Program-made: the position numbers and the translations under genes | Shown: in pieces, positions 1-64,000 of the stretch | Layout: every line of letters starts with the position of its first letter | Position numbering within the stretch: position 1 is the first letter of the stretch | The notes under the pieces: model-generated | Seen by the model: only the letters and a program-made list of their open reading frames with translations | Database searches by the model: none | What the model was told of the DNA's origin: nothing | Assembly: GCF_023721835.1 (NCBI RefSeq) | Contig: NZ_JAMKFE010000008.1 | Span: forward strand, 1-64,000 | DNA: 64,000 nt | Source: Caldimonas mangrovi | GTDB taxonomy: Bacteria; Pseudomonadota; Gammaproteobacteria; Burkholderiales; Burkholderiaceae_C | Reading direction: 5' to 3'

Positions 1-132
1 CAGCGCCAACACGCCTTGCTGAGCTGGCAGCACCACTACAACTGGCACCGCCCGCATCACGGCATCGGCCGCGTCCCTCCTGCCTCTCGCCTACCCGGGC
101 CTCGATACAACCTCTTGACAGTTCACACCTAG
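1..132 (+). mobile_element. IS481-family transposase, C-terminal end (partial)
   Basis: The frame is open from the window edge and ends with a TAG at 130-132, so only about 43 C-terminal residues are visible. They read HYNWHRPHHGIG followed by PPASRL and YNLL, which is the conserved end of the DDE integrase-core transposases of the IS481 family, where a Trp-rich YN(W)HRPH segment precedes a PP.SR motif. The rest of the element lies upstream of the window. The 3' inverted repeat is probably around 115-140, but I cannot define it without the other end. It borders the candidate type III effector genes, consistent with a mobile or rearranged region. Confidence 0.8.
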
Positions 133-205
133 TGTTGTGCTCAGCGGCTCGGGCTTCATGCGGCAGCCCGTGCTGCACTGCCCCATCACTTGCAGGAGGC
201 CCACC

Positions 206-529
206 ATGGCACGATCCATTCGACTTCTTTACAAGAACGTGCGAGGCCGGGCCCGCCGCAACTTCAACTGGGAGGGCCTCACCGAGATGTCCGCCGTGGT
301 GATCACGGCGGCAGAGTGGAAGCCGGGCACCGACCCGTTCGATTCCCCTCCGGGGAGGCCGCACCTGGGGGAGGCCAATGTCTACGTGACCAACGTCGGG
401 CCTCACGACCCCGAAGGCGGCTTCGGCGGCGTGGAGTTCCATCTCCACGTCGACTGGGACAGTCCGCTCGACGTGCTTGTGACGATCACCGACCTGGGGC
501 CGATCGAGAGGCAGATCGTCCTGGAGTGA
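206..529 (+). CDS. hypothetical protein, 107 aa
   Basis: I do not recognise this gene. The ATG at 206 follows a strong AGGAGG at about 194-199, which decides the start over ATGs further upstream in the same frame. The product is 107 residues. It has a basic N-terminus (MARSIRLLYKNVRGRARR), and its middle and C-terminal parts are acidic and rich in beta-prone residues, with the runs NVYVTNVGPHD and FHLHVDWDSPLDV. There is no signal peptide or membrane segment. It lies between the transposase end and the PIP box of the next gene, and I found no PIP box of its own. It may be a small partner of the neighbouring secreted proteins, but nothing in the sequence proves that. Confidence 0.6.
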   Translation: MARSIRLLYKNVRGRARRNFNWEGLTEMSAVVITAAEWKPGTDPFDSPPGRPHLGEANVYVTNVGPHDPEGGFGGVEFHLHVDWDSPLDVLVTITDLGPIERQIVLE

Positions 530-609
530 GCGACATCCGTTGCGCCGGAAGAGGCGACCCTGTCGGGTCTTGAAGCAGGCCTGCCGCCCGCCTTCCTCGG
601 CGCACCTCC

Positions 610-670
610 TTCGTTGTCGCACGCGTCGCTTCGCTGCGGGCGCGGTCGGATCCGGTACCCGGCACAAACT
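610..670 (+). promoter_or_regulatory. PIP box plus -10 element (candidate hrp-type promoter)
   Basis: TTCGT at 610-614 and TTCGC at 630-634 are separated by exactly 15 bases. CAAACT, which fits YANNNT, lies at 665-670 after exactly 30 bases. This satisfies the published consensus TTCGB-N15-TTCGB-N30-32-YANNNT for promoters of HrpX/HrpB-type activators of type III secretion genes in Xanthomonas, Ralstonia and Acidovorax. The start codon at 727 is 56 bases downstream, leaving a normal leader. The box is seen in the sequence; its control by an AraC-type Hrp activator is inferred. Confidence 0.7.
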
Positions 671-726
671 GCATCGCCCGTGCGCTGGTCGCTTTTTCTG
701 TCTGCGGGCAAGCCGAGGCCCCTGAC

Positions 727-3153
727 ATGCGAACCACCCGACCCCACTCGACGCCATCCCCTCAGGCTTCCGACCCGCCGAGCGGACCGATCGGCGGCGA
801 AAGCAGCGCCACCGGCGCCAGCCGCGCAACGGGTGCTGCTGCGGCGGAACCAGGCGGCGCCGCGCAGGCCTCGTATGACACGCCGGTGCGCCCGCGCAGG
901 CGGTCGTCCGCCACCATGGGCAGCGGGCCAGCACGCCGGTCCGGGCTCATGCTGTCCACCGCAGCGACAGGGCTTGCACCCGCCAGCGCCAACGCTGAGA
1001 CGCATGAACGACACCACGTCGCCCGCAGTTCCGTGAGCGCGACCCAGGCCCTCGGCCAGTTGTCGACCGCGCCGACAGCACAAGCGCAGCTCGACCAGGC
1101 GCTGCAGGAGATCCCGCTCGGCCCCGGCCCCTTGCGTGCGTTGCGCGAGATGCTGGTGCGCCACGGGGCGCCTGCCGCGGCATCCGACAAACTGGTGGCT
1201 CGCGAAAACGAAGCGGGCGAGCTTCAACTCCATTGGGTGCGGCACGAAGACGAAGTGACGCCGCGAGACAGCTGGCTCGCCCGCCGCCACGTGAAGGACA
1301 CGATCAACGCCAGCATCGAGGCGTTTCCCGGTGCCGACGACGAGACGCTGCGCATGGTGTTTCCCCAGCAATCGACGCGTCAGTTCACAGACCCGATGAG
1401 CCGCGGCCTGCGGGCGGACGAACTGATGGGCATCGTGCAACGGGTCGAGGCACAATTGCACCACTACGAGGTGACGCCGCCGACGCTGGAGCCGCAGGCG
1501 GATCAGGGCATGCAGCCGCTGTTGCGCATGCTGTCCGCGCTGCCGCCCCGCAGCTTTCTCGCGGCAACGGCGGGAGCCGGGGGGCAGGTGACCCTGCAAA
1601 GCCGGCTCAGTATGCCCAGCGACGCCGAGTCGACACTCGCTCGCCGCACGGTGGCCGGCATGCTGCGGACGGCACAAGGGGAGATGCTGTCGGTACGCCG
1701 GACCGAAGACCTCGAGGAGCGCATGAGGGTTTTGTCGGCCCGCATCGAAGACGGCGTCGAACCGCTCACTGCACACGAAGTCAACCAGGGCGCTGTCGAG
1801 TCGGCCCGTGCTGCCACCGGCGCTACCTTGCTCGGCCATACGGCTCCAGCGCCGCAAGTGCCCGAGCACACCGCCACCGAAGCCGTCACGGTGCTGCTCG
1901 ATGAGATGGACAGAGCCCGCACCGCGGCCACGCCCGAGCAACGCCAGGTGCTGGCGGATTTGGACAGAAAGGCCAAGTACCAGTGGCTGGCCGAGGGGCT
2001 GATGATCGGCAATACCGCCGATCTCTGCCTCCAAGCCGAGCAAAGGCTCAACGATGCGGGGCTGCAGAGGCTGGCGGCGGTGGCGCGCACCTTGGCGCAG
2101 GAGTTGACCGCCGAAGGCGGCCGGGCCAGGCTCATCACGCGACAGCACGACAATGTCTACGGTCGGGTGCTCGAAACCAAGTTTGCCGAAGGCTTGAACC
2201 AGCAGCCGGACGCAGCCATGCTGCGCAGTGCCGCCGATGCCGGGCTTGCCCTCGCCGATACCCTTGAGCGGCTGCCGCCTCACGAGGCGGACGGGGTGTG
2301 CATGGACGCGCTGAGACGGCTGACAGAGCAATACCCGCGCAACTGGACGACACCCGACGACGCCATATCGAGGCTGGTGAACCAACCCTTCGCCAGCGTG
2401 GAGGACCTGTGCGGTGCGCTGCGTGCAAGGGTGATCACCGGCGACGACTCGCTGCGCATCCAGCAGCTCGTCGCCATGGTGGGCAGCGCACTCGGGCACT
2501 TCTCCGAGTCGGTGGCCTGGGCTCGCAGGGCCACGCAGAACCATGAAGACAACATCCGCCCGGCGCAAGGCGTCGAGAAGTACTACGACCACCCGCCGGA
2601 CCTCACCTATGGCGGCGGCATCACGCTGCGACACCATGCCCCGGCAGTGCCGTCCCATCAGCGGAGCCGGCGCGAGTCTGTACAGCGAGTGTTCGATTTC
2701 AGCCAGCCGGCGGCCACACACGTGAATGCGCTCCAGACCGGCCGACCGATCGGCAGCGGCGTGTCGGGCACCGCCGGCCTGGGGCTGGAGCTGTTTGTCG
2801 AGCTGCACCGCCACCCTGACGCGTCGCTCGCCGCGGAATTCGCGCGCACCGGCCGTCACCAGTTCGATCTGCAAGCCGCCTTTCTGGACCACGTGAAGTG
2901 GCTCATCCTCGACGGCGGCCATTCGCTGCACGAGGCCCTGTGGACGGTGAACCAGCGGTCCGAAGCGCTGGGACTGGATTGGCAGCGGCGGCAGGAGCCG
3001 GCGGCCTTCATCAGCAACTATGCGCAGTACTTCGAGAGCCTGCCGCCGAACCTGCGCCAGACCGTCGACCGTGCGCTCGATCATGCCTGGTCCGGGTTGC
3101 TGGCGCATCGGCGAGAGCGGTTGAGGTTGGACAGCGCAGTCGCGCCCGACTGA
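727..3153 (+). CDS. candidate type III secreted effector, 808 aa
   Basis: I cannot name the family. The ATG at 727 has GAGG at 715-718, eight bases upstream, and a perfect PIP box ahead of it. The first 110 or so residues are low-complexity and rich in Ser, Thr, Pro, Ala and Gly (for example STPSPQASDPPSGP). This is typical of type III secretion signals, and there is no Sec signal peptide or membrane span. From about residue 115 the protein becomes a long, mostly helical, Leu/Ala/Arg-rich cytosolic-type protein to the end, without recognisable catalytic motifs. The nearest neighbours are a hypothetical gene, a harpin-like gene and an IS481 end, and no secretion apparatus or chaperone is visible. 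The secretion call rests on promoter and N-terminal composition. It could instead be an unrelated large cytosolic protein. Confidence 0.5.
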   Translation: MRTTRPHSTPSPQASDPPSGPIGGESSATGASRATGAAAAEPGGAAQASYDTPVRPRRRSSATMGSGPARRSGLMLSTAATGLAPASANAETHERHHVARSSVSATQALGQLSTAPTAQAQLDQALQEIPLGPGPLRALREMLVRHGAPAAASDKLVARENEAGELQLHWVRHEDEVTPRDSWLARRHVKDTINASIEAFPGADDETLRMVFPQQSTRQFTDPMSRGLRADELMGIVQRVEAQLHHYEVTPPTLEPQADQGMQPLLRMLSALPPRSFLAATAGAGGQVTLQSRLSMPSDAESTLARRTVAGMLRTAQGEMLSVRRTEDLEERMRVLSARIEDGVEPLTAHEVNQGAVESARAATGATLLGHTAPAPQVPEHTATEAVTVLLDEMDRARTAATPEQRQVLADLDRKAKYQWLAEGLMIGNTADLCLQAEQRLNDAGLQRLAAVARTLAQELTAEGGRARLITRQHDNVYGRVLETKFAEGLNQQPDAAMLRSAADAGLALADTLERLPPHEADGVCMDALRRLTEQYPRNWTTPDDAISRLVNQPFASVEDLCGALRARVITGDDSLRIQQLVAMVGSALGHFSESVAWARRATQNHEDNIRPAQGVEKYYDHPPDLTYGGGITLRHHAPAVPSHQRSRRESVQRVFDFSQPAATHVNALQTGRPIGSGVSGTAGLGLELFVELHRHPDASLAAEFARTGRHQFDLQAAFLDHVKWLILDGGHSLHEALWTVNQRSEALGLDWQRRQEPAAFISNYAQYFESLPPNLRQTVDRALDHAWSGLLAHRRERLRLDSAVAPD

Positions 3154-3243
3154 GCCTTCACGACGGTCTCCATCCTTGGGCACCGCCCGCTTGAACGGGG
3201 CCGCTGTCGCTGCCGTTCGCCTCGCTGGCTGCGACCCCTGCAC

Positions 3244-3304
3244 TTCACTTCTCCGTCGCTTGCTTCGCATCACGGACCGAGAAAGGGCATCGCAAGGTCA
3301 CAGT
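3244..3304 (+). promoter_or_regulatory. imperfect PIP box plus -10 element
   Basis: TTCAC at 3244-3248 and TTCGC at 3264-3268 are separated by 15 bases, and CACAGT (YANNNT) follows at 3299-3304 after 30 bases. Only one base of the first half-box (A for G) departs from TTCGB-N15-TTCGB. The layout is the same as in the perfect box at 610-670, and it sits directly ahead of the harpin-like gene, which raises its credibility. One-mismatch boxes are known to be active in Xanthomonas and Ralstonia, but often more weakly. Confidence 0.5.
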
Positions 3305-3415
3305 CAACGGAACAGGACATCCAGAGCCATGCGCCATCGTCTCCAACGATCGGGACGATCGGCCATGGTGTGCCGTCCAACCGCTCCCAGAGCGACTCGA
3401 AGCAGAAAGCGACCT

Positions 3416-4756
3416 ATGAGCATCGGCATTCAAGCGGGGCAGGCCAGCCCCTTCTCTTCTGCCCAGATGATGGGCCCCTGCGGCATGCAGCCGAACCAGA
3501 TGTCGCCGCAGGTGCAGGCGGCGCTCCAGACCGCGATGACCGCTGTGATGATGGCGGCGGCCAGCCTCGTCAAGATGGCCCATCAGCAGTCGATGGCCGC
3601 CCTGCAGGGTGGCGCCTCACCCTTCGGCGGCATGCCGGGTCTCGGCGGCATGGCCCCCTTCATGCCGATGGGGCAGCCGGGGCTGCCTATGCCCGGCCTC
3701 AACATGAACTTCCAGCCGCAGCAGCCGCCGCTGGCTCCCGCCCACCAGCTGGCCCCGGCCCAGGGACCGCAGAGCGCGGGGCGGGTGCAAAACCAGGCGC
3801 CGCAGGCCTCCAACGGCGCGCCGAAGGCCGGCGCGCCTTCCGGCGTGCCGGGCGACCCCGGCACGGTGCCGCAGCGCAACGACAAGCCGACCGACCCGAG
3901 CAAGTCGGTGGACGACTACCTCAATGCGAACAACGGCCTGCTCAAGAACATGGGCAACCAGGAGGGCATGAAAGACAAGCTCAAGGCGCGCTACGGCGAT
4001 TGGGACGATCCCAAGCGCAGCGAGGCCGAGCGCAAGCAGTCGGCCTACAACGCCGCTCGCCATGTCGGCACCATCAAGAACATGAAGGACGTCGAGGGCG
4101 GCGACCGGGGCGACGTGGTCAAGAACGGCAAGATGGAAGGCTGCACCAAGGACGGCGACATCCGTTCCGGCACCGAGATGGCCGTGCTGAAGGATTCCCT
4201 CAAGACCGACGGGAAGGGGCAGGACCACAACACGAACAACCTGCTGAGCAAGCCCAACCTGCCGGGGACCAACAACGACAGGGACGCCAAGTACGTGCGC
4301 AAGAACGGCACCAACCGCGACACCTCGGAGGTGATCGGCCGCGAAATCGGCCAGTTCTTCCTCAAGGGCATTTCCACGGTGTTCGGCGGGTTGGCGAGCC
4401 TGGTCAGCAACACGCTGGGCCGCATTCCCGGCATCGGCAAGCTGCTGTCGGCGCCGGCCGAGGCGCTGTTCGGCACGATCTCGAACTACAGCAAGGCGGG
4501 CGCCGATATCGTGGGCAAGGACCTGCAGGGCAAGGACAAGAAGGAAGCGCTGGACGAAGCGGGTCGTGAATCGGCCGGCGGTGCTGCCGGGGCGTTCGTC
4601 GGTATCGTCGATCCCACCGGTGCGTTGTCCGGCATCACCGACAACGCGGTGCAGCATGCGATCGACCCGTCCAAGGTCGCCCTGGATCCCGGCAAGGCCG
4701 CATTGGAAGGCATGGACCCCACCGGCGGCCTGATCAGCGGCCAGGTCACCAAATAG
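3416..4756 (+). CDS. harpin/translocator-like secreted protein, 446 aa
   Basis: The chosen ATG at 3416 gives MSIGIQAGQASPF. In-frame ATGs at 3329 and 3365 would add a basic extension, and the ribosome site at 3416 is weak, so the start is not certain. Residues 1-60 are Met/Ala/Gln-rich and helical. Residues 60-160 are Gly/Met/Pro/Gln-rich with PGLGGMAPFMPMG-like stretches. The central 150-300 part is Lys/Asp/Asn/Gly-rich and hydrophilic. About 300-360 holds an amphipathic to hydrophobic stretch (FFLKGISTVFGGLASLVSN). The protein has only two Cys, a glycine-rich composition and no Sec signal. These traits resemble harpins and type III translocon accessory proteins. With its PIP-like promoter and its neighbour, a secreted hrp-regulon product is the best reading. 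No homologue is recognised. Confidence 0.5.
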   Translation: MSIGIQAGQASPFSSAQMMGPCGMQPNQMSPQVQAALQTAMTAVMMAAASLVKMAHQQSMAALQGGASPFGGMPGLGGMAPFMPMGQPGLPMPGLNMNFQPQQPPLAPAHQLAPAQGPQSAGRVQNQAPQASNGAPKAGAPSGVPGDPGTVPQRNDKPTDPSKSVDDYLNANNGLLKNMGNQEGMKDKLKARYGDWDDPKRSEAERKQSAYNAARHVGTIKNMKDVEGGDRGDVVKNGKMEGCTKDGDIRSGTEMAVLKDSLKTDGKGQDHNTNNLLSKPNLPGTNNDRDAKYVRKNGTNRDTSEVIGREIGQFFLKGISTVFGGLASLVSNTLGRIPGIGKLLSAPAEALFGTISNYSKAGADIVGKDLQGKDKKEALDEAGRESAGGAAGAFVGIVDPTGALSGITDNAVQHAIDPSKVALDPGKAALEGMDPTGGLISGQVTK

Positions 4757-4846
4757 CACCCGCTCGCACCGCCCCCGAGGAGTGCGGCCGGCGGACCGCG
4801 GTGCCGGGCAGGGCCGGCGCCGCGTTCAACGCGGCCGGTCGACGCG

Positions 4847-5242
4847 TCAGCGCGGTGCGGCCGGCGTCTCGTTGCTGGTGATGTACGCGCTGGCGCGCTC
4901 CGGTTCGATCGGCCGCACCTCGAAGCTCAGGCCGCAGGCCAGGCAAGGGTTTTGCGCGGCCAGTTCGGCGGCTTCTTCGAGGCTGTCGGCCAGGAAAAAC
5001 CAGTAGCCGCCGACGACTTCCTTGGCCTCGGTGTAGGGGCCGTCCATCACGCCGCTTCGCGACACCAGCTTCGCGGCGGTCGCGAGGCGCTGGCCGGCTT
5101 TCATCTTGCCCTGCTCGACCAGGCGGTCGTGCCAGACGTAGAAGTCGTCGATCGCCTGCTGGATGCGCTCGGGGGACTTGTCGGCGTCCCACTTGCCGCG
5201 CGACAGCACAAGAAATTCGGCGGGCTTGGTTTTCAGCGTCAT
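4847..5242 (-). CDS. YCII-related domain protein
   Basis: A 131-residue soluble protein of the YciI-like alpha/beta-barrel family (PF03795, often called the DGPF group). The diagnostic stretch MDGPYTEAKEVVGGYWFF sits about two thirds along, with YVWHDRLVEQGKM before it. The start is the ATG at 5242 because GGAG lies six bases upstream on the minus strand; the frame stays open further but without a ribosome site. Members are often encoded beside ECF sigma factors or act as small dimeric proteins with a His/Asp pocket, and the reaction is generally unknown. There is no sigma factor next to it here. The function remains open. Confidence 0.8.
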   Translation of the reverse strand: MTLKTKPAEFLVLSRGKWDADKSPERIQQAIDDFYVWHDRLVEQGKMKAGQRLATAAKLVSRSGVMDGPYTEAKEVVGGYWFFLADSLEEAAELAAQNPCLACGLSFEVRPIEPERASAYITSNETPAAPR

Positions 5243-5492
5243 ACCGGTCTCCATCTCGGGTGCCGGTATTGTGCTCGGCCGTCTCGGCGGGCGCGAGCTG
5301 CTGCCCATCGTGCAGGGCGGCAGGGGGGCGCGTCTGCCCACCGTCTCGCCGGCGGCGTGGCGGCGTCGGAACGCTGTCGTCGGTCGACCTGCGCCGTCAC
5401 GCCGGCCTGATGAAACGCACCATCGGGCTGGGCATGAGGCAGGAAGCGAAGGACGCAATCAACGCCGCCGACTCGTCGCGCTGGGTGGCGGC

Positions 5493-6239
5493 TCACGCTT
5501 CGGTGAGCGTCATCAGGATGTCGGCATACCAGGCGCAATTCAGCCCCAGCGCTTCATCCTGGGCCCGATCGCGGTCGCCCATGTCCACGCGTGACGAATG
5601 GATGCCCAGCAGCTTCCAGGGCAGCGCGGCCCGTGCAGAGCCGGGCGTGGGGTCGCGCATCAGCACCGGCGCACCGCTGGTGCCGCGGTGCGTGCGGGCG
5701 TCGGTCAGGAAGTAGCCCTGGCCCTGAAAGCGCACACCGAACGACGAGGCGACGCAGGCCAGCCGCACCACCGGCAGGTGATGCAGCGTGTCGTGAAAGC
5801 CGAGAGGGAAGCCCACCACCAGCAGCGGGCTGCCGATCTCGATGTCGGCCAATGACGCCTGCAGGTGGCCCGGCGTGAAGGCGTGCAGTGCGCAGCGCTC
5901 TGGCAACGCGCCGCGCTCGAGTTCGATCACCGCCACATCCACCGCGCCGCCGGTGTCGCTGCCCTGGCGCCAGATGCTCTTGCCGTCGCGGTACAACAGG
6001 ATGGAGAACGCGGTGGTGAGAGTGAGATTGAAGGTGTTGGTGTGAAGTTCGATCTCAAGCCGATCGGGGTGGTGCCCGTTCTTCGCATCGAGCAGCACGT
6101 GCCCGCTCGTGACCAGATAGAGCCGGGTGTCTCGTTCGAAGAAGAAGCCACTGGCGCCGGTCAGCAAGCGGGGCCCCTGGAAGGTCGTGACCCGCGTCGA
6201 CGTCAGCAACACCGGTTCGATGGTGCCTGGCTTGCTCAC
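5493..6239 (-). CDS. trypsin-like serine protease, cytoplasmic
   Basis: A 248-residue trypsin-like peptidase domain. The likely triad is His47 (VTSGHVLL), Asp101 (AVDVAVIEL) and Ser188 (HRGTSGAPVL), in the usual order and spacing for the chymotrypsin fold. I chose the GTG at 6239, preceded by GGGAG eight bases upstream. The ATG in the same leader is out of frame and stops after three codons. There is no signal peptide or PDZ domain, so it should be cytosolic, unlike HtrA proteins. It resembles trypsin-like domains found alone in proteobacteria whose substrates are unknown. It is divergent from the response regulator gene and 222 bases away. The short intervening region shows no clear promoter. 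Confidence 0.75.
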   Translation of the reverse strand: MSKPGTIEPVLLTSTRVTTFQGPRLLTGASGFFFERDTRLYLVTSGHVLLDAKNGHHPDRLEIELHTNTFNLTLTTAFSILLYRDGKSIWRQGSDTGGAVDVAVIELERGALPERCALHAFTPGHLQASLADIEIGSPLLVVGFPLGFHDTLHHLPVVRLACVASSFGVRFQGQGYFLTDARTHRGTSGAPVLMRDPTPGSARAALPWKLLGIHSSRVDMGDRDRAQDEALGLNCAWYADILMTLTEA

Positions 6240-6460
6240 TCGTGCATCTCCCTGTTGACAGCGTTGGCGATGATGGCTGCGTCGTGCCGCGCGAGGTGTT
6301 TCCATGCGTTCCGGCTCCGGACGGCCCGGCACGACGCGAGTGCGGGCACAAATGCGGTGCCGATGCGCCGCACCGACGCGCGCCCGACAGGCATCGCAGG
6401 CGGCTGCGAGGGAACGGCAGTTGCTGCACATTAGCATCACCCTGCGAAAGTGCCTTTTCC

Positions 6461-7798
6461 ATGCCGTCGCTTCGCTCTTCGTCCGCTGCCGTCCCCAGCT
6501 TCGCCGAGAGGTTGACGGAGCTGGCCCGGCAGACTTCTGCGCAGACCGAGCGTGCCGGCGGAAGGCTCTTTTTCGATTACCGCGGGCCCGAGGCCTGCTT
6601 CAGCCGCCATGCCGAGCGCGTCGAGCGGGCCGCGTCGCAGCTGCTGTCGGACGCCCTGCGGTCGGGTGCCGAAAGCGCCGGCTGCCTGTTCCTGACGGTC
6701 CATGTGTCGGCACCCGCCGACGGAGAGTGCCGCGCGCTGATACAAATCGCTTTTCCGGACCCCGGCGGTGAGCCCAGCTTTGCCAGCATGTCGGCCTATA
6801 CCGCGGACTGCAGGGTCGACGAATGCAATGCGCGCGAAGCTGCGCTGCCCGAAGCGGTGGCCCACCTGGTCGAGGGACTGCAGCCCTGGTATGCCGAATC
6901 GCGCTCGGTGGGTGTCGCCAGGGCCTTGCAGCTGGCTGTGACGCTGGCGGCCGAAGACGGCCACGACGACGCCGAGGCGGCTCTGCTCGGCATCCCGCAA
7001 GCATGGCTGGTGGGGCGCGCTGCCGGGGAAAACGAAGCATTGGCCAGTCGCCTGCAGCGCGATGGCTGGCTAGTGCGGCTGTTCGGCCAGGTCGGCGCCG
7101 CGCGCGGTTTTCTCGAGGCGGGCTCCCGTACACCGCCGGCTCCCGCGCTGCTGTTCGCGCGCGCAGGGCCGGGCGTGGACATCGACACGTTGCGCGAATG
7201 GGCGGGCTCGCTCCCCGCGGCGACCCGCGTCGTGCTGGGCGTGGCGGGTGCCGAGGCCGCGGTCGAACTGGCCGGCCGGTCGATGGGGCGTTTGGAGGTG
7301 CGGGAAATTCCGTTCAGCCCGGCCGACTTGCGGGAGATTCAGGAAGAGGCGCTGCAATGGGAGATCAACCAGAGCGGCGAAACCAGCCCGGCGCCACTCG
7401 ACGCGGGCAGGCGTGCGCGCGTGCTGGTGGTCGACGACGAACCGGTGAACCTGATCTTGGCGAGTGAGATGCTGCGCGTGCTCGGCTATGGCGTCGACAC
7501 CGCAGGCAGCGGCCTGCAAGCGGTCGAGTTCTGCCAGCGGTTTCGGCCGGCGGCCGTGCTGATGGACGTCAACATGGCCGAGATGGGCGGCATCGAGGCC
7601 ACGCAACGCCTGCGCCGGATGGAAGCGCACGACCAATGCGAGCCGCTGACGATTGTGGCGGCGACGACGCAGTTCGACGAGGAAACCCGCACAGCCTGCC
7701 TGCAAGCGGGCATGAACGGTTTCATGCGCAAGCCGTTCGCGCTGATGAATCTTGCCCAGCAGATGGCGCAAGTCGCGTCCGGGCGCTCCCCGCATTGA
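6461..7798 (+). CDS. response regulator with degenerate kinase-like N-terminus
   Basis: The C-terminal third (about 325-445) is a good receiver domain, with acidic pocket VLVVDDEP, phospho-acceptor in VLMDVNMAEMGG and the conserved Lys in GFMRKPF. The first 170 residues resemble a decayed GHKL/HATPase region (LLSDALRSGA recalls the N box) but lack clean G boxes. The middle part resembles a receiver lacking the acceptor Asp. The order therefore looks like the tail of a hybrid kinase (ATPase, pseudo-receiver, receiver) without the His-containing dimerisation helix. The ATG at 6461 has a weak ribosome site. An upstream in-frame ATG would give 518 residues. It is 1.1 kb from a hybrid kinase with a similar tail layout, a possible phosphorelay partner. 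There is no DNA-binding output domain. Confidence 0.65.
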   Translation: MPSLRSSSAAVPSFAERLTELARQTSAQTERAGGRLFFDYRGPEACFSRHAERVERAASQLLSDALRSGAESAGCLFLTVHVSAPADGECRALIQIAFPDPGGEPSFASMSAYTADCRVDECNAREAALPEAVAHLVEGLQPWYAESRSVGVARALQLAVTLAAEDGHDDAEAALLGIPQAWLVGRAAGENEALASRLQRDGWLVRLFGQVGAARGFLEAGSRTPPAPALLFARAGPGVDIDTLREWAGSLPAATRVVLGVAGAEAAVELAGRSMGRLEVREIPFSPADLREIQEEALQWEINQSGETSPAPLDAGRRARVLVVDDEPVNLILASEMLRVLGYGVDTAGSGLQAVEFCQRFRPAAVLMDVNMAEMGGIEATQRLRRMEAHDQCEPLTIVAATTQFDEETRTACLQAGMNGFMRKPFALMNLAQQMAQVASGRSPH

Positions 7799-7820
7799 CG
7801 CAGACAGGGGCGAAGCCGAC

Positions 7821-8708
7821 ATGGTGCGGATGGAACTGGATGTCCGGCTGGAATACGACATCGACGAGCACGGGGCGGACCTCGTCTTCAACATTCAACC
7901 TGCGCATACGCCGTGCCAGGCGATCATTGACGAAGCCATGCGCGTGAGCCAACCGATCGTGCCCCAGACGTTCACCGATCCGCTCACACGCAACCGTTAC
8001 CTGCGCCTGCGTGCGATGCCGGGCACGCTGAGCGTCTCGTACACCGGCACCGTCGAGATGGAACATCACTTCGCGTCCACCGGGGCGTTGCAGGAGGTGC
8101 CGGTGAGCCGGCTTCCGCCGGACGTGCTGGGATACGTCTATCCGAGCCGCTACTGTCCTTCCGACCGGATGATCCGCTTCGCGACCGCCGAGTTCGGCGG
8201 GCACCTGCAAGGACACAGCCGGGTGCAGGCGATCCTCGACTGGGTCCGCACCCATGTCACCTTCGCGTCGAATACGTCGACTTCCAGCACGTCGGCGCTC
8301 GACACGCTGGTCGACCGGGTCGGCGTATGCCGAGATTTTGCACATTTGATGATCGCCCTGTGCCGAGCGGTGAACATCCCCGCGCGCTTCACGACCGGCA
8401 CCGACTACGGATCGGACCCGGCACTCGGGCCACCGGACTTCCATGCCTATGTCGAGGTGTACCTGGGCGACCGCTGGTACATCTTCGATCCGTCGGGGAC
8501 TGCCGTCCCCATGGGCTTCGTTCGGTTCGGCACCGGCCGCGACGCGGCAGACGTCGCATTTGCGACCATCTTCGGCGGTGTCCGGACGCAAGCCCCTTCG
8601 ATCCGCGCCGACGCAGTTCAGGACGAGGCACGAGGCGTTGTTCTGCCGCACCTGTGCGACGACGCCTTGTCGACCGACGTCGGGGCGGGTCTCGAGTGGC
8701 GCTGTTGA
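7821..8708 (+). CDS. transglutaminase-like cysteine protease/transamidase
   Basis: A 295-residue protein with a transglutaminase-like core. The catalytic residues visible are Cys170 (RVGVCRDFAH), His208 (PDFHAYVEV) and Asp223 (YIFDPSG). An N-terminal beta-rich domain (about 1-90) precedes the core, as in the bacterial transglutaminase families with an N-terminal beta region. There is no signal peptide, so it is probably cytoplasmic. The ATG at 7821 gives MVRMELDVRLEYDI; the second Met (7830) is possible. It is 22 bases after the response regulator and about 200 before the hybrid kinase, all on the same strand, so co-transcription is likely. Such proteins often act as isopeptidases or amidases in peptide-ligation loci, but no such partner is seen here. 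Confidence 0.85.
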   Translation: MVRMELDVRLEYDIDEHGADLVFNIQPAHTPCQAIIDEAMRVSQPIVPQTFTDPLTRNRYLRLRAMPGTLSVSYTGTVEMEHHFASTGALQEVPVSRLPPDVLGYVYPSRYCPSDRMIRFATAEFGGHLQGHSRVQAILDWVRTHVTFASNTSTSSTSALDTLVDRVGVCRDFAHLMIALCRAVNIPARFTTGTDYGSDPALGPPDFHAYVEVYLGDRWYIFDPSGTAVPMGFVRFGTGRDAADVAFATIFGGVRTQAPSIRADAVQDEARGVVLPHLCDDALSTDVGAGLEWRC

Positions 8709-8913
8709 CGGTGCACGTGAGCGGCGCTGGAGCGACCCGAGCAGGCATAGACGAGAGGGACCGTCGCAGGGCGCAGGGTGGTTCGCATGGGGGAGTCTTC
8801 CAGACGATGCCCGGCCGAAGGCGCGAGGATTGCTCTGCCTATCGGGCCGCTGTTGCGCTGCCCGGTCCGGATGCCGGCGCATCGGGCGGGAAGGACCCCA
8901 GGACCCCCAAGCG

Positions 8914-11900
8914 ATGGATGCATGGCGTTCTCCGAAGCTGCTCTCGTGGCTCGTGCTGGCCGCCGGAGGGGCGCTGGCGCTGGCCGCCGGCCTGTGGCAA
9001 AAGCGTGTCAACGACGAAGTCGTCAGCGGGCGCTTCGAACGGCTGGTGGTGCAGACGGCCGAGCAGGTGCAGGATCGGCTGCAACTCTACGAGTACGGAC
9101 TGCGTGCCGCGCGCGGGGCCGTCATCGCCGCGGGCGGCGAGGCGATCACGCGAGAAAGCTTCCAGCGCTATGCCAGGTCTCGCGACATTCAGAGCGAGTT
9201 TCCCGGGGCCCGCGGTTTCGGCTTCGTGCGTCGCGTGTCGGTCGAGCAGGAGGCCGCCTTCCTGGCCAGGGCACGAGCCGACGGCTGGCCCGATTTCACG
9301 ATCCGCCAACTGGCGCCGCACCAGGGTGAACGTTATGTCATCCAGTATGTCGAGCCGGTGGAACTCAACCAGGAGGCGATCGGGCTTGACATCGCTTCGG
9401 AGACCAATCGACGCGAAGCGGCCGAACTTGCGTCACGCACTGGCGAGCCGACATTGACAGGTCCCATTACCCTGGTGCAGGCGAGCGGGAAGAAGCAGCG
9501 GTCCTTCCTGTTGCTGCTGGCGGTGTACGGCGGCGTCGAGACGCCTTTGACGGTCGCCGAACGTCGGAACGAAGTGTTCGGCTGGGCCTATACCCCGCTG
9601 GTGACCGACGAGGTGCTGCAGGACTTCGACTACGCCGACGGCCAGTTCACGCTGGCGCTCTACGACCGCGCGCCGGGCGGCGTGCCGGAAAGATTTTTCT
9701 CTTCGCTGGGCTGGTCGCCGGCACCGCCGGGAGCGCTGGTGAAAGAAGTCGGCGCGTCGGTTTTCGGACGCATCTGGACCGTGCAGGTGCAGGCGTTGCC
9801 GCCGTTCTTCCTCGGCCTCAATCTGCGCAACCCGCTTGCGCTGACCGGCACGGTTGCGGCGACCGCGCTGCTGCTGGCGGTGTTGACCCATGTCTATCAG
9901 CTCGGTGCGGGCCGCGCGCGGGTGGCCGGCTTGCAGCGCGCCCGCATGGCGGCGATCGTGGAGAACTCGACGGACGCGATCGTCGGGCAGACCCTCGACG
10001 GTACCGTGCGCGAATGGAACCCCGCCGCGCAGCGGATGTTCGGCTACACCGTGGCCGAGGCGGTCGGCCGCACCGTGCGCCACCTGATCGTGCCCGACGA
10101 CCGGGCCGACGAAGAAACCGCAATGCTCGAGCGCGTCGGGCGCGGGCAGAGCGTGGCCGGCTTCGATACGGTGCGGCGCCGGCGCGACGGCCGCATGCTG
10201 GACGTGTCGGTCTCGGTGGCGCCGATCCGCCTGGACAGCGGCGAGATCATCGGTGTCGCGAAGACCCTGCGTGACATCAGCGACCGCAAGAGCGCCGAGG
10301 CCGAGATCCTGCAGCTCAACGCGACGCTGGAGCAGCAGGTGGCGCAGCGCACCGCGGAGCTGAGGCAGATGGCGGCGCGCGAACGGGCCATCTTGACGAG
10401 TGCAGGCAGCGCCATCATCGCGGTCGACAACGACGGCATCGTCACGATGTTCAACCCGGCGGCCGAGGCGATGCTCGGGTGCCGCGCTGACGAGGTTGTC
10501 GGCAAGGTGAGCGCGCTGGTGTTCCACGACCCGGAGGAATTGCGGCAACGCGGCGAGGTCCTGGCGAGAAAGCTCGGCCGCCCGGTCGATGCCGCCGAAC
10601 TCATGACTGGCCCTGCGCGTGACGGCGACATCGTCCGCAGCGAGTGGACCTACGTTCGTCGGGACGGAACGCGGCTGCCGGTGTTGCTGACGCTGAGCGC
10701 GTTGCGCGAGGGAAGCGGCGAGACGCTGGGATTCATTGGCGTCGCGACCGACCTGTCGGACCGCGCGCGGCTGCAGCAGGAACTCCTCGACGTGAACCGC
10801 GCACTGACCGAACGCAGTGCCCAGGCCGAAGCGGCCACGCGAGCGAAGAGCGAGTTCCTCGCCAACATGAGCCACGAGATCCGCACCCCGATGAACGCGA
10901 TCGTCGGACTGACCGAGATGATGCGGCGCGACGTCAAGGATCCCGTGCTGCGCGACCGGCTCGACAAGATGTCCGATGCGTCGCGCCACCTGCTGGCGAT
11001 CATCAACAACGTGCTGGACCTGTCCAAGATCGAGGCCGGCCGGCTGGTGCTGGAGCAGGTCGAGTTCGAACTGAGCGACGTGCTGGAGAACACCTGCGCG
11101 CTGGTGATCGAGGACGCGCGGCGCAAGGGCCTGGAGGTGGTGATCGATATCGACGACGTGCCACGCCGGTTGGTGGGCGACCCCATCCGGCTGGGCCAGG
11201 CGCTGCTCAACCTGCTGAGCAACGCGGTGAAGTTCACGCCTGCGGGTTTTGTCGTGTTGCGGTGTCTGCTCGCCGATGGCACGCAAGGCGAACAGATGCT
11301 GCGCTTCGAGGTCACAGACAGCGGTGTCGGTATTTCACCGGCGGTGATCGACAAGTTGTTCCGGCCGTTCGAGCAGGCCGATACCTCGACGACACGTCGC
11401 TACGGAGGCTCCGGGCTCGGCCTTGCGATCACCCGCCAGCTCGCCGACCTGATGGGCGGACACGCCGGCGCCCGCAGCCGCGAAGGGCGTGGCAGCACCT
11501 TCTGGTTCACCGCCCGCTTTGCCCCGGCGCCACGGGTCGACGAGCCGAGCAGCACAGGCGTCGCGGTACGCTGTCTGATGCTCGACGACCTGCCGGCGAC
11601 GGCGCAGGCGGTGGCGTCCATGCTGGAACGACTCGGCGTGCAGGCGGACCAGGCGACCCGCCTCGACGAGGCGGCGCACCTGCTGCTGCAGGCTCAGCGG
11701 CGCGGTCGGCCGTACGAGCTGCTGGTGTGGGATGCCGACCTGGCGCCGCTGCCCCCGGCACTGCGCAAATTGCAGCATGACCAGCCCGCAGTCGTCTTCA
11801 CGACGATCCGGAACGCCGACGCATGGCGGCCCGCGTTGCGCGGGCTGAGCCGGGCACAAGTGCTCGAAAAGCCGCTGACGCTGCGGGTGCTGGAGAACGC

Positions 11901-12405
11901 CATCCGGGCGCTGCAGGCGAAGCGGAGCGGGCCCGACGGGCAGGCCGCGGCGGACGACGAGGCAGACGACCATGGTGCCCGGCGGCCGTTCGAGCACCGG
12001 CGCGTGTTGGTGGCAGAGGACAACCCGGTGAACCAGATGGTGGCCGTCGACCAGTTGCGCTCGCTGGGCCTGGAGGTCGATGTGGCGGAGAACGGCGCCA
12101 AGGCGCTCGACTGCGCTCGCCGGCAGCGCTATGACCTGATCCTGATGGACCTGCACATGCCGGAGATGGACGGGCTCGAGGCGACGCGGGCGATACGGCG
12201 GCTGCCTTCCCATGCTTCCACGCCCATCCTCGCGATGACCGCCAGCGCGTTCGGCGAAGACCGCAGCGCTTCGCTGGCGGCCGGCATGGACGACCACATC
12301 TCCAAGCCGGTCGAGACGCAGGTGCTGGTGCGCACGTTGGAGCGGTGGCTGCATCCGCCGCCGCAGCGGCCCGGCCGCATCGCGTCGCGCCGCTCGCCGC
12401 GGTAG
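8914..12405 (+). CDS. CHASE/PAS hybrid sensor histidine kinase with two receivers
   Basis: A membrane sensor kinase of 1163 residues. The order is: a first membrane segment (about 9-28), a periplasmic CHASE domain (about 75-270), a second membrane segment (about 305-330), PAS at about 343-460 with a coiled linker, PAS at about 487-620, HisKA with phospho-acceptor His654 ([11 protein letters not shown]), HATPase with N box [11 protein letters not shown] and G box YGGSGLGL, a first receiver (LMLDDLPAT, Asp940, EKPL) and a second receiver with Asp1079 ([13 protein letters not shown]). There is no Hpt domain, so the phosphoryl group must pass to a separate Hpt protein. I placed the start at 8914 (MDAWRSP). 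The frame is open upstream into the transglutaminase gene, but that is shadow. CHASE domains bind small extracellular ligands; the ligand here is unknown. Confidence 0.9.
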
Positions 12406-12569
12406 GCAGCAGCCACGCGCCGCACGAAACATGCGTTCGGCGCAGGGTTTTGATCCAACGCAGGGCTGCGCCGCGGCCCGGGCGTGATGAGATGCTCCAT
12501 GACCCAGGTCGACTGCGCACCGGGGCGCGGGGCGCGACTTGCGCGCCAACCGTTACCGAGGTCTCTTCC

Positions 12570-15467
12570 ATGCACGACACACCGGACACCGTCATCGACG
12601 TCAACTTGCCTGCGCAGGCCATCAGCGAAGAAGTGCTGATCGAGAAATACGCCAAGGGCGACGAGCGCACGCTCGACGACGTGCGGCGGCGCGTGGCGCG
12701 CGCGCTGGCCGCCGTCGAGGCGCCGGACCAGCGTGCCGTCTGGGAACAGCGCTTCCTGGAGGCACAGCAGCACGGCTTCGTGCCGGCAGGCCGCATCAAC
12801 TCCGCCGCCGGCACCGAACTCACCGCCACGCTGATCAACTGCTTCGTGCAGCCGGTCGGCGACTCGATCTCGCACGCCGACGAAGGGCACCCCGGTATCT
12901 ACACCGCGCTGACCGAGGCGGCCGAGACCATGCGCCGCGGCGGCGGGGTCGGCTACGACTACTCGCGCATCCGCCCGCGCGGCGCCTGGGTCGGCAGCAC
13001 GCAGTCCAGCGCCAGCGGCCCGGTCAGCTACATGCGCGTGTTCGACCGCTCCTGCGAAACGGTCGAATCGGCCGGCAGCCGGCGCGGCGCCCAGATGGGC
13101 GTGCTGCGCTGCGACCACCCGGACGTCGAGGAGTTCATCCACGCCAAGGACACGGGCGACCTGCGCAACTTCAACCTCTCGGTCGGCGTCACGGACGCGT
13201 TCATGCAGGCGGTGGAGCTCGGCGGTCAGGTCGAGCTGGTGCACCGAGCCGAGCCCGGTGTCGCGCAGAAGGCGGCCGGCGCCTACCAGCGCGGCGACGG
13301 CCTGTGGGTCTACCGCAAGCTGCCGGCGCGCGAGCTGTGGGACCAGATCATGCGGTCGACCTACGACCACGCCGAGCCGGGCGTGCTGTTCCTGGATCGC
13401 ATCAACGCCGACAACAACCTCAACTACTGCGAGACGATCGCCAGCACCAACCCGTGCGCCGAGCAGCCGCTGCCGCCCTATGGCTGTTGCTGCCTCGGCT
13501 CGATCGACCTGACCCGTTTCGTGCGGCAGCCCTTCGAGCCCGGCGCCCGTTTCGACGAAACCGGTTTCGCGGCGCTGGCGAAGGTGGCGGTGCGCATGCT
13601 CGACAACGTGCTCGACGTGACCTACTGGCCGCTGCCTGAACAGCAGGCCGAGGCACGCAGCAAGCGGCGTGTCGGCCTGGGCTACACCGGGCTGGGCGAC
13701 GCGCTGGTGATGCTGAACCTGCGCTACGACACGCCCGAGGCGCGCGAGATGGCGCGCCGCATCTCAGAAGTGATGCGCGACGCGGCCTACGAGGCCTCGC
13801 TCGAACTCGCGCAGGAGCGCGGCGCGTTTCCGCTGTTCAATGCCGACCTGTACCTGAGCCGCGGCACCTTCGCGTCGTGCCTGCCCGCGCCGCTGAAGGA
13901 ACGCATCCGACAGCACGGCCTGCGCAATTCGCACCTGCTGTCGATCGCGCCGACCGGCACCATCAGCCTGGCCTTCGCCGACAACGCGAGCAACGGCATC
14001 GAGCCGGCGTTCAGCTGGACCTACACGCGCAAGAAGCGCACGCCCGAAGGCACCTTCAAGGAATACACCGTCGAGGACCATGCGTGGCGGCTGTACCGGC
14101 ACCTGCACGGCGCCGACGCGCCGCTGCCCGCCGCCTTCGTCACGGCGCTGGAGATGAGCGCGCAGGCGCACCAGGAGATGGTGGCGGCGGTGGCGCCCTA
14201 CATCGACACGGCGATCTCCAAGACCGTCAACGTGCCGGCCGACTACCCGTACGAGGACTTCCAGGACTTGTACCTGAGCGCCTGGAAGTCCGGCCTGAAA
14301 GGGCTGGCGACCTACCGGCCCGACGCGGTGCTCGGCTCGGTGCTGAGCGTGGGCTCGGCCGCCGCGCCGCAGCCGCTGGAGCCGGTCGACGCGAACCGGC
14401 GCCTGGCGCTCGAGCGTCTGCCGAAGCCGGTGCTGGCTTCATTGCGCTGGCCGGGCCGGCCGGAGCTGCCGGCCGGCAATGCGGCGTGGAGCTACATGAT
14501 CACGCACCCTTTCGGCGACTTCGTGCTGTTCGTCGGCGAACTGCCCGGCGATGGCGGGCAGGCCGGGTGTTCGCTGCCTTTCGAGGTGTGGGTCAACGGC
14601 GCCGAGCAGCCCCGCGGCCTGGGTGCGATGGCAAAGACGCTGTCGATGGACCTGCGCACCAACGACGTCGCGTGGTTGAAGCTCAAGCTCGACGCGCTGG
14701 CGACGGTGGCCGAGGAACGCGCCTTCGACATGCCGTTCCCGCCGCACGGCGAACGGCGCCGCTTTGCCGGCGTGGTGGCGGCCACGGCTGCGGTGATCCG
14801 GTGGCGCTGCGAGCAGCTCGGCGTGTGGCGCGATGCCGATGCGCAAGCGCCCACGCCGGTGCTCGACGCGATGTTCAGCCGCGACGAGCCGCGCACCGGG
14901 CCGTCGGGCACGCTCGCGTGGGCGGTCGACGTCGACAACCCGGCCACCGGCGAGGCCTTCACGCTGACGTTGAAGGAGATCACCCTGCCCGGCCCCGAGG
15001 GCCAGCCGGTGACGCGACCCTGCGCGATGGGGTTGTCGGGCAACTACCCGCGCGCGCTCGACGGCCTGGCACGGCTGTTGTCGCTCGACATGCGGGTGGT
15101 CGACCCGGCCTGGATCGGCATGAAGCTGCGCAAGCTGCTGAACTACGCCGAGCCGCTGGGCCACTTCATGGCCTTCGTGCCCGGCCTGCCACACGGCGAG
15201 CGCCGCCAGCAGACCTGGCCCTCGACGGTGGCCTACCTGGCGCGGCTGGTGATCCACCGCTACGCCATGCTCGGCGTGCTGAACGACGAGGGCTACCCGG
15301 TGCGCGAGATGGGCATCCTGCAGGCTCCCGAGCGCGGCGCCCCGGCGGCCGAGGCCGCCGCGCCGATGGCAGGCAAGCCGTGCCCGGAGTGCGGCAACGC
15401 GACGGTGATCCACAAGGACGGCTGCGACTTCTGCACTGCGTGCGGGTATACCGGCGCCTGTGGTTGA
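12570..15467 (+). CDS. nrdJ: adenosylcobalamin-dependent (class II) ribonucleotide reductase
   Basis: A 965-residue class II reductase that makes deoxyribonucleotides using a B12-derived thiyl radical, so it works with or without oxygen. The active-site loop [13 protein letters not shown] gives Cys296 and Glu298, and the phosphate-binding loop [11 protein letters not shown] is present. The C-terminal third carries TSCPD-type repeats (PFGDFVLFV and related), and the last 30 residues form a zinc-ribbon-like tail (CPECGNA and [13 protein letters not shown]) that probably serves in re-reduction. The start is the ATG at 12570 with GAGGT seven bases upstream. The 165-base leader shows neither a recognisable cobalamin riboswitch nor an NrdR box. 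It is convergent with the glycoside hydrolase gene only 28 bases away. Confidence 0.93.
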
Positions 15468-15495
15468 AGCGCAGCGTCCTCGTGCGACCGCCGGG

Positions 15496-17418
15496 TCACG
15501 GCTCTAGCAGCACCGGCTCCAAGCCCAGCGTGATCTCGCGCGACGCGGGCAGTGTGGTGGTCGCTTCCTGCAGCGTCGTCCGGCGCGTGACGGCCCAGCC
15601 GGCCGGCAGTGACGCCGGCTGGCCTTCGACCGTCGACCACAGCACATAGCGGTTCTCGGTGCCGCGGTTGAGCTTGAACACGTAGACCTGCTGGTTCAGC
15701 GCATAGGCGTCGACCAGGCGGGCGCCGCGCATCCAGCGCTCCATCGTCGCGTAGGCCTTCGCCGCTTCGGTCGGTGTGCGGAAATCCGACTCGACCAGCC
15801 GGGCCAGCGGCTCGGAGCGCTCCCAGAAGTAGTAGTTGAAGTTGCTGACCCCCTTGGCCCACATCATCATCAACGCGCGCGCGGTGGTCGAGCGCACCTG
15901 CTGGGGTGTCGGCACGAACTCGCTGCACTCGTAGACCAGCGAATCGCAGCCGGGCGCGCCCTCGGTGTTCCACAGCGGCTTGTGGCCGATGCCGTAGTTC
16001 TCCATCAGCTGACGCACGTTGCCGATGACTGGGCCGATCTTCTCGGGTGACGTGTTGAAGTACCAGTGGAAGCCGACGATGTCGACCTGCGCACCGCCGC
16101 CGGCTGCCAGGAAGAGGTTCAGGAAGTGCATGCCCTGGCCAACCGTGACGCCGGGCGACACCAGCCGGTTGCCGGGGTCGGCGGCCAGCAGTTCTTCGCG
16201 GGCGATGCGGGCCATCTCGACCATTTGCGCGATGCTGCCGTTGTAGTGCGGCTGGTAGTCGGGCTCGTTCCACAGTTCCCAGTAGCGGATGCGGCCGGCA
16301 TAGCGACGCGCCAGCGTGCGCACGTAGTCGCGCCAGTCGGCCATGTTGACCGGGGCACCGGAGGCACCGGGGCCGTACAGGCCGTCGACGTCCGGCGTCG
16401 ACGAGGCCCACTGGGGCGTCTGCCCGAGCGTGTAGAGGATGGACGCGTTCGGGTTGTTGCGCAGGATGTAGTCGACGTACATGTCGAGGCGCTTGCCGTG
16501 CGTCGCATTCCAGTCCCAGACGTCGTTGACGGGCTCCAGCTCGCGCCAGGTGGTGCCGGTGTTCCACAGCCGGATCATGTGCTGCCCGACGTGCGGGTAG
16601 GTCTGGTGCCAGCCCAGCTTGTTGACGTGCATGCCGAACAGCGTGTCGGGGATCGGCTCGGTGCTGAAGGGCGCCAGCTCGTTGAACTTCAGTTCCTCGA
16701 GCTTGAATTCGTCGATCCACAGGTTGGCCCCCGGGGTGTCGGACGCGATGCGCACGGTGCCGGGCACGGTGCCCGGGTAGGTGCCGGCGATCTCGATCTT
16801 CTGCCACGCGGTGTCGACGTCCACGGTCTTGGTGCCGAAGGAGTCCCACGGCGCGGCGTCGCGGCGCATCTGCACCGTGACGACCGCCGGAACGTCGGAA
16901 CGCAGGTACAGCGTGGTGCGGTAGGTCTTGCCCTGTGCGAAGGCGTAGGGGTAGGTCAGGTGCACGTCGCCGCCGCCCTTGGACGACATCCGGAACTGCT
17001 GCGAGGCGGCGCCGGCATGGACGTACCCGCTGCGCGTCTCGCGGGCGACGTACCAGCGCGGCGAGGGCGAGCCCCAGTAGTTGATGCGCCAGCCCGGCGC
17101 GGTCGAGGCGAAGCTGCCGTCCATCGACGACGTGGCGAGCACGGTGCTCTGCACCGAACTTCCGCCCGCGGCGGGCAGCGCCAGCGTGGTGGTGCTGGTC
17201 GTGGCGGCGAGTTCGAGCCGGGCGTCGGCGCCCGGCACGAGGCTGTCGGATGCAACGCCGGCCAGCGGCGGCAGATCGCCCGGCTGGGTTGCGCTGGCGG
17301 TGTCCGGCGTGGCCGCCGGCTCGTCGCTGCTGCTGCCCCCGCCGCCACACGCGGCGAGGAGCAGGGCGCACGAGGCTGCAACGGATACCGGCACCCAGGA
17401 TTTGAAAAGAGAACGCAT
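15496..17418 (-). CDS. glycoside hydrolase lipoprotein with N-terminal carbohydrate-binding-like domain
   Basis: A 640-residue exported protein. A lipoprotein signal (ALLLAAC, Cys24) is followed by a Gly/Ser/Thr-rich linker and a beta-sandwich resembling CBM4/9-type modules (about 95-270). A TIM-barrel hydrolase fold follows from about 280. The likely acid/base is Glu385 in YWELWNEPDY and the nucleophile Glu486 in PLWNTEGAPG, the clan GH-A pattern seen in families such as GH39 and GH5. It is therefore probably a retaining glycosidase on the cell surface, with unknown polysaccharide substrate. The start at 17418 (MRSLFKSW) is chosen for the signal peptide, since the ribosome site is weak. It may take part in exopolysaccharide turnover with the adjacent PEP-CTERM proteins; this is inference from position only. 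Confidence 0.8.
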   Translation of the reverse strand: MRSLFKSWVPVSVAASCALLLAACGGGGSSSDEPAATPDTASATQPGDLPPLAGVASDSLVPGADARLELAATTSTTTLALPAAGGSSVQSTVLATSSMDGSFASTAPGWRINYWGSPSPRWYVARETRSGYVHAGAASQQFRMSSKGGGDVHLTYPYAFAQGKTYRTTLYLRSDVPAVVTVQMRRDAAPWDSFGTKTVDVDTAWQKIEIAGTYPGTVPGTVRIASDTPGANLWIDEFKLEELKFNELAPFSTEPIPDTLFGMHVNKLGWHQTYPHVGQHMIRLWNTGTTWRELEPVNDVWDWNATHGKRLDMYVDYILRNNPNASILYTLGQTPQWASSTPDVDGLYGPGASGAPVNMADWRDYVRTLARRYAGRIRYWELWNEPDYQPHYNGSIAQMVEMARIAREELLAADPGNRLVSPGVTVGQGMHFLNLFLAAGGGAQVDIVGFHWYFNTSPEKIGPVIGNVRQLMENYGIGHKPLWNTEGAPGCDSLVYECSEFVPTPQQVRSTTARALMMMWAKGVSNFNYYFWERSEPLARLVESDFRTPTEAAKAYATMERWMRGARLVDAYALNQQVYVFKLNRGTENRYVLWSTVEGQPASLPAGWAVTRRTTLQEATTTLPASREITLGLEPVLLEP

Positions 17419-17831
17419 GGATCGCAGTCGAAAAAAGGTCGTCAGGGATCCGCCGCACAGGCAGGGCCGCTGGTTGAAGCAGCGATGCGTCGTGGCGGAA
17501 AGCGCAAAGGGGGGTGCGCGAGGCGGGCGATCGAGCGAATGCTCAGCCGGACCTGTGGGGTGGTGACAGACGCGAGTCTGTGCGTGGAACACCCCATGCG
17601 ATGACGGTATTCTGAAGACGGACACGGCCGCGCGCCATCGGCGTGCGTCGGCACGCGATGTCAGGGTGTGTCGAGGGCATGTAGGGATTCTTTGGACGCG
17701 GGCGACGAAGCGCTGCGCCGGAGCCCTACATCGGGTGTCAGGCCGCGATCGCTGCGGCCGGGGCTGGGGATCTGAACGGAACGGTGAGCGGCCGGGCGCG
17801 GGCGGACAACCCGCCGCGCGCCGGCCTCACC
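17419..17831. other. 413-base gene-free region between two minus-strand genes
   Basis: This stretch separates the glycoside hydrolase start from the end of the large PEP-CTERM gene. I see no convincing coding frame, repeat or RNA gene. It should contain the hydrolase promoter on the minus strand, but I find no confident -35/-10 pair or -24/-12 pair. Short GC-rich inverted repeats near 17750-17830 could terminate transcription of the neighbouring gene. Confidence 0.5.
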
Positions 17832-20402
17832 TCACGCCTGCGGGTGCGAGGCGTTGCGGCGTCGCTTGCGCTGCCACAGCACCAGGCCCAGGCCGGTGAG
17901 CATCAGCGCATAGGTCTCGGGCTCGGGCACTGGCGCCATCGGCAAGGCCGCGGCGGTTTCCATCAGCGCGGAGATGCGCGCGACCTGCAGGTCCACGTAG
18001 CCGGTGCCGTAGATCGCCGCGACGCTGTACTGCGTCGGATCGAGATTGCTCAGCACCGAGAAGCTGCCGCTCAGGCCACCCGACGCGGTGAGCACCCGGT
18101 ACAGCCCTTCGGTGGGGCCGGTCTGGCCGAAGTCGGCGTACAACGTGCCGCCGAGCTGAGCCATGCCGTCGATCGACACCACGTCGTACAGGCCCGCAGA
18201 GACGATGTCCACATCGAGCCGGCCGGCCGTCAGCCGCACCTGGTCGGCGTCCAGCGTCGCGTGCCCCACGGTGCCGTTCTGGCCGGCGCCCCACAGGCTG
18301 CCGGCGACCTCGAAGCGGCCGGCCCGCAGCACGCCGTCGATCCACGTCTGCCCGTTGATGCTTTGCCGGTACAGGCCACCGACGTCGAGCGTGCTGCCCG
18401 CCCCCACCTGCACGGTGCCGTAGTTCGCCAGCCCGGTGGTCGTCGTCAGCGTGGCGCCGGACAGCAGCCGAAGACTGCCCTGGTTGACCGACAGGGCCGC
18501 CAACGCATTCCGGTCGACGCCGCCGTGGCTGTTGAGCAGCCGTGCGGCCGCACCGCGCAGCTCGATGCGTGCCGAGTTGCGCGCAATGCCGGCCGTGCTG
18601 CCCAGGTCGATCGCGATCGCATTCCCGTTGGCGATGTAGCCGCCCCCCGTGAGACGGCGGTCGGCCGCCGACCATTGCGACAGCGCACCGCGCACGTCGA
18701 TGCGTGCACCGCGCGCTTCCAGTGTGCCGCGATTGTCGAGCGTGCCGGAGAAGATCATCCGGCCGCTGCCTTCCGTGCGCACGGCGCCGGCGTTGTAGAA
18801 GGCGCCGGTCGCCTCGACGGCGCCGGCGCCGCGCTTGACGTAGGTGCCCTGGTTGTCGAAGCGGGCCACGCCCAGCAATACCGGACGTGTATCGCCCATG
18901 CCGGTGGGCAGCTCGCCGGCCGTCTCGTCGATGAACAGGCGGCGTGCGGCCGTGCTGATGCGGCCGCTGCCGACGATGTCGGTCTCGCCGGTCCAGGTCG
19001 TGTTCCCGCCGATGGAAAGCCAGCCGTCGATCACCTTGCGATACCCCGGCTGGTCGGGGCCGGTGCCGTCGCCGGTGAAGTACACCGGGCCGCCATGCAG
19101 CCGCGCATCGCCGCCCACCCGGATGCGGGGCACCTGCAGGTCCGACGTGCCCCAGTCGAGCTGGGCCACCCGGACTTCGGGCGCCTTCACTGCGCCCCAG
19201 GTGCCCGGGCCGTCGGGGAACTGATGGAGCCCGTCGGCACGCAGCAAGCGGCCTGCGATCGTCGTGCCGGATGTCAGCACGGCCGCGTCGCGCGTCTCGA
19301 TCACCCCGTAGCCGGTGATGGCCGCGCCGTCCTGCAGCGTGGTGGTGCCACCGGCGAAGATCAGCCGGCCGTCGTTTTGCAGGCTGCCGCCGGAGAACAC
19401 GACAGGCGCCGAACGCTCGTCGAAACCGTCGTTTTCGAAGATCACCGTGCCGCTTTGGCCGACCACCCATTGCCCGGTGCTGTGCATGCCGGACCAGACC
19501 ACCGAGAAGCTCGCCCGGCCGTCCACTCGTACGGCGCCGCTCTGCTCGATGGCGGGGTAGCGGAACACGTTGACGTTCAGCGCGGCGCCGCGCGACACGA
19601 CGATGGTGCCGGCGTTGCGCCAGGTGCCCGACGGTGCGCCGTCGATGTTCACGGTGCCCTGCTGCACCTGGAAGCTGCCGGTGTTGTCGAAGGCCGCGCC
19701 GCCATAAGGCATCGAGAAATTGGTGACGCCCTGCCCGGTCTTGAGATAGGTGCCCTCGTTGCGGAAGGCGCCGCCCAGGTGCAGGGTGTGGTTCGCGCTT
19801 TGCGCGGTGTCCTCGAATCGGCCGGTCGGCCCGACATGCAGATTGCCGTCGAGTGTCAGCTGTGAGGCACCGTCGAGCCACCGTGCGCGGCCCCGCAGCT
19901 CCAGTGTCGACTGGTAGCCCATGTACTTGCCGCCGCCGTTGCCGAAGGTCGCGTTGCCGGTGACGACGAGGTGCGACGGCGGGTCGCTGAAGGGATCGGA
20001 CGAGAACTCGCCGGCGTCCCAGTGGAAGTCGCGCATGGTGACTGTGCCGGCCGCCGCGATGCGCCCGCCGCTCATGCGCAGGCTGCCGACCGACGAGGCG
20101 GCGCCGTTCAACCGCAATTCGCCGCCGGTGACAGCGAGCGCGCCGGTGCCGTTCAACGTGCCGACATCGAACAGGCCGCTGCGCAACGTGGTGCCGTAGC
20201 TGCCGAGCAGCAGGCTCGCGTCGGTGCCGGTCGGCAGTCCCGGAGACCAGTTGGCGGTTACATCCCAGAACGATGCACCGCTGCCAGCACCGCCGGTCCA
20301 GGTGTAGTCGACGGCGTGTGCCGGCAAGCAGGCAAGGACCGCCGCGCAGGCCAGCGCGATGCGCGTCCGCTGGGGCCGGGTGTGTCGGATGGTGGTATGC
20401 AC
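17832..20402 (-). CDS. large PEP-CTERM surface protein, autotransporter-like repeats
   Basis: An 856-residue exported protein. The GTG at 20402 has GGAGGAGA just upstream and begins a signal peptide ending near LPAHAVDY. The body is Gly/Asn/Thr-rich with repeating short beta-strand units (GTLNGTGALAVTGGELRLN, NAGTIVVSRGAAL and similar), as expected for a right-handed beta-helix like the passenger domains of autotransporters. There is no C-terminal beta-barrel. Instead it ends in PVPEPETYALMLTGLGLVLW followed by QRKRRR, a textbook PEP-CTERM sorting signal cleaved by an exosortase. Such proteins go to the outer surface or matrix of exopolysaccharide producers. No exosortase gene is in the window. 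The next minus-strand gene upstream also ends in PEP-CTERM. Confidence 0.85.
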   Translation of the reverse strand: MHTTIRHTRPQRTRIALACAAVLACLPAHAVDYTWTGGAGSGASFWDVTANWSPGLPTGTDASLLLGSYGTTLRSGLFDVGTLNGTGALAVTGGELRLNGAASSVGSLRMSGGRIAAAGTVTMRDFHWDAGEFSSDPFSDPPSHLVVTGNATFGNGGGKYMGYQSTLELRGRARWLDGASQLTLDGNLHVGPTGRFEDTAQSANHTLHLGGAFRNEGTYLKTGQGVTNFSMPYGGAAFDNTGSFQVQQGTVNIDGAPSGTWRNAGTIVVSRGAALNVNVFRYPAIEQSGAVRVDGRASFSVVWSGMHSTGQWVVGQSGTVIFENDGFDERSAPVVFSGGSLQNDGRLIFAGGTTTLQDGAAITGYGVIETRDAAVLTSGTTIAGRLLRADGLHQFPDGPGTWGAVKAPEVRVAQLDWGTSDLQVPRIRVGGDARLHGGPVYFTGDGTGPDQPGYRKVIDGWLSIGGNTTWTGETDIVGSGRISTAARRLFIDETAGELPTGMGDTRPVLLGVARFDNQGTYVKRGAGAVEATGAFYNAGAVRTEGSGRMIFSGTLDNRGTLEARGARIDVRGALSQWSAADRRLTGGGYIANGNAIAIDLGSTAGIARNSARIELRGAAARLLNSHGGVDRNALAALSVNQGSLRLLSGATLTTTTGLANYGTVQVGAGSTLDVGGLYRQSINGQTWIDGVLRAGRFEVAGSLWGAGQNGTVGHATLDADQVRLTAGRLDVDIVSAGLYDVVSIDGMAQLGGTLYADFGQTGPTEGLYRVLTASGGLSGSFSVLSNLDPTQYSVAAIYGTGYVDLQVARISALMETAAALPMAPVPEPETYALMLTGLGLVLWQRKRRRNASHPQA

Positions 20403-20601
20403 GGTGTCTCCTCCGCTGGTGATGGGCTGGTGCCCGCTACGCGGAAGAATCCTTCGGCCGGCGCGCGCGCGGAGGCCGATATGCAAGCGCATGTGACCGG
20501 TTTGTGCGCTGCTCGCCTGCCGCGCGGGTTGCAGGCCCTCCCCGAAATGCAGGGGGAGGCAGGCGCGCCATGTGCTCTCGTCGCGTCGGCGCGACAGCGG
20601 G

Positions 20602-21783
20602 TCAGCGCGGTCGTCGGTGCCGCGCGAATCCGATCATCGCACCGAGGCCTGCCAACATCAGCGCCCAGGTCTGCGGCTCGGGCACCGGCACCACTTCGAA
20701 GGCCAGGAACTGCGTGGTTTGCGTGCCGGAGAAGTTGTTGTCGGACACGACCACCAGCGTGCGATGGCCATTGGCCAGCGTCTGCCCCCACGACAGCCCT
20801 TCGCTGTTGTCGAGCACGAGTCCGTGGGCGGCCTTCAACGCGTCAAAGTCGAGCAGCAGCTCGCGGCTCATCGGTGTGTAGCCGGCATCCAGCAGGCCGG
20901 GCAGGCCCAGCACGTTGCTGGCGCCCTCGAAGCTGGTGAGCACCAGCCGGATGGTGTTGCCGGGGCCGGAGGCGTAGCCACGCTCCAGCGCGATGAACTC
21001 GCTGTCCGACAGCGCGAGCAGCTCGGGCAGCCCGTTGTCCTGGAAGCCCGGCGCTTCGGTCGGCGCCTTGGGGATCGGCGGCAGCTCGTAGGCATATTGC
21101 GCCAGCGTGTCGCCGGTGGCCGGGTCGAGTGTCGTGACGCGGACGACGCTGCCTTGTTCCAGCGTGGTGATCGGGCCGTCCTGCACCAGGGCGTCCTCGT
21201 TTGCGGTGACCACCGTGCCGTTGGGGGTCACGGCCAGCGCTTCGAAGACCTTGTTGTTGCGTCCCCCGGTGCCGGGGTGGTCGGCGTAGTCGAACATCGC
21301 CGGTGTCTTGAACTCGCGCACGAAGCTGCCGTCGGACCGCATTTCGCGCACGAAAGGCTGGTAGCGCAAGGCCGGGTCGGCGTTCCAGTTGCCTTCGCTC
21401 GACCAGTACAGGTGGCCGTTGGGCGCCACGCGCAAACCCTCGGGGTCCACCGTGCGCGCATCGGCCGGAAAGGCCGTGCCGTCCGGCCGCTGCAGCAGCG
21501 TCTGCTGCTGGAGGGTGATGCCGTGGAAGCCGGACGCGTCGTAGTCGAGCCCGAGCTTGTAGAAGCGCGGGGTGCCGCGTTCGCCGCCGCGGTCGTCCGC
21601 CAGGGCGTAGTAGCTGCCGTCCGGCGCGCGGTCGATGCCGGAAATGCCGCCGAACTCGACACCTTCGAAAAGGGTGCCGGTGGCGATGCTGTGCTGGCCG
21701 ATGTAGCGCAGCGCCAGGCCGGCGGCGTCGGCCCGCCCGAGCGCCAGCGCGAGCAGCGCGATGGCAAGGGTCCACGGTCTCAT
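20602..21783 (-). CDS. phytase-like esterase domain protein with PEP-CTERM tail
   Basis: A 393-residue exported protein. It has a signal peptide (to about residue 20), then a domain of the 'esterase-like activity of phytase' family (PF13449) recognisable by FEGVEFGGISGIDRAPDGSY near the N-terminus, TVDPEGLRVAPNG and VFEALAVTPNG; this fold is a six-bladed beta-propeller. It ends with VPVPEPQTWALMLAGLGAMI and a basic tail, a PEP-CTERM signal for exosortase processing. The ATG at 21783 has GGGAG seven bases upstream. The family is linked to phosphodiester or phytate-type esterase activity, but the biological substrate is not established. It lies 200 bases upstream of the large PEP-CTERM gene on the same strand, so joint expression is possible. 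Confidence 0.85.
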   Translation of the reverse strand: MRPWTLAIALLALALGRADAAGLALRYIGQHSIATGTLFEGVEFGGISGIDRAPDGSYYALADDRGGERGTPRFYKLGLDYDASGFHGITLQQQTLLQRPDGTAFPADARTVDPEGLRVAPNGHLYWSSEGNWNADPALRYQPFVREMRSDGSFVREFKTPAMFDYADHPGTGGRNNKVFEALAVTPNGTVVTANEDALVQDGPITTLEQGSVVRVTTLDPATGDTLAQYAYELPPIPKAPTEAPGFQDNGLPELLALSDSEFIALERGYASGPGNTIRLVLTSFEGASNVLGLPGLLDAGYTPMSRELLLDFDALKAAHGLVLDNSEGLSWGQTLANGHRTLVVVSDNNFSGTQTTQFLAFEVVPVPEPQTWALMLAGLGAMIGFARHRRPR

Positions 21784-21951
21784 GAATAGCTCCCTGTGTT
21801 TGAGGCAAGCGCGCGGTGGCGCTCAGCGGGAGTTGTATCCACGGCCTGTGACAGCTTGTCGTCGATCGGCGCGAGTTGGTAACCGACTGCGTGCGCTGCA
21901 GCGTCGGCGTGGCGGCGGCCAGGGTACCGCCGGGAAAGGCAGCGAACGCTG

Positions 21952-23007
21952 CTACTTGACGGCAGGCGCGAGCATCGCCTCTGCTTCGGGATGCCGCCCG
22001 GCGACCTTCACCGCTTCATCGCCTTCGAGCAGTGCCGCCAGCGGGCTCTGCAGGCGTCTGGCATAGGCGGCCACGGTCAGGCCCGGGTCGTGCGGCAGCT
22101 TCTGCGCAGGCCGCGCGCCGCGAGCCAGCAGGAAACGCACAGCGGCTTCCTGTTGAGAGGGGTCGTCGATGAAGCGCGGCCCGACCACACGGGCCAGCGG
22201 CACCCAGGGCAGTTGCCGGCCGTCGCGCGGCGGCACCTTGTTGGCCAGTTCGGGCACGCGGGTCAGCCACCAGTCGAGCGCGGCCCAGTGGCCGGTGCGC
22301 AAGGCTTCCTCGAAGCCGGTGTTCAGGTGGCCCTGGTAGCCGCCGAGGCCCGCGCGTGCCGTGTGGCCCTGCGCTTCGAGCGCCCGGGCGAAGGGCGACT
22401 GCAGATGCTCCGGGTGCAAGGCGCTCAAGGGGCCGAAAGGCAGCGTGCGCGGCGGCAGCCAGCCCGCGGTCAACCAACGGTCGAGCGCGGTGTGCAGCCC
22501 GGCGGTGCGGGCGTGCGGGCAGCTCAGCACCCGCATCGCGTCGTGGTGCACCGACTGCCGGTCTTCGGCGACGCGGCGCAGCGCGACCAGTACCTCGGCA
22601 GACGCCTGTGTGAAGTCGGGGCAGGGGGCGGCCTGCGCAAGCGCGACCAGCGGCGGCACGGCGCAGCCGTCGAGCGTCGCGCCCTTGGCGAGCAGTTCGG
22701 GCAGCACCGGCCACAAGCGCGGGTCGCGGGTGGCTTCGGTGACCGGGCACAGCGGCAAGCGGGAGTGAGCGACGTGCTGCGGGTCGAGGCTGCCGGGGAC
22801 GAAGTTGCCGCATCGGGGGCTCAGCGCCCGCTCGACGGTGTCGAGCTTGTGGCAGGCGGGGGGCATGCCTTCGGTGATCTTCTCGTGCACGTACATCAGC
22901 ACCAGCGTGGTGGTGCAGCCCCCGGCCAGCCATGCGAACGCCAGCAGGGCGGCCAGTGTGGCCAGACGCTGCAGGAGGGGCCGTGACAGGGAGACGGGCT
23001 GGTGCAT
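21952..23007 (-). CDS. lipoprotein with ankyrin-like repeats
   Basis: A 351-residue protein with a lipoprotein signal (AFAWLAGGC, Cys31). The mature part is Leu/Ala/Pro-rich with six or more Cys. Segments such as LLAKGATLDGCAVPPLVALAQ and FLLARGARPAQKLPHDPG resemble degenerate ankyrin repeats (LL.KGA followed by a helix). I do not recognise a named family, and the product is expected in the periplasm or at the outer membrane. The ATG at 23007 is the first of the frame and starts the signal peptide. It is separated by 168 bases from the PEP-CTERM phytase-like gene. Function unknown; a protein-interaction role is the most that can be inferred. Confidence 0.7.
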   Translation of the reverse strand: MHQPVSLSRPLLQRLATLAALLAFAWLAGGCTTTLVLMYVHEKITEGMPPACHKLDTVERALSPRCGNFVPGSLDPQHVAHSRLPLCPVTEATRDPRLWPVLPELLAKGATLDGCAVPPLVALAQAAPCPDFTQASAEVLVALRRVAEDRQSVHHDAMRVLSCPHARTAGLHTALDRWLTAGWLPPRTLPFGPLSALHPEHLQSPFARALEAQGHTARAGLGGYQGHLNTGFEEALRTGHWAALDWWLTRVPELANKVPPRDGRQLPWVPLARVVGPRFIDDPSQQEAAVRFLLARGARPAQKLPHDPGLTVAAYARRLQSPLAALLEGDEAVKVAGRHPEAEAMLAPAVK

Positions 23008-23311
23008 GTGACGCAGCGGCGGTGCGGCACGGTGTGCGCGTGCGCCGCCGGGTTCCGGGTCGCGCGACTATACGGGGGCGCGGGCGCGGCGGGACGGCCG
23101 GCTGGAGGCGTGCCGGCCGTGAACGTGAATATTTCAGGCACGGTTTCCAGCGCTTACAAGCCAGGACGGGCACGGAACGCGGGGCGGGCGGCCGTCGGCT
23201 TGCCGGGCACCTCGTCGTGGGTGTGCGCTCACCGTCGCGTTGCAGCAAGAATCGGGCGCCCCCAGGGAAGTGCGTAGTCGGTGTCGGGGCCCGCGGCAGT
23301 ACCATCGCGCG
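23008..23311. other. 304-base divergent intergenic region
   Basis: This lies between the start codons of the lipoprotein (minus) and the sigma-54 activator (plus). It should hold both promoters. A more AT-containing patch near 23120-23160 (GTGAATATTTCAGGCACGG) stands out from very GC-rich surroundings, but I see no confident promoter pair. GGCACG-N8-GC near 23134 mimics a -24/-12 element with the wrong spacing. Confidence 0.4.
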
Positions 23312-24829
<1,518 letters not shown>

Positions 24830-24847
24830 GCGCAGCGGGCCGCCGGA

Positions 24848-25747
24848 TCATCGTGCGGCCGTCTCGGCCGAGCCGCGCAGGCGACCCGCATCCTTGGCCG
24901 GCGGCATGCCGAACATGCGCGCGTAGTCGCGGCTGAACTGCGAAGGGCTTTCATAACCCACGCGGTAGCCCGCGCCCGCCGCATCCATCGCTTCGGCCAC
25001 CATCAGGCGGCGCGCCTCCTGCAGCCTCAGCTGGGTGCGAAATTCCAGCGGGCTCATCGACGTGACGGCCTTGAAATGGGCATGGAACGTGGAGCGCCCC
25101 ATCCCGGCGATGTCGGCCAGGTCGTCGATGCGGAAGGGCTCGTTGTAGTGCTCGCGCAGCCAGGCGATGGCCCGGGCGATCTGGTTCAGTCGGCTGTTCG
25201 CCTTCGCCATCTGCCGCACCAGGCCGTTGCCGGGGCAGGTCAGCAGCCGGTAGAGGATCTCGCGCACCACCAGCGGCGACAGGGCCTCGATGTCGTCGGG
25301 CGTGTCGAGCAGCCCGACGAGCCGCACCGCGGCATCCAGCAGTGCGGGCGTGGTGTCGTTGAGCACGATGCCGGAGGACGGCGCGGCATCGGCTTCGTCA
25401 GCCAGCGGATGCCTCAATGCGAGGTCGCTCAGCTCGGCCATGTCCAGGTCGAGCACCAGGCTCAGGTAGGGGGCCTCTTCGCTCGCTTCGATGACTGATC
25501 CCGTCACCGGCAGGTCCACCGAAGCGATCAGGTACTTCGCGGGGTGATAGACGTACGCCGTGGTGCCGAGCATCACCTGCTTGCGGCCTTGCGCGATGAG
25601 GCACAGCGTGGGCTCGTACACCACCGGCATCGGCATCGTGAGCGCGCCCGAGCGCACCACGCTGACGCCCGGGATCGCGGTGCGTTGCAGGCCCTCGACC
25701 GTGGCGTGGCGACGCAGCAGGCCGGCGAGTCGTTCGAGTGATTCCAT
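24848..25747 (-). CDS. AraC-family transcriptional regulator
   Basis: A 299-residue regulator. An AraC-type N-terminal ligand-binding domain of the kind found with short-chain oxidoreductase genes (AraC_N: YEPTLCLIAQGRKQV, VYHPAKYLI) spans about 20-160. Two helix-turn-helix motifs follow (FRIDDLADIAGMGRSTFHAH and YRVGYESPSQFSRDYARMFG). The start at 25747 has GGAG five bases upstream. It is divergent from the aldo/keto reductase with 139 bases between starts. That is the classic layout for this subfamily, whose members usually control the neighbouring oxidoreductase. Its end converges with the sigma-54 activator 18 bases away. Confidence 0.9.
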   Translation of the reverse strand: MESLERLAGLLRRHATVEGLQRTAIPGVSVVRSGALTMPMPVVYEPTLCLIAQGRKQVMLGTTAYVYHPAKYLIASVDLPVTGSVIEASEEAPYLSLVLDLDMAELSDLALRHPLADEADAAPSSGIVLNDTTPALLDAAVRLVGLLDTPDDIEALSPLVVREILYRLLTCPGNGLVRQMAKANSRLNQIARAIAWLREHYNEPFRIDDLADIAGMGRSTFHAHFKAVTSMSPLEFRTQLRLQEARRLMVAEAMDAAGAGYRVGYESPSQFSRDYARMFGMPPAKDAGRLRGSAETAAR

Positions 25748-25886
25748 CAGGGCTCCGAAAAGACAGGTGAGCAGCGCTGCGGCCACTCGCCGGGATGATC
25801 GTGCAAGAACTCCGGACGATGCTTCTACAGCGATCTGCGGAGGTGGGGACAAACTTTCTCCTGCAGATCAACTTCGTCAGGAACTC

Positions 25887-26960
25887 ATGATGCCATTCCC
25901 TTCTTCACTCGATCAATACAGGTTGCTTGGACGATCAGGCATGCGCGTTTCGCCGCTCGCCCTGGGCACGATGACCTTCGGCTCTGACTGGGGCTGGGGT
26001 GCCGACGATGCCGAGGCGCGCCGCATCTTCGATGCCTACGTCGACCGCGGCGGCAACATCATCGACACGGCCATCAACTACACCAACGGCGCCTCCGAGC
26101 GCATCCTCGGTCAGTTGCTCAAGGGCAAGCGCGACCGGGTGGTCATCTCCACCAAGTTCACGATGTCGCGCGACCCGGGCGACCCCAACTCCGGCGGCAA
26201 CCACCGGATGAACCTGGTGCGTTCGGTGGAGGCGAGCCTGAAGCAGCTCGGCACCGACCGCATCGAGCTGCTGCACGTGCATGCGTGGGACTTCACGACC
26301 TCGGCCGACGAGGTGATGCGCGCGCTGGACGACCTCGTGCGCTCCGGCAAGGTGCTGTACCTCGGCATCTGCAACACGCCGGCCTGGAAGGTGGCGCAAC
26401 TGCAGACCCTCGCCGAGCTGCGCGGATGGTCGCCGCTGGTGGCACTGCAGATCGAATACAGCCTGGTCGAGCGCAGCGTCGAGCACGAGCTGATGCCGAT
26501 GGCCCGCGAGATGGGCCTGGGCGTGATGCCGTGGTCGCCGCTGGCCGGCGGCATCCTGACCGGCAAGTACAGCCGTGATGACCTGCGGCAGGCCAGCGAG
26601 GCCGGCGTGTCGTCCACGCGCAAAGGCGTCATCGCGTCGTCGGGGCACATGACCGAGCAATCGCTGGAGATCGCCGGCGTCGTCGGCGACGTGGCTCGCG
26701 CGATCGGCGCCACGCCTTCGCAGGTGGCGCTGGCATGGACGCTGTTGAACCCCGCGGTTGCCGCGCCCGTCATCGGCGCACGCACGTTGGCGCAGGTGCA
26801 GGACAACCTGGGCGCCCTCGACATCCAGCTCGCCGACGAACACGTGGTCCGCTTGAACGATGCCAGCGCGCCGGCGCCGATCTTCCCGGCCCGCTTCGTG
26901 TCGCGCCCGATGGTGCAGACGCTGATCTTTGGCGGAGCCCAGGTGCAGCGGCGCGTGTGA
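25887..26960 (+). CDS. aldo/keto reductase
   Basis: A 357-residue NADPH-dependent oxidoreductase of the aldo/keto reductase superfamily, reducing an unknown carbonyl compound. The N-terminal RLGRSGMRVSPLALGTM-like motif (here LLGRSGMRVSPLALGTMTFG), the catalytic Asp and Tyr in NIIDTAINYTNG, the Lys in VISTKFTM and the His in LLHVHAWD are all present. VMPWSPLAGGILTGKY is the usual cofactor-loop region. The start is the first of two adjacent ATGs at 25887, preceded by CAGGAA. The gene is divergent from the AraC regulator, which probably controls it. The NTF2-like gene follows after about 100 bases and may be co-transcribed. Confidence 0.92.
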   Translation: MMPFPSSLDQYRLLGRSGMRVSPLALGTMTFGSDWGWGADDAEARRIFDAYVDRGGNIIDTAINYTNGASERILGQLLKGKRDRVVISTKFTMSRDPGDPNSGGNHRMNLVRSVEASLKQLGTDRIELLHVHAWDFTTSADEVMRALDDLVRSGKVLYLGICNTPAWKVAQLQTLAELRGWSPLVALQIEYSLVERSVEHELMPMAREMGLGVMPWSPLAGGILTGKYSRDDLRQASEAGVSSTRKGVIASSGHMTEQSLEIAGVVGDVARAIGATPSQVALAWTLLNPAVAAPVIGARTLAQVQDNLGALDIQLADEHVVRLNDASAPAPIFPARFVSRPMVQTLIFGGAQVQRRV

Positions 26961-27061
26961 GCCGCACGGCCGCGATGACGGCACACGTGCCACACCGCGC
27001 CGACCTCATCCACTCCGGCGCCGCAGGTTCTCCTGCCGCGCCATTGAACCGGAGAGACAAC

Positions 27062-27814
27062 ATGACCTTGCGACGACATTTCATTGCTGCGGCACCCCTG
27101 GCGCTCGCCACGCCCATGAGCGGCCAGGCGCTGGCGCGGGCCGGTGATGCGCCCACCGAGCGCAACCGGCAGTTCATCCGGCAGGCCTTCGAGAAGTGGG
27201 CGGCCGGAGGAACGACGTTCTTCCGGGACGTGCTCGCGCCCGACGTGCGCTGGACCGTCAAAGGCACCAGCCCCGCCGCCGGCACCTACCAAGGTTTCGA
27301 TGACTTCATGAAACGCGCGGTGGTGCCCTTCGCGTCACGCCTGTCCACCCCCATACGCCCCACCGTCAGAGACCTGTGGGCCGAGGGCAGCGACGTCATC
27401 GTGCATTGGGACGGCGCCGGGGTCGCGGCCGATGGCATGCCTTATCGCAACAGTTACGTGTGGATTTTCAGGATGAACAACCTGCGTGCGACGGAGGTGA
27501 TCGCTTTTCTCGACCTGGCACCGTACGACGACGTCATCCGGCGCGTGCCAGCCCCCACCCGCGGAGATGCACAGATGAACCCCCACCCTTACACCGGCAT
27601 GTGGGTGACCGACGACGGCCAGATCCGACACGAGCTGCTGCCCAACGGCCGGTACGACGAGGCACGCGGCAGCCGGCAGAGTGCCTACCAAGGCCGCTAT
27701 GAAGTGCAGGGAAATCGCGTCGAGTACTGGGACGACACCGGCTTCACGGCCGACGGGGTGTTCGTCGACCAGAACACGCTCCACCACGGGGGGATGATCT
27801 TCCGCCGCCGTTGA
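27062..27814 (+). CDS. exported SnoaL/NTF2-like protein fused to Atu4866 domain
   Basis: A 250-residue protein in three parts. Residues 1-27 form a signal peptide with a Tat-like MTLRRHF start but no twin Arg followed by a full consensus. Residues about 30-165 form a SnoaL/NTF2-like alpha+beta cone (NRQFIRQAFEKWAAG, RDVLAPDVRWTVKG). Residues about 172-250 match the Atu4866 family (PYTGMWVTDDGQIRHELLPN, GRYEVQGNRVEYWDDTGFTA). The two domains are often separate proteins beside oxidoreductases. The ATG at 27062 has GGAGA nine bases upstream. It follows the aldo/keto reductase. A catalytic role in polyketide-like or stress chemistry cannot be assigned. Confidence 0.8.
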   Translation: MTLRRHFIAAAPLALATPMSGQALARAGDAPTERNRQFIRQAFEKWAAGGTTFFRDVLAPDVRWTVKGTSPAAGTYQGFDDFMKRAVVPFASRLSTPIRPTVRDLWAEGSDVIVHWDGAGVAADGMPYRNSYVWIFRMNNLRATEVIAFLDLAPYDDVIRRVPAPTRGDAQMNPHPYTGMWVTDDGQIRHELLPNGRYDEARGSRQSAYQGRYEVQGNRVEYWDDTGFTADGVFVDQNTLHHGGMIFRRR

Positions 27815-27878
27815 TCCCAGGGGCGACGGGCGCCGCAGTGCCGACGCAGGCGCTGCGGCTCCTGGTCGACACGCCGGA

Positions 27879-28394
27879 TCAGCGCGGCGCGCGCACCGGG
27901 CGGCGCGTGTCGGGGCGCACTTCAGGTTCGAGCAACGAGTTGGGCGCGTCGAGGTTCGCTCCCTCGTGCACGCCCACGCCCAGCCGGTCCACCAGCTCGC
28001 CGCCGAGCCAGCCGGTCACCATCGCCAAGCCAGCGCCGGCGAACGACAGCACCAGCGCCAGCGCGCCCGGCTCAGCCGGCGGATCGGGGCGCAGCATCCA
28101 GCTCGCCAGGAACAGCAGCGACACGATGACATTGCCGACACCGTGCATCGCGCCGATGCGCTTGGCCCGCGTGCCGGGCGGAATGTTGGTCCAGTCGATC
28201 GTGCCGAACGGCGCGGCCACCAGCGCGCCGATCAAGCCGGCCGCGATGAGCCAATAGGCGACGATCGACATCTCCGGCATGCCGGAAGCGAGGAAGACCA
28301 CGTCGAAGATCACGGCGGTCGCCAGCAGGCCCAGCGGGAACACGATCAGCATCTGGTGGGCCGGGTGGCCCAGCAGCTTGGCACGGCTTTCCAT
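27879..28394 (-). CDS. DUF2231 membrane protein
   Basis: A 171-residue inner-membrane protein with four predicted spans (about 15-35, 42-62, 85-103 and 112-130). The N-terminal LLGHPAHQMLIVFPLGLL and central WTNIPPGTRAKRIGAMHG are characteristic of the DUF2231 family, in which conserved His residues suggest haem or metal binding. The C-terminal 40 residues are polar. The ATG at 28394 has AAGGAGA eight bases upstream on the minus strand. It converges with the NTF2-like gene (64 bases). Its role is unknown; relatives are often found next to cytochromes or stress genes. Confidence 0.85.
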   Translation of the reverse strand: MESRAKLLGHPAHQMLIVFPLGLLATAVIFDVVFLASGMPEMSIVAYWLIAAGLIGALVAAPFGTIDWTNIPPGTRAKRIGAMHGVGNVIVSLLFLASWMLRPDPPAEPGALALVLSFAGAGLAMVTGWLGGELVDRLGVGVHEGANLDAPNSLLEPEVRPDTRRPVRAPR

Positions 28395-28686
28395 TTTGAA
28401 TCTCCTTGTGTCGAGTGCAGCCGGCCGTCCAAGGGGGACCAGGCGCCGGTCGCCCCCGAAACGGAGCAATCGACGAACCTTCCGGCTGCGCGCGATCTCC
28501 CTCAGTTGAAGGGGGTGTGCAATGGACGCGCCGTCTGGCCCCCCATAAGCTGCGCGGCAGCAGTGCAGGTTCGAACGTGAGCGCGATCGGCGGGAAGGCC
28601 GGCAGTCTGGGCACGTCCACCCCTCGCCTTGGATTCGAGTGAATCTTTCGTGCAACAAGCGGCGCTTCGCGCCGAAGGAGCGTGCA

Positions 28687-29316
28687 ATGGGATTGGTGCT
28701 GAACCTCGGCTGCGGCTCGCAGCTCGGCGACGGGTGGGTCAACGTCGACTACGCGCTCGGTGCGCGCATGGCGAAGCTGCCGTTGTTCAGGCCGCTGAAC
28801 AGTCGACTGAAAATGTTCAAGTTCGACTGGGACGACCGGATCTACCTGCACGACCTGACCAAGCCCTTCCCGTGGCCGTCCGACAGCGCCGACGCCATCT
28901 ACAGCTCGCACACGCTGGAGCACCTGTCGCGTGAAGACGGCCGGCGCTTCCTGCGCGAGTGCCATCGCGTACTGCGCGCAGGCGGCTTGGTGCGTATCGT
29001 CGTGCCCGACTTGCGCGAGGCGGTCAACGATTATCTGGAGGGCCGGGTGAAGGCCGACGACTTCGTCGAGCAGCTCGGCGTGCTCTACATTCCCGGCGGC
29101 AGCCCGCTCAAGCGCAAGCTGGCGCCCTTCGTGCAATTCCCGCACAAGTGCATGTACGACACCGGGCGGCTGGTCGAGATCCTCGGCGAGATCGGCTTCG
29201 ACGCCGCGCCGCGGCAGCCCTTCGACAGTGGGATCGACGGGCTCGAGCAGGTCGAGCTCGAGAACCGCACCCACCATGCGGTGATCGTCGAAGGCAGCAA
29301 GCGCACTGTCCAATGA
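28687..29316 (+). CDS. class I SAM-dependent methyltransferase
   Basis: A 209-residue soluble methyltransferase. Motif I is LVLNLGCGSQ at the very N-terminus, followed by GWVNVDY. The acidic and post-I region AIYSSHTLEHLSREDGRRFL and RVLRAGGLVRIVVPDLREAV match the Methyltransf_11 type group often found in polysaccharide or lipid loci. The substrate is unknown. The ATG at 28687 follows AAGGAG at 28675-28680. A perfect hairpin (CGGCGC-TTC-GCGCCG, 28660-28674) abuts that ribosome site and could affect initiation. The 292-base leader holds no other gene. The gene lies immediately upstream of the sigma-54 promoter region of the transporter cluster. Confidence 0.88.
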   Translation: MGLVLNLGCGSQLGDGWVNVDYALGARMAKLPLFRPLNSRLKMFKFDWDDRIYLHDLTKPFPWPSDSADAIYSSHTLEHLSREDGRRFLRECHRVLRAGGLVRIVVPDLREAVNDYLEGRVKADDFVEQLGVLYIPGGSPLKRKLAPFVQFPHKCMYDTGRLVEILGEIGFDAAPRQPFDSGIDGLEQVELENRTHHAVIVEGSKRTVQ

Positions 29317-29322
29317 CTGGGC

Positions 29323-29345
29323 ATGTGTCCGTATTCAGGACACAT
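29323..29345. promoter_or_regulatory. inverted repeat, candidate activator-binding site
   Basis: ATGTGTCC at 29323-29330 and GGACACAT at 29338-29345 form perfect 8-base arms around seven bases. It lies about 120-140 bases upstream of the candidate -24 element, the usual distance for an enhancer-binding-protein site. It contains the same TGTCC/GGACA half-sites as the repeat at 29371-29417. It could instead be a weak terminator for the methyltransferase, but there is no T-run. Confidence 0.45.
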
Positions 29346-29370
29346 GGCGCGGGAAAACGCTGAAAACTTT

Positions 29371-29417
29371 CCGGACACCCGCTCGTTTCCGAGACGTGCG
29401 GGTTAACCCGTGTCCGG
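29371..29417. promoter_or_regulatory. second inverted repeat with the same half-site
   Basis: CCGGACAC at 29371-29378 pairs with GTGTCCGG at 29410-29417 across 31 bases, and an inner pair (CCCGC 29378-29382, GCGGG 29398-29402) could extend the stem. Sharing GGACAC/GTGTCC with the repeat 25 bases upstream suggests a set of protein-binding half-sites for one regulator. The distance to the -24 element is about 48 bases from its end. Confidence 0.4.
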
Positions 29418-29464
29418 TTCAGAAAACCGTTTGATTTCAAATGCTTGCGGTTTGGGCCCTGTGG

Positions 29465-29480
29465 TGGTCCCGGTCTTGCA
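29465..29480 (+). promoter_or_regulatory. candidate sigma-54 (-24/-12) promoter
   Basis: TGGTCCCGGTCTTGCA matches the sigma-54 consensus TGGCACG-N4-TTGCW with the invariant GG and GC at the correct spacing and a perfect TTGCA at -12. The mismatches are confined to the less conserved -24 positions. The start codon of the binding-protein gene is about 60 bases downstream of the expected transcription start. The two inverted repeats upstream and a sigma-54 activator gene in the same window support the assignment. Confidence 0.5.
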
Positions 29481-29551
29481 TTCCCGGGGTGCGGCCGCCG
29501 AGAGGGGCGGTCGCACCACGGCGATTCAGCCGCCCAGGACAAGGAGACACC

Positions 29552-30751
29552 ATGACCGCCCTTTTTGCACGCCGAGCCGTACTCGGGCTCGCCGCCACCG
29601 CTCTTGCTGCTGCCGCCGGTCTCGCCACTGCGCAGGGCAATGAGATCCGCATCGCTCACATCTACAGCAAGACCGGCCCGCTCGAAGCGTATGGCAAGCA
29701 GACCGCCACCGGTTTCATGATGGGCCTCGAATACGCGACGCAGGGCACGATGACGGTCGCCGGCAAGAAGCTGGTGGTTCTGGAGCGCGACGACCAGGGC
29801 AAGCCCGACGTGGGCAAGTCGCTGCTCGCCGCTGCGTATGGCGACGACAAGGTCGATCTGGCGGTGGGTCCGACCTCGTCCGGCGTTGCGCTGGCGATGC
29901 TGCCGGTGGCCGAGGAATACAAGAAGATCCTGCTGGTCGAGCCGGCCGTGGCCGACTCCATCACCGGCGACAAGTGGAACAAATACATCTTCCGCACCGG
30001 CCGCAACAGCTCGCAGGATGCGATCTCGAACGCAGTGGCGCTCGACAAGGAAGGCACCGTGGTCGCCACGCTGGCGCAGGACTACGCCTTCGGGCGCGAC
30101 GGCGTGGCCGCGTTCAAGGGGGCCCTGCGCAAGGCCAAGCTGGTGCACGAGGAATACCTGCCGACCAACACGACCGACTTCACCGCCGGCGCGCAACGGC
30201 TGTTCGACGCGCTGAAGGACCAGCCTGGGCGCAAGGTCATCTTCATCATCTGGGCCGGTGCCGGCAACCCGTTCAAGATCGCCGACCTCGACCCCAAGCG
30301 CTACGGCATCGAGATCGCCACCGGCGGCAACATCCTGCCGGCGATGGTGAACTACAAGCAGTTCCCCGGCATGGAAGGCGCGACCTACTACTACTTCGGC
30401 ATCCCGAAGAACCCGGTCAACGAGTGGCTGGTGGCCAACCACTACAAGAAGTTCCAGACGCCGCCGGACTTCTTCACCGCCGGCGGCATGGCGGCGGGCA
30501 TGGCCGTGGTCGAAGCCCTTACGAAGACCAACGGCGACACCGGCACCAACAAGCTCATCAAGACGATGGAGGGCATGCGCTTCCAGACGCCGAAGGGCGA
30601 GATGACTTTCCGCGCCGAGGACCACCAGGCCATGCAGTCGATGTACCACTTCAAGATCAAGAACGACCCGGCCTTCGCCTGGGGCGTGCCTGAGCTGGTG
30701 CGCGAGATCCGCCCCATCGAGATGCAGGTGCCGATCCGCAACAAGCGCTGA
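29552..30751 (+). CDS. ABC transporter periplasmic binding protein, branched-chain (HAAT) type
   Basis: A 399-residue periplasmic solute-binding protein (Peripla_BP_6, LivJ-like). The signal peptide (about 1-27) ends near GLATAQGN. The mature start EIRIAHIYSKTGPLEAYGKQ and TSSGVALAMLPVAEEYKKIL are typical of the family. The ATG at 29552 follows AAGGAGA. It is the first gene behind the candidate sigma-54 promoter and precedes a PHB depolymerase and the cognate ATPase and permease genes. The family binds branched-chain amino acids, amides, urea or small carboxylic acids. From the neighbours I infer 3-hydroxybutyrate or its short oligomers as ligand. The ligand is not readable from the sequence alone. 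Confidence 0.88.
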   Translation: MTALFARRAVLGLAATALAAAAGLATAQGNEIRIAHIYSKTGPLEAYGKQTATGFMMGLEYATQGTMTVAGKKLVVLERDDQGKPDVGKSLLAAAYGDDKVDLAVGPTSSGVALAMLPVAEEYKKILLVEPAVADSITGDKWNKYIFRTGRNSSQDAISNAVALDKEGTVVATLAQDYAFGRDGVAAFKGALRKAKLVHEEYLPTNTTDFTAGAQRLFDALKDQPGRKVIFIIWAGAGNPFKIADLDPKRYGIEIATGGNILPAMVNYKQFPGMEGATYYYFGIPKNPVNEWLVANHYKKFQTPPDFFTAGGMAAGMAVVEALTKTNGDTGTNKLIKTMEGMRFQTPKGEMTFRAEDHQAMQSMYHFKIKNDPAFAWGVPELVREIRPIEMQVPIRNKR

Positions 30752-30812
30752 TCCGTCCGGGCTGCGACGCACGAGACAGGCTCCGCAGCCCCTTCCTCTT
30801 CACATCGAGCAA

Positions 30813-30845
30813 CCCCCGGGCACATGGGGGCGAGGGTCGCTTTTT
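30813..30845 (+). terminator. weak hairpin with T-run, possible attenuating terminator
   Basis: CCCCC (30813-30817) and GGGGG (30826-30830) form a short stem with an eight-base loop, followed ten bases later by TTTTT (30841-30845). It lies between the binding-protein gene and the depolymerase gene. Partial terminators at this position often keep the binding protein more abundant than downstream products. The distance to the T-run makes it weak. Confidence 0.3.
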
Positions 30846-30875
30846 CCCTTCACCACCAAAAGAGGAGACAGATCG

Positions 30876-32360
30876 ATGATGCATACGATGCGACGCGTGG
30901 CTGCCGCGGCGGCCCTGATGGCGGCCTGCTCCGCGCAGGCCCAGGCGCTCCCCCAGCTCAATGTCGACAAGAGCCGGATCAGCGTGTCGGGCTTGTCGGC
31001 AGGCGGCTTCATGGCCAACCAGCTCGGCTGGGCGCATTCGTCCACCTTCATGGGCGTCGGCGTGTTCGCCGGCGGGCCCTACACCTGCGCGCGACAGAGC
31101 AACTACACGTCGTGCATGTACAACGCGCCGGTCAGCAGCAGCATGCAAAGCGGCATGCAGGCCAACATCAACAACTGGAGCGGCAGCTCGATCGACGCGA
31201 AGGCCAACGTGGCTGCCCAGAAGATCTTCCTGTTCGTCGGCACCAGCGACTACACCGTCGGGCCCAACCCGATGGACGCGCTGAACGCGCAATACGCGAA
31301 CAACGGCGTGCCCGCCGGCAACCTCGAATACGTCAAGCGCAGCGGCACCGCACACACCTTCCCGACCGACTTCGACAGCAGCGGCAACAACGCGTGCGGC
31401 AGCACCGCGTCGCCGTACATCAGCAACTGCGGCTACGACGGCGCCAAGGCCGTGCTGACGAAAATCTACGGCACGCTCAACGCGCGCAACAACGCACCGG
31501 CGGCGGGCAACTACCTGCAGTTCAACCAGGGCGCCTTCACCAGCAACCCCGGCATGGCGTCGACCGGCTGGGTCTACGTGCCGGCCAACTGTGCCGCGGG
31601 CGCGCAATGCAGGCTTCACGTGGCATTGCATGGCTGCGCGCAAAGCCTCACGCACATCGGCGACCGCTTCGTCAGGAACACCGGCTACACCCGCTGGGCC
31701 GACACCAACAGCATCATCGTGCTGTTCCCGCAGGCCAAGGTCGACAGCACCAACCGCAGCACCGCTGCCAGCGGCTCGCTGCCCAACCCCAATGCATGCT
31801 GGGACTGGGTGGGCTGGTACGGCGGCAACTTCGCGCAGAAGGCCGGCAGCCAGATCACCGCGATCAAGGCGATGGTGGACCACGTTGCCGGCGGCGCGCC
31901 GGGTGCGTCGCTGCCGCCGCCGACCGGCGTCAGCACTTCGGGTGCCACGAGCAGCAGCATGGTCGTCAGCTGGGCCGGCGTGCAGGGTGCCGCGGGCTAC
32001 AACGTCTACCGCGGCGGCAGCAAGGTGAATGCGCAGCTGGTGGCCGGCACGAGCTATACCGACACCGGACTCGCGGCCGGCACGACGTACAGCTGGACCG
32101 TGCGCAGCGTCGACGGCAACGGCGCCGAGAGCCCACCGTCATCGCCGGCCACCGGCACCACGACCGGCTCGCCGCCGCCCACCGCGACCTGTCACACGTC
32201 GAGCAACTACGCCCACACCACTGCAGGCCGCGCGTACCAGAGCGGCGGATATGCCCATGCGAACGGGTCCCACCAGAACATGGGCCTGTGGAACGTCTTC
32301 GTGACGACGACCTTGAAACAGACGGGGCCGAACCACTACGTCATCGGCACCTGCCCGTGA
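30876..32360 (+). CDS. phaZ: extracellular polyhydroxybutyrate depolymerase
   Basis: A 494-residue secreted esterase that hydrolyses solid PHB. It has a signal peptide (about 1-24), then a catalytic domain to about residue 345. The lipase box is SGLSAGGF with Ser41, with Asp125 (VGTSDYTV) and His160 (SGTAHTFP) completing the triad. The oxyanion motif VALHGCAQS lies C-terminal to the Ser, which is the mark of a type 2 catalytic domain. A fibronectin type III linker follows (about 348-430, AAGYNVYRGGSKV and GTTYSWTVRSVDG). A C-terminal PHB-binding domain completes it (MGLWNVFVTTTLKQTG, YVIGTCP). The ATG at 30876 has GAGGAGA before it. It sits within the transporter and oligomer-hydrolase cluster, giving a complete external degradation path. 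Confidence 0.95.
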   Translation: MMHTMRRVAAAAALMAACSAQAQALPQLNVDKSRISVSGLSAGGFMANQLGWAHSSTFMGVGVFAGGPYTCARQSNYTSCMYNAPVSSSMQSGMQANINNWSGSSIDAKANVAAQKIFLFVGTSDYTVGPNPMDALNAQYANNGVPAGNLEYVKRSGTAHTFPTDFDSSGNNACGSTASPYISNCGYDGAKAVLTKIYGTLNARNNAPAAGNYLQFNQGAFTSNPGMASTGWVYVPANCAAGAQCRLHVALHGCAQSLTHIGDRFVRNTGYTRWADTNSIIVLFPQAKVDSTNRSTAASGSLPNPNACWDWVGWYGGNFAQKAGSQITAIKAMVDHVAGGAPGASLPPPTGVSTSGATSSSMVVSWAGVQGAAGYNVYRGGSKVNAQLVAGTSYTDTGLAAGTTYSWTVRSVDGNGAESPPSSPATGTTTGSPPPTATCHTSSNYAHTTAGRAYQSGGYAHANGSHQNMGLWNVFVTTTLKQTGPNHYVIGTCP

Positions 32361-32401
32361 CGTCGTCGCCGGCCTCCTCGAGAAAGATGCGGTGAACAGC
32401 G

Positions 32402-33166
32402 ATGCCCCCTGTGCTTGAAACCCTGGACCTCACGATCCGCTTCGGCGGGCACGTGGCCGTGGACCGCGTCAGCTGTGCCTTTTCTGCCGGCACGCTGACG
32501 GCCATCGTCGGGCCCAACGGCGCAGGCAAGACCACGTACTTCAACCTCATTTCGGGGCAGCTCAAGGCGACAAGCGGCAGCGTGCGCCTCGAGGGGGAAG
32601 ACGTCACCGGCTTGCCTGCGCCGTTGCGCACCCGACGCGGGCTCGGGCGAGCGTTCCAGCTGACCCAGCTGTTCCCGAATCTTTCCGTGCTCGAGAACGT
32701 GCGCCTGGCGGTGCAGGCGCGCCACGGAGGCGCCCTGCAGCTGTTCAGCGTGTGGCTGGACCACAAGCGATGGATCGAGGAAGCGCACGCGGTGCTGGAG
32801 GCCGTGCACCTGGGCGACAAGGCGCAGGCGCCGGCGTCCAGCCTGCCGCACGGCGACCAGCGCAAGCTGGAGGTGGCGCTGATGATGGCGCTCGACCCGA
32901 AGGTCTACATGTTCGACGAGCCCACGGCAGGGATGAGCGTCGACGAAGTGCCGGTGGTGCTGGACCTGATCCGCGAGCTGAAGCAGCGGCGCGACAAGAC
33001 CATCCTGCTGGTCGAGCACAAGATGGACGTGGTGCGCGAGCTGGCGGATCGGATCATCGTCCTGCACAACGGGCAGTTGCTGGCCGACGGCGAACCCTCC
33101 GTGGTGATGGGGTTGCCGGTGGTGCAGAGCGCCTACATGGGCACGGCCGCAGTGGAGGAGGCATGA
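32402..33166 (+). CDS. ABC transporter ATP-binding protein, LivG type
   Basis: A 254-residue cytoplasmic ATPase for the HAAT transporter. Walker A is GPNGAGKT, the Q-loop region GLGRAFQLTQLFPNLSVLEN is typical of LivG, and Walker B is VYMFDEPTAGMS. The signature is SLPHGDQRKLEVA, the relaxed form often seen in LivG rather than LSGGQ. The ATG at 32402 lies 41 bases after the depolymerase gene, and its ribosome site is weak. It pairs with the LivF-type gene downstream. It powers import through the two permeases. Confidence 0.93.
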   Translation: MPPVLETLDLTIRFGGHVAVDRVSCAFSAGTLTAIVGPNGAGKTTYFNLISGQLKATSGSVRLEGEDVTGLPAPLRTRRGLGRAFQLTQLFPNLSVLENVRLAVQARHGGALQLFSVWLDHKRWIEEAHAVLEAVHLGDKAQAPASSLPHGDQRKLEVALMMALDPKVYMFDEPTAGMSVDEVPVVLDLIRELKQRRDKTILLVEHKMDVVRELADRIIVLHNGQLLADGEPSVVMGLPVVQSAYMGTAAVEEA

Positions 33167-33257
33167 CGATTGTGCTTCACGCGAAGGGCGGGGCCCGCAT
33201 CGCCGTGCAGGGGTGGCGGCGCACGCACATGCAAACGCAACTTTCCGAAGGTGCCCC

Positions 33258-34007
33258 ATGAGCACACCTGTTCTCGAACTGCGAGGCGTCCACACGCACA
33301 TCGGCGCCTATCACATCCTCCATGGCGTCGACTTCACCGTCCCCCAGGGCGAGGTGACGATGCTCCTCGGCCGCAACGGCGCCGGCAAGACCACCACGCT
33401 GCGCACCGTCATGGGCTTGTGGCAGGCCACGCAGGGCCACATCACTTTCGATGGCCAGCCCATCGGCGGTGAAGGCAGGCGCCTGGCCACGCCCGAGATT
33501 GCGCAGAAGGGCATCGCCTACGTTCCCGAGAGCATGGGCATCTTCTCCGACCTGTCGGTCAAGGAGAACCTGCTGCTGGCCGCCCGCGGTGCCCGCACCG
33601 CCGACGACCTCGACACGCAACGCCTCGAATGGATCTTCGGGCTGTTTCCGGCGCTGAAGAAGTTCTGGCTCTACCCGGCCGGCAAGCTGTCGGGCGGGCA
33701 GAAGCAGATGCTGTCCGTGGCGCGGGCCATCGTCGAGCCGCGCCGGCTGCTGCTGATCGACGAGCCGAGCAAGGGCCTGGCCCCCGCGATCATCCAGAAC
33801 CTCATCAGCGCCCTGCGCGAGCTGAAGACCACGCAGACCACCATCCTGCTGGTGGAGCAGAACTTCGCGATGGCCCGCGCGCTGGGCGACTCGGTGGCGG
33901 TGATGGACGACGGCCGCGTGGTGCACCGGGGCCGCATGGACGAGCTGGCAGCGGACGAGGACCTGCAGCAGCGGCTGCTGGGCTTGTCGCTCGCCGCGCA
34001 TCAATGA
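33258..34007 (+). CDS. ABC transporter ATP-binding protein, LivF type
   Basis: A 249-residue second ATPase of the HAAT transporter. Walker A GRNGAGKT, signature LSGGQKQMLSVARA and Walker B LLLIDEPSKGLAP are complete, and GIAYVPESMGIFSDLSVKEN is the LivF-type Q-loop region. The ATG at 33258 follows GAAGG, and the frame extends upstream only without a ribosome site. There are 91 bases between it and the LivG-type gene. The permease gene begins 20 bases after its stop, with an unused overlapping ATG at 34004. Confidence 0.93.
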   Translation: MSTPVLELRGVHTHIGAYHILHGVDFTVPQGEVTMLLGRNGAGKTTTLRTVMGLWQATQGHITFDGQPIGGEGRRLATPEIAQKGIAYVPESMGIFSDLSVKENLLLAARGARTADDLDTQRLEWIFGLFPALKKFWLYPAGKLSGGQKQMLSVARAIVEPRRLLLIDEPSKGLAPAIIQNLISALRELKTTQTTILLVEQNFAMARALGDSVAVMDDGRVVHRGRMDELAADEDLQQRLLGLSLAAHQ

Positions 34008-34027
34008 GCAAGAAAGAGGGTAGGCCC

Positions 34028-35077
34028 ATGACCACTGCCGCCGTTTCCGAGCCCGCCGCCGGCATGCCGCCGCCGGCGCCCACGCCGGCCCAGGTGCCGC
34101 GTGCCAAGTTCGACGTCGTCCCGCTGCTGCTGGTGCTCGGGCTCGTCGCGCTGGCGTTGCCGATGATCGGCTCGGTGCCGACCTGGCTGACGCTGACCAT
34201 GGCGGGCCTGGCGATGGGCATGATTGTCTTCATCATCGCGTCGGGCCTGACCCTGGTGTTCGGCCTGATGGACGTGCTCAATTTCGGCCACGGCGTGTTC
34301 ATCGCGCTCGGCGCCTTCGTCGCCACCAGCGTGTTCGGGCTGATGGGCGACTGGACGGCCACGGCCTCGATCTCGCGCAACCTCGTCGCGGTGTTCTCGG
34401 CCATGCTGGTTGCGATGGCGATGGCCGGTGCGGTCGGCTATGCGTTCGAGCGTGTGGTCGTGCGGCCGGTCTACGGCCAGCACCTGAAGCAGATTCTCAT
34501 CACGATGGGCGGCATGATCATCGGCGAAGAGATCATCAAGGTGATCTGGGGGCCTCAGCAGATTCCGCTGCCGCTGCCGGAGGCGCTGCGCGGCTCTTTC
34601 TTCATCGCCGACGCAGCCATCGAGAAGTACCGCGTGCTGGCCGTCGTGATCGGCGCAGCGGTGCTGGCGGCGATGCTGTTCGTGCTCAACCGCACCAAGA
34701 TCGGCCTGCTGATCCGCGCCGGCGTGCAGGACCGAGAGATGGTCGAGAGCCTGGGCTACCGCATCAAGCGGCTGTTCATCGGCGTGTTTGTCGTCGGCTC
34801 CGGCCTCGCGGGCCTGGGCGGCGTGCTGTGGGGCCTGTACCAGCAGATGGTCATCCCCCAGATGGGCACGCAGGTCAACGTGCTGCTGTTCATCGTGATC
34901 ATCATCGGCGGGCTGGGCTCGACGCTGGGCTGCTTCGTCGGCGCGCTGCTGGTCGGGCTGATGGCCAACTACACCGGCTTCCTGGCGCCCAAGGTCGCGC
35001 TGTTCTCCAACATCGGGTTGATGGTCGCCATCCTGCTGTGGCGCCCGCAGGGCCTGTACCCCGTGACCAGTCGCTGA
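34028..35077 (+). CDS. branched-chain-type ABC permease, LivH type
   Basis: A 349-residue inner-membrane permease with about eight to nine spans. A 35-residue Pro/Ala-rich cytoplasmic N-terminus precedes the first span (DVVPLLLVLGLVALALPMIG). LTLVFGLMDVLNFGHGVFIALGAF is the LivH hallmark, and the cytoplasmic loop AGVQDREMVESLGYRIKRLF contacts the ATPase. The start at 34028 is chosen because GAGGGTAGG lies just upstream. A start at 34004 would overlap the ATPase stop but lacks a ribosome site. Confidence 0.93.
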   Translation: MTTAAVSEPAAGMPPPAPTPAQVPRAKFDVVPLLLVLGLVALALPMIGSVPTWLTLTMAGLAMGMIVFIIASGLTLVFGLMDVLNFGHGVFIALGAFVATSVFGLMGDWTATASISRNLVAVFSAMLVAMAMAGAVGYAFERVVVRPVYGQHLKQILITMGGMIIGEEIIKVIWGPQQIPLPLPEALRGSFFIADAAIEKYRVLAVVIGAAVLAAMLFVLNRTKIGLLIRAGVQDREMVESLGYRIKRLFIGVFVVGSGLAGLGGVLWGLYQQMVIPQMGTQVNVLLFIVIIIGGLGSTLGCFVGALLVGLMANYTGFLAPKVALFSNIGLMVAILLWRPQGLYPVTSR

Positions 35078-35090
35078 AGAGGTGCATGCC

Positions 35091-36164
35091 ATGCTGAAAC
35101 GTCTGCTCTCGCACGACCTGCCCAAGAGCCGTGCGCTGGCGGTGGCGCTGGTGCTCATCGTCGCCTGCCTGCTGCTGGTGCCCTTCATCTTCCCGGGCAG
35201 CAAGTCGCTCAACGTCGCGGCGAAGATCCTGATCTTCGTCGTGCTGGTGGCCAGCTACGACTTGCTGCTGGGCTACACCGGCATCGTCAGCTTCGCGCAC
35301 ACGATGTTCTTCGGCATCGGGGCCTACGGCGTCGCCGTCGCATCGACCCGCATGGGCGAGGGCTGGGCCGCGCTGGCCGTCGGCGTCGTGCTCGCGCTGC
35401 TGCTGTCGCTGGTGCTGTCCTTCGTCATCGGGCTGTTCAGCCTGCGGGTCAAGGCGATCTTCTACGCGATGATCACGCTGGCCGTGGCGTCGGCCTTCCA
35501 GACGCTGGCGTCGCAGCTGTCGGAGTTCACCGGCGGCGAAGACGGCCTCACGTTCCGCGTGCCGGAATGGCTGAGCCCGAGCTTCGAGCCGTTCGAGAAC
35601 GAATTCTTCGGCGTGCTGATCGACGGCCGCCTCATCAGCTACTACCTGCTGTTCGTGGTGGCGTTGGTGCTGGTGCTGCTGATGCTGCGCATCGTCAACT
35701 CGCCGTTCGGGCGCGTGCTGCAGGCCATCCGCGAGAACGACTTCAGGGCCGAGGCGATCGGCTACCGCACGGTGGTCTACCGCACGCTGTCCAACGTGCT
35801 GTCGGCGCTGTTCGCCACGCTGGCCGGCTGCCTGCTGGCGGTCTGGCTGCGATACAACGGACCGGACACCTCGCTGTCCTTCGAGATCATGCTCGACATC
35901 CTGCTGATCGTCGTGATCGGCGGCATGGGAACGATCTACGGCGCGGTCATCGGCAGCGTGCTGTTCGTGCTGGCCCAGAACTACCTGCAGGACCTGATGC
36001 GTCTGGGCGCCGGCGCCGTCGAGGGCGTGCCGGTGGCTTCGGAGCTCATCTCCCCCGACCGCTGGCTGCTCTGGCTGGGTGTGCTGTTCGTGCTGTGTGT
36101 CTATCACTTCCCGAGCGGCATCGTCGGCCGGTTGAGGCAAAAGGCGCTCGCATTGGCGCGCTGA
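35091..36164 (+). CDS. branched-chain-type ABC permease, LivM type
   Basis: A 357-residue inner-membrane permease, the partner of the LivH-type protein. SYDLLLGYTGIVSFAHTMFFGIGAYG is the LivM hallmark (quoted in parts: LLLGYTGIVSFAH), and the ATPase-contact loop is AIRENDFRAEAIGYRT. The ATG at 35091 has AGAGG eight bases upstream; a GTG at 35082 is in frame but overlaps that ribosome site. It starts 13 bases after the LivH-type stop. A 99-base gap then leads to the oligomer-hydrolase gene. Confidence 0.93.
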   Translation: MLKRLLSHDLPKSRALAVALVLIVACLLLVPFIFPGSKSLNVAAKILIFVVLVASYDLLLGYTGIVSFAHTMFFGIGAYGVAVASTRMGEGWAALAVGVVLALLLSLVLSFVIGLFSLRVKAIFYAMITLAVASAFQTLASQLSEFTGGEDGLTFRVPEWLSPSFEPFENEFFGVLIDGRLISYYLLFVVALVLVLLMLRIVNSPFGRVLQAIRENDFRAEAIGYRTVVYRTLSNVLSALFATLAGCLLAVWLRYNGPDTSLSFEIMLDILLIVVIGGMGTIYGAVIGSVLFVLAQNYLQDLMRLGAGAVEGVPVASELISPDRWLLWLGVLFVLCVYHFPSGIVGRLRQKALALAR

Positions 36165-36263
36165 GCCGAAGGTCCCATCGAAGACAGGCACGAGAGGCGC
36201 GGCCAGCGCGGACGGGCCCGGAACACAACACCAAAGATCCATCCAGAGGACCAGGAGACAACG

Positions 36264-38390
36264 ATGAAACACCCCCTGCGCTTGGTTGGCGCATCGACGG
36301 CGGCAGCGCTTGCCGTGCTGGCGGCAGGCTGCGGCGGCGGCAGCAACGGCGACGGCCTGAACGCCAAGCCGTCGTACGTCGGCGACGTCGGCATCACCGA
36401 GTACGACGGTACGACCGACGACTTGTTGACGGCCGGGCTCGGCCAGAGCGGCCTGGCCGGCGTGCTGCCCGACCCTGCGGACCCCGCCAGCCCGACGCCT
36501 GCCGAGCTGCGCCGTGCCGCCATCTACAACAACTATCGGGCGATGCTCGACATGACGGCAGCCGGCGGCTACGGCAGCCTGTACGGTCCCCGCCTCGATG
36601 CGCAGGGCAACGACACCGGCGGTGAGGGCCGGATCGCCGGCAGCGAGTTCATCGCCTACAGCGACGACGGCACCGGGCGCGAGAACGTCACGCTGATGGT
36701 GCAACTGCCGGCCAGCTTCGACCCGGAGCATCCCTGCATCGTGACCGCCACGTCGTCCGGCTCCCGGGGGATCTATGGCGCCATCTCGACCGGCGAGTGG
36801 GGGCTCAAGCGAGGCTGCGCCGTTGCCTACACCGACAAGGGCACGGGCGGCGCGCCGCACGACCTGGCGGCCGACACCGTGCCGCTGATCGACGGCACGC
36901 GCGCCAGCGCCGCCGACGCCGGCGACGACGCGGCGTTCAATGCCGGCCTCAGCGATGCGGAACTCGCGGCGTTCAACACCGCCACGCCAAACCGGTTGGC
37001 CTTCAAGCATGCCCACTCGCAGCGCAACCCCGAGAAGGACTGGGGCCGTTACACGCTGCAGGCGGTGGAGTTCGCGCTGTACGTGATCAACGAACGCCAC
37101 GGTGAGGTGGACGAGCGTGGCCGGCGCGAGCGCAGTTTCAAGGCGAGCAACACGCTGGTCATCGCCTCGAGCATCTCCAACGGCGGCGGGGCCGCGATCG
37201 CTGCAGCCGAGCAGGACACACGCGGCCTGATCGACGGCGTCGCGGTGGCCGAGCCGGCGGTGGAGCTGCCGACCACGCCGGGCGTCCAGGTGCAGCGCGG
37301 CGCCGCGGTGGTACCGACGGCCGGCAAGCCGTTGATCGACTTCACGACGTACGCCAACCTGTTCCAGCCCTGTGCAGCGTTGTCGACGCAGCTCGCCGGC
37401 ACGCCGTTCCAGGCGGCTTACGCGGCGGGCTTCGGCTTCGTCGCCGGCAACCGCTGCGCCTCGCTGAGGGCCAAGGGGCTGCTGAGCGCCGACACCACCG
37501 TGGCGCAGGCCGACGAGGCGTTGCAGAAGCTGCGCGACTACGGTTGGGAGGCAGACTCCGATGCGCTGCAGGCTTCGCACATCGCGTTCGAGATCGCGCC
37601 GGCCGTCAGCATCACCTTCGCCAATGCCTTGGCACGCGCCAGCGTGAAGGACCACCTGTGCGGCTACAGCTACGCGGCGGCTACCGGTGCCGGCGCCGTC
37701 ACGGCGATGGACACAACCCAGCTGGCACAGATGTTCGCCACCGGCAATGGCGTGCCGCCGCAAGCCGCACCCAACGTGCAACTGATCAACAACCTGAACC
37801 CGGCCGGCCCGGTGCGTGACCTGCTGTCGTTCTCGCCGTCGACCAGCGCGATGGACTGGAACGTCGACGGTGCGCTGTGCCTGCGCAACCTGCTTGCCGG
37901 CACCGACGCGGCAGCGCGTGCACTGCAGGCAGGTCTCGACGAGACACGGCGCAACGGCAACCTGCGCGGCAAACCGGCCGTGATCGTGCATGGCCGCAAC
38001 GACGCGCTGCTGCCGGTGAACCATACCTCGCGTCCGTACTACGCGCTCAACAAGACGGTGGAAGGCAACGCGAGCCGGCTGAGCTATCTGGAAGTCGAGA
38101 ACGCGCAGCACTTCGACGGCTTCATCGGCCTGCCGGCGGTGCTGCCCGGCTACGACACGCGCTACGTGCCGCTGCACGTCTACCTGAATCGCGCGCTCGA
38201 CGCGGTCTATGCCCACCTGCGCGACGGTACGGCGCTGCCGCCCAGCCAGGTGGTGCGCACGACGCCGCGAGGCGGCACGCCGGGCGCCGCACCGGCGATC
38301 ACGGCGGCGAACGTCCCGCCGCCCTCCGCGGCACCGGCGGCCGGCGACCGCATCACGATGAGCGGCACTACCGTCCAGGTGCCCGATTAG
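36264..38390 (+). CDS. D-3-hydroxybutyrate oligomer hydrolase
   Basis: A 708-residue esterase of the 3HB-oligomer hydrolase family (PF10605), which cleaves dimers and longer oligomers released by PHB depolymerases to 3-hydroxybutyrate. The nucleophile lies in IASSISNGGGAAI (Ser305), the pattern of the family, and VHGRNDALLPVNH and VENAQHFDGF supply likely Asp and His. The N-terminus has a lipoprotein-like signal (ALAVLAAGC, Cys23), so it should be periplasmic or attached to a membrane rather than free in the medium. The length fits the family. The ATG at 36264 has AGGAGA upstream. Its place directly after the permeases is the strongest hint to the transporter's substrate. Confidence 0.9.
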   Translation: MKHPLRLVGASTAAALAVLAAGCGGGSNGDGLNAKPSYVGDVGITEYDGTTDDLLTAGLGQSGLAGVLPDPADPASPTPAELRRAAIYNNYRAMLDMTAAGGYGSLYGPRLDAQGNDTGGEGRIAGSEFIAYSDDGTGRENVTLMVQLPASFDPEHPCIVTATSSGSRGIYGAISTGEWGLKRGCAVAYTDKGTGGAPHDLAADTVPLIDGTRASAADAGDDAAFNAGLSDAELAAFNTATPNRLAFKHAHSQRNPEKDWGRYTLQAVEFALYVINERHGEVDERGRRERSFKASNTLVIASSISNGGGAAIAAAEQDTRGLIDGVAVAEPAVELPTTPGVQVQRGAAVVPTAGKPLIDFTTYANLFQPCAALSTQLAGTPFQAAYAAGFGFVAGNRCASLRAKGLLSADTTVAQADEALQKLRDYGWEADSDALQASHIAFEIAPAVSITFANALARASVKDHLCGYSYAAATGAGAVTAMDTTQLAQMFATGNGVPPQAAPNVQLINNLNPAGPVRDLLSFSPSTSAMDWNVDGALCLRNLLAGTDAAARALQAGLDETRRNGNLRGKPAVIVHGRNDALLPVNHTSRPYYALNKTVEGNASRLSYLEVENAQHFDGFIGLPAVLPGYDTRYVPLHVYLNRALDAVYAHLRDGTALPPSQVVRTTPRGGTPGAAPAITAANVPPPSAAPAAGDRITMSGTTVQVPD

Positions 38391-38404
38391 CAGGAAGGTG
38401 CTCC

Positions 38405-39247
38405 ATGAGCTTCACGTCGAACTACGTCAGCTGTGCCGGCCGCGAGATCCACTACACCGAGTGGGGTTCGCAGCACGGCGAGACGGTCATCGCCTGGCAC
38501 GGACTGGCACGCACCGGGCGCGACATGGACGAGGTGGCCGAGCACCTCGCGTCGCGCTACCGCGTGATCTGCCCGGACACCCTCGGCCGCGGGCTGTCGC
38601 AATGGAGCCCGGACCCGGTCAACGAGTACCGGTTGTCGTTCTACGTGAAGCTTGCGACCGCATTGGCGGACCAGCTCGACCTCGACCGCTTCCATTGGCT
38701 CGGCACATCGATGGGCGGCGCGATCGGCACGCTGGCCGCGGCCACCACGCTGCGTGGGCGCATCCGCCGGCTGATCCTCAACGACAACGGTCCCCGGCTC
38801 GCCGACGCGGCGCTGGACCGCATCCGCACGTACGCCGGCAACCCGCCGGCTTTCGAGCGGGTCAGCGAGCTGGAGCAGTTCCTGCGCACGGTCTACCAGC
38901 CGTATGGCTGGCTGTCGGACGCACAGTGGCGCCGCATGACGGAAACATCGACACGCCGGCTGCCCAACGGCCTGGTGACGACACACTACGACCCGGCCAT
39001 GGCCGGCCAGTTCACGCACCACCCGAACGACTACGACCTCTGGGACGCCTACGACAGTCTCGACATCCCGGTGCTGTGCCTGCGCGGCGAAACCTCCGAC
39101 CTGCTGCTGCCCGAGACCGCCGACGAGATGCGCCGCCGCGGCCCCCGCGCCGTGGTGGTCACCATCCCCGGCTGCGGGCATGCGCCGGCCCTCAATGTGC
39201 CGGACCAGATCGACCTGGTCGAACGGTTCTTCACCGCCGCCGACTGA
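38405..39247 (+). CDS. alpha/beta hydrolase
   Basis: A 280-residue cytoplasmic alpha/beta hydrolase. The oxyanion region is IAWHGLARTGRD, the nucleophile Ser102 lies in LGTSMGGAIG, and the Asp (GETSDLLLPE) and His (GCGHAPALN) follow in order. There is no signal peptide. The ATG at 38405 has AGGAAGG upstream and lies 14 bases after the oligomer-hydrolase stop, so it is the last gene of the cluster. An intracellular esterase cleaving imported 3-hydroxybutyrate oligomers would fit, but sequence only supports an ester hydrolase of unknown substrate. Confidence 0.85.
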   Translation: MSFTSNYVSCAGREIHYTEWGSQHGETVIAWHGLARTGRDMDEVAEHLASRYRVICPDTLGRGLSQWSPDPVNEYRLSFYVKLATALADQLDLDRFHWLGTSMGGAIGTLAAATTLRGRIRRLILNDNGPRLADAALDRIRTYAGNPPAFERVSELEQFLRTVYQPYGWLSDAQWRRMTETSTRRLPNGLVTTHYDPAMAGQFTHHPNDYDLWDAYDSLDIPVLCLRGETSDLLLPETADEMRRRGPRAVVVTIPGCGHAPALNVPDQIDLVERFFTAAD

Positions 39248-39417
39248 CCGGCTCAGCGCTGCCGCGAGACCGCACCCGAGCGGTGGTCGTTGATACAGCC
39301 CTTCCGGGCCCTCGGTGTTCAGTACGAGCCTCGACGTGCCCTATCAAACCGAACTGGCGGACGTTGTTTCAGGGCCGCCAACGACGCACCCAGGGGAGCC
39401 GCACCGCCGGCGATCCG

Positions 39418-39495
39418 CGCGGACACCGCGGATCCGGCTGCGCCGGTCCATCGGTGTCGCCCCTTGAGGGGCGGCCGCAGGCCGTAGGGGTGGCC
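39418..39495 (-). repeat. dispersed GC-rich intergenic repeat, inverted copy
   Basis: Read on the minus strand, it has the order GGCCACCCCTACGG, CCCCTCAAGGGGCGACACC, then GCAGCCGGATCCGCGGTGTC, matching the copies at 52161-52329, 54431-54514 and 55659-55742. It contains self-complementary parts (CCCCTCAAGGGG) and lies between two convergent genes, where it could help end transcription. Confidence 0.7.
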
Positions 39496-39498
39496 TCA

Positions 39499-40608
39499 TC
39501 ACCGCCGGAACTTGCCGTTCGGCCCGATGATGGACAGGTCGGCGTAGTCCAGGCCGGAGTGGTCGGTCGGGCTGTAGCTGATCTCCAGCCCGCCGATGTC
39601 GACCTTGCGCATGCTCTCCAGTCCCTGGATCAGTTTCGCCGAGGTGGGGTTGGGCCCTGCACGGCGCAGGCCTTCGACCAGCACCTTCGCCGCGGCATAG
39701 CCCTCGAGCATGGCCGGGGTCACTTCCTCGACGCCCTTGGCCTTGGCGAAGTCGGCAGCTTCCTTCACGATCGGCGCCGACAACGAGCGCTCATAAGGAA
39801 AGATCTGCGAGACGATGGTGCCGCGCGCATGTTCACCGAGCTGCTTGATGAAGCCCCCGGATGCGTTGTTGGAGACCGTGACGATCTGGGCACGCACCCC
39901 TTGCCCGCGTATCGCCTTCGTGCCGTCCGAGACGGCTCCGGCTGAGCCGATGAACAGGATGGCCTGTGGCTCGTGCTGCTTCGCCACGGCGGCGATCTGG
40001 GCGATGTCGGGCTTGGTGCGGTCGAACTTCTGGTGGAACACCGGCGTCAGCTTGCCGCCGGCGAAGCCCTTCAGCGCGCCGGTGGCGACGTCGGCCCCGA
40101 AGGTGTCGTCGACCTGCATGATGCCGATGCGGGAGATGCCGATCGTCGCCAGATGGTGGATGGCCCGTTCCGCCTCGCGCTGGTACGTTGCCCGCACGTT
40201 GAAGATGTAGGGGTGGACCGGGTCGTGCAGCAGCATCGCGCCGGTGCTGGGCGCCACCAGCGGCACCTTGTGTTCCTTGATGACAGGCATCAGGGCCTGC
40301 GAGTGCGGCGTGCCGCGGTTCAGGAACAGCGCGATGACCTGCTGCTCCTCGATCAGTTTGCGGCCCAGTTCGGCCGTCAGCTTGGGGTCGAACTTGTCGT
40401 CGACCGAGATCAGCTCGATCTTCTGGCCGTGAACACCGCCGCGTGCATTGATGGCGTCGATGTAGAGCCGGGCGCCGTCGGTGTTCTCCTTCACGCCCGA
40501 GGCCACGGGCCCCGTGAAGCCTGAAGGCTGACCGATGCGAATCTGCGCTGCGGCCGGGCCGCACGCGATCAGCCCCGCCACGGCGAGGCCCATCAACAAC
40601 TGTTTCAT
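39499..40608 (-). CDS. second ABC periplasmic binding protein, HAAT type
   Basis: A 369-residue Peripla_BP_6 binding protein with a signal peptide ending near GPAAAQIR. Mature motifs IGQPSGFTGPVASGVKENTD, YIDAINARGGVHGQKIELI and DDKFDPKLTAELGRKLIEEQ are typical. It is clearly a different subgroup from the protein at 29552-30751. It is convergent with the transporter cluster and has no permease or ATPase of its own nearby, so it may deliver a second ligand to the adjacent transporter. The ATG at 40608 follows AAGGACGG on the minus strand. The ligand is unknown. Confidence 0.88.
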   Translation of the reverse strand: MKQLLMGLAVAGLIACGPAAAQIRIGQPSGFTGPVASGVKENTDGARLYIDAINARGGVHGQKIELISVDDKFDPKLTAELGRKLIEEQQVIALFLNRGTPHSQALMPVIKEHKVPLVAPSTGAMLLHDPVHPYIFNVRATYQREAERAIHHLATIGISRIGIMQVDDTFGADVATGALKGFAGGKLTPVFHQKFDRTKPDIAQIAAVAKQHEPQAILFIGSAGAVSDGTKAIRGQGVRAQIVTVSNNASGGFIKQLGEHARGTIVSQIFPYERSLSAPIVKEAADFAKAKGVEEVTPAMLEGYAAAKVLVEGLRRAGPNPTSAKLIQGLESMRKVDIGGLEISYSPTDHSGLDYADLSIIGPNGKFRR

Positions 40609-40668
40609 GTTTTCCGTCCTTCAGACGTTCAGTGAGTGTTCAGTTTCGGTGCTGAGCCAGACAGTGTG

Positions 40669-40684
40669 GTGTGGAAAACCACAC
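40669..40684. promoter_or_regulatory. short perfect inverted repeat in divergent promoter region
   Basis: GTGTGG-AAAA-CCACAC lies between the divergent starts of the binding-protein gene (40608) and the uvrA-like gene (40841). It might be a regulator-binding site or a minor hairpin. No LexA-type CTGT-N8-ACAG box is found in this region. Confidence 0.3.
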
Positions 40685-40840
40685 GGTCGGGAAATCACTG
40701 AGTGCAGGCCGTGAACTGATGCGCGTTTCCCGGCCCGATCTACGAGAAATCGTGTGTCGCAGGGGCATCACGCCCACGGCAGGAGGATGGCGGGAAGGCT
40801 TCCCTAGAATGCTTCGCCTCCCTTCAGAAAGACTTCCTCC

Positions 40841-43800
40841 ATGACCTCCGGTGTCATCCGCATCCGCGGCGCCCGCCAGCACAACCTGAAGAACCTGGAC
40901 CTCGACTTCCACACCGGCGAGCTGACGGTGGTGACCGGGCCGTCGGGCTCGGGCAAGTCCAGCCTGGTGTTCGACACCTTGTATGCGGAAGGGCAGCGCC
41001 GCTACGTCGAGACGTTCAGTGCCTATGCGCGCCAGTTCCTCGACCGCATGGACCGTCCCGCGGTCGATCACGTCGAAGGCGTGCCGCCGGCCATCGCCAT
41101 CGACCAGACCAACCCGGTGCGCACGTCGCGTTCGACGGTCGGCACCATGACCGAGCTGAACGACCACCTGAAGCTGCTGTTCGCACGCGCCGCGCGGCTG
41201 TTCGACCGGCAGACCGCCCGGCCGGTGCGCGAGGACAACCCGGAATCCATCTACGCCGAGTTGCTGGAGCGCACCCGTGACGGCGATCCGCGGGTGGTGG
41301 TGACTTTCCCGGTCGAGCTGCCGGCGAACACCACGACACAGGAGATCGAGCAGTGGTTGTCGGCCAGTGGCTTCACGCGCGTGCAGGGCGAGCGCGAGGT
41401 GGCCACGCCGACCGGGCCGCGCAAGGTGCTCGACGTGGTGGCCGACCGCTTCCGGTTGCAGGGCACCGAAAAAGTGCGGGTGGCCGAGGCGATCGAGCTC
41501 GCGCTCAAGCGCGGCAGCGGCCGGGTCAACGTGTACGTGCTGAAGGACGAAGGCGAGCCCGACCTGTGGCGTTTTTCGTCCGGCCTGCACAGCCCCGACA
41601 GCGACCTGCGCTACAGCGCGCCGACGCCGGCGATGTTCTCGTTCAACTCGGCCTTCGGCGCCTGCGAAGCGTGCCGCGGCTTCGGCCGCGTGATCGGCGT
41701 CGACTGGGGCCTGGTGATGCCGGACCATCGCAAGACGCTGCGCTCCGGCGTGATCAAGCCGCTGCAGACACCGGCCTGGAAGGAATGCCAGGACGACCTG
41801 TTGAAGTACGCCGGCGAGGCCGGCATCCCGCGCGACACCGCGTGGAACCAGTTGTCCCAGGCCCAGCGCGACTGGGTCGTCAACGGGTCGCCGCACTGGA
41901 ACGGCAACTGGAACAAGCAGTGGTACGGCATCAAGCGCTTCTTCGAGTACCTCGAGAGCAAGGCCTACAAGATGCACATCCGCGTGCTGCTGTCGAAGTA
42001 CCGCAGCTACACGCCGTGCGAGACCTGTGGCGGCGCCCGTCTGAAGACCGAGTCGCTGCTGTGGCGGCTGGGGGCCGAGACCGGCGCGAATGCACACGCG
42101 AATGCGGATGCGGTGCTGCCGCCCGGAAAGAGGTTCATGCCGGTCGGTGTCGGCTGGTCGCGCGAGCAGCTCGAAGCGCTGCCGGGCCTCAGCCTGCACG
42201 ACCTGATGATGCTGTCGATCGAGCGCCTGCGCCGCTTCTTCGACCACCTCACGCTGCCCAGTTCGATGCTGGACGAGGCGCTGAAGCTGCTGCTCGACGA
42301 GATCCGCACCCGGCTCAAATACCTGTGCGACGTCGGCCTCGGCTACCTGACATTGGACCGGCAGAGCCGCACGCTCTCCGGCGGCGAGGTGCAGCGCATC
42401 AACCTGACCACGGCGCTCGGCACGTCGCTGGTCAACACGCTGTTCGTGCTGGACGAGCCGAGCATCGGCCTGCATCCGCGCGACATGAACCGCATCGTGC
42501 AGGCGATGCAGCGGTTGCGCGATGCCGGCAACACGCTCGTGGTGGTGGAGCATGACCCGGCGGTCATGCTGGCCGCCGACCGCGTGCTCGACATGGGCCC
42601 CGGCCCCGGCGAGCGCGGCGGCTCCGTGGTGTTCGACGGCACTCCCGACGCGCTGCGCGGCGCCGACACGCTCACGGGGGCCTACCTCGGCGCGCGCAAG
42701 CGCATCGGCGTCGGCATGCGGCGCCATGTCAACGACAGCACGCCGCGGCTGATCCTCGAAGGCGTGCGTGAGCACAACCTGAAGCAGGTGACGGTCGAGT
42801 TCCCGCTGCAGCGCCTGGTCACGGTGACCGGTGTCAGCGGCTCGGGCAAGTCGACGCTGATGCAGGACGTGCTGTTCCCTGCGCTGTCGCGCCATTTCGG
42901 CAAAGCCACCGAAACGCCGGGCGAGCACGACCGGCTGCTGAACGCCGACTGGGTCACCGACGCGGTGTTCGTGGATCAGTCGCCGATCGGCAAGACCGCG
43001 CGCTCCAACCCGGCCAGCTACGTCGGCGCGTTCGACGAGATCCGGGCCCTGTTCGCTGCGGCATCGTTGGCGCGCCAGCGCGGCTACACCGCCGGCACCT
43101 TCAGCTTCAACGCCGGTGACGGCCGGTGCCCGACCTGTGGCGGCTCGGGCTTCGAGCACGTCGAGATGCAGTTCCTGTCCGACGTCTACCTGCGCTGCCC
43201 CGACTGCGACGGCCGCCGCTACCGGCCCGAGATCCTGGAAGTGCACATCGAGCGCGAAGGCCCCGAGGGCTGGCGCGTGCTGAGCGTGGCCGACGTGCTC
43301 GAACTCACCGTCAGCGAAGCCGCGCAGCTGTTCAAGGACGACCGCGAGGTGCTGCGCGTGCTGCAGCCGCTGGTCGACGTGGGCCTCGAATACGTGAAGC
43401 TGGGCCAACCGGTGCCCACGCTGTCGGGCGGCGAGGCGCAGCGGCTCAAACTGGCCGGCTTCCTGGCCGAAGCCGCGAAGAGCGCCACCGCGAGCCGCCA
43501 GTCGGTCGCCAAGAAGGGCTCGCTGTTCCTGTTCGACGAGCCGACCACCGGCCTGCACTTCGACGACATCGCGAAGCTGATGCGGGCCTTCCGCAAGCTG
43601 CTCGACGCCGGCCATTCGCTGATCGTGATCGAGCACAACCTCGACGTGATCCGCGCGTCGGACTGGATCGTCGACCTCGGCCCGGAAGGCGGCGAGGCCG
43701 GCGGCGAGCTGGTCTGCGCCGGCACGCCGGAAGACGTGAAGGCCCATCCCACCTCGCACACCGGCCAGGCGCTGCGCGAGTACGAGGTGGCGCTCGGCCT

Positions 43801-46531
43801 GGACGGGCACAAGGTCGAGGAAGGTCGCCCGCTGCAGTCGGTCGCCAAGGCGCGGCGCGACGAGGCCCGGCGCCTCACCGACGACCTGATCCGCATCGTC
43901 AACGCCAAGGAACACAACCTCAAGTCGATGAACGTCGACATCCCGCGCGGCAAGTTCAGCGTGGTGACCGGCGTGTCCGGCTCGGGCAAGTCGACGCTGG
44001 CATTCGACATCCTGTTCAACGAAGGTCAGCGCCGCTATCTCGAGTCGCTGAATGCGTATGCGCGCAGCATCGTGCAACCCGCCGGCCGGCCCGAGGTCGA
44101 TGCCGTGTACGGCATCCCGCCCACGGTGGCGATCGAGCAGCGTTTGTCTCGCGGCGGGCGCAAGAGCACGGTGGCGACCACCACCGAGGCCTACCACTTC
44201 CTGCGCCTGCTGTACGTGAAGCTCGGCATCCAGCACTGCGTGCACGACGGCGCCGAGGTGCGCCCGCAGACGCCCGAGTCGATCGCCGCGCAGATCCTGC
44301 GCGACCACAAGGGCCAGCACGTGGGCCTGCTGGCACCGCTGGTGGTCAACCGCAAGGGCCTGTACACCGACCTGGCCAAATGGGCCAAGGGCAGGGGGCA
44401 CACACACCTGCGTGTCGACGGCCACTTCGTGCCGGTGGCGCCGTGGCCCAAGCTCGATCGCTTCAAGGAGCACACGATCGAGCTGCCGGTCGGCGACGTC
44501 ACCGTCAGCGCCGCCAACGAGTCCGAGCTGCGCGCGCTGCTGGCGAAGACGCTGGAGCACGGCAAGGGCGTGATGCACCTGCTGGCGCCGCTCGACGGCC
44601 TGAAGGCCGCGATGGTCGCCGGCACGCCAACCGACGGCATCGGCGTCGTCAAGGTCTTCTCGACCAAGCGCGCCTGCCCGGTCTGCGGCACCAGCTACCC
44701 CGAGCTGGACCCGCGCATGTTCTCGTACAACTCCAAGCACGGCTGGTGCGTCGACTGCGTCGGCACCGGCGTGCAACTGACGCGCGAGCAGCGCCGCGCG
44801 TTCGACGACACCCAGCGCGATGACGACAAAGGCCGCGAGCAGACCTTCGCCGAGCCCGACGTCGAGGACGTCGCCGACCAGCCGTGCGGCACCTGTCATG
44901 GGGCACGGCTGAACCCGGTGTCGCTGGCGATCCGCTTCCGCGGTGAATCGATCGCGCAGATCGCGGCGCGCTCGGTCGGCGATGCGCGCGGCTGGATCGA
45001 AGGCTTGCGGCTCGACGGCCGCGAAGGCGCCATCGCCCGCGACCTGATTGCCGAGATCCGCAGCCGCCTGCAGTTCCTGGAAGAAGTCGGCCTGGGCTAC
45101 CTGACGCTGGACCGCGCGGCGCCGACCCTGTCCGGTGGCGAGGCCCAGCGCATCCGTCTGGCCGCACAGCTCGGCTCCAGCCTGCAAGGCGTGTGCTACG
45201 TGCTCGACGAACCGACCATCGGCCTGCACCCGCGCGACAACCACATCCTGCTCGACGCGCTGCACAAGCTGGGCGCGCAGGGCAACACGCTGGTGGTGGT
45301 CGAGCACGACGAAGACACCATCCGGCGCGCAGACCACATCATCGACATCGGCCCCGGCGCCGGCAAGCGCGGCGGCCGGCTGGTCGCGCAGGGCTCGGCG
45401 GCCGAGCTGGCGGTGCACGAAGACTCGCTGACCGGCCGCTTCCTCGCCAAGCCGCTGGTGCACCCGCTGCAGCCGCGACGCGCGGTCGACAAGGCCGCAC
45501 CGATGCTGACGGTGCGCAGCGCGACGCTGCACAACCTGCACGGCATCGACGTGCAGGTGCCGCTGCACCGGCTGGTGGCCGTGACCGGCGTCAGCGGCTC
45601 GGGCAAGTCGACGCTCGCGCGCGACGTGCTGCTCGCCAACGTGCAGGCCATCGTCGCCAACCGCGGCAAGGGCCTGCCGGCCTGGAGCGGCTGCCGCGGC
45701 ATCGAAGGCTGGGAACGCGTCGACCGGGTGCTGGAGGTCGACCAGACGCCGATCGGCAAGACGCCGCGCTCGTGCCCGGCCACTTACGTCGGTTTCTGGG
45801 ACACGATCCGCAAGCTGTTCGCCGAGACGCTGGAGGCCAAGGCGCGCGGGTATGCACCGGCCCGGTTCTCGTTCAACACCGGCGACGGCCGCTGCCATGC
45901 CTGCGAGGGGCAGGGCATGCGCACCATCGAGATGAGCTTCCTGCCCGACGTGAAGGTGCCGTGCGACGTGTGCCATGGCCAGCGTTTCAACGCCGAGACG
46001 CTGGCCGTGACATGGCGCGGCAAGAGCATCGGCGACGTGCTGAGCATGGAGATCGACGAGGCGGTCGAGTTCTTCGCGTCGATGCCGAACATCGCGCATC
46101 CGCTGCAGTTGCTGAAGGACGTGGGCCTCGGCTACCTGACGCTGGGCCAGCCGTCACCGACCTTGTCCGGCGGCGAAGCTCAACGCATCAAGCTGGTGAC
46201 CGAGCTGAGCAAAGTGCGCGACGATGTCGCGCGCCGCGGGCAGAAGGCGCCGCACACGCTGTACGTGCTCGATGAGCCCACGGTGGGCCTGCACATGGCG
46301 GACGTGGAAAAGCTGATCCGCGTGCTGCACCGATTGGTGGATGGCGGCCACAGCGTGGTGGTCATCGAGCACGACCTCGACGTGGTGGCCGAGGCGGACT
46401 GGGTGATCGACCTCGGACCCGAAGGCGGCGTGCGCGGCGGCGAGGTGGTGGTGGCCGGCACGCCGGAGAGGGTGGTTGCGGCCGGATCGCACACGGGCGT
46501 GGCGTTGAAGCCCGTGCTGAGTCGAAAATGA
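40841..46531 (+). CDS. uvrA: double-length UvrA (two tandem UvrA units)
   Basis: An 1896-residue nucleotide-excision-repair ATPase, about twice the usual 940 residues. It contains four ABC cassettes: Walker A GPSGSGKS (33-40), then GVSGSGKS near 663, 1045 and 1584. Four signature/Walker B pairs follow ([69 protein letters not shown] and [23 protein letters not shown]). Each half has zinc-binding Cys pairs (for example CEACRGFG and CETCGGARL in the first, CPVCGTSY and CGTCHGARL in the second). The second unit starts near residue 1010. A single chain may therefore replace the normal UvrA dimer. The ATG at 40841 is the only reasonable start. No LexA box was found ahead of it. Confidence 0.93.
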
Positions 46532-46547
46532 GTGCCCGGGCGGCGCC

Positions 46548-46895
46548 TCACATGGCGACATACCGCCCGGGCCGGTGGTTCACCGCCAGGATCAGATTCA
46601 GCGTCACGACGCCGAGCAGCGAATACATCACTTGCATCGGCGCGACGAAAAAAAAGCGCCCCCGCGACGATCAGGCCGTCCACCACCATCTGCACCTTGC
46701 CGGCCCGCCATCCGCGGGTCTCCTGCAGATACAGCGCCAGGCCTTGTCGAAGCTCATACCGCTGGCGTAGTGCAGCAGAAAGGCCAGCCCGGCGGTGTTG
46801 TACATCGCCACGCCGAGCGAGATGAACAGGGTGCCGGTGACCAGGGCCTGCGCATCCTCGAAGAAGGAATGGCGGTCGACGGTGGACTCGAACAT
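46548..46895 (-). pseudogene. decayed YitT-family membrane protein
   Basis: The start at 46895 (MFESTVDRHSFFEDA) opens an N-terminal part with ALVTGTLFISLGVAMYN and TAGLAFLLHYASGMSF, typical of YitT (DUF161) proteins. After the next few codons the frame is lost. The next frame resumes with LYLQETRGWRAGKVQMVVDG and LIVAGALFF. At a run of eight T (minus strand, near 46648-46656) it shifts again, and the original frame continues with VAPMQVMYSLLGVVTLNLIL and ends NHRPGRYVAM-stop at 46548. Intact relatives have about 200 residues; here only about 116 codons remain. Most of the middle is missing, and the glycine-rich loop expected before TAGL is also absent. At least one deletion and two frameshifts therefore inactivated it. 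Confidence 0.75.
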
Positions 46896-46978
46896 CGCGA
46901 CTGCTCGTCCTGGACAAGCAAAGGCCCGCAGTCCATGCGGGCCCCCGAGGTCGGCACTTGGCGAGCGTCAAGGCGTGC

Positions 46979-47752
46979 TCATTCCTCCAGCTCGGTGCGC
47001 GCCATCTCGACGTCCAGCCGCTCCATCGCGTCCATCGGTTCGCTCTCGGCCGCTTCCTGGTACAGCGCCTCGGCCTCCTTCATCTTCTTCTCGCCTTCCA
47101 GCATCACCAGTCCGTTGGCATATTCGACGCGCGCGATCGCGGAGGCCGGGTTGATGTTCAGCGCTTCCTTGAACATCTTCAGGCCGGTGTCCTTGCTCGC
47201 TCCCTGCGTCTTGCCGAGCAGCGAGCCGACCTTGTCGATCACCTCGGCATGGAAGGCGCCGAGCGCGACGTGCGCATCGGCATGTTTCGGCGCCAGCTTG
47301 ATGGTCGTCTCCAGGGCGTTCTTGACCTTGGTGCCCAGCCCCTGCGCCAGCGCTTTCGCGACGCTGATGCCTTGCCCGTAGCGGCCGATCGCATAGGCCT
47401 GCCAGTAGTAGGCGTTGGCGTTTTTCGGCTCCTCGGCCTGCTGGGCCTCGGCGCGCTCGGCCGCCTCGAGAAACAATTCCAGCTTCTTCTTCTCGTTTTT
47501 CTCCAGGTATGTCGCGTAGATGCATTGCGCCTTGTTGGCCACCGTGACGCCGGCGCCGCCCGCCTTCAGGCCGGCCTCTGTCGCCTTCTGGAATTCGCCC
47601 GCATGGAACAGCGCCCAGGCTTCGGCCACGATCTTGTCCTTCGGGTAGGGCTCGGCGTCGCCGGCATGCAGCCGCGCCCAGTGTTTTTTCAGCGCGGCGG
47701 CGTCATACATGTAGTCGGTGTTGTCGTACGGGAACGCGGTCCACTTGGCCAT
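46979..47752 (-). CDS. tetratricopeptide-like protein
   Basis: A 257-residue soluble, helical, Lys/Glu/Ala-rich protein. Repeats such as KIVAEAWALFHAGEFQKATE, NALETTIKLAPKHADAHVAL and MFKEALNINPASAIARVEYA fit tetratricopeptide repeats, giving about four to five units. There is no signal peptide. The ATG at 47752 starts MAKWTAFPYDNTDYMYD, a conserved-looking N-terminus in Burkholderiales proteins of unknown function. The TetR regulator lies 25 bases upstream on the same strand, so they may be co-transcribed. A scaffold or adaptor role is likely, but the partner is unknown. Confidence 0.8.
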   Translation of the reverse strand: MAKWTAFPYDNTDYMYDAAALKKHWARLHAGDAEPYPKDKIVAEAWALFHAGEFQKATEAGLKAGGAGVTVANKAQCIYATYLEKNEKKKLELFLEAAERAEAQQAEEPKNANAYYWQAYAIGRYGQGISVAKALAQGLGTKVKNALETTIKLAPKHADAHVALGAFHAEVIDKVGSLLGKTQGASKDTGLKMFKEALNINPASAIARVEYANGLVMLEGEKKMKEAEALYQEAAESEPMDAMERLDVEMARTELEE

Positions 47753-47777
47753 GGTGCTTGTCTCCGGGTGGCGGGGG

Positions 47778-48440
47778 TCAGGGTTTGTTGTAGCTGCCGA
47801 CCAGCCCGTGCAGGTGTTCCTTCTGCGCGGGCTCGAGGTAGGGCATCAGCAGGCTGAGCACGTGGTAGGCACCGCGCATCATCGCGGCCCCGGCGCTTTC
47901 GGGCTCCAGCGCGCGGCGCGGGTCGCGCACGTATTCGTAACTCAGCCAGTAGGTGAGCACCACCACCATCGAGGTCGCGACCGGCTCGGCCTCGCGCGCG
48001 TCGATGCGGATCGCGCTGTGCCGGGTCAGCCCGTCGAGCACCGCCTGCACGGCGCGCGACTTGTTCTTCAGCACGAACTGGAAGTGGGTCTCGAGTCGGC
48101 GGTTCTTGCTCAGCAGGTCGTTCAGGTCACGGTACAGGAAGCGGTACTGCCAGATCAGCTCGAACAGCATGTGGAAGAACAGCCAGGCGTCCTCGACGTT
48201 CTTCACGTTGTCGGCGGCGTGCAGCAGGTCGTTCAGCGTGCGTTCGTAGCGGTCGAACAGCGAGTTGATCAGCTCGTCCTTGGCCGGGTAGTGGTAGTAG
48301 AGATTGCCGGGGCTGATGTTGAGCTCGGCGGAGATCAGCGTCGTCGAGACGTTGGGTTCGCCGAAGCGGTTGAAGAGATCCAGCGTGACCTCGAGGATGC
48401 GTTCTGCCGTGCGGCGGGGCTTCTTCTGTTGTGGTGGCAT
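47778..48440 (-). CDS. TetR-family transcriptional regulator
   Basis: A 220-residue repressor-type regulator. The N-terminal helix-turn-helix lies at about 12-58 (RILEVTLDLFNRFGEPNVST followed by ISPGNLYYHYPAKDELI). The C-terminal part has a TetR_C-type ligand pocket rich in aromatic residues (WLFFHMLFELIWQYRFLYRD). The start at 48440 (MPPQQKKPRRT) is divergent from the ABC-2 exporter genes with 109 bases between, so it could control them. The upstream region on the minus strand holds no obvious palindrome. The ligand is unknown. Confidence 0.9.
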   Translation of the reverse strand: MPPQQKKPRRTAERILEVTLDLFNRFGEPNVSTTLISAELNISPGNLYYHYPAKDELINSLFDRYERTLNDLLHAADNVKNVEDAWLFFHMLFELIWQYRFLYRDLNDLLSKNRRLETHFQFVLKNKSRAVQAVLDGLTRHSAIRIDAREAEPVATSMVVVLTYWLSYEYVRDPRRALEPESAGAAMMRGAYHVLSLLMPYLEPAQKEHLHGLVGSYNKP

Positions 48441-48549
48441 CGGTGCTTGTCTCCAGCCGGGCCCAATCTAGCAAAAACCGGCAGCGCCAGGAACCGCGAT
48501 CAACCCGCCGCCAGCACGATTGGTGAGCGCTGCCTACAATTTGCGCCTC

Positions 48550-49500
48550 ATGTCCGCCGTCAGCTTTCAACACGTCAGCAAGTCCTACAAAGGTCCGCGC
48601 GGCCCGTTCCAGGCGCTCAAGGACGTCAGCTTCGACATCGAGCCCGGTGAGTTCTTCGGGCTGCTGGGGCCGAACGGCGCAGGCAAGACCACCTTGATCA
48701 GCATCCTGGCCGGCCTGTCGCGGGCCACCGAGGGCCAGGTGCGGGTGCATGGTCACGATGTGGTCTCGGACTACGCACGAGCCCGCCGACAGCTGGGCGT
48801 CGTGCCCCAGGAGCTGGTGTTCGACCCGTTCTTCACGGTGCGCGAAGCATTGCGCATCCAATCCGGCTATTTCGGCGTCAAGTGCAACGACGACTGGATC
48901 GACGAGCTCCTCGCCAACCTGGGGCTGGCCGACAAGGCGAATGCCAACATGCGGCAGCTCTCGGGCGGCATGAAACGTCGCGTGCTGGTCGCACAGGCAC
49001 TGGTGCACCGACCACCGGTGATCGTGCTCGACGAGCCGACGGCGGGTGTCGACGTCGAGTTGCGCCAGACGCTGTGGCAGTTCATCGCGCGGCTGAACCG
49101 CCAGGGCCACACGGTGCTGCTGACCACCCATTACCTCGAGGAAGCCGAGGCGCTGTGCCACCGCATCGCGATGCTGAAAGCCGGGCAGGTGGTGGCGCTG
49201 GACCGCACGTCGGCGCTGCTGGCCGGCACCGCCAGCACCATGCTCAGCTTCAAGATGGACGGCGAACTGCCGGCCTCGCTCGACCATGCCCGCGTCACCG
49301 GCCGCATCGTGCAGATCACGGCGCACGACGCGCAAGAGGTCGAGGACATCCTGGCGACGCTGCGCATCGCCGGCTGCAAGATCGAAGACCTCGAAATCGG
49401 CCGCGCCGACCTGGAGGACGTGTTTCTCGAGATCATGCAGGCCGATACCTCGCCCAGCGCTTTCGTCACCCGCCCGGCCGGGCTGGAGCAGGTGGCATGA
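48550..49500 (+). CDS. ABC-2 type exporter ATP-binding protein
   Basis: A 316-residue ATPase with Walker A GPNGAGKT, Q-loop GVVPQELVFDPFFTVRE, signature LSGGMKRRVLVAQAL, Walker B VIVLDEPTAGVD and switch His in LLTTHYLEEAE. A C-terminal extension of about 90 residues is typical of the YadG/DrrA-like exporters. The ATG at 48550 (MSAVSFQHVSKSYKG) is used; the frame continues upstream without a ribosome site. The permease start overlaps its stop (ATGA), showing translational coupling. The exported substrate is unknown; relatives handle drugs, lipids or polysaccharides. Confidence 0.93.
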   Translation: MSAVSFQHVSKSYKGPRGPFQALKDVSFDIEPGEFFGLLGPNGAGKTTLISILAGLSRATEGQVRVHGHDVVSDYARARRQLGVVPQELVFDPFFTVREALRIQSGYFGVKCNDDWIDELLANLGLADKANANMRQLSGGMKRRVLVAQALVHRPPVIVLDEPTAGVDVELRQTLWQFIARLNRQGHTVLLTTHYLEEAEALCHRIAMLKAGQVVALDRTSALLAGTASTMLSFKMDGELPASLDHARVTGRIVQITAHDAQEVEDILATLRIAGCKIEDLEIGRADLEDVFLEIMQADTSPSAFVTRPAGLEQVA

Positions 49501-50273
49501 ACGCCGTGCTCGACCGTTTCGCCGGTGTGCGCACGCTGCTCTACAAGGAGGTGCTGCGCTTCTGGAAGGTCAGCTTCCAGACGGTTGCGGCCCCAGTATT
49601 GACGGCCGTGCTCTACCTGCTGATCTTCGGCCACGTGCTCGAAGACCATGTCAAGGTGTTCGACTCGGTCGGCTACACCAGCTTCCTGATCCCCGGCCTG
49701 GTGATGATGAGCGTGCTGCAGAACGCGTTCGCGAACAGCTCGTCTTCCTTGATCCAGAGCAAGATCACCGGCAACTTGGTGTTCCTGCTGGTCACGCCGC
49801 TGTCGCACTGGGCCTGGTTCGCGGCCTATGTCGGCGCGTCGATGGTGCGCGGGCTGGCGGTCGGCGGCGGGGTGTTCCTCGTCACCGTCTGGTTCGCGCC
49901 GCCCAGCTTCGCCGAGCCGTGGTGGATCGTGGTGTTCGCGGTGCTGGGCGCCGGCATGCTGGGCTCGCTGGGCCTGATCGCCGGGCTGTGGGCCGAGAAG
50001 TTCGACCAGATGGCGGCCTTCCAGAACTTCATCATCATGCCGATGACCTTTCTGTCTGGCGTGTTCTATTCGGTGCAGTCGCTGCCGGCCTTCTGGCAGG
50101 CGGTGAGCCACCTGAACCCGTTCTTCTACATGATCGACGGCTTCCGGCGCGGCTTCTTCGGCATCAGCGACGTCTCGCCCTGGGTCAGCCTGGGCGTGGT
50201 CGGCACCAGCTTCGTCGTCGTGGCGGCCATCGCGTTGCAACTGCTGCGTTCGGGCTACAAGCTGCGTCATTGA
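49497..50273 (+). CDS. ABC-2 type exporter permease
   Basis: A 258-residue inner-membrane permease with six predicted spans. TLLYKEVLRFWKV precedes the first span, and FLIPGLVMMSVLQNAFANSS and FQNFIIMPMTFLSGVFYSV are the ABC2_membrane (YadH-like) hallmarks. The ATG at 49497 overlaps the ATPase stop by four bases. Together the two genes form an exporter next to the divergent TetR gene. A MITE-like element begins two bases after its stop. Confidence 0.93.
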   Translation: MNAVLDRFAGVRTLLYKEVLRFWKVSFQTVAAPVLTAVLYLLIFGHVLEDHVKVFDSVGYTSFLIPGLVMMSVLQNAFANSSSSLIQSKITGNLVFLLVTPLSHWAWFAAYVGASMVRGLAVGGGVFLVTVWFAPPSFAEPWWIVVFAVLGAGMLGSLGLIAGLWAEKFDQMAAFQNFIIMPMTFLSGVFYSVQSLPAFWQAVSHLNPFFYMIDGFRRGFFGISDVSPWVSLGVVGTSFVVVAAIALQLLRSGYKLRH

Positions 50274-50275
50274 CC

Positions 50276-50451
50276 AGGGTCTGTTGACATATGAATCACC
50301 CTTGCAGCCCCGGCCCTTCGGGTGGCGCTCCACAGAGGGCGCACTCGTCGTTGCAAATGCTCACCGGGGCCCGACCCCGGTTCCGCTTTGCGCCTAGATT
50401 GCGCCCTCTGTGGAGCGCCACGCAGGGGTGATTCATATGTCAACAGACCCT
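50276..50451. repeat. 176-bp MITE-like long inverted-repeat element
   Basis: The outer arms are perfect over 26 bases: AGGGTCTGTTGACATATGAA... at 50276-50301 pairs with 50426-50451. A second perfect 22-base pair follows inside: GTGGCGCTCCACAGAGGGCG... at 50322-50343 with 50400-50421. The centre (50344-50399) is unpaired and has no coding frame. The GGGTCTGTTGACA end resembles terminal repeats of IS5-like insertion sequences, so this is probably a non-autonomous element. No clear target duplication is visible. It fills the gap between the exporter permease and the BolA gene, and its RNA could form a very stable stem. Confidence 0.8.
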
Positions 50452-50497
50452 AACGTCGCGCCCGGGTTTTCCCGCCGTGCGCCATAATCCGAGCCTT

Positions 50498-50773
50498 ATG
50501 GCCGACCCCACCCCCCAGGAAGTGCGCGACTACATCGCCCAGGGGCTCCCTTGCGAGCACCTGGAGGTGGAAGGCGACGGCCGTCATTTCTTTGCCACCA
50601 TCGTGTCGCCCGAATTCGAGGGCAAGAACCGCGTGGCGCGCCACCAGTGCGTTTATCGGGCACTGGGCGATAGAATGCGCGAGCAAATCCACGCCCTGTC
50701 GATGAAGACGCTGACCCCTGCCGAGTGGGCCGACACATCGGCCACCCGCTCGGCCACCCACCACCACCATTGA
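50498..50773 (+). CDS. BolA/IbaG-family protein
   Basis: A 91-residue BolA-type protein of the IbaG branch, with the class II KH-like fold that binds monothiol glutaredoxins and iron-sulfur clusters. HLEVEGDGRHFFATIVSPEF and NRVARHQCVYRALGDRMREQ are conserved, the latter including the His and the Cys of this branch. The C-terminus ends THHHH, natural here. The ATG at 50498 has a weak ribosome site. The neighbour murA lies 114 bases downstream, the same pairing as ibaG-murA in Escherichia coli, where IbaG has been tied to acid stress and iron-sulfur handling. Confidence 0.92.
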   Translation: MADPTPQEVRDYIAQGLPCEHLEVEGDGRHFFATIVSPEFEGKNRVARHQCVYRALGDRMREQIHALSMKTLTPAEWADTSATRSATHHHH

Positions 50774-50887
50774 CCGGCAACCGCCCGGCGGCGCGGTTGC
50801 GGACTCGACGCGCGTGCCGTGCCTGGTGCGCGATGGTGGGTCCCCAAGCAGCGTGGCGCGGGTGGTGTGCCCCACACAGCACACACC

Positions 50888-52159
50888 ATGGACAAACTCC
50901 TCATACACGGTGGCCGCCGGCTCAACGGTGACGTCACGATCTCCGGGGCCAAGAACGCCGCGCTGCCCGAGCTGTGCGCGGCGCTGCTGACCGCCGAGCC
51001 GGTCACGCTGACCAACGTGCCGCGCCTGCAGGACGTCAACACGACCTTGAAGCTGCTGCGCAACATGGGCGCACGTGCCGAGCGCAGCGAGTCGCAGCCC
51101 GACCAGGTGCTGATCGACGCCGGCAGCGTCACCTCGCCCGAAGCCCCGTACGACCTGGTGAAGACCATGCGTGCGTCCATCCTGGTGCTGGGCCCGCTGC
51201 TGGCGCGCTTCGGCGAGGCGACCGTGTCGCTGCCCGGCGGCTGCGCAATCGGCTCGCGGCCGGTGGACCAGCACATCAAGGGCCTGCAGGCGATGGGCGC
51301 CGAGATCACCGTCGAGCACGGCTACATCATCGCCAAGGCCAGGAAGCTCAAGGGTGTGCGCATCACGACCGACATGGTCACCGTCACCGGCACCGAGAAC
51401 CTGCTGATGGCGGCGACGCTGGCCGACGGCGAGACGGTGCTGGAGAACGCCGCCCAGGAGCCCGAGATTCCGGACCTGGCCGAGATGCTGATCGCGATGG
51501 GTGCGAAGATCGAAGGCCATGGCACCAGCAAGATCCGCGTGCAGGGCGTCGAGCGGCTGCACGGGCTGGCAGGCCCCGTGGGCCACCGTATCGTCCCGGA
51601 CCGCATCGAGGCCGGCACCTTTCTGTGCGCGGTCGCGGCCACCGGCGGCGACGTGGTGCTGAAGAACGCCTGCGCCAGCCACCTGGAAGCGGTGATCGAG
51701 AAGCTGCGCGAAGCGGGGGTGGCCATCGAGGCCGGCGAGAACCACATCCGCGTGACATCCGACGCCCGCCTGAAGGCGGTGTCCTTCCGCACCAGCGAAT
51801 ACCCCGCCTTCCCGACCGACATGCAGGCGCAGTTCATGGCGCTCAACTGCGTGGCCGAGGGCGCCTCCAGGGTCACCGAGACGATCTTCGAGAACCGCTT
51901 CATGCACGTGAACGAGCTGGTGCGCCTGGGTGCCCGCATCGAGGTGGACGGGCACACCGCCATGGTGCAAGGCGTCGAGCAACTGTCCGGCGCAACCGTG
52001 ATGGCAACCGATCTGCGGGCCTCCGCGAGCCTGGTGATCGCAGGGCTCGTTGCCGACGGCGAAACCATCGTCGACCGCATCTACCACCTGGACCGCGGCT
52101 ATGACCAGATGGAAGCGAAGCTTCGCGGCATCGGCGCCGACATCGAGCGCGTGAAGTGA
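50888..52159 (+). CDS. murA: UDP-N-acetylglucosamine 1-carboxyvinyltransferase
   Basis: A 423-residue cytoplasmic enzyme that transfers enolpyruvate from phosphoenolpyruvate to UDP-GlcNAc, the first committed step of peptidoglycan synthesis. [17 protein letters not shown] at the N-terminus, the catalytic Cys119 in [16 protein letters not shown] (fosfomycin target) and [16 protein letters not shown] near the end are all diagnostic. The length is normal. The ATG at 50888 is used; its upstream (GTGTGCCCCACAC, about 50867-50879) can form a small hairpin. A dispersed repeat follows before hisG. Confidence 0.97.
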
Positions 52160-52160
52160 T

Positions 52161-52329
52161 GGCCCACCCCCTATGCGCTTCGCGGGCTTGCAGCCCGCGC
52201 CTGACCAGGGACGGTCAGCCTCTTTGCCAGGCACGCACAGTCCGCAGGGACTGTTCGTGTCCGGGCTCAGCCCCCTTCGAGGGGGCGACACCAGCGGCCC
52301 GGCGGAGCCGGCTCCGCGGTGTCCGCTGG
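52161..52329 (+). repeat. dispersed GC-rich repeat, long copy with extra hairpins
   Basis: The repeat begins GGCCCACCCCCTATGCGCTT, continues CCTTCGAGGGGGCGACACC and ends GCGGAGCCGGCTCCGCGGTG... Relative to the other copies it has about 80 extra bases. These hold three small perfect hairpins: GCGGGCT-TGC-AGCCCGC (52182-52198), CTGACC-AGGGAC-GGTCAG (52201-52218) and ACAGTCC-GCA-GGGACTGT (near 52238-52254). It lies between murA and hisG. Confidence 0.7.
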
Positions 52330-52382
52330 ATGGAGGTCCGCGATCGGCCGGGCGCGTTTCGTCCGGTGAGGGAATTGCTCAG

Positions 52383-53042
52383 ATGAACCAAAGTTCAACC
52401 ATGATCACACTGGCTCTGTCCAAGGGACGGATCTTCGACGAGACGCTGCCGCTGCTGAAGGCGGCGGGCATCGAGGTCGCCGAAGACCCCGAGACGTCGC
52501 GCAAGCTGATTCTTGCGACCAGCCGGCCCGACGTGCGCGTCGTGCTGGTGCGCGCGACCGACGTGCCGACCTACGTGCAGTACGGCGGTGCCGACCTGGG
52601 CGTGGCCGGCAGGGACGTGCTGCTCGAACACGGCGGCCAGGGGCTGTACCAGCCGCTGGACCTGCGCATCGCGAAGTGCCGCATGAGCGTGGCCGCGCGG
52701 GCCGACTTCGACTATGCCGCGGCGGTGAAGCAGGGGTCGCGCGTACGCGTCGCCACCAAATACACCACCGTCGCCCGCGACCACTTCGCCGACAAGGGCG
52801 TGCACGTCGACCTGATCAAGCTCTATGGCTCGATGGAGCTGGCGCCGCTCACCGGCCTGGCCGACGCCATCGTCGACCTGGTGTCGACCGGCAGCACGCT
52901 GAAGGCCAACCACCTCGTCGAGGTCGAGCAGATCATGGAGATCTCCTCGCGCCTCGTCGTCAACCAGGCCGCGCTGAAGATCAAGCGCGAGCCGATCCGT
53001 CAACTCATCGACATCTTTTCCAACGCCATCGAAAAAGGGTGA
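52383..53042 (+). CDS. hisG: ATP phosphoribosyltransferase, short form
   Basis: A 219-residue catalytic subunit that joins ATP and PRPP in the first step of histidine synthesis. [36 protein letters not shown] and [18 protein letters not shown] (PRPP loop) are present. It lacks the C-terminal regulatory domain of the long form, so it needs the HisZ subunit. No hisZ is in the window, as is usual in Burkholderiales, where it is encoded elsewhere. The ATG at 52383 is preceded by GAGGGAA; the one at 52401 is possible. It starts the his run after the repeat, and hisD follows after five bases. Confidence 0.96.
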
Positions 53043-53047
53043 ACGCC

Positions 53048-54427
53048 ATGACCGTGCAGATCCGTCAACTCGCCACCACCACGCAGGACTTCGACACCGA
53101 GTTCCGGCGCGTGCTGCATTGGGCGGCAGAGACGGATCATGCGATCGAGCAGCGCGTGGCCGAGATCCTGGCCGACGTGCGCGCCCGTGGTGACGAGGCG
53201 GTGCTGGAATACACACGGCGTTTCGACGGGTTGACCTCCGAGACGGTGGCCGCGCTGGAGATCCCTCGCGGCGAACTGCAGGCTGCGCTCGAGGCGATCA
53301 CGCCCAGGCAACGCGAGGCCTTGCAAGCCGCCGCCGACCGCGTGCGCGACTATCACCAGCGCCAGCTCGATGCCTGCGGCCGCTCTTGGACCTACCGCGA
53401 TGTCGACGGAACGCTGCTCGGCCAGAAAGTCACGCCGCTCGACCGCGTGGGCATCTACGTGCCCGGCGGCAAGGCGGCCTACCCGTCGAGCCTGCTGATG
53501 AATGCAATCCCCGCCAAGGTGGCGGGTGTGGGCGAGATCATCATGGTGGTGCCCACGCCGGCGAAGGGCAGCATTGCGACCGGCGGCACTGGAGCGGCCG
53601 GCGGCAAGGGCGAGCGCAACACGCTGGTGCTGGCCGCAGCAGCGGTGGCCGGAGTGGACCGCGTGTTCACGGTGGGCGGTGCGCAGGCTGTCGCTGCGCT
53701 GGCCTACGGCACGGCCACCATTCCAAAGGTCGACAAGATCACCGGCCCCGGCAACGCATATGTCGCAAGTGCGAAGAAGCACGTCTTCGGTGTCGTCGGG
53801 ATCGACATGATCGCCGGTCCCAGCGAGATCCTGGTGCTGGCCGACGGCACAACGCCGGCCGATTGGGTCGCGATGGATCTGTTCAGCCAGGCCGAGCACG
53901 ACGAGTTGGCTCAAAGCATTCTGCTGTGCCCCGATGCCGGCTACATCGCGCAGGTGAAGGCCGCGATCGACCGGCTGCTGCCCGGCATGCCGCGCCGCGA
54001 CGTGATCCGTGCCTCGCTCGAAGGCCGCGGCGCGCTGATCCACACGCGCAGCATGGAAGAGGCCTGCGAGATCAGCAACCGCATCGCCCCCGAGCACCTG
54101 GAAGTGAGCTCGCGCGACCCGCAGCGCTGGGAGCCGCTGCTGCGCCACGCCGGTGCGATCTTTCTCGGCGCCTACACCAGCGAATCGCTCGGCGACTACT
54201 GCGCCGGCCCCAATCACGTGCTGCCGACCTCGGGCACCGCGCGCTTCTCGTCGCCGCTGGGCGTGTACGACTTCCAGAAGCGCTCCAGCCTGATCGAGGT
54301 AAGCGAGCAGGGCGCGCAGGTGCTCGGCAAGATCGCCGCGGAACTGGCCTACGGCGAGGGCCTGCAGGCGCACGCGCAGGCGGCCGAGTTCCGCTTGAAC
54401 GACACGACCCCGGGGAGCCTGAAATGA
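53048..54427 (+). CDS. hisD: histidinol dehydrogenase
   Basis: A 459-residue zinc- and NAD-dependent enzyme that oxidises histidinol to histidine in the last two steps of the pathway. [47 protein letters not shown] and [10 protein letters not shown] (Zn-ligand and catalytic residues) are conserved, as is the catalytic region [10 protein letters not shown] Gly/Ala-rich insertion ([14 protein letters not shown]) follows VVPTPAKGS, a loop common in Burkholderiales HisD. The ATG at 53048 sits five bases after hisG. Confidence 0.97.
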
Positions 54428-54430
54428 GGG

Positions 54431-54514
54431 ACTACCTCCTACGCGCTTCGCGCGCCCCTCAAGCGGGCGACGCCGGTGGCCCGGCGGAGCCGGTTCCACG
54501 GCGTCACTTGGCTT
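54431..54514 (+). repeat. dispersed GC-rich repeat, copy between hisD and hisC
   Basis: The order CCTCCTACGCGCTTCGCGCG, CCCTCAAGCGGGCGACGCC, GCCCGGCGGAGCCGGTTCC matches the copies at 52161-52329 and 55659-55742. It begins within four bases of the hisD stop, which suggests it was inserted at the gene end and pushed hisC 141 bases away from hisD. Confidence 0.7.
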
Positions 54515-54568
54515 GGGTCGGTTCGTGCGCCAGGGTGCGCGCGACAAACAGTGCTGTGGAGACCTGAA

Positions 54569-55651
54569 ATGCTCAATCTGACGCAACGCATCGAGCAATA
54601 CATTCGCGAGGACGTGCGCGAGCTGCGCCCCTATGCCGTGCAGCCGAGCGCCGGCATGGTCAAGCTCGACGCGATGGAAAACCCGTTCCGCCTGCCGCTC
54701 GAGCTGCAGCGCGAACTGGGCGAGCGCCTGGGCGCGGTCGCGATCAACCGCTACCCCGGCGAGCGCATCGAGGTGCTGCGCGCGGCGCTGGCGAAGCACA
54801 GCCGCATGCCGGATGGCCAGGCGTTGATGCTGGGCAACGGCTCGGACGAACTGATCTCGCTGCTGGCCATGGCCTGCAAGCTGCCGGGCGCGGCGATCCT
54901 GGCACCCACTCCCGGCTTCGTGATGTACGAGATGTCGGCCGAGCTGCAGGCGATGAACTTCGTCGGCGTGCCGCTGCAGCCCGGCACGCTGGAACTCGAC
55001 GAGCCGGCGATGCTGGCGGCGATCGAGCAGCACCGGCCCGCGCTGATCTACATCGCCTACCCGAACAACCCGACCGGCAACCTGTTCGACGACGCCATCA
55101 TCGAGCGCATCATTGCCGCGGCGCCCGGCCTGGTGGTCATCGACGAGGCCTACCAGCCGTTCGCGAGCAAGAGCTACGTCGACCGCTACGCACGCCACGA
55201 CCATGTGCTGCTGATGCGCACGCTGAGCAAGTTCGGCCTGGCCGGCGTGCGGCTGGGCTACATGATGGGGCGCCGCGAGCTGATCGAGCAGATCGAAAAG
55301 GTGCGCCCGCCGTACAACGTCAGCGTGCTCAACTGCGAGGCCGCGCTGTTCGCGCTCGAGCACGAGGACGAGTTTGCGCGGCAGGCCCGGGTCTTGCGTG
55401 CCGAACGCCAGCGCCTGTTCGATGCACTGGGAACCATGCCCGGCGTCCACCCGTATCCGAGCGAGGCCAACATGATCCTGGTGCGGGTGCCCGACGCGCA
55501 GCGCACCTTCGAGGGCATGAAGCAGCGCAAGGTGCTGATCAAGAGCGTCGGCCGCAGCACGTCGCCGCTGCTTGCCAACTGTGTGCGCCTGACGGTAGGC
55601 TCGCCCGAAGAGAACGACCTGATGATCGCCGCGCTGCGTGAGAGCCTGTGA
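54569..55651 (+). CDS. hisC: histidinol-phosphate aminotransferase
   Basis: A 360-residue PLP-dependent class II aminotransferase that converts imidazole-acetol phosphate to histidinol phosphate. The PLP lysine is Lys221 in [26 protein letters not shown] at the N-terminus, [10 protein letters not shown] and [10 protein letters not shown] are typical. The start at 54569 has GGAG seven bases upstream; upstream in-frame sequence belongs to the repeat. It lies between two repeat copies in the his run. Confidence 0.96.
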
Positions 55652-55658
55652 TGGAATT

Positions 55659-55742
55659 GGCCCACCCCCTACGCGCTTTGCGTGCCTCCTCGAGGGGGCG
55701 CCACTGGCGGCCCGGCGAAGCCGGCTCCGCGGTGGCCGCTGG
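55659..55742 (+). repeat. dispersed GC-rich repeat, copy between hisC and hisB
   Basis: It begins GGCCCACCCCCTACGCGCTT just after the hisC stop, then CCTCGAGGGGGCGCCACTGG, GCCCGGCGAAGCCGGCTCCG and CGGTGGCCGCTGG. It is the cleanest short copy and may be taken as the reference unit of about 84 bases. CCTCGAGG and GCCGGCTCCG contain small self-complementary parts. Confidence 0.75.
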
Positions 55743-55793
55743 GTTGCGTCGCCTCACGTATGCGGTGTCCCCGAAAGCGTCATAAAGAGCCCG

Positions 55794-56402
55794 ATGAATA
55801 CAGCAACTTCATCCGAACGTGTGGCAGAAGTCACACGCAACACCACCGAAACGCAGATCCGCGTGCGCGTCAACCTGGACGGCACCGGCCAGGCGCAGCT
55901 GTCCACCGGCATCGGCTTCTTCGACCACATGCTCGACCAGATCGCCCGCCACGGCCTGATCGACCTGGAGATCGACGCCAAGGGCGACTTGCACATCGAC
56001 GGGCACCACACCGTGGAAGACGTCGGCATCACGCTGGGCCAGGCCGTGGCCAAGGCCGTGGGCGACAAGAAGGGCCTGCGCCGCTACGGCCATGCCTACG
56101 TGCCGCTGGACGAGGCCCTGTCGCGCGTGGTAGTCGACTTCTCCGGCCGCCCGGGCCTGACCATGCACGTGCCGTTCAAGTCCGGAATGATCGGCGGGTT
56201 CGACACCCAGCTGGCCTACGAGTTCTTCCAGGGCTTCGCGAACCATGCGCTGGTGACGCTGCACATCGACAACCTGCGTGGCGAGAACGCGCATCACCAG
56301 TGCGAGACGGTGTTCAAGGCGTATGCCCGGGCGCTGCGCATGGCGCTCGAACTCGACCCGCGCATGGCCGGCGTGATCCCTTCCACCAAGGGGACGCTCT
56401 GA
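55794..56402 (+). CDS. hisB: imidazoleglycerol-phosphate dehydratase
   Basis: A 202-residue monofunctional enzyme that dehydrates imidazoleglycerol phosphate; the phosphatase half of enteric HisB is absent. The two His-rich metal motifs [11 protein letters not shown] and GENAHHQCE and the central [18 protein letters not shown] are complete. The ATG at 55794 gives [15 protein letters not shown] with AGAG upstream. hisH starts two bases after the stop. Confidence 0.97.
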
Positions 56403-56404
56403 CC

Positions 56405-57049
56405 ATGGGCACTGTCGCGGTGGTCGACTACGGCATGGGCAACCTGCGCTCGGTGTCGCAGGCGGTGATGCACGTGGCACAGGGCTCGGGTGTCCACGTG
56501 ATCGTCACGTCGCGCCCCGACGAGGTCTACGCCGCCGAGCGCATCGTGCTGCCGGGCCAGGGCGCGATGCCCGACTGCATGCGCGAGCTGCACGAGTCCG
56601 GGCTGCAGGAGGCCGTGCTGCACGCCGCCGCCCACAAGCCGCTGATGGGCGTGTGCGTCGGCATGCAGATGCTGCTCCAACGCAGCGAAGAAGGGCCGAC
56701 CGACGGTTTGGGGCTGATCCCCGGGCAGGTGCGGCGTTTCCGGCTCGACGGGCAGTTGCAGGCCGACGGCAGCCGCTACAAAGTGCCTCAGATGGGCTGG
56801 AACCAGGTGTTCCAGGCGCGGCCGCACGCGATCTGGGAAGGTGTTCCCGACGGCGCGTACTTCTATTTCGTGCACAGCTACTACGCGCAAACGCAGCATC
56901 CGCACCACAGCACCGGGGAAACCGAGTACGGCACACGCTTTACCTGCGCGGTGGCACGGGATAACATTTTTGCGACCCAGTTCCACCCGGAGAAGAGCGC
57001 AGACCACGGTTTGGCCCTGTACCGCAACTTCCTGACCTGGAAGCCCTGA
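56405..57049 (+). CDS. hisH: imidazole glycerol phosphate synthase, glutaminase subunit
   Basis: A 214-residue class I glutamine amidotransferase that supplies ammonia to HisF. The nucleophile is Cys84 in [10 protein letters not shown], with the His and Glu in [21 protein letters not shown] is the typical N-terminus. The start lies two bases after hisB, suggesting coupling. The partner hisF is two genes downstream, with hisA between, the usual order. Confidence 0.97.
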
Positions 57050-57113
57050 GCGCTGCGCAGTCGTTCCTCTTCTCCACCCCACCCGCTTTCCCACCACCAC
57101 CATTGCCTCGGCT

Positions 57114-57863
57114 ATGTTGCTGATTCCTGCCATCGACCTGAAAGACGGCAAGTGCGTGCGCCTCAAACAAGGTGACATGAACGACTCCACCACCTTCGGC
57201 GAGGATCCGGCCGCGATTGCGCGTCGGTGGCTCGAAGCCGGTGCCCGCCGCCTGCATCTGGTGGACTTGAACGGCGCCTTCGCCGGCAAGCCGATCAACG
57301 AACCGGCCATCAAGGCCATCCTCGCCGAGGTCGGCGACGAGATCCCGGTGCAACTGGGCGGCGGCATCCGCGACCTCGACACCATCGAGCGCTACCTCGA
57401 CGACGGCTTGAGCTACGTCATCATCGGCACTGCGGCGGTCAAAAACCCGGGCTTCCTGAAAGACGCCTGCAGCGCTTTCGGCGGGCACATCATCGTCGGC
57501 CTCGACGCGAAGGACGGCAAGGTCGCCACCGACGGCTGGTCCAAGCTGTCCGGGCACGAAGTGATCGACCTGGCGAAAAAATTCGAGGACTACGGCGTGG
57601 AGGCGGTGATCTACACCGACATCGGCCGCGACGGCATGCTGACCGGCATCAACATCGACGCCACCGTGAAACTGGCGCAGGCGCTGACCATTCCGGTCAT
57701 CGCCTCCGGCGGGCTGAGCAACCTGGCCGACATCGACCGTCTGTGCGCGGTGCAGGACGAAGGCGTCGAAGGCGTGATCTGCGGCCGCGCGATCTACAGC
57801 GGCGACCTCGATTTCGCGCAGGCCCAGCAGCGCGCCGACGAACTCAACGGCAGCCTCGCCTGA
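57114..57863 (+). CDS. hisA: phosphoribosylformimino-AICAR phosphate isomerase
   Basis: A 249-residue TIM-barrel isomerase (ProFAR isomerase). [20 protein letters not shown] at the N-terminus with the catalytic Asp, VQLGGGIRD and [11 protein letters not shown] with the second catalytic Asp, and [10 protein letters not shown] phosphate-binding loop are all present. The ATG at 57114 is 64 bases after hisH. hisF begins 14 bases after its stop. Confidence 0.97.
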
Positions 57864-57877
57864 TCGACGGCACCGGC

Positions 57878-58639
57878 ATGCTGGCCAAACGCATCATTCC
57901 GTGCCTGGACGTGACCGGCGGTCGCGTCGTCAAGGGCGTCAACTTCGTCGAGCTGCGGGACGCCGGCGACCCGGTCGAGATCGCCGCCCGTTACAACGAA
58001 CAGGGCGCCGACGAGCTGACTTTCCTCGACATCACCGCGACCAGCGACGGACGCGACCTGATCCTGCACATCATCGAGGCGGTCGCCAGCCAGGTGTTCA
58101 TTCCGCTCACCGTGGGCGGTGGTGTGCGCACGGTCGAGGACGTGCGCCGGCTGTTGAACGTCGGCGCCGACAAGATCAGCTTCAATTCGGCCGCGGTGGT
58201 TAACCCGCAGGTGATCCGCGATGCCTCGTACAAATACGGTGCGCAGTGCATCGTCGTCGCGATCGATGCAAAAGCCCGCGACGACGGCAGCGGCTGGGAC
58301 GTCTATACCCATGGCGGGCGCAAGAACACCGGGCTCGACGCGGTGGACTGGGCGTGCCGGATGGCCGAGCACGGAGCCGGCGAGATCCTGCTGACCAGCA
58401 TGGACCGCGACGGCACGAAAAGCGGCTTCGACCTGGCGCTGACCCGGGCGGTCAGCGACGCGGTCCCGGTGCCGGTGATCGCCTCCGGCGGGGTGGGCAA
58501 CCTGGAGCACCTGGCCGACGGCATCCAGCAGGGCCACGCCGACGCGGTGCTGGCCGCCAGCATCTTCCACTACGGCGACTACACGGTGGCCGAGGCCAAG
58601 GCGGTGATGGCCGGGCGCGGTATCCCTGTCAGGGGCTGA
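57878..58639 (+). CDS. hisF: imidazole glycerol phosphate synthase, cyclase subunit
   Basis: A 253-residue TIM-barrel cyclase that makes imidazoleglycerol phosphate and AICAR using HisH-derived ammonia. [20 protein letters not shown] holds the catalytic Asp11-type residue, [12 protein letters not shown] and [14 protein letters not shown] (second catalytic Asp) follow, and [10 protein letters not shown] binds phosphate. The ATG at 57878 has only a weak ribosome site (GACGGCACCGGC). It is 14 bases after hisA. Confidence 0.97.
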
Positions 58640-58697
58640 GAAACCCGCACCGTCAAGGCTGGATATCCGGTCACAAGCGGTTGCTACACTGCCCCCC

Positions 58698-59087
58698 ATG
58701 GAGTGGCTCGAACAAGTCAAGTGGGACGATCAAGGTCTGGTGCCGGTGATCGCGCAGGAAGTCGGCAGCAACGACGTGCTGATGTTCGCCTTCATGAACC
58801 GCGAGGCGCTGTGCAAGACCGCCGAACGGGGCGAGGCCGTGTACTGGAGCCGCTCGCGCCAGCGCCTGTGGCACAAGGGCGAGGAATCCGGCCACATCCA
58901 GAAGGTGCACGAGATCCGGCTCGACTGCGATGCTGACGTCGTGCTGCTGAAGGTGACGCAGCTCGGTCACGAGCCGGGCATCGCCTGCCACACCGGGCGC
59001 CATTCCTGCTTCTTCAACGTCTACCGCGACGGGCAATGGCAGGTGGTCGAACCGGTCTTGAAAGACCCCGAGCGGATCTACAAATGA
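58698..59087 (+). CDS. hisI: phosphoribosyl-AMP cyclohydrolase
   Basis: A 129-residue zinc/magnesium enzyme opening the adenine ring of phosphoribosyl-AMP. The metal and catalytic motifs [31 protein letters not shown] and [10 protein letters not shown] are intact. It is separate from HisE here, whereas in enterics they are fused. The ATG at 58698 is supported by family length. Its stop overlaps the hisE start (ATGA). Confidence 0.97.
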
Positions 59088-59437
59088 CCGGCATGACCTC
59101 CAACGACACGCTCGAGCGGCTGGCGCAGGTGATCGAATCGCGCAAGGGCGCCGACCCGGACACGTCCTACGTCGCGCGCCTGTTCCACAAGGGCACCGAT
59201 GCCATCCTGAAAAAGGTCGGCGAGGAGGCCACCGAAACCGTGATGGCGGCCAAGGACGGCGACCCGCAGAAGATCGTCTACGAAGTGGCCGACCTGTGGT
59301 TCCACTCGATGGTGGCGCTGGCCGCGTTCAACCTGCGCCCGGCCGACGTGCTGGCCGAGCTGGCGCGGCGCGAGGGCCTGTCCGGCCTGCAGGAGTTCGC
59401 GCAGCGCGGTACCCCCGCTGGAGGCCACACACCATGA
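59084..59437 (+). CDS. hisE: phosphoribosyl-ATP pyrophosphatase
   Basis: A 117-residue MazG-like all-helical enzyme hydrolysing phosphoribosyl-ATP, the step before His[21 protein letters not shown] and [13 protein letters not shown] with the acidic metal ligands and [15 protein letters not shown] are typical. The start at 59084 overlaps the hisI stop; the Met four codons later is possible. Its own stop overlaps the next gene by four bases, tying his expression to the downstream genes. Confidence 0.96.
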
Positions 59438-59811
59438 GCGACACCATCGACCTGGGCGAACGCGACCGGCACCTGAAGACGATCGGCATCATCAGCTACC
59501 TGCTGCACGCCATCGTTGCGGTTGCCGCGCTGGTGCCGACCGTGCAGGCCAGCATCGTGCTGCTGCTGATCGCCTTCGTGCTCGATCTCGTCAAGAAAGA
59601 CGACGCGGCCGGCACCTGGCAGGAATCGCACTTTCGCTGGCGCATCCGCACGGTGGTGTGGGCCGGCGCGCTGTATCTGCTGACGCTGCCGCTGTGGTTT
59701 CTGTTGATCGTGCCCGGATGGATTGCGTGGTTCGTGATTTCCATCTGGTTTCTGTACCGTATCGTGCGCGGCTGGTTGAACCTCAACGAGAATCGCGCGA
59801 TCCAAGCCTGA
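59434..59811 (+). CDS. DUF4870-like small membrane protein
   Basis: A 125-residue inner-membrane protein with three predicted spans (about 18-36, 38-50 and 75-112 as a long hydrophobic region). The composition and [20 protein letters not shown] followed by [19 protein letters not shown] resemble the Tic20/DUF4870 group. The ATG at 59434 overlaps the hisE stop. It is commonly found at this position between hisE and the HIT gene in Burkholderiales. Function unknown. Confidence 0.85.
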
Positions 59812-59820
59812 CGCCAAGAG

Positions 59821-60168
59821 ATGAGCCACGACCCGAACTGCGTTTTCTGCAAGATCGTCGCCGGGCAGATCCCGTCGAAGAAGGTCTACGAGGATGAAGA
59901 GCTCTTCGCCTTCCACGACATCCGCCCGCACGCGCCGATCCACTTCATGATCATCCCGAAGCTGCATGTGCCGTCGCTCAACGAGGCGACGGCCGAGCAC
60001 CAGGCGTTGCTGGGCCGCATCCTGACGCTGGCGCCCAGGCTGGCACGCGAGCAGGGTGCCTCGAACGGTTTCCGCACGGTGATCAACACGGGCGTCGATG
60101 GCGGGCAGGAGGTCTACCACCTCCACGTCCACGTCATGGGCGGTCCCCGGCCCTGGAACCTGGGCTGA
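59821..60168 (+). CDS. HIT-family nucleotide hydrolase
   Basis: A 115-residue histidine-triad protein (HINT type). The triad is HLHVHVMGG with His100, His102 and His104, and NCVFCKIVAGQIPSKKVYED begins the protein, the two Cys being usual for zinc-binding HINT members. Such enzymes hydrolyse AMP-lysine or adenosine phosphoramidates. The ATG at 59821 follows CCAAGAG. It lies nine bases after the membrane-protein gene and 34 before tatA. Confidence 0.95.
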   Translation: MSHDPNCVFCKIVAGQIPSKKVYEDEELFAFHDIRPHAPIHFMIIPKLHVPSLNEATAEHQALLGRILTLAPRLAREQGASNGFRTVINTGVDGGQEVYHLHVHVMGGPRPWNLG

Positions 60169-60202
60169 ACGTAAAATTCGTATTCGTCGTTAGGAGAAAG
60201 AC

Positions 60203-60436
60203 ATGGGTTCCTTCAGCATCTGGCACTGGTTGATCGTGCTGTTGATCGTCGTGCTGGTGTTTGGCACCAAGAAGCTCAAGAACATGGGCTCCGACCTGGG
60301 CGGGGCGGTCAAGGGCTTCAAGGACGGCATGCGCGACGGCTCGTCCGGCGACGCCGCAGCGCCGCCGCAGCAGGTCACGAGCGAAAAGTCGGCCGACAAG
60401 TCGACCATCGACGTCGAAGCCAAGACCAAGTCCTGA
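60203..60436 (+). CDS. tatA: Sec-independent translocase subunit TatA
   Basis: A 77-residue pore-forming subunit of the twin-arginine system. [20 protein letters not shown] is the membrane span with the FGxKK hinge, followed by the amphipathic helix [19 protein letters not shown] and a polar tail. The ATG at 60203 has AGGAG seven bases upstream. It begins the tatABC group that moves folded proteins across the inner membrane. Confidence 0.97.
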
Positions 60437-60502
60437 TTTCCACCCAGCGTGTCGCCGGCGTGAGCTGCCCGCCCGCGCCGGCCTTCCTTTTTCCCTCGCC
60501 TC

Positions 60503-60985
60503 ATGATTGATTTCGGCTTCGACAAGCTGGCCCTGATCGGGGCGGTGGCGTTGATCGTCATCGGCCCCGAGAAGCTGCCCCGCGTGGCCCGCACCGTCGG
60601 GCACTTGCTGGGCAAGGCGCAGCGTTACGTCGCCGACGTCAAGGCCGAGGTGAACCGGTCCATCGAGCTCGACGAGCTCAAGAAGATGAAGACCGAATTC
60701 GAGGACGCCGCTCGCAACGTCGAGCAGGAGGTGTCCCAGGCCACCGGCGACTTCGAGAAAGCCTGGACCGACGCGACCGGCAGTGCCGGCGCGATCGAGC
60801 AGGGCGGCGGCTGGGAGCCGCCCCCGCCGGAATACAAGCACCCGAAGAAAAACTGGCGGCTCAAGCGCGGTGCGACGCCGCAGTGGTACAAGCAGCGCCA
60901 GGGCGTGCGCACGCACGCGCAGTCGGGCGCTGCCCGGGTTGCGCGCTTCCGCCCGCACCGGCCGTCATCGAAAGTCGGCTCGTGA
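60503..60985 (+). CDS. tatB: Sec-independent translocase subunit TatB
   Basis: A 160-residue Tat[21 protein letters not shown] with the [11 protein letters not shown] hinge is diagnostic, followed by a long amphipathic coiled helix (about 25-85) and a basic Pro-containing tail that differs among species. The ATG at 60503 is used. The stop overlaps the GTG of tatC. Confidence 0.96.
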
Positions 60986-61773
60986 GCCAGAACACTCCCC
61001 ACAAAGACCGCGACGAACTGGAAGGCACCGAGCAGCCCTTCGTCTCCCACCTGATCGAACTGCGCGACCGCCTGATCCGGGCGGTGATCGCCATCGGTGT
61101 CGTGTTCGGTGCGCTGTTCTTCTGGCCCGGGCCGGCAGGGCTGTACGACCTGCTGGCCGCACCGCTGGTGGCCCATCTGCCAGAAGGCAGCACGCTGATC
61201 GCCACCAACGTGATCTCGCCGTTCATCGTGCCGCTGAAGATCACGCTGATGGCGGCCTTCCTGATCGCACTGCCGGTGGTGCTCTACCAGGTGTGGGCCT
61301 TCGTGGCGCCGGGGCTGTACACCCACGAGAAGAAGCTGGTGCTGCCGCTGGTGATCTCCAGCACGCTGCTGTTCCTCATCGGGGTGGCGTTCTGCTACTT
61401 TTTCGTGTTCGGCAAGGTGTTCAGTTTCATCCAAAGCTTCGCACCCAAGAGCATCACGGCCGCGCCGGACATCGAGGCCTACCTGAGCTTCGTGCTGACG
61501 ATGTTCCTTGCCTTCGGCCTGGCTTTCGAGGTGCCGATCGTCGTCGTGGTGCTGGCACGCCTGGGCATGGTCAGCATCGAGAAGCTGAAAGCCTTTCGCA
61601 GCTACTTCATTGTCGTGGCCTTCATCATCGCGGCTGTCGTCACGCCACCCGACGTGATCTCGCAGCTGGCGCTGGCCATCCCGATGTGCCTGCTCTACGA
61701 AGTGGGCATCTGGGCGGCGCAGATCTTCATCAAGCACACGCGCGCCCCGGACGCTGAAGAAGACACCGCCTGA
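60982..61773 (+). CDS. tatC: Sec-independent translocase subunit TatC
   Basis: A 263-residue six-span protein that recognises twin-arginine signal peptides. [20 protein letters not shown] at the N-terminus with the conserved Glu of [24 protein letters not shown] and [19 protein letters not shown] are typical. The start is the GTG at 60982 overlapping tatB (GTGA). An upstream start would only add shadow sequence. It ends the operon; a hairpin follows. Confidence 0.97.
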
Positions 61774-61809
61774 CGGGCCCTTCTGAAACCTCCCGAGGCG
61801 GCGGTAGCC

Positions 61810-61831
61810 GGTCGCCTCGCCGCAGGCGACC
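61810..61831. terminator. perfect hairpin between convergent tatC and protease genes
   Basis: GGTCGCCT (61810-61817) and AGGCGACC (61824-61831) form an eight-base stem with a six-base loop, directly after the stop of the protease on the minus strand and 37 bases after tatC. It may end transcription from both sides, though there is no T-run. Confidence 0.55.
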
Positions 61832-61832
61832 C

Positions 61833-62975
61833 TCAGCGCAGCTGTCGCTGCACCTTCGGCCGCTGGGCCACTTTCACTCGCATCTCGATCGACTCGCTGC
61901 CACGCTGCACCCCGATTTCGGCCTCGCTGCCGGGTTTCAGTTCAGCCACTGCGTTCAGCAATTGCACCGTGCTCTTGACCGGTTTGCCGGCGACCGCGAC
62001 CACCACGTCGCCGGGCCGCACGCCGGCCTGCTGAGCCGGGCCGCCTTGCAGCACGCCGGTGATCAGCACGCCGTCCTCGACTGGCAGGTTGAACGTCTGT
62101 GCCATCTCCGGCGTCAGATCCTGGGGCTCGACACCAATCCAGCCGCGCGTCACCTGGCCGTCGCGGATCAGGCTTTCCATCACCTGGCGGGCCGTCGAGG
62201 CGGGAATCGCGAAGCCGATGCCCATGTTGCCGCCCGAGCGCGAGTAGATCGCGGTGTTGATGCCCATCAGGTTGCCGCCCGCGTCGATCAACGCGCCGCC
62301 GGAATTGCCGGGGTTGATCGCTGCATCGGTCTGGATGAAGTTCTCGAAGGTGTTGATGCCGAGCTGGTTGCGCCCGAGCGCGCTGATGATGCCGGACGTC
62401 ACCGTCTGGCCCACGCCGAAGGGGTTGCCGATGGCGAGCACCACGTCGCCCACCTCGAGCGCATCGGAGTCGCCGAACGTGACGGCGGGCAGCTTGTCCA
62501 GTTCGATCTTCAGCACCGCGAGGTCGGTCTCGGGGTCGCTGCCGACCACCTTCGCACTGGTCTTGCGGCCGTCGCTCAGCATCACTTCGATGTCGTCGGC
62601 GCCTTCGATCACGTGGTTGTTGGTCAGCAGGTAGCCTTCGGATGAGACGATCACGCCTGAACCGAGCCCCACCTGGGGCTGCGCGCCCTGCTCGCCGAAG
62701 AAGAACCTGAACCACGGGTCTTCCATCTGCGGGTTGCGGGTAGGCGCCTTGCTGGTGGCAATGTTGACCACCGCCGGCGAGGCGCGCTTGGCGGCGGCCG
62801 AATAGCTGCTCGGCGCAGCGGCCGGCGTCACCGCGGGGGCTTCGGTGACCGAAATGGTGGGCACCACCCCGGACGGGTTGCGTTGCAACCATTCGGGCTT
62901 GAGCGTGGCGACGACGAACAGCGCCGCCACGGCGACCGTGACGGCTTGGGAGAAAATCAGCCAGGTTTTGCGCAT
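61833..62975 (-). CDS. DegS/DegQ-like periplasmic serine protease
   Basis: A 380-residue HtrA-family protease. A membrane anchor or uncleaved signal (about 5-25) precedes a Pro/Ala-rich linker, then the protease domain with His121 (LLTNNHVIEG), Asp151 (SDPETDLAVLKI) and Ser225 (INPGNSGGALI). One PDZ domain follows (about 285-370, GVLITGVLQGGPAQQAGVRP). A single PDZ and an N-terminal anchor resemble DegS more than DegP, pointing to periplasmic quality control or sigma-E-type signalling. The start at 62975 (MRKTWLIF) is chosen over upstream frame for the anchor. It is divergent from the Nif3-like gene by 12 bases. Confidence 0.93.
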   Translation of the reverse strand: MRKTWLIFSQAVTVAVAALFVVATLKPEWLQRNPSGVVPTISVTEAPAVTPAAAPSSYSAAAKRASPAVVNIATSKAPTRNPQMEDPWFRFFFGEQGAQPQVGLGSGVIVSSEGYLLTNNHVIEGADDIEVMLSDGRKTSAKVVGSDPETDLAVLKIELDKLPAVTFGDSDALEVGDVVLAIGNPFGVGQTVTSGIISALGRNQLGINTFENFIQTDAAINPGNSGGALIDAGGNLMGINTAIYSRSGGNMGIGFAIPASTARQVMESLIRDGQVTRGWIGVEPQDLTPEMAQTFNLPVEDGVLITGVLQGGPAQQAGVRPGDVVVAVAGKPVKSTVQLLNAVAELKPGSEAEIGVQRGSESIEMRVKVAQRPKVQRQLR

Positions 62976-62987
62976 AGGACGTGACAG

Positions 62988-63737
62988 ATGATCCACCGCG
63001 ATGAAATGGATACCTACCTGAAAGGCCTGCTGGCGGTGGACCGATTCAGGGATTATGGGCCGAACGGCTTGCAAGTCGAAGGCAAGCCGGAGGTCCGCAC
63101 GCTGGTCAGCGGCGTGACCGCCAGTCTGGCGCTGATCGAAGCGGCGATCGACGCGGGTGCCGACGCGATCCTCGTGCATCACGGCCTGTTCTGGCGCGGT
63201 CAGGACGGCCGTGTCGTGGGCTGGATGAAAAAGCGTCTGCACCGGCTGCTGGCCGCTGACGTGAACCTGTACGCCTATCACCTGCCGCTCGACGCCCACG
63301 CCGAACTTGGCAACAACGCGCAACTGGGGCACCGGCTCGGGCTGAACATCGAGTCCCGGTTCGGCGAGCAGGACCTCGGTTGCCTCGGCACACCGGCGCA
63401 GCCGCTGACCCTGGCAGCGCTGTCCACGCTGTTGCAGGCCCGCTTGAGCCGCTCACCTGTCGTCGTCGAGGGCGACGGCCGGCCGATTCGCCGGGTGGCC
63501 TGGTGCACCGGCGGTGCGCAGGGGTACTTCGAAGCGGCGATCGCCGCCGGCGCCGACGCCTTCGTGACCGGGGAGATCTCGGAGCCGCAAGCGCACTACG
63601 CGCGCGAAACGGGGGTCGCGTACCTCGCGTGCGGGCATCACGCCACCGAGCGCTTCGGCGCCCCTGCGGTCGCCGCGCACGTGGCCTCGCACTTCGGCAT
63701 CGAGCATCGATTCATCGACGTGGACAACCCCGCATGA
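62988..63737 (+). CDS. Nif3-like dinuclear metal center protein
   Basis: A 249-residue protein of the Nif3/YbgI (DUF34) family, forming toroidal hexamers with a dinuclear metal site. FRDYGPNGLQVEGKPEVRTL, DAILVHHGLFW, YAYHLPLDAH and CGHHATERFG contain the metal-binding His and Glu residues. Its reaction is unsettled; a GTP-cyclohydrolase-like or metal chaperone role has been suggested. The ATG at 62988 fits the family length. The stop overlaps the pdxA start by four bases. Confidence 0.95.
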   Translation: MIHRDEMDTYLKGLLAVDRFRDYGPNGLQVEGKPEVRTLVSGVTASLALIEAAIDAGADAILVHHGLFWRGQDGRVVGWMKKRLHRLLAADVNLYAYHLPLDAHAELGNNAQLGHRLGLNIESRFGEQDLGCLGTPAQPLTLAALSTLLQARLSRSPVVVEGDGRPIRRVAWCTGGAQGYFEAAIAAGADAFVTGEISEPQAHYARETGVAYLACGHHATERFGAPAVAAHVASHFGIEHRFIDVDNPA

Positions 63738-64000
63738 GCGCCCCTCTCAGGCGGCCTCTGGCCCTGACCATGGGGGACCCGGCCGGCATCGGGCCCGAGA
63801 TCGTGGCCCAGGCCTATCGCCTGGGCGTGGCACGCAACACCGTGGTGCTCGGCGACGTGGCCGTGCTGCGGCGTGCCGCGCAGTGCACCGGCGGCATGCT
63901 GCCGGTGGCCGTGCTCGAGCGAGCCGAGGATGTGGCGCATGTCCCGCCTGCCTGCATTCCCGTTGTGCCGGTGGTGGATCTGCCCGAACTGCCGGCGTTC
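63734..64000 (+). CDS. pdxA: 4-hydroxythreonine-4-phosphate dehydrogenase, N-terminal part
   Basis: The first 89 residues run off the window edge. LALTMGDPAGIGPEIVAQAY is the diagnostic N-terminal motif of PdxA, which oxidises 4-phosphohydroxy-threonine in the deoxyxylulose-5-phosphate-dependent pathway to pyridoxal phosphate. VVLGDVAVLRRAAQ follows as usual. The ATG at 63734 overlaps the Nif3-like stop (ATGA), showing coupling. In Burkholderiales pdxA is commonly near ksgA, not visible here. Confidence 0.93.
   Translation, partial: MSAPLRRPLALTMGDPAGIGPEIVAQAYRLGVARNTVVLGDVAVLRRAAQCTGGMLPVAVLERAEDVAHVPPACIPVVPVVDLPELPAF

Follow-up and report, generated by a model that had tools for sequence, protein, structure and literature searches.

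The locus described here raises the question of what a HAAT-type ABC transporter imports when its genes are interleaved with genes for PHB hydrolysis. We analyzed a 64,000-nucleotide stretch of Caldimonas mangrovi DNA (hereafter the window). The reading that we favor, with a probability of roughly 0.7, is that the transporter is a HAAT importer of 3-hydroxybutyrate (3HB) or its short oligomers within a PHB-utilization unit under an HbcR-like activator. The relevant features were as follows.

23336–24829, + strand: HbcR-like sigma-54 activator (PAS + AAA+ + Fis HTH), probable cluster regulator, ATG at 23336
29326–29342, no strand assigned: candidate upstream activator site TGTCCGTATTCAGGACA, 11/16 match to the palindrome TGTCTGAAWTTCAGACA
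29465–29480, + strand: sigma-54 -24/-12 promoter candidate TGGTCCCGGTCTTGCA, position and score kept in relatives
29552–30751, + strand: HAAT periplasmic substrate-binding protein (SBP), PF13458, 170 bits
30876–32360, + strand: type 2 extracellular short-chain-length PHA depolymerase (PhaZ2), NF050059, 375 bits, with an fn3 domain (PF00041)
32402–33166, + strand: LivG-type ATPase, PF00005
33258–34007, + strand: LivF-type ATPase, PF00005
34028–35077, + strand: LivH-type permease, PF02653
35082–36164, + strand: LivM-type permease, PF02653
36264–38390, + strand: 3HB-oligomer hydrolase (OligoH), PF10605, 1061 bits, cut-off 27
38405–39247, + strand: alpha/beta hydrolase (ABH), PF00561, 72 bits

Profile searches of the window recovered all eight genes of 29552–39247 as complete frames on the + strand, separated in order from the SBP to the ABH by 124, 41, 91, 20, 4, 99, and 14 bases, in agreement with the gene identities and the single-strand, short-gap layout of the first-pass annotation. 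The Peripla_BP_6-type SBP, the two BPD_transp_2 permeases (115 and 132 bits with PF02653), and the two ABC ATPases (100 and 107 bits with PF00005) together form the set expected of a HAAT ABC importer. The depolymerase carried a signal peptide as judged by eye and exceeded the type 2 cut-off of NF050059 (280 bits), and its score with the Pfam PHB esterase model was slightly below the cut-off (21.6 versus 23). OligoH, the single PF10605 copy in the genome, had a lipobox-like N-terminus by eye, and a lipobox pattern was present in 29 of 40 called homologues. Inspection of the ABH by eye revealed no signal peptide.

Among 68 SBP loci, PhaZ2 and/or OligoH were present in 34, neither was present but the ABH was kept in 30, and none of the three was found in 4; the ABH occurred in 57. 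Each of the two kept to its own slot, in 20/20 cases for PhaZ2 and 28/28 for OligoH. On the SBP tree, PhaZ2 needed 14 changes and OligoH 13, with 7 and 5 forced by the starred branches, each of which may be a gain or a loss. In the genome samples, eight of the ten genomes with both the SBP and PF10605 had them in one cluster, and a survey of 60 relatives gave 24 type 2 depolymerase genes, 11 of them directly behind this SBP. In the order sample of 300, the SBP and PF10605, present in 25 and 26 genomes, co-occurred in 5 where about 2.2 were expected, which is a weak excess, and PF10605 was at the locus in only 4 of the 25 SBP genomes; it is the adjacency of the two, not their co-occurrence, that counts. 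The linkage to PHB genes, the lack of which in other genomes had been named beforehand as grounds for refutation, held in half of the loci. The earlier reading of the region as a PHB locus stood as far as this linkage goes and proved too narrow for the transporter, since the 30 loci that keep it without either PHB hydrolase suggest that its core role may be wider than PHB use.

These same 30 loci favor an alternative that we consider rather unlikely, namely that the cargo is another short carboxylate, such as acetoacetate, crotonate, or a short- or medium-chain hydroxy or fatty acid, and that the PHB genes are co-regulated with it because all of them feed the same pathway. It also draws on the AMP-ligase (PF00501), TetR regulator (PF00440), and enoyl-CoA-hydratase-like gene (cluster c26, labelled by eye) found at Cupriavidus-type and some distant loci, and on COG0683 SBPs of Rhodopseudomonas palustris that, in passages of PMC3223731, bound fatty, dicarboxylic, or aromatic acids. 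Because some activator-less loci have the AMP-ligase, the TetR-type regulator, or the enoyl-CoA-hydratase-like gene, the cargo could be another acid. Against this, OligoH and PhaZ2 recur within the cluster, and both this recurrence and the activator family point to 3HB.

HbcR (PA2005) is described as the sigma-54 activator of an (R)-3HB unit in Pseudomonas aeruginosa and as carrying a PAS domain at its N-terminus (passages of the citing paper, PMC8694187, for its function, and the title of the cited paper for RpoN). The window activator was the best of 15 matches in its own genome to the SBP-upstream activator of a relative (65% identity), in which Pfam recognized PAS_4, Sigma54_activat, and HTH_8. 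Of 69 loci, 55 had such a gene ahead of the SBP and 14 lacked it. In 397 genomes of the phylum, the family occupied 44 places, 14 of them near this SBP, and only 14 of the 27 genomes with the SBP had the activator near it. Of the other 30 places, 24 had a TIGR01963 3HB dehydrogenase (BdhA) gene no more than 5 kb away, 22 of these scoring over the model cut-off; at the remaining 6, no BdhA that close reached or approached the cut-off. The BdhA-linked homologues adjoined several transporter types; at locus L216, the permease-like gene between the activator and BdhA had no useful match in Pfam or NCBIfam, and an acetoacetate-CoA ligase followed the group. The permease-like gene of L228 was GntP-like, and TRAP genes were labelled by eye at L229 and L233. 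In the genome of the window itself, a second activator of this family was flanked by a second HAAT system on one side and a BdhA on the other.

The PAS domains compared were 32–42% identical to that of the window activator (E about 1e-19 to 1e-31), five other activators gave no PAS match to it, and in a tree it grouped apart from four other activators of the same genome with a support of 100/100. The window activator, taken to share the domains recognized in the relative's protein, combines PAS, sigma-54 AAA+, and Fis domains with a PAS related to those of BdhA-linked activators, and, judged by its sequence, it is probably an HbcR-like regulator of the cluster. It counts against our reading that no 3HB dehydrogenase lies beside the activator or in the cluster (BdhA genes over the cut-off were on C23 and C4) and that a distance of 4.7 kb, occupied by other genes, separates the activator from the SBP. 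The activator gene also falls outside the region 29323–39247 to which the locus had been assigned. The intervening genes were labelled by eye, except for a methyltransferase.

The first-pass annotation had proposed a sigma-54 promoter ahead of the cluster. The candidate has a GG-N10-GC core, lies at -87, and scored 17.5 on a scale with a maximum of 20 and weights of our own. Judged within the window only, it is not significant: 30 matches with at most two mismatches were observed against 35.6 expected. We accepted the site because of the comparison with relatives, in which its position, score, and link to the activator were kept. All eight same-genus loci had a site scoring at least 18/20 at -85 to -109. 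A score of at least 17 was reached in 72 of 105 SBP upstreams, a set in which the window is counted and some loci are near-duplicates. Among control upstreams, taken from the other genes called at the same loci, 84 of 1365 did so; these controls contain some false genes because the relatives' genes were called with a home-made ORF picker. The site was present in 52 of the 55 loci with an upstream activator gene versus 2 of the 14 without, although the loci are kin rather than independent and a Fisher p overstates the case. Two rpoN genes were found in the genome. The proposed sigma-54 control is supported by this comparison.

The palindrome TGTCTGAAWTTCAGACA was found ahead of the SBP in relatives. 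The window copy lies at -226, and the best match was at -200 to -239 in 8/8 same-genus loci. Seven sites in the window score 11/16, so that TGTCCGTATTCAGGACA alone is not significant, and the count of 46/56 versus 18/1340 controls is partly circular, because the same upstreams served both to derive the palindrome and to count it. At BdhA-linked activator loci, the best matches were 10–12/16, the background level. Because the palindrome was absent there, a DNA specificity common to SBP-linked and BdhA-linked activators was rejected.

The eight genes may be co-transcribed from the sigma-54 promoter. It is unlikely, in our estimate, that they are mere neighbours, with sigma-54 driving the SBP and transporter and with the depolymerase and OligoH under separate regulation, an arrangement that would be compatible with the favored cargo. 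The 124-base gap after the SBP does fold somewhat better than shuffled sequences (z -1.5; 16 of 200 shuffles were equally stable). However, the gaps are only 4–124 bases, and no terminator-like site was found on the + strand from the SBP to the start of the ABH (6 were found on both strands of the scanned region versus 4.1 expected). A sigma-70 scan of 29300–39600 gave no sites, which says little because only 0.7 were expected.

The SBP scored far below the curated cut-offs of the LivJ-type (55 versus 477 bits) and UrtA (49 versus 492.75 bits) models. In an alignment with LivJ, read by eye at low identity and with a one-residue shift at Thr102, the SBP had no acidic residue at the position of Glu226, which we take to be the acidic residue for the alpha-ammonium group, and no Thr at that of Thr102, to which we also assume a role in LivJ. 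The closest solved structure was 3n0x (RPA4397; E 4e-172, 69% identity). A structure model of the SBP (mean pLDDT 84) was compared by VIA-align 2 only, which re-ranks Foldseek matches. Among the seven rows next after 3n0x, five (4evq, 4eyg, 4ey3, 4f06, and 4evs) were SBPs solved with a bound compound, which four of the titles name, an aromatic acid each time. Amino-acid and urea binders were also among the 50 structural neighbours listed, at lower Z. In the predicted model, these fold neighbours weakly favor an acid as cargo. The SBP of the second HAAT system was close to PDB 3i09, which may hold acetoacetate. An ordinary amino-acid or amide importer linked to PHB genes by chance or hitchhiking, as family membership and the amino-acid and urea SBPs among those neighbours would allow, is very improbable in view of the model scores, the apparently differing LivJ positions, and the recurrent PHB linkage. 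The earlier limitation of HAAT cargo to amino acids, amides, and urea did not survive, since binding of aromatic, fatty, and dicarboxylic acids is also reported in passages of PMC3223731. A literature search of titles and abstract openings found no HAAT importer of 3HB in print, in keeping with the first-pass annotation, which knew of none that was established.

In the favored reading, the extracellular depolymerase would convert PHB to oligomers, which OligoH, probably lipid-anchored, would trim. From the SBP, the LivHMGF ABC transporter would receive 3HB and/or very short oligomers. Any imported ester would be split by the ABH, which is probably cytosolic, and 3HB dehydrogenases whose genes lie elsewhere would lead the product into central metabolism. 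The HbcR-like activator, its PAS presumably responding to 3HB or to a 3HB-derived metabolite, would switch on the promoter at 29465. More tentatively, and with the odds against it, the transporter could import intact 3HB dimer or trimer for cleavage inside by the ABH, and the activator family could mark the 3HB transporter of each lineage, be it the present HAAT, the second HAAT, TRAP, or a single permease. Such a marker of several unrelated transporter types would make a prediction that is testable at once. If the favored reading is true, an uptake step is supplied for a bioplastic-degradation pathway, the HAAT family gains a new cargo class, and 'branched-chain amino acid transporter' labels become correctable in many Proteobacteria.

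Among known systems, the E. coli HAAT importer LivJ/LivK-LivHMGF has the same five-subunit make-up and families. The window system differs from it in an SBP far under the curated LivJ score, in a predicted hydroxy acid or ester cargo, and in its linked polymer hydrolases and sigma-54 activator. The aromatic-acid SBPs HbaE/RPA0668 and RPA0985 of R. palustris are 20–21% identical to the window SBP, their ligands are aromatic, and polymer hydrolases are not mentioned with them in passages of PMC3223731. RPA4397 of the same organism (PDB 3n0x, also 3nnd) is far closer, and our literature search found no paper naming its ligand. Loci L216, L224, and L225 resemble the P. aeruginosa gene order PA2003-PA2004-PA2005. 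In the HbcR unit, one permease-like gene lies between the activator and BdhA, whereas in the window the HAAT transporter follows the activator and BdhA is elsewhere; the palindrome ahead of the window SBP is not common to such BdhA-linked loci. Likened by the description in passages of PMC8694187 rather than by the PA2005 sequence, the two share an N-terminal PAS sigma-54 activator and a 3HB theme.

Two lines of evidence converged on 3-hydroxybutyrate (3HB) or its short oligomers as the putative cargo of the HAAT transporter: the recurrence of PHB hydrolases inside the gene cluster and the link of the activator family to a 3HB dehydrogenase elsewhere. The genome totals 5.5 Mb, and the window is the opening 64 kb of its contig C52; the features concerned were as follows.

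23336–24829: the window's own HbcR-like sigma-54 activator (PAS, AAA+ and Fis domains), with other genes between it and the SBP gene
29326–29342: best palindrome match in the window, 11 of 16 positions
29552–39247, + strand: eight consecutive genes, SBP (substrate-binding protein), PhaZ2 (type 2 PHB depolymerase), LivG, LivF, LivH, LivM, OligoH (3HB-oligomer hydrolase) and ABH (alpha/beta hydrolase)

The gene set proposed in the first-pass annotation, on one strand with short gaps, was borne out: all eight genes were present, separated in order by 124, 41, 91, 20, 4, 99, and 14 bases. PhaZ2 scored 375 bits with a curated model (cut-off 280), and OligoH, the sole copy in the genome, 1061 bits with PF10605. 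The N-terminus of OligoH had a lipobox-like stretch; of 40 called homologues, 29 matched a strict lipobox pattern, and near-lipoboxes were seen by eye in some of the remaining 11. The transporter was a HAAT system by composition, and curated model scores placed its SBP outside both the amino-acid and the urea subgroups. Another HAAT-type SBP gene, without adjoining transporter genes of its own, lay at 39499–40608 (− strand) between ABH and uvrA; a homologue (64–80% identity) adjoined uvrA in four of eight same-genus loci (L162, L163, L166, and L168). At 17832–20492 and 20602–21783 (− strand), two proteins had C-termini that we take to be PEP-CTERM-like.

From an SBP scan of named genomes, the best 80 of 587 loci were used, hence with a bias to close kin; they showed 80–88% identity and were mostly Burkholderiales as labelled, some being labelled just Proteobacteria or beta proteobacterium. 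The usual gene order among these 80 was SBP-LivG-LivF-LivH-LivM, PhaZ2 always lying between SBP and LivG (20/20 cases) and OligoH always after LivM (28/28). In the 68 loci whose sequence ran for 8 kb or more past the SBP, the previously suggested linkage to PHB genes was seen in 34, which had PhaZ2 and/or OligoH; a further 30 had neither of these but kept ABH, and four had none of the three hydrolases. The loci without PHB hydrolases argue against a 3HB or oligomer cargo. ABH was found in 57 of the 68 loci, and its conservation leaves room for a reading in which intact oligomers are imported. Some PhaZ2 proteins were only 37% identical to that of the window (L069 and L073). The SBP tree (95 rows) needed 14 changes of state for PhaZ2 and 13 for OligoH, of which marked branches forced at least 7 and 5, respectively; these changes indicated repeated entry or loss of polymer hydrolases at the same slots. 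In L033 and L036, a tandem duplicate of the SBP headed the cluster (75–76% and 86% identity to that of the window).

In less biased samples, the SBP was found in 25 and PF10605 in 26 (25 over the cut-off) of 300 genomes of the order; they occurred together in five, with about two expected by chance, and shared one cluster in four of these, the exception being G497. Among 60 relatives, the SBP was found in 24, PF10605 in 12, and both in six, in one cluster in five of the six (exception, G007); in one of these five, G035 (locus L152), OligoH matched in separate pieces only and looks internally deleted. Pooling the samples, with G000, present in both, counted once, gave one cluster in 8 of 10 distinct genomes. 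The type 2 depolymerase family occurred in 13 of the 24 relatives with the SBP versus 5 of the 36 without it, and 11 of the 24 such genes in the 60 relatives lay directly behind this SBP. At the same-genus loci, PhaZ2 was present in six of eight and OligoH in none. The SBP family extended past the order (27/397 phylum genomes at E 1e-90), and LivG, LivF, LivH, and LivM were kept in 19 of 20 regions examined around such SBPs. At L178, in genome G523, where no SBP of the window type was found, OligoH, a porin, and a type 2 depolymerase adjoined another HAAT system (LivG 42% identity).

Of the 69 loci offering over 3 kb of sequence ahead of the SBP, 55 had the PAS-AAA+-Fis activator there, encoded on the SBP strand; with stricter gene calling the figure was 47 of 67. 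One of the genes separating the two in the window, encoding a methyltransferase, was likewise present in the closest relative, L161. The window's sigma-54 site was weak taken alone; comparison nevertheless backed the promoter suggested earlier, since scores of at least 17 of 20 occurred in 72 of 105 SBP upstreams (4.3 predicted from shuffles), against 84 of 1365 upstreams of the other genes called at these loci, and all eight same-genus loci had a site at −85 to −109 (−87 in the window). Such a score accompanied the activator in 52 of 55 loci, versus 2 of 14 loci without it. Two rpoN genes were present in the genome. The palindrome TGTCTGAAWTTCAGACA, at 12 or more of 16 positions, was found in 46 of 56 activator-bearing cases, 1 of 14 cases without the activator, and 18 of 1340 controls, a count partly circular because the consensus came from those same upstreams. 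Seven sites in the window scored at least 11 of 16; the one at 29326–29342 coincided with the palindrome position of the same-genus loci. The palindrome was not shared with the BdhA-linked loci, a point against the 3HB or oligomer cargo. In the Cupriavidus-type version of the cluster (L077, L080, L081, L083, L085, L091, and L140), the upstream gene was TetR-type or enoyl-CoA-hydratase-like, most loci having the TetR-type gene in the activator's place, and neither activator nor sigma-54 site was found. An AMP-ligase was called between LivM and OligoH in L077, L080, L085, and L140; AMP-ligase and other acyl-CoA-type genes at some loci likewise speak against a 3HB or oligomer cargo.

Close activator homologues occurred at 44 places in 41 of 397 phylum genomes. 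Fourteen places neighboured this SBP, all at a distance of at most 5 kb except the one in G228 (11 kb). Among the other 30, a 3HB dehydrogenase (BdhA) gene matching TIGR01963 lay no more than 5 kb away in 24 (22 matches over the cut-off; G129 and G216 just under); none was found within that distance in G322, G324, G224, G404:C24, G419, and G048. The PAS domains compared were 32–42% identical to that of the window activator, and five other activators, four from the same genome, gave no PAS match to it. In a tree of 51 sequences, the family joined against four other activators of this genome (100/100), and the SBP link needed three changes of state, two of them forced by marked branches; either repeated gains or a mix of gain and loss could account for these changes. 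In 20 inspected regions, comprising the genome's two BdhA regions and 18 around activator homologues, the transporter type beside the activator varied. It was a hydrophobic protein of no assigned class, about 463 residues long (e.g. L216, also with BdhA and an acetoacetate-CoA ligase, TIGR01217 877 bits), or a TRAP system (L218 and L223 by Pfam; L229 and L233 by eye); L228 had a GntP-like permease, and L214 and L220 each had a second HAAT system. L223, from a distant genome, combined OligoH, activator, and TRAP transporter, and so parallels the window cluster with a different type of transporter. OligoH was also near the activator in L147 and L179, from genomes lacking the SBP. L214 is a region of the same genome (C23:11000–28000), in which, at 1697–9063, a different HAAT system (LivG, LivF, SBP, LivH, and LivM) was directly followed on one strand by a second family activator and BdhA; its SBP was close to PDB 3i09 (E 1e-186), and the system is a candidate second 3HB importer.

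Pseudomonas aeruginosa HbcR (PA2005) is described, with reference to an earlier paper, as regulating (R)-3HB catabolism (PMC8694187). From its domain make-up and gene order, HbcR is probably a member of this activator family. No HAAT importer for 3HB was found in the literature searched, where most subscription papers fell outside coverage. The window transporter is a HAAT system of known composition, for which 3HB or its short oligomers, the cargo suggested by gene context, would be new.
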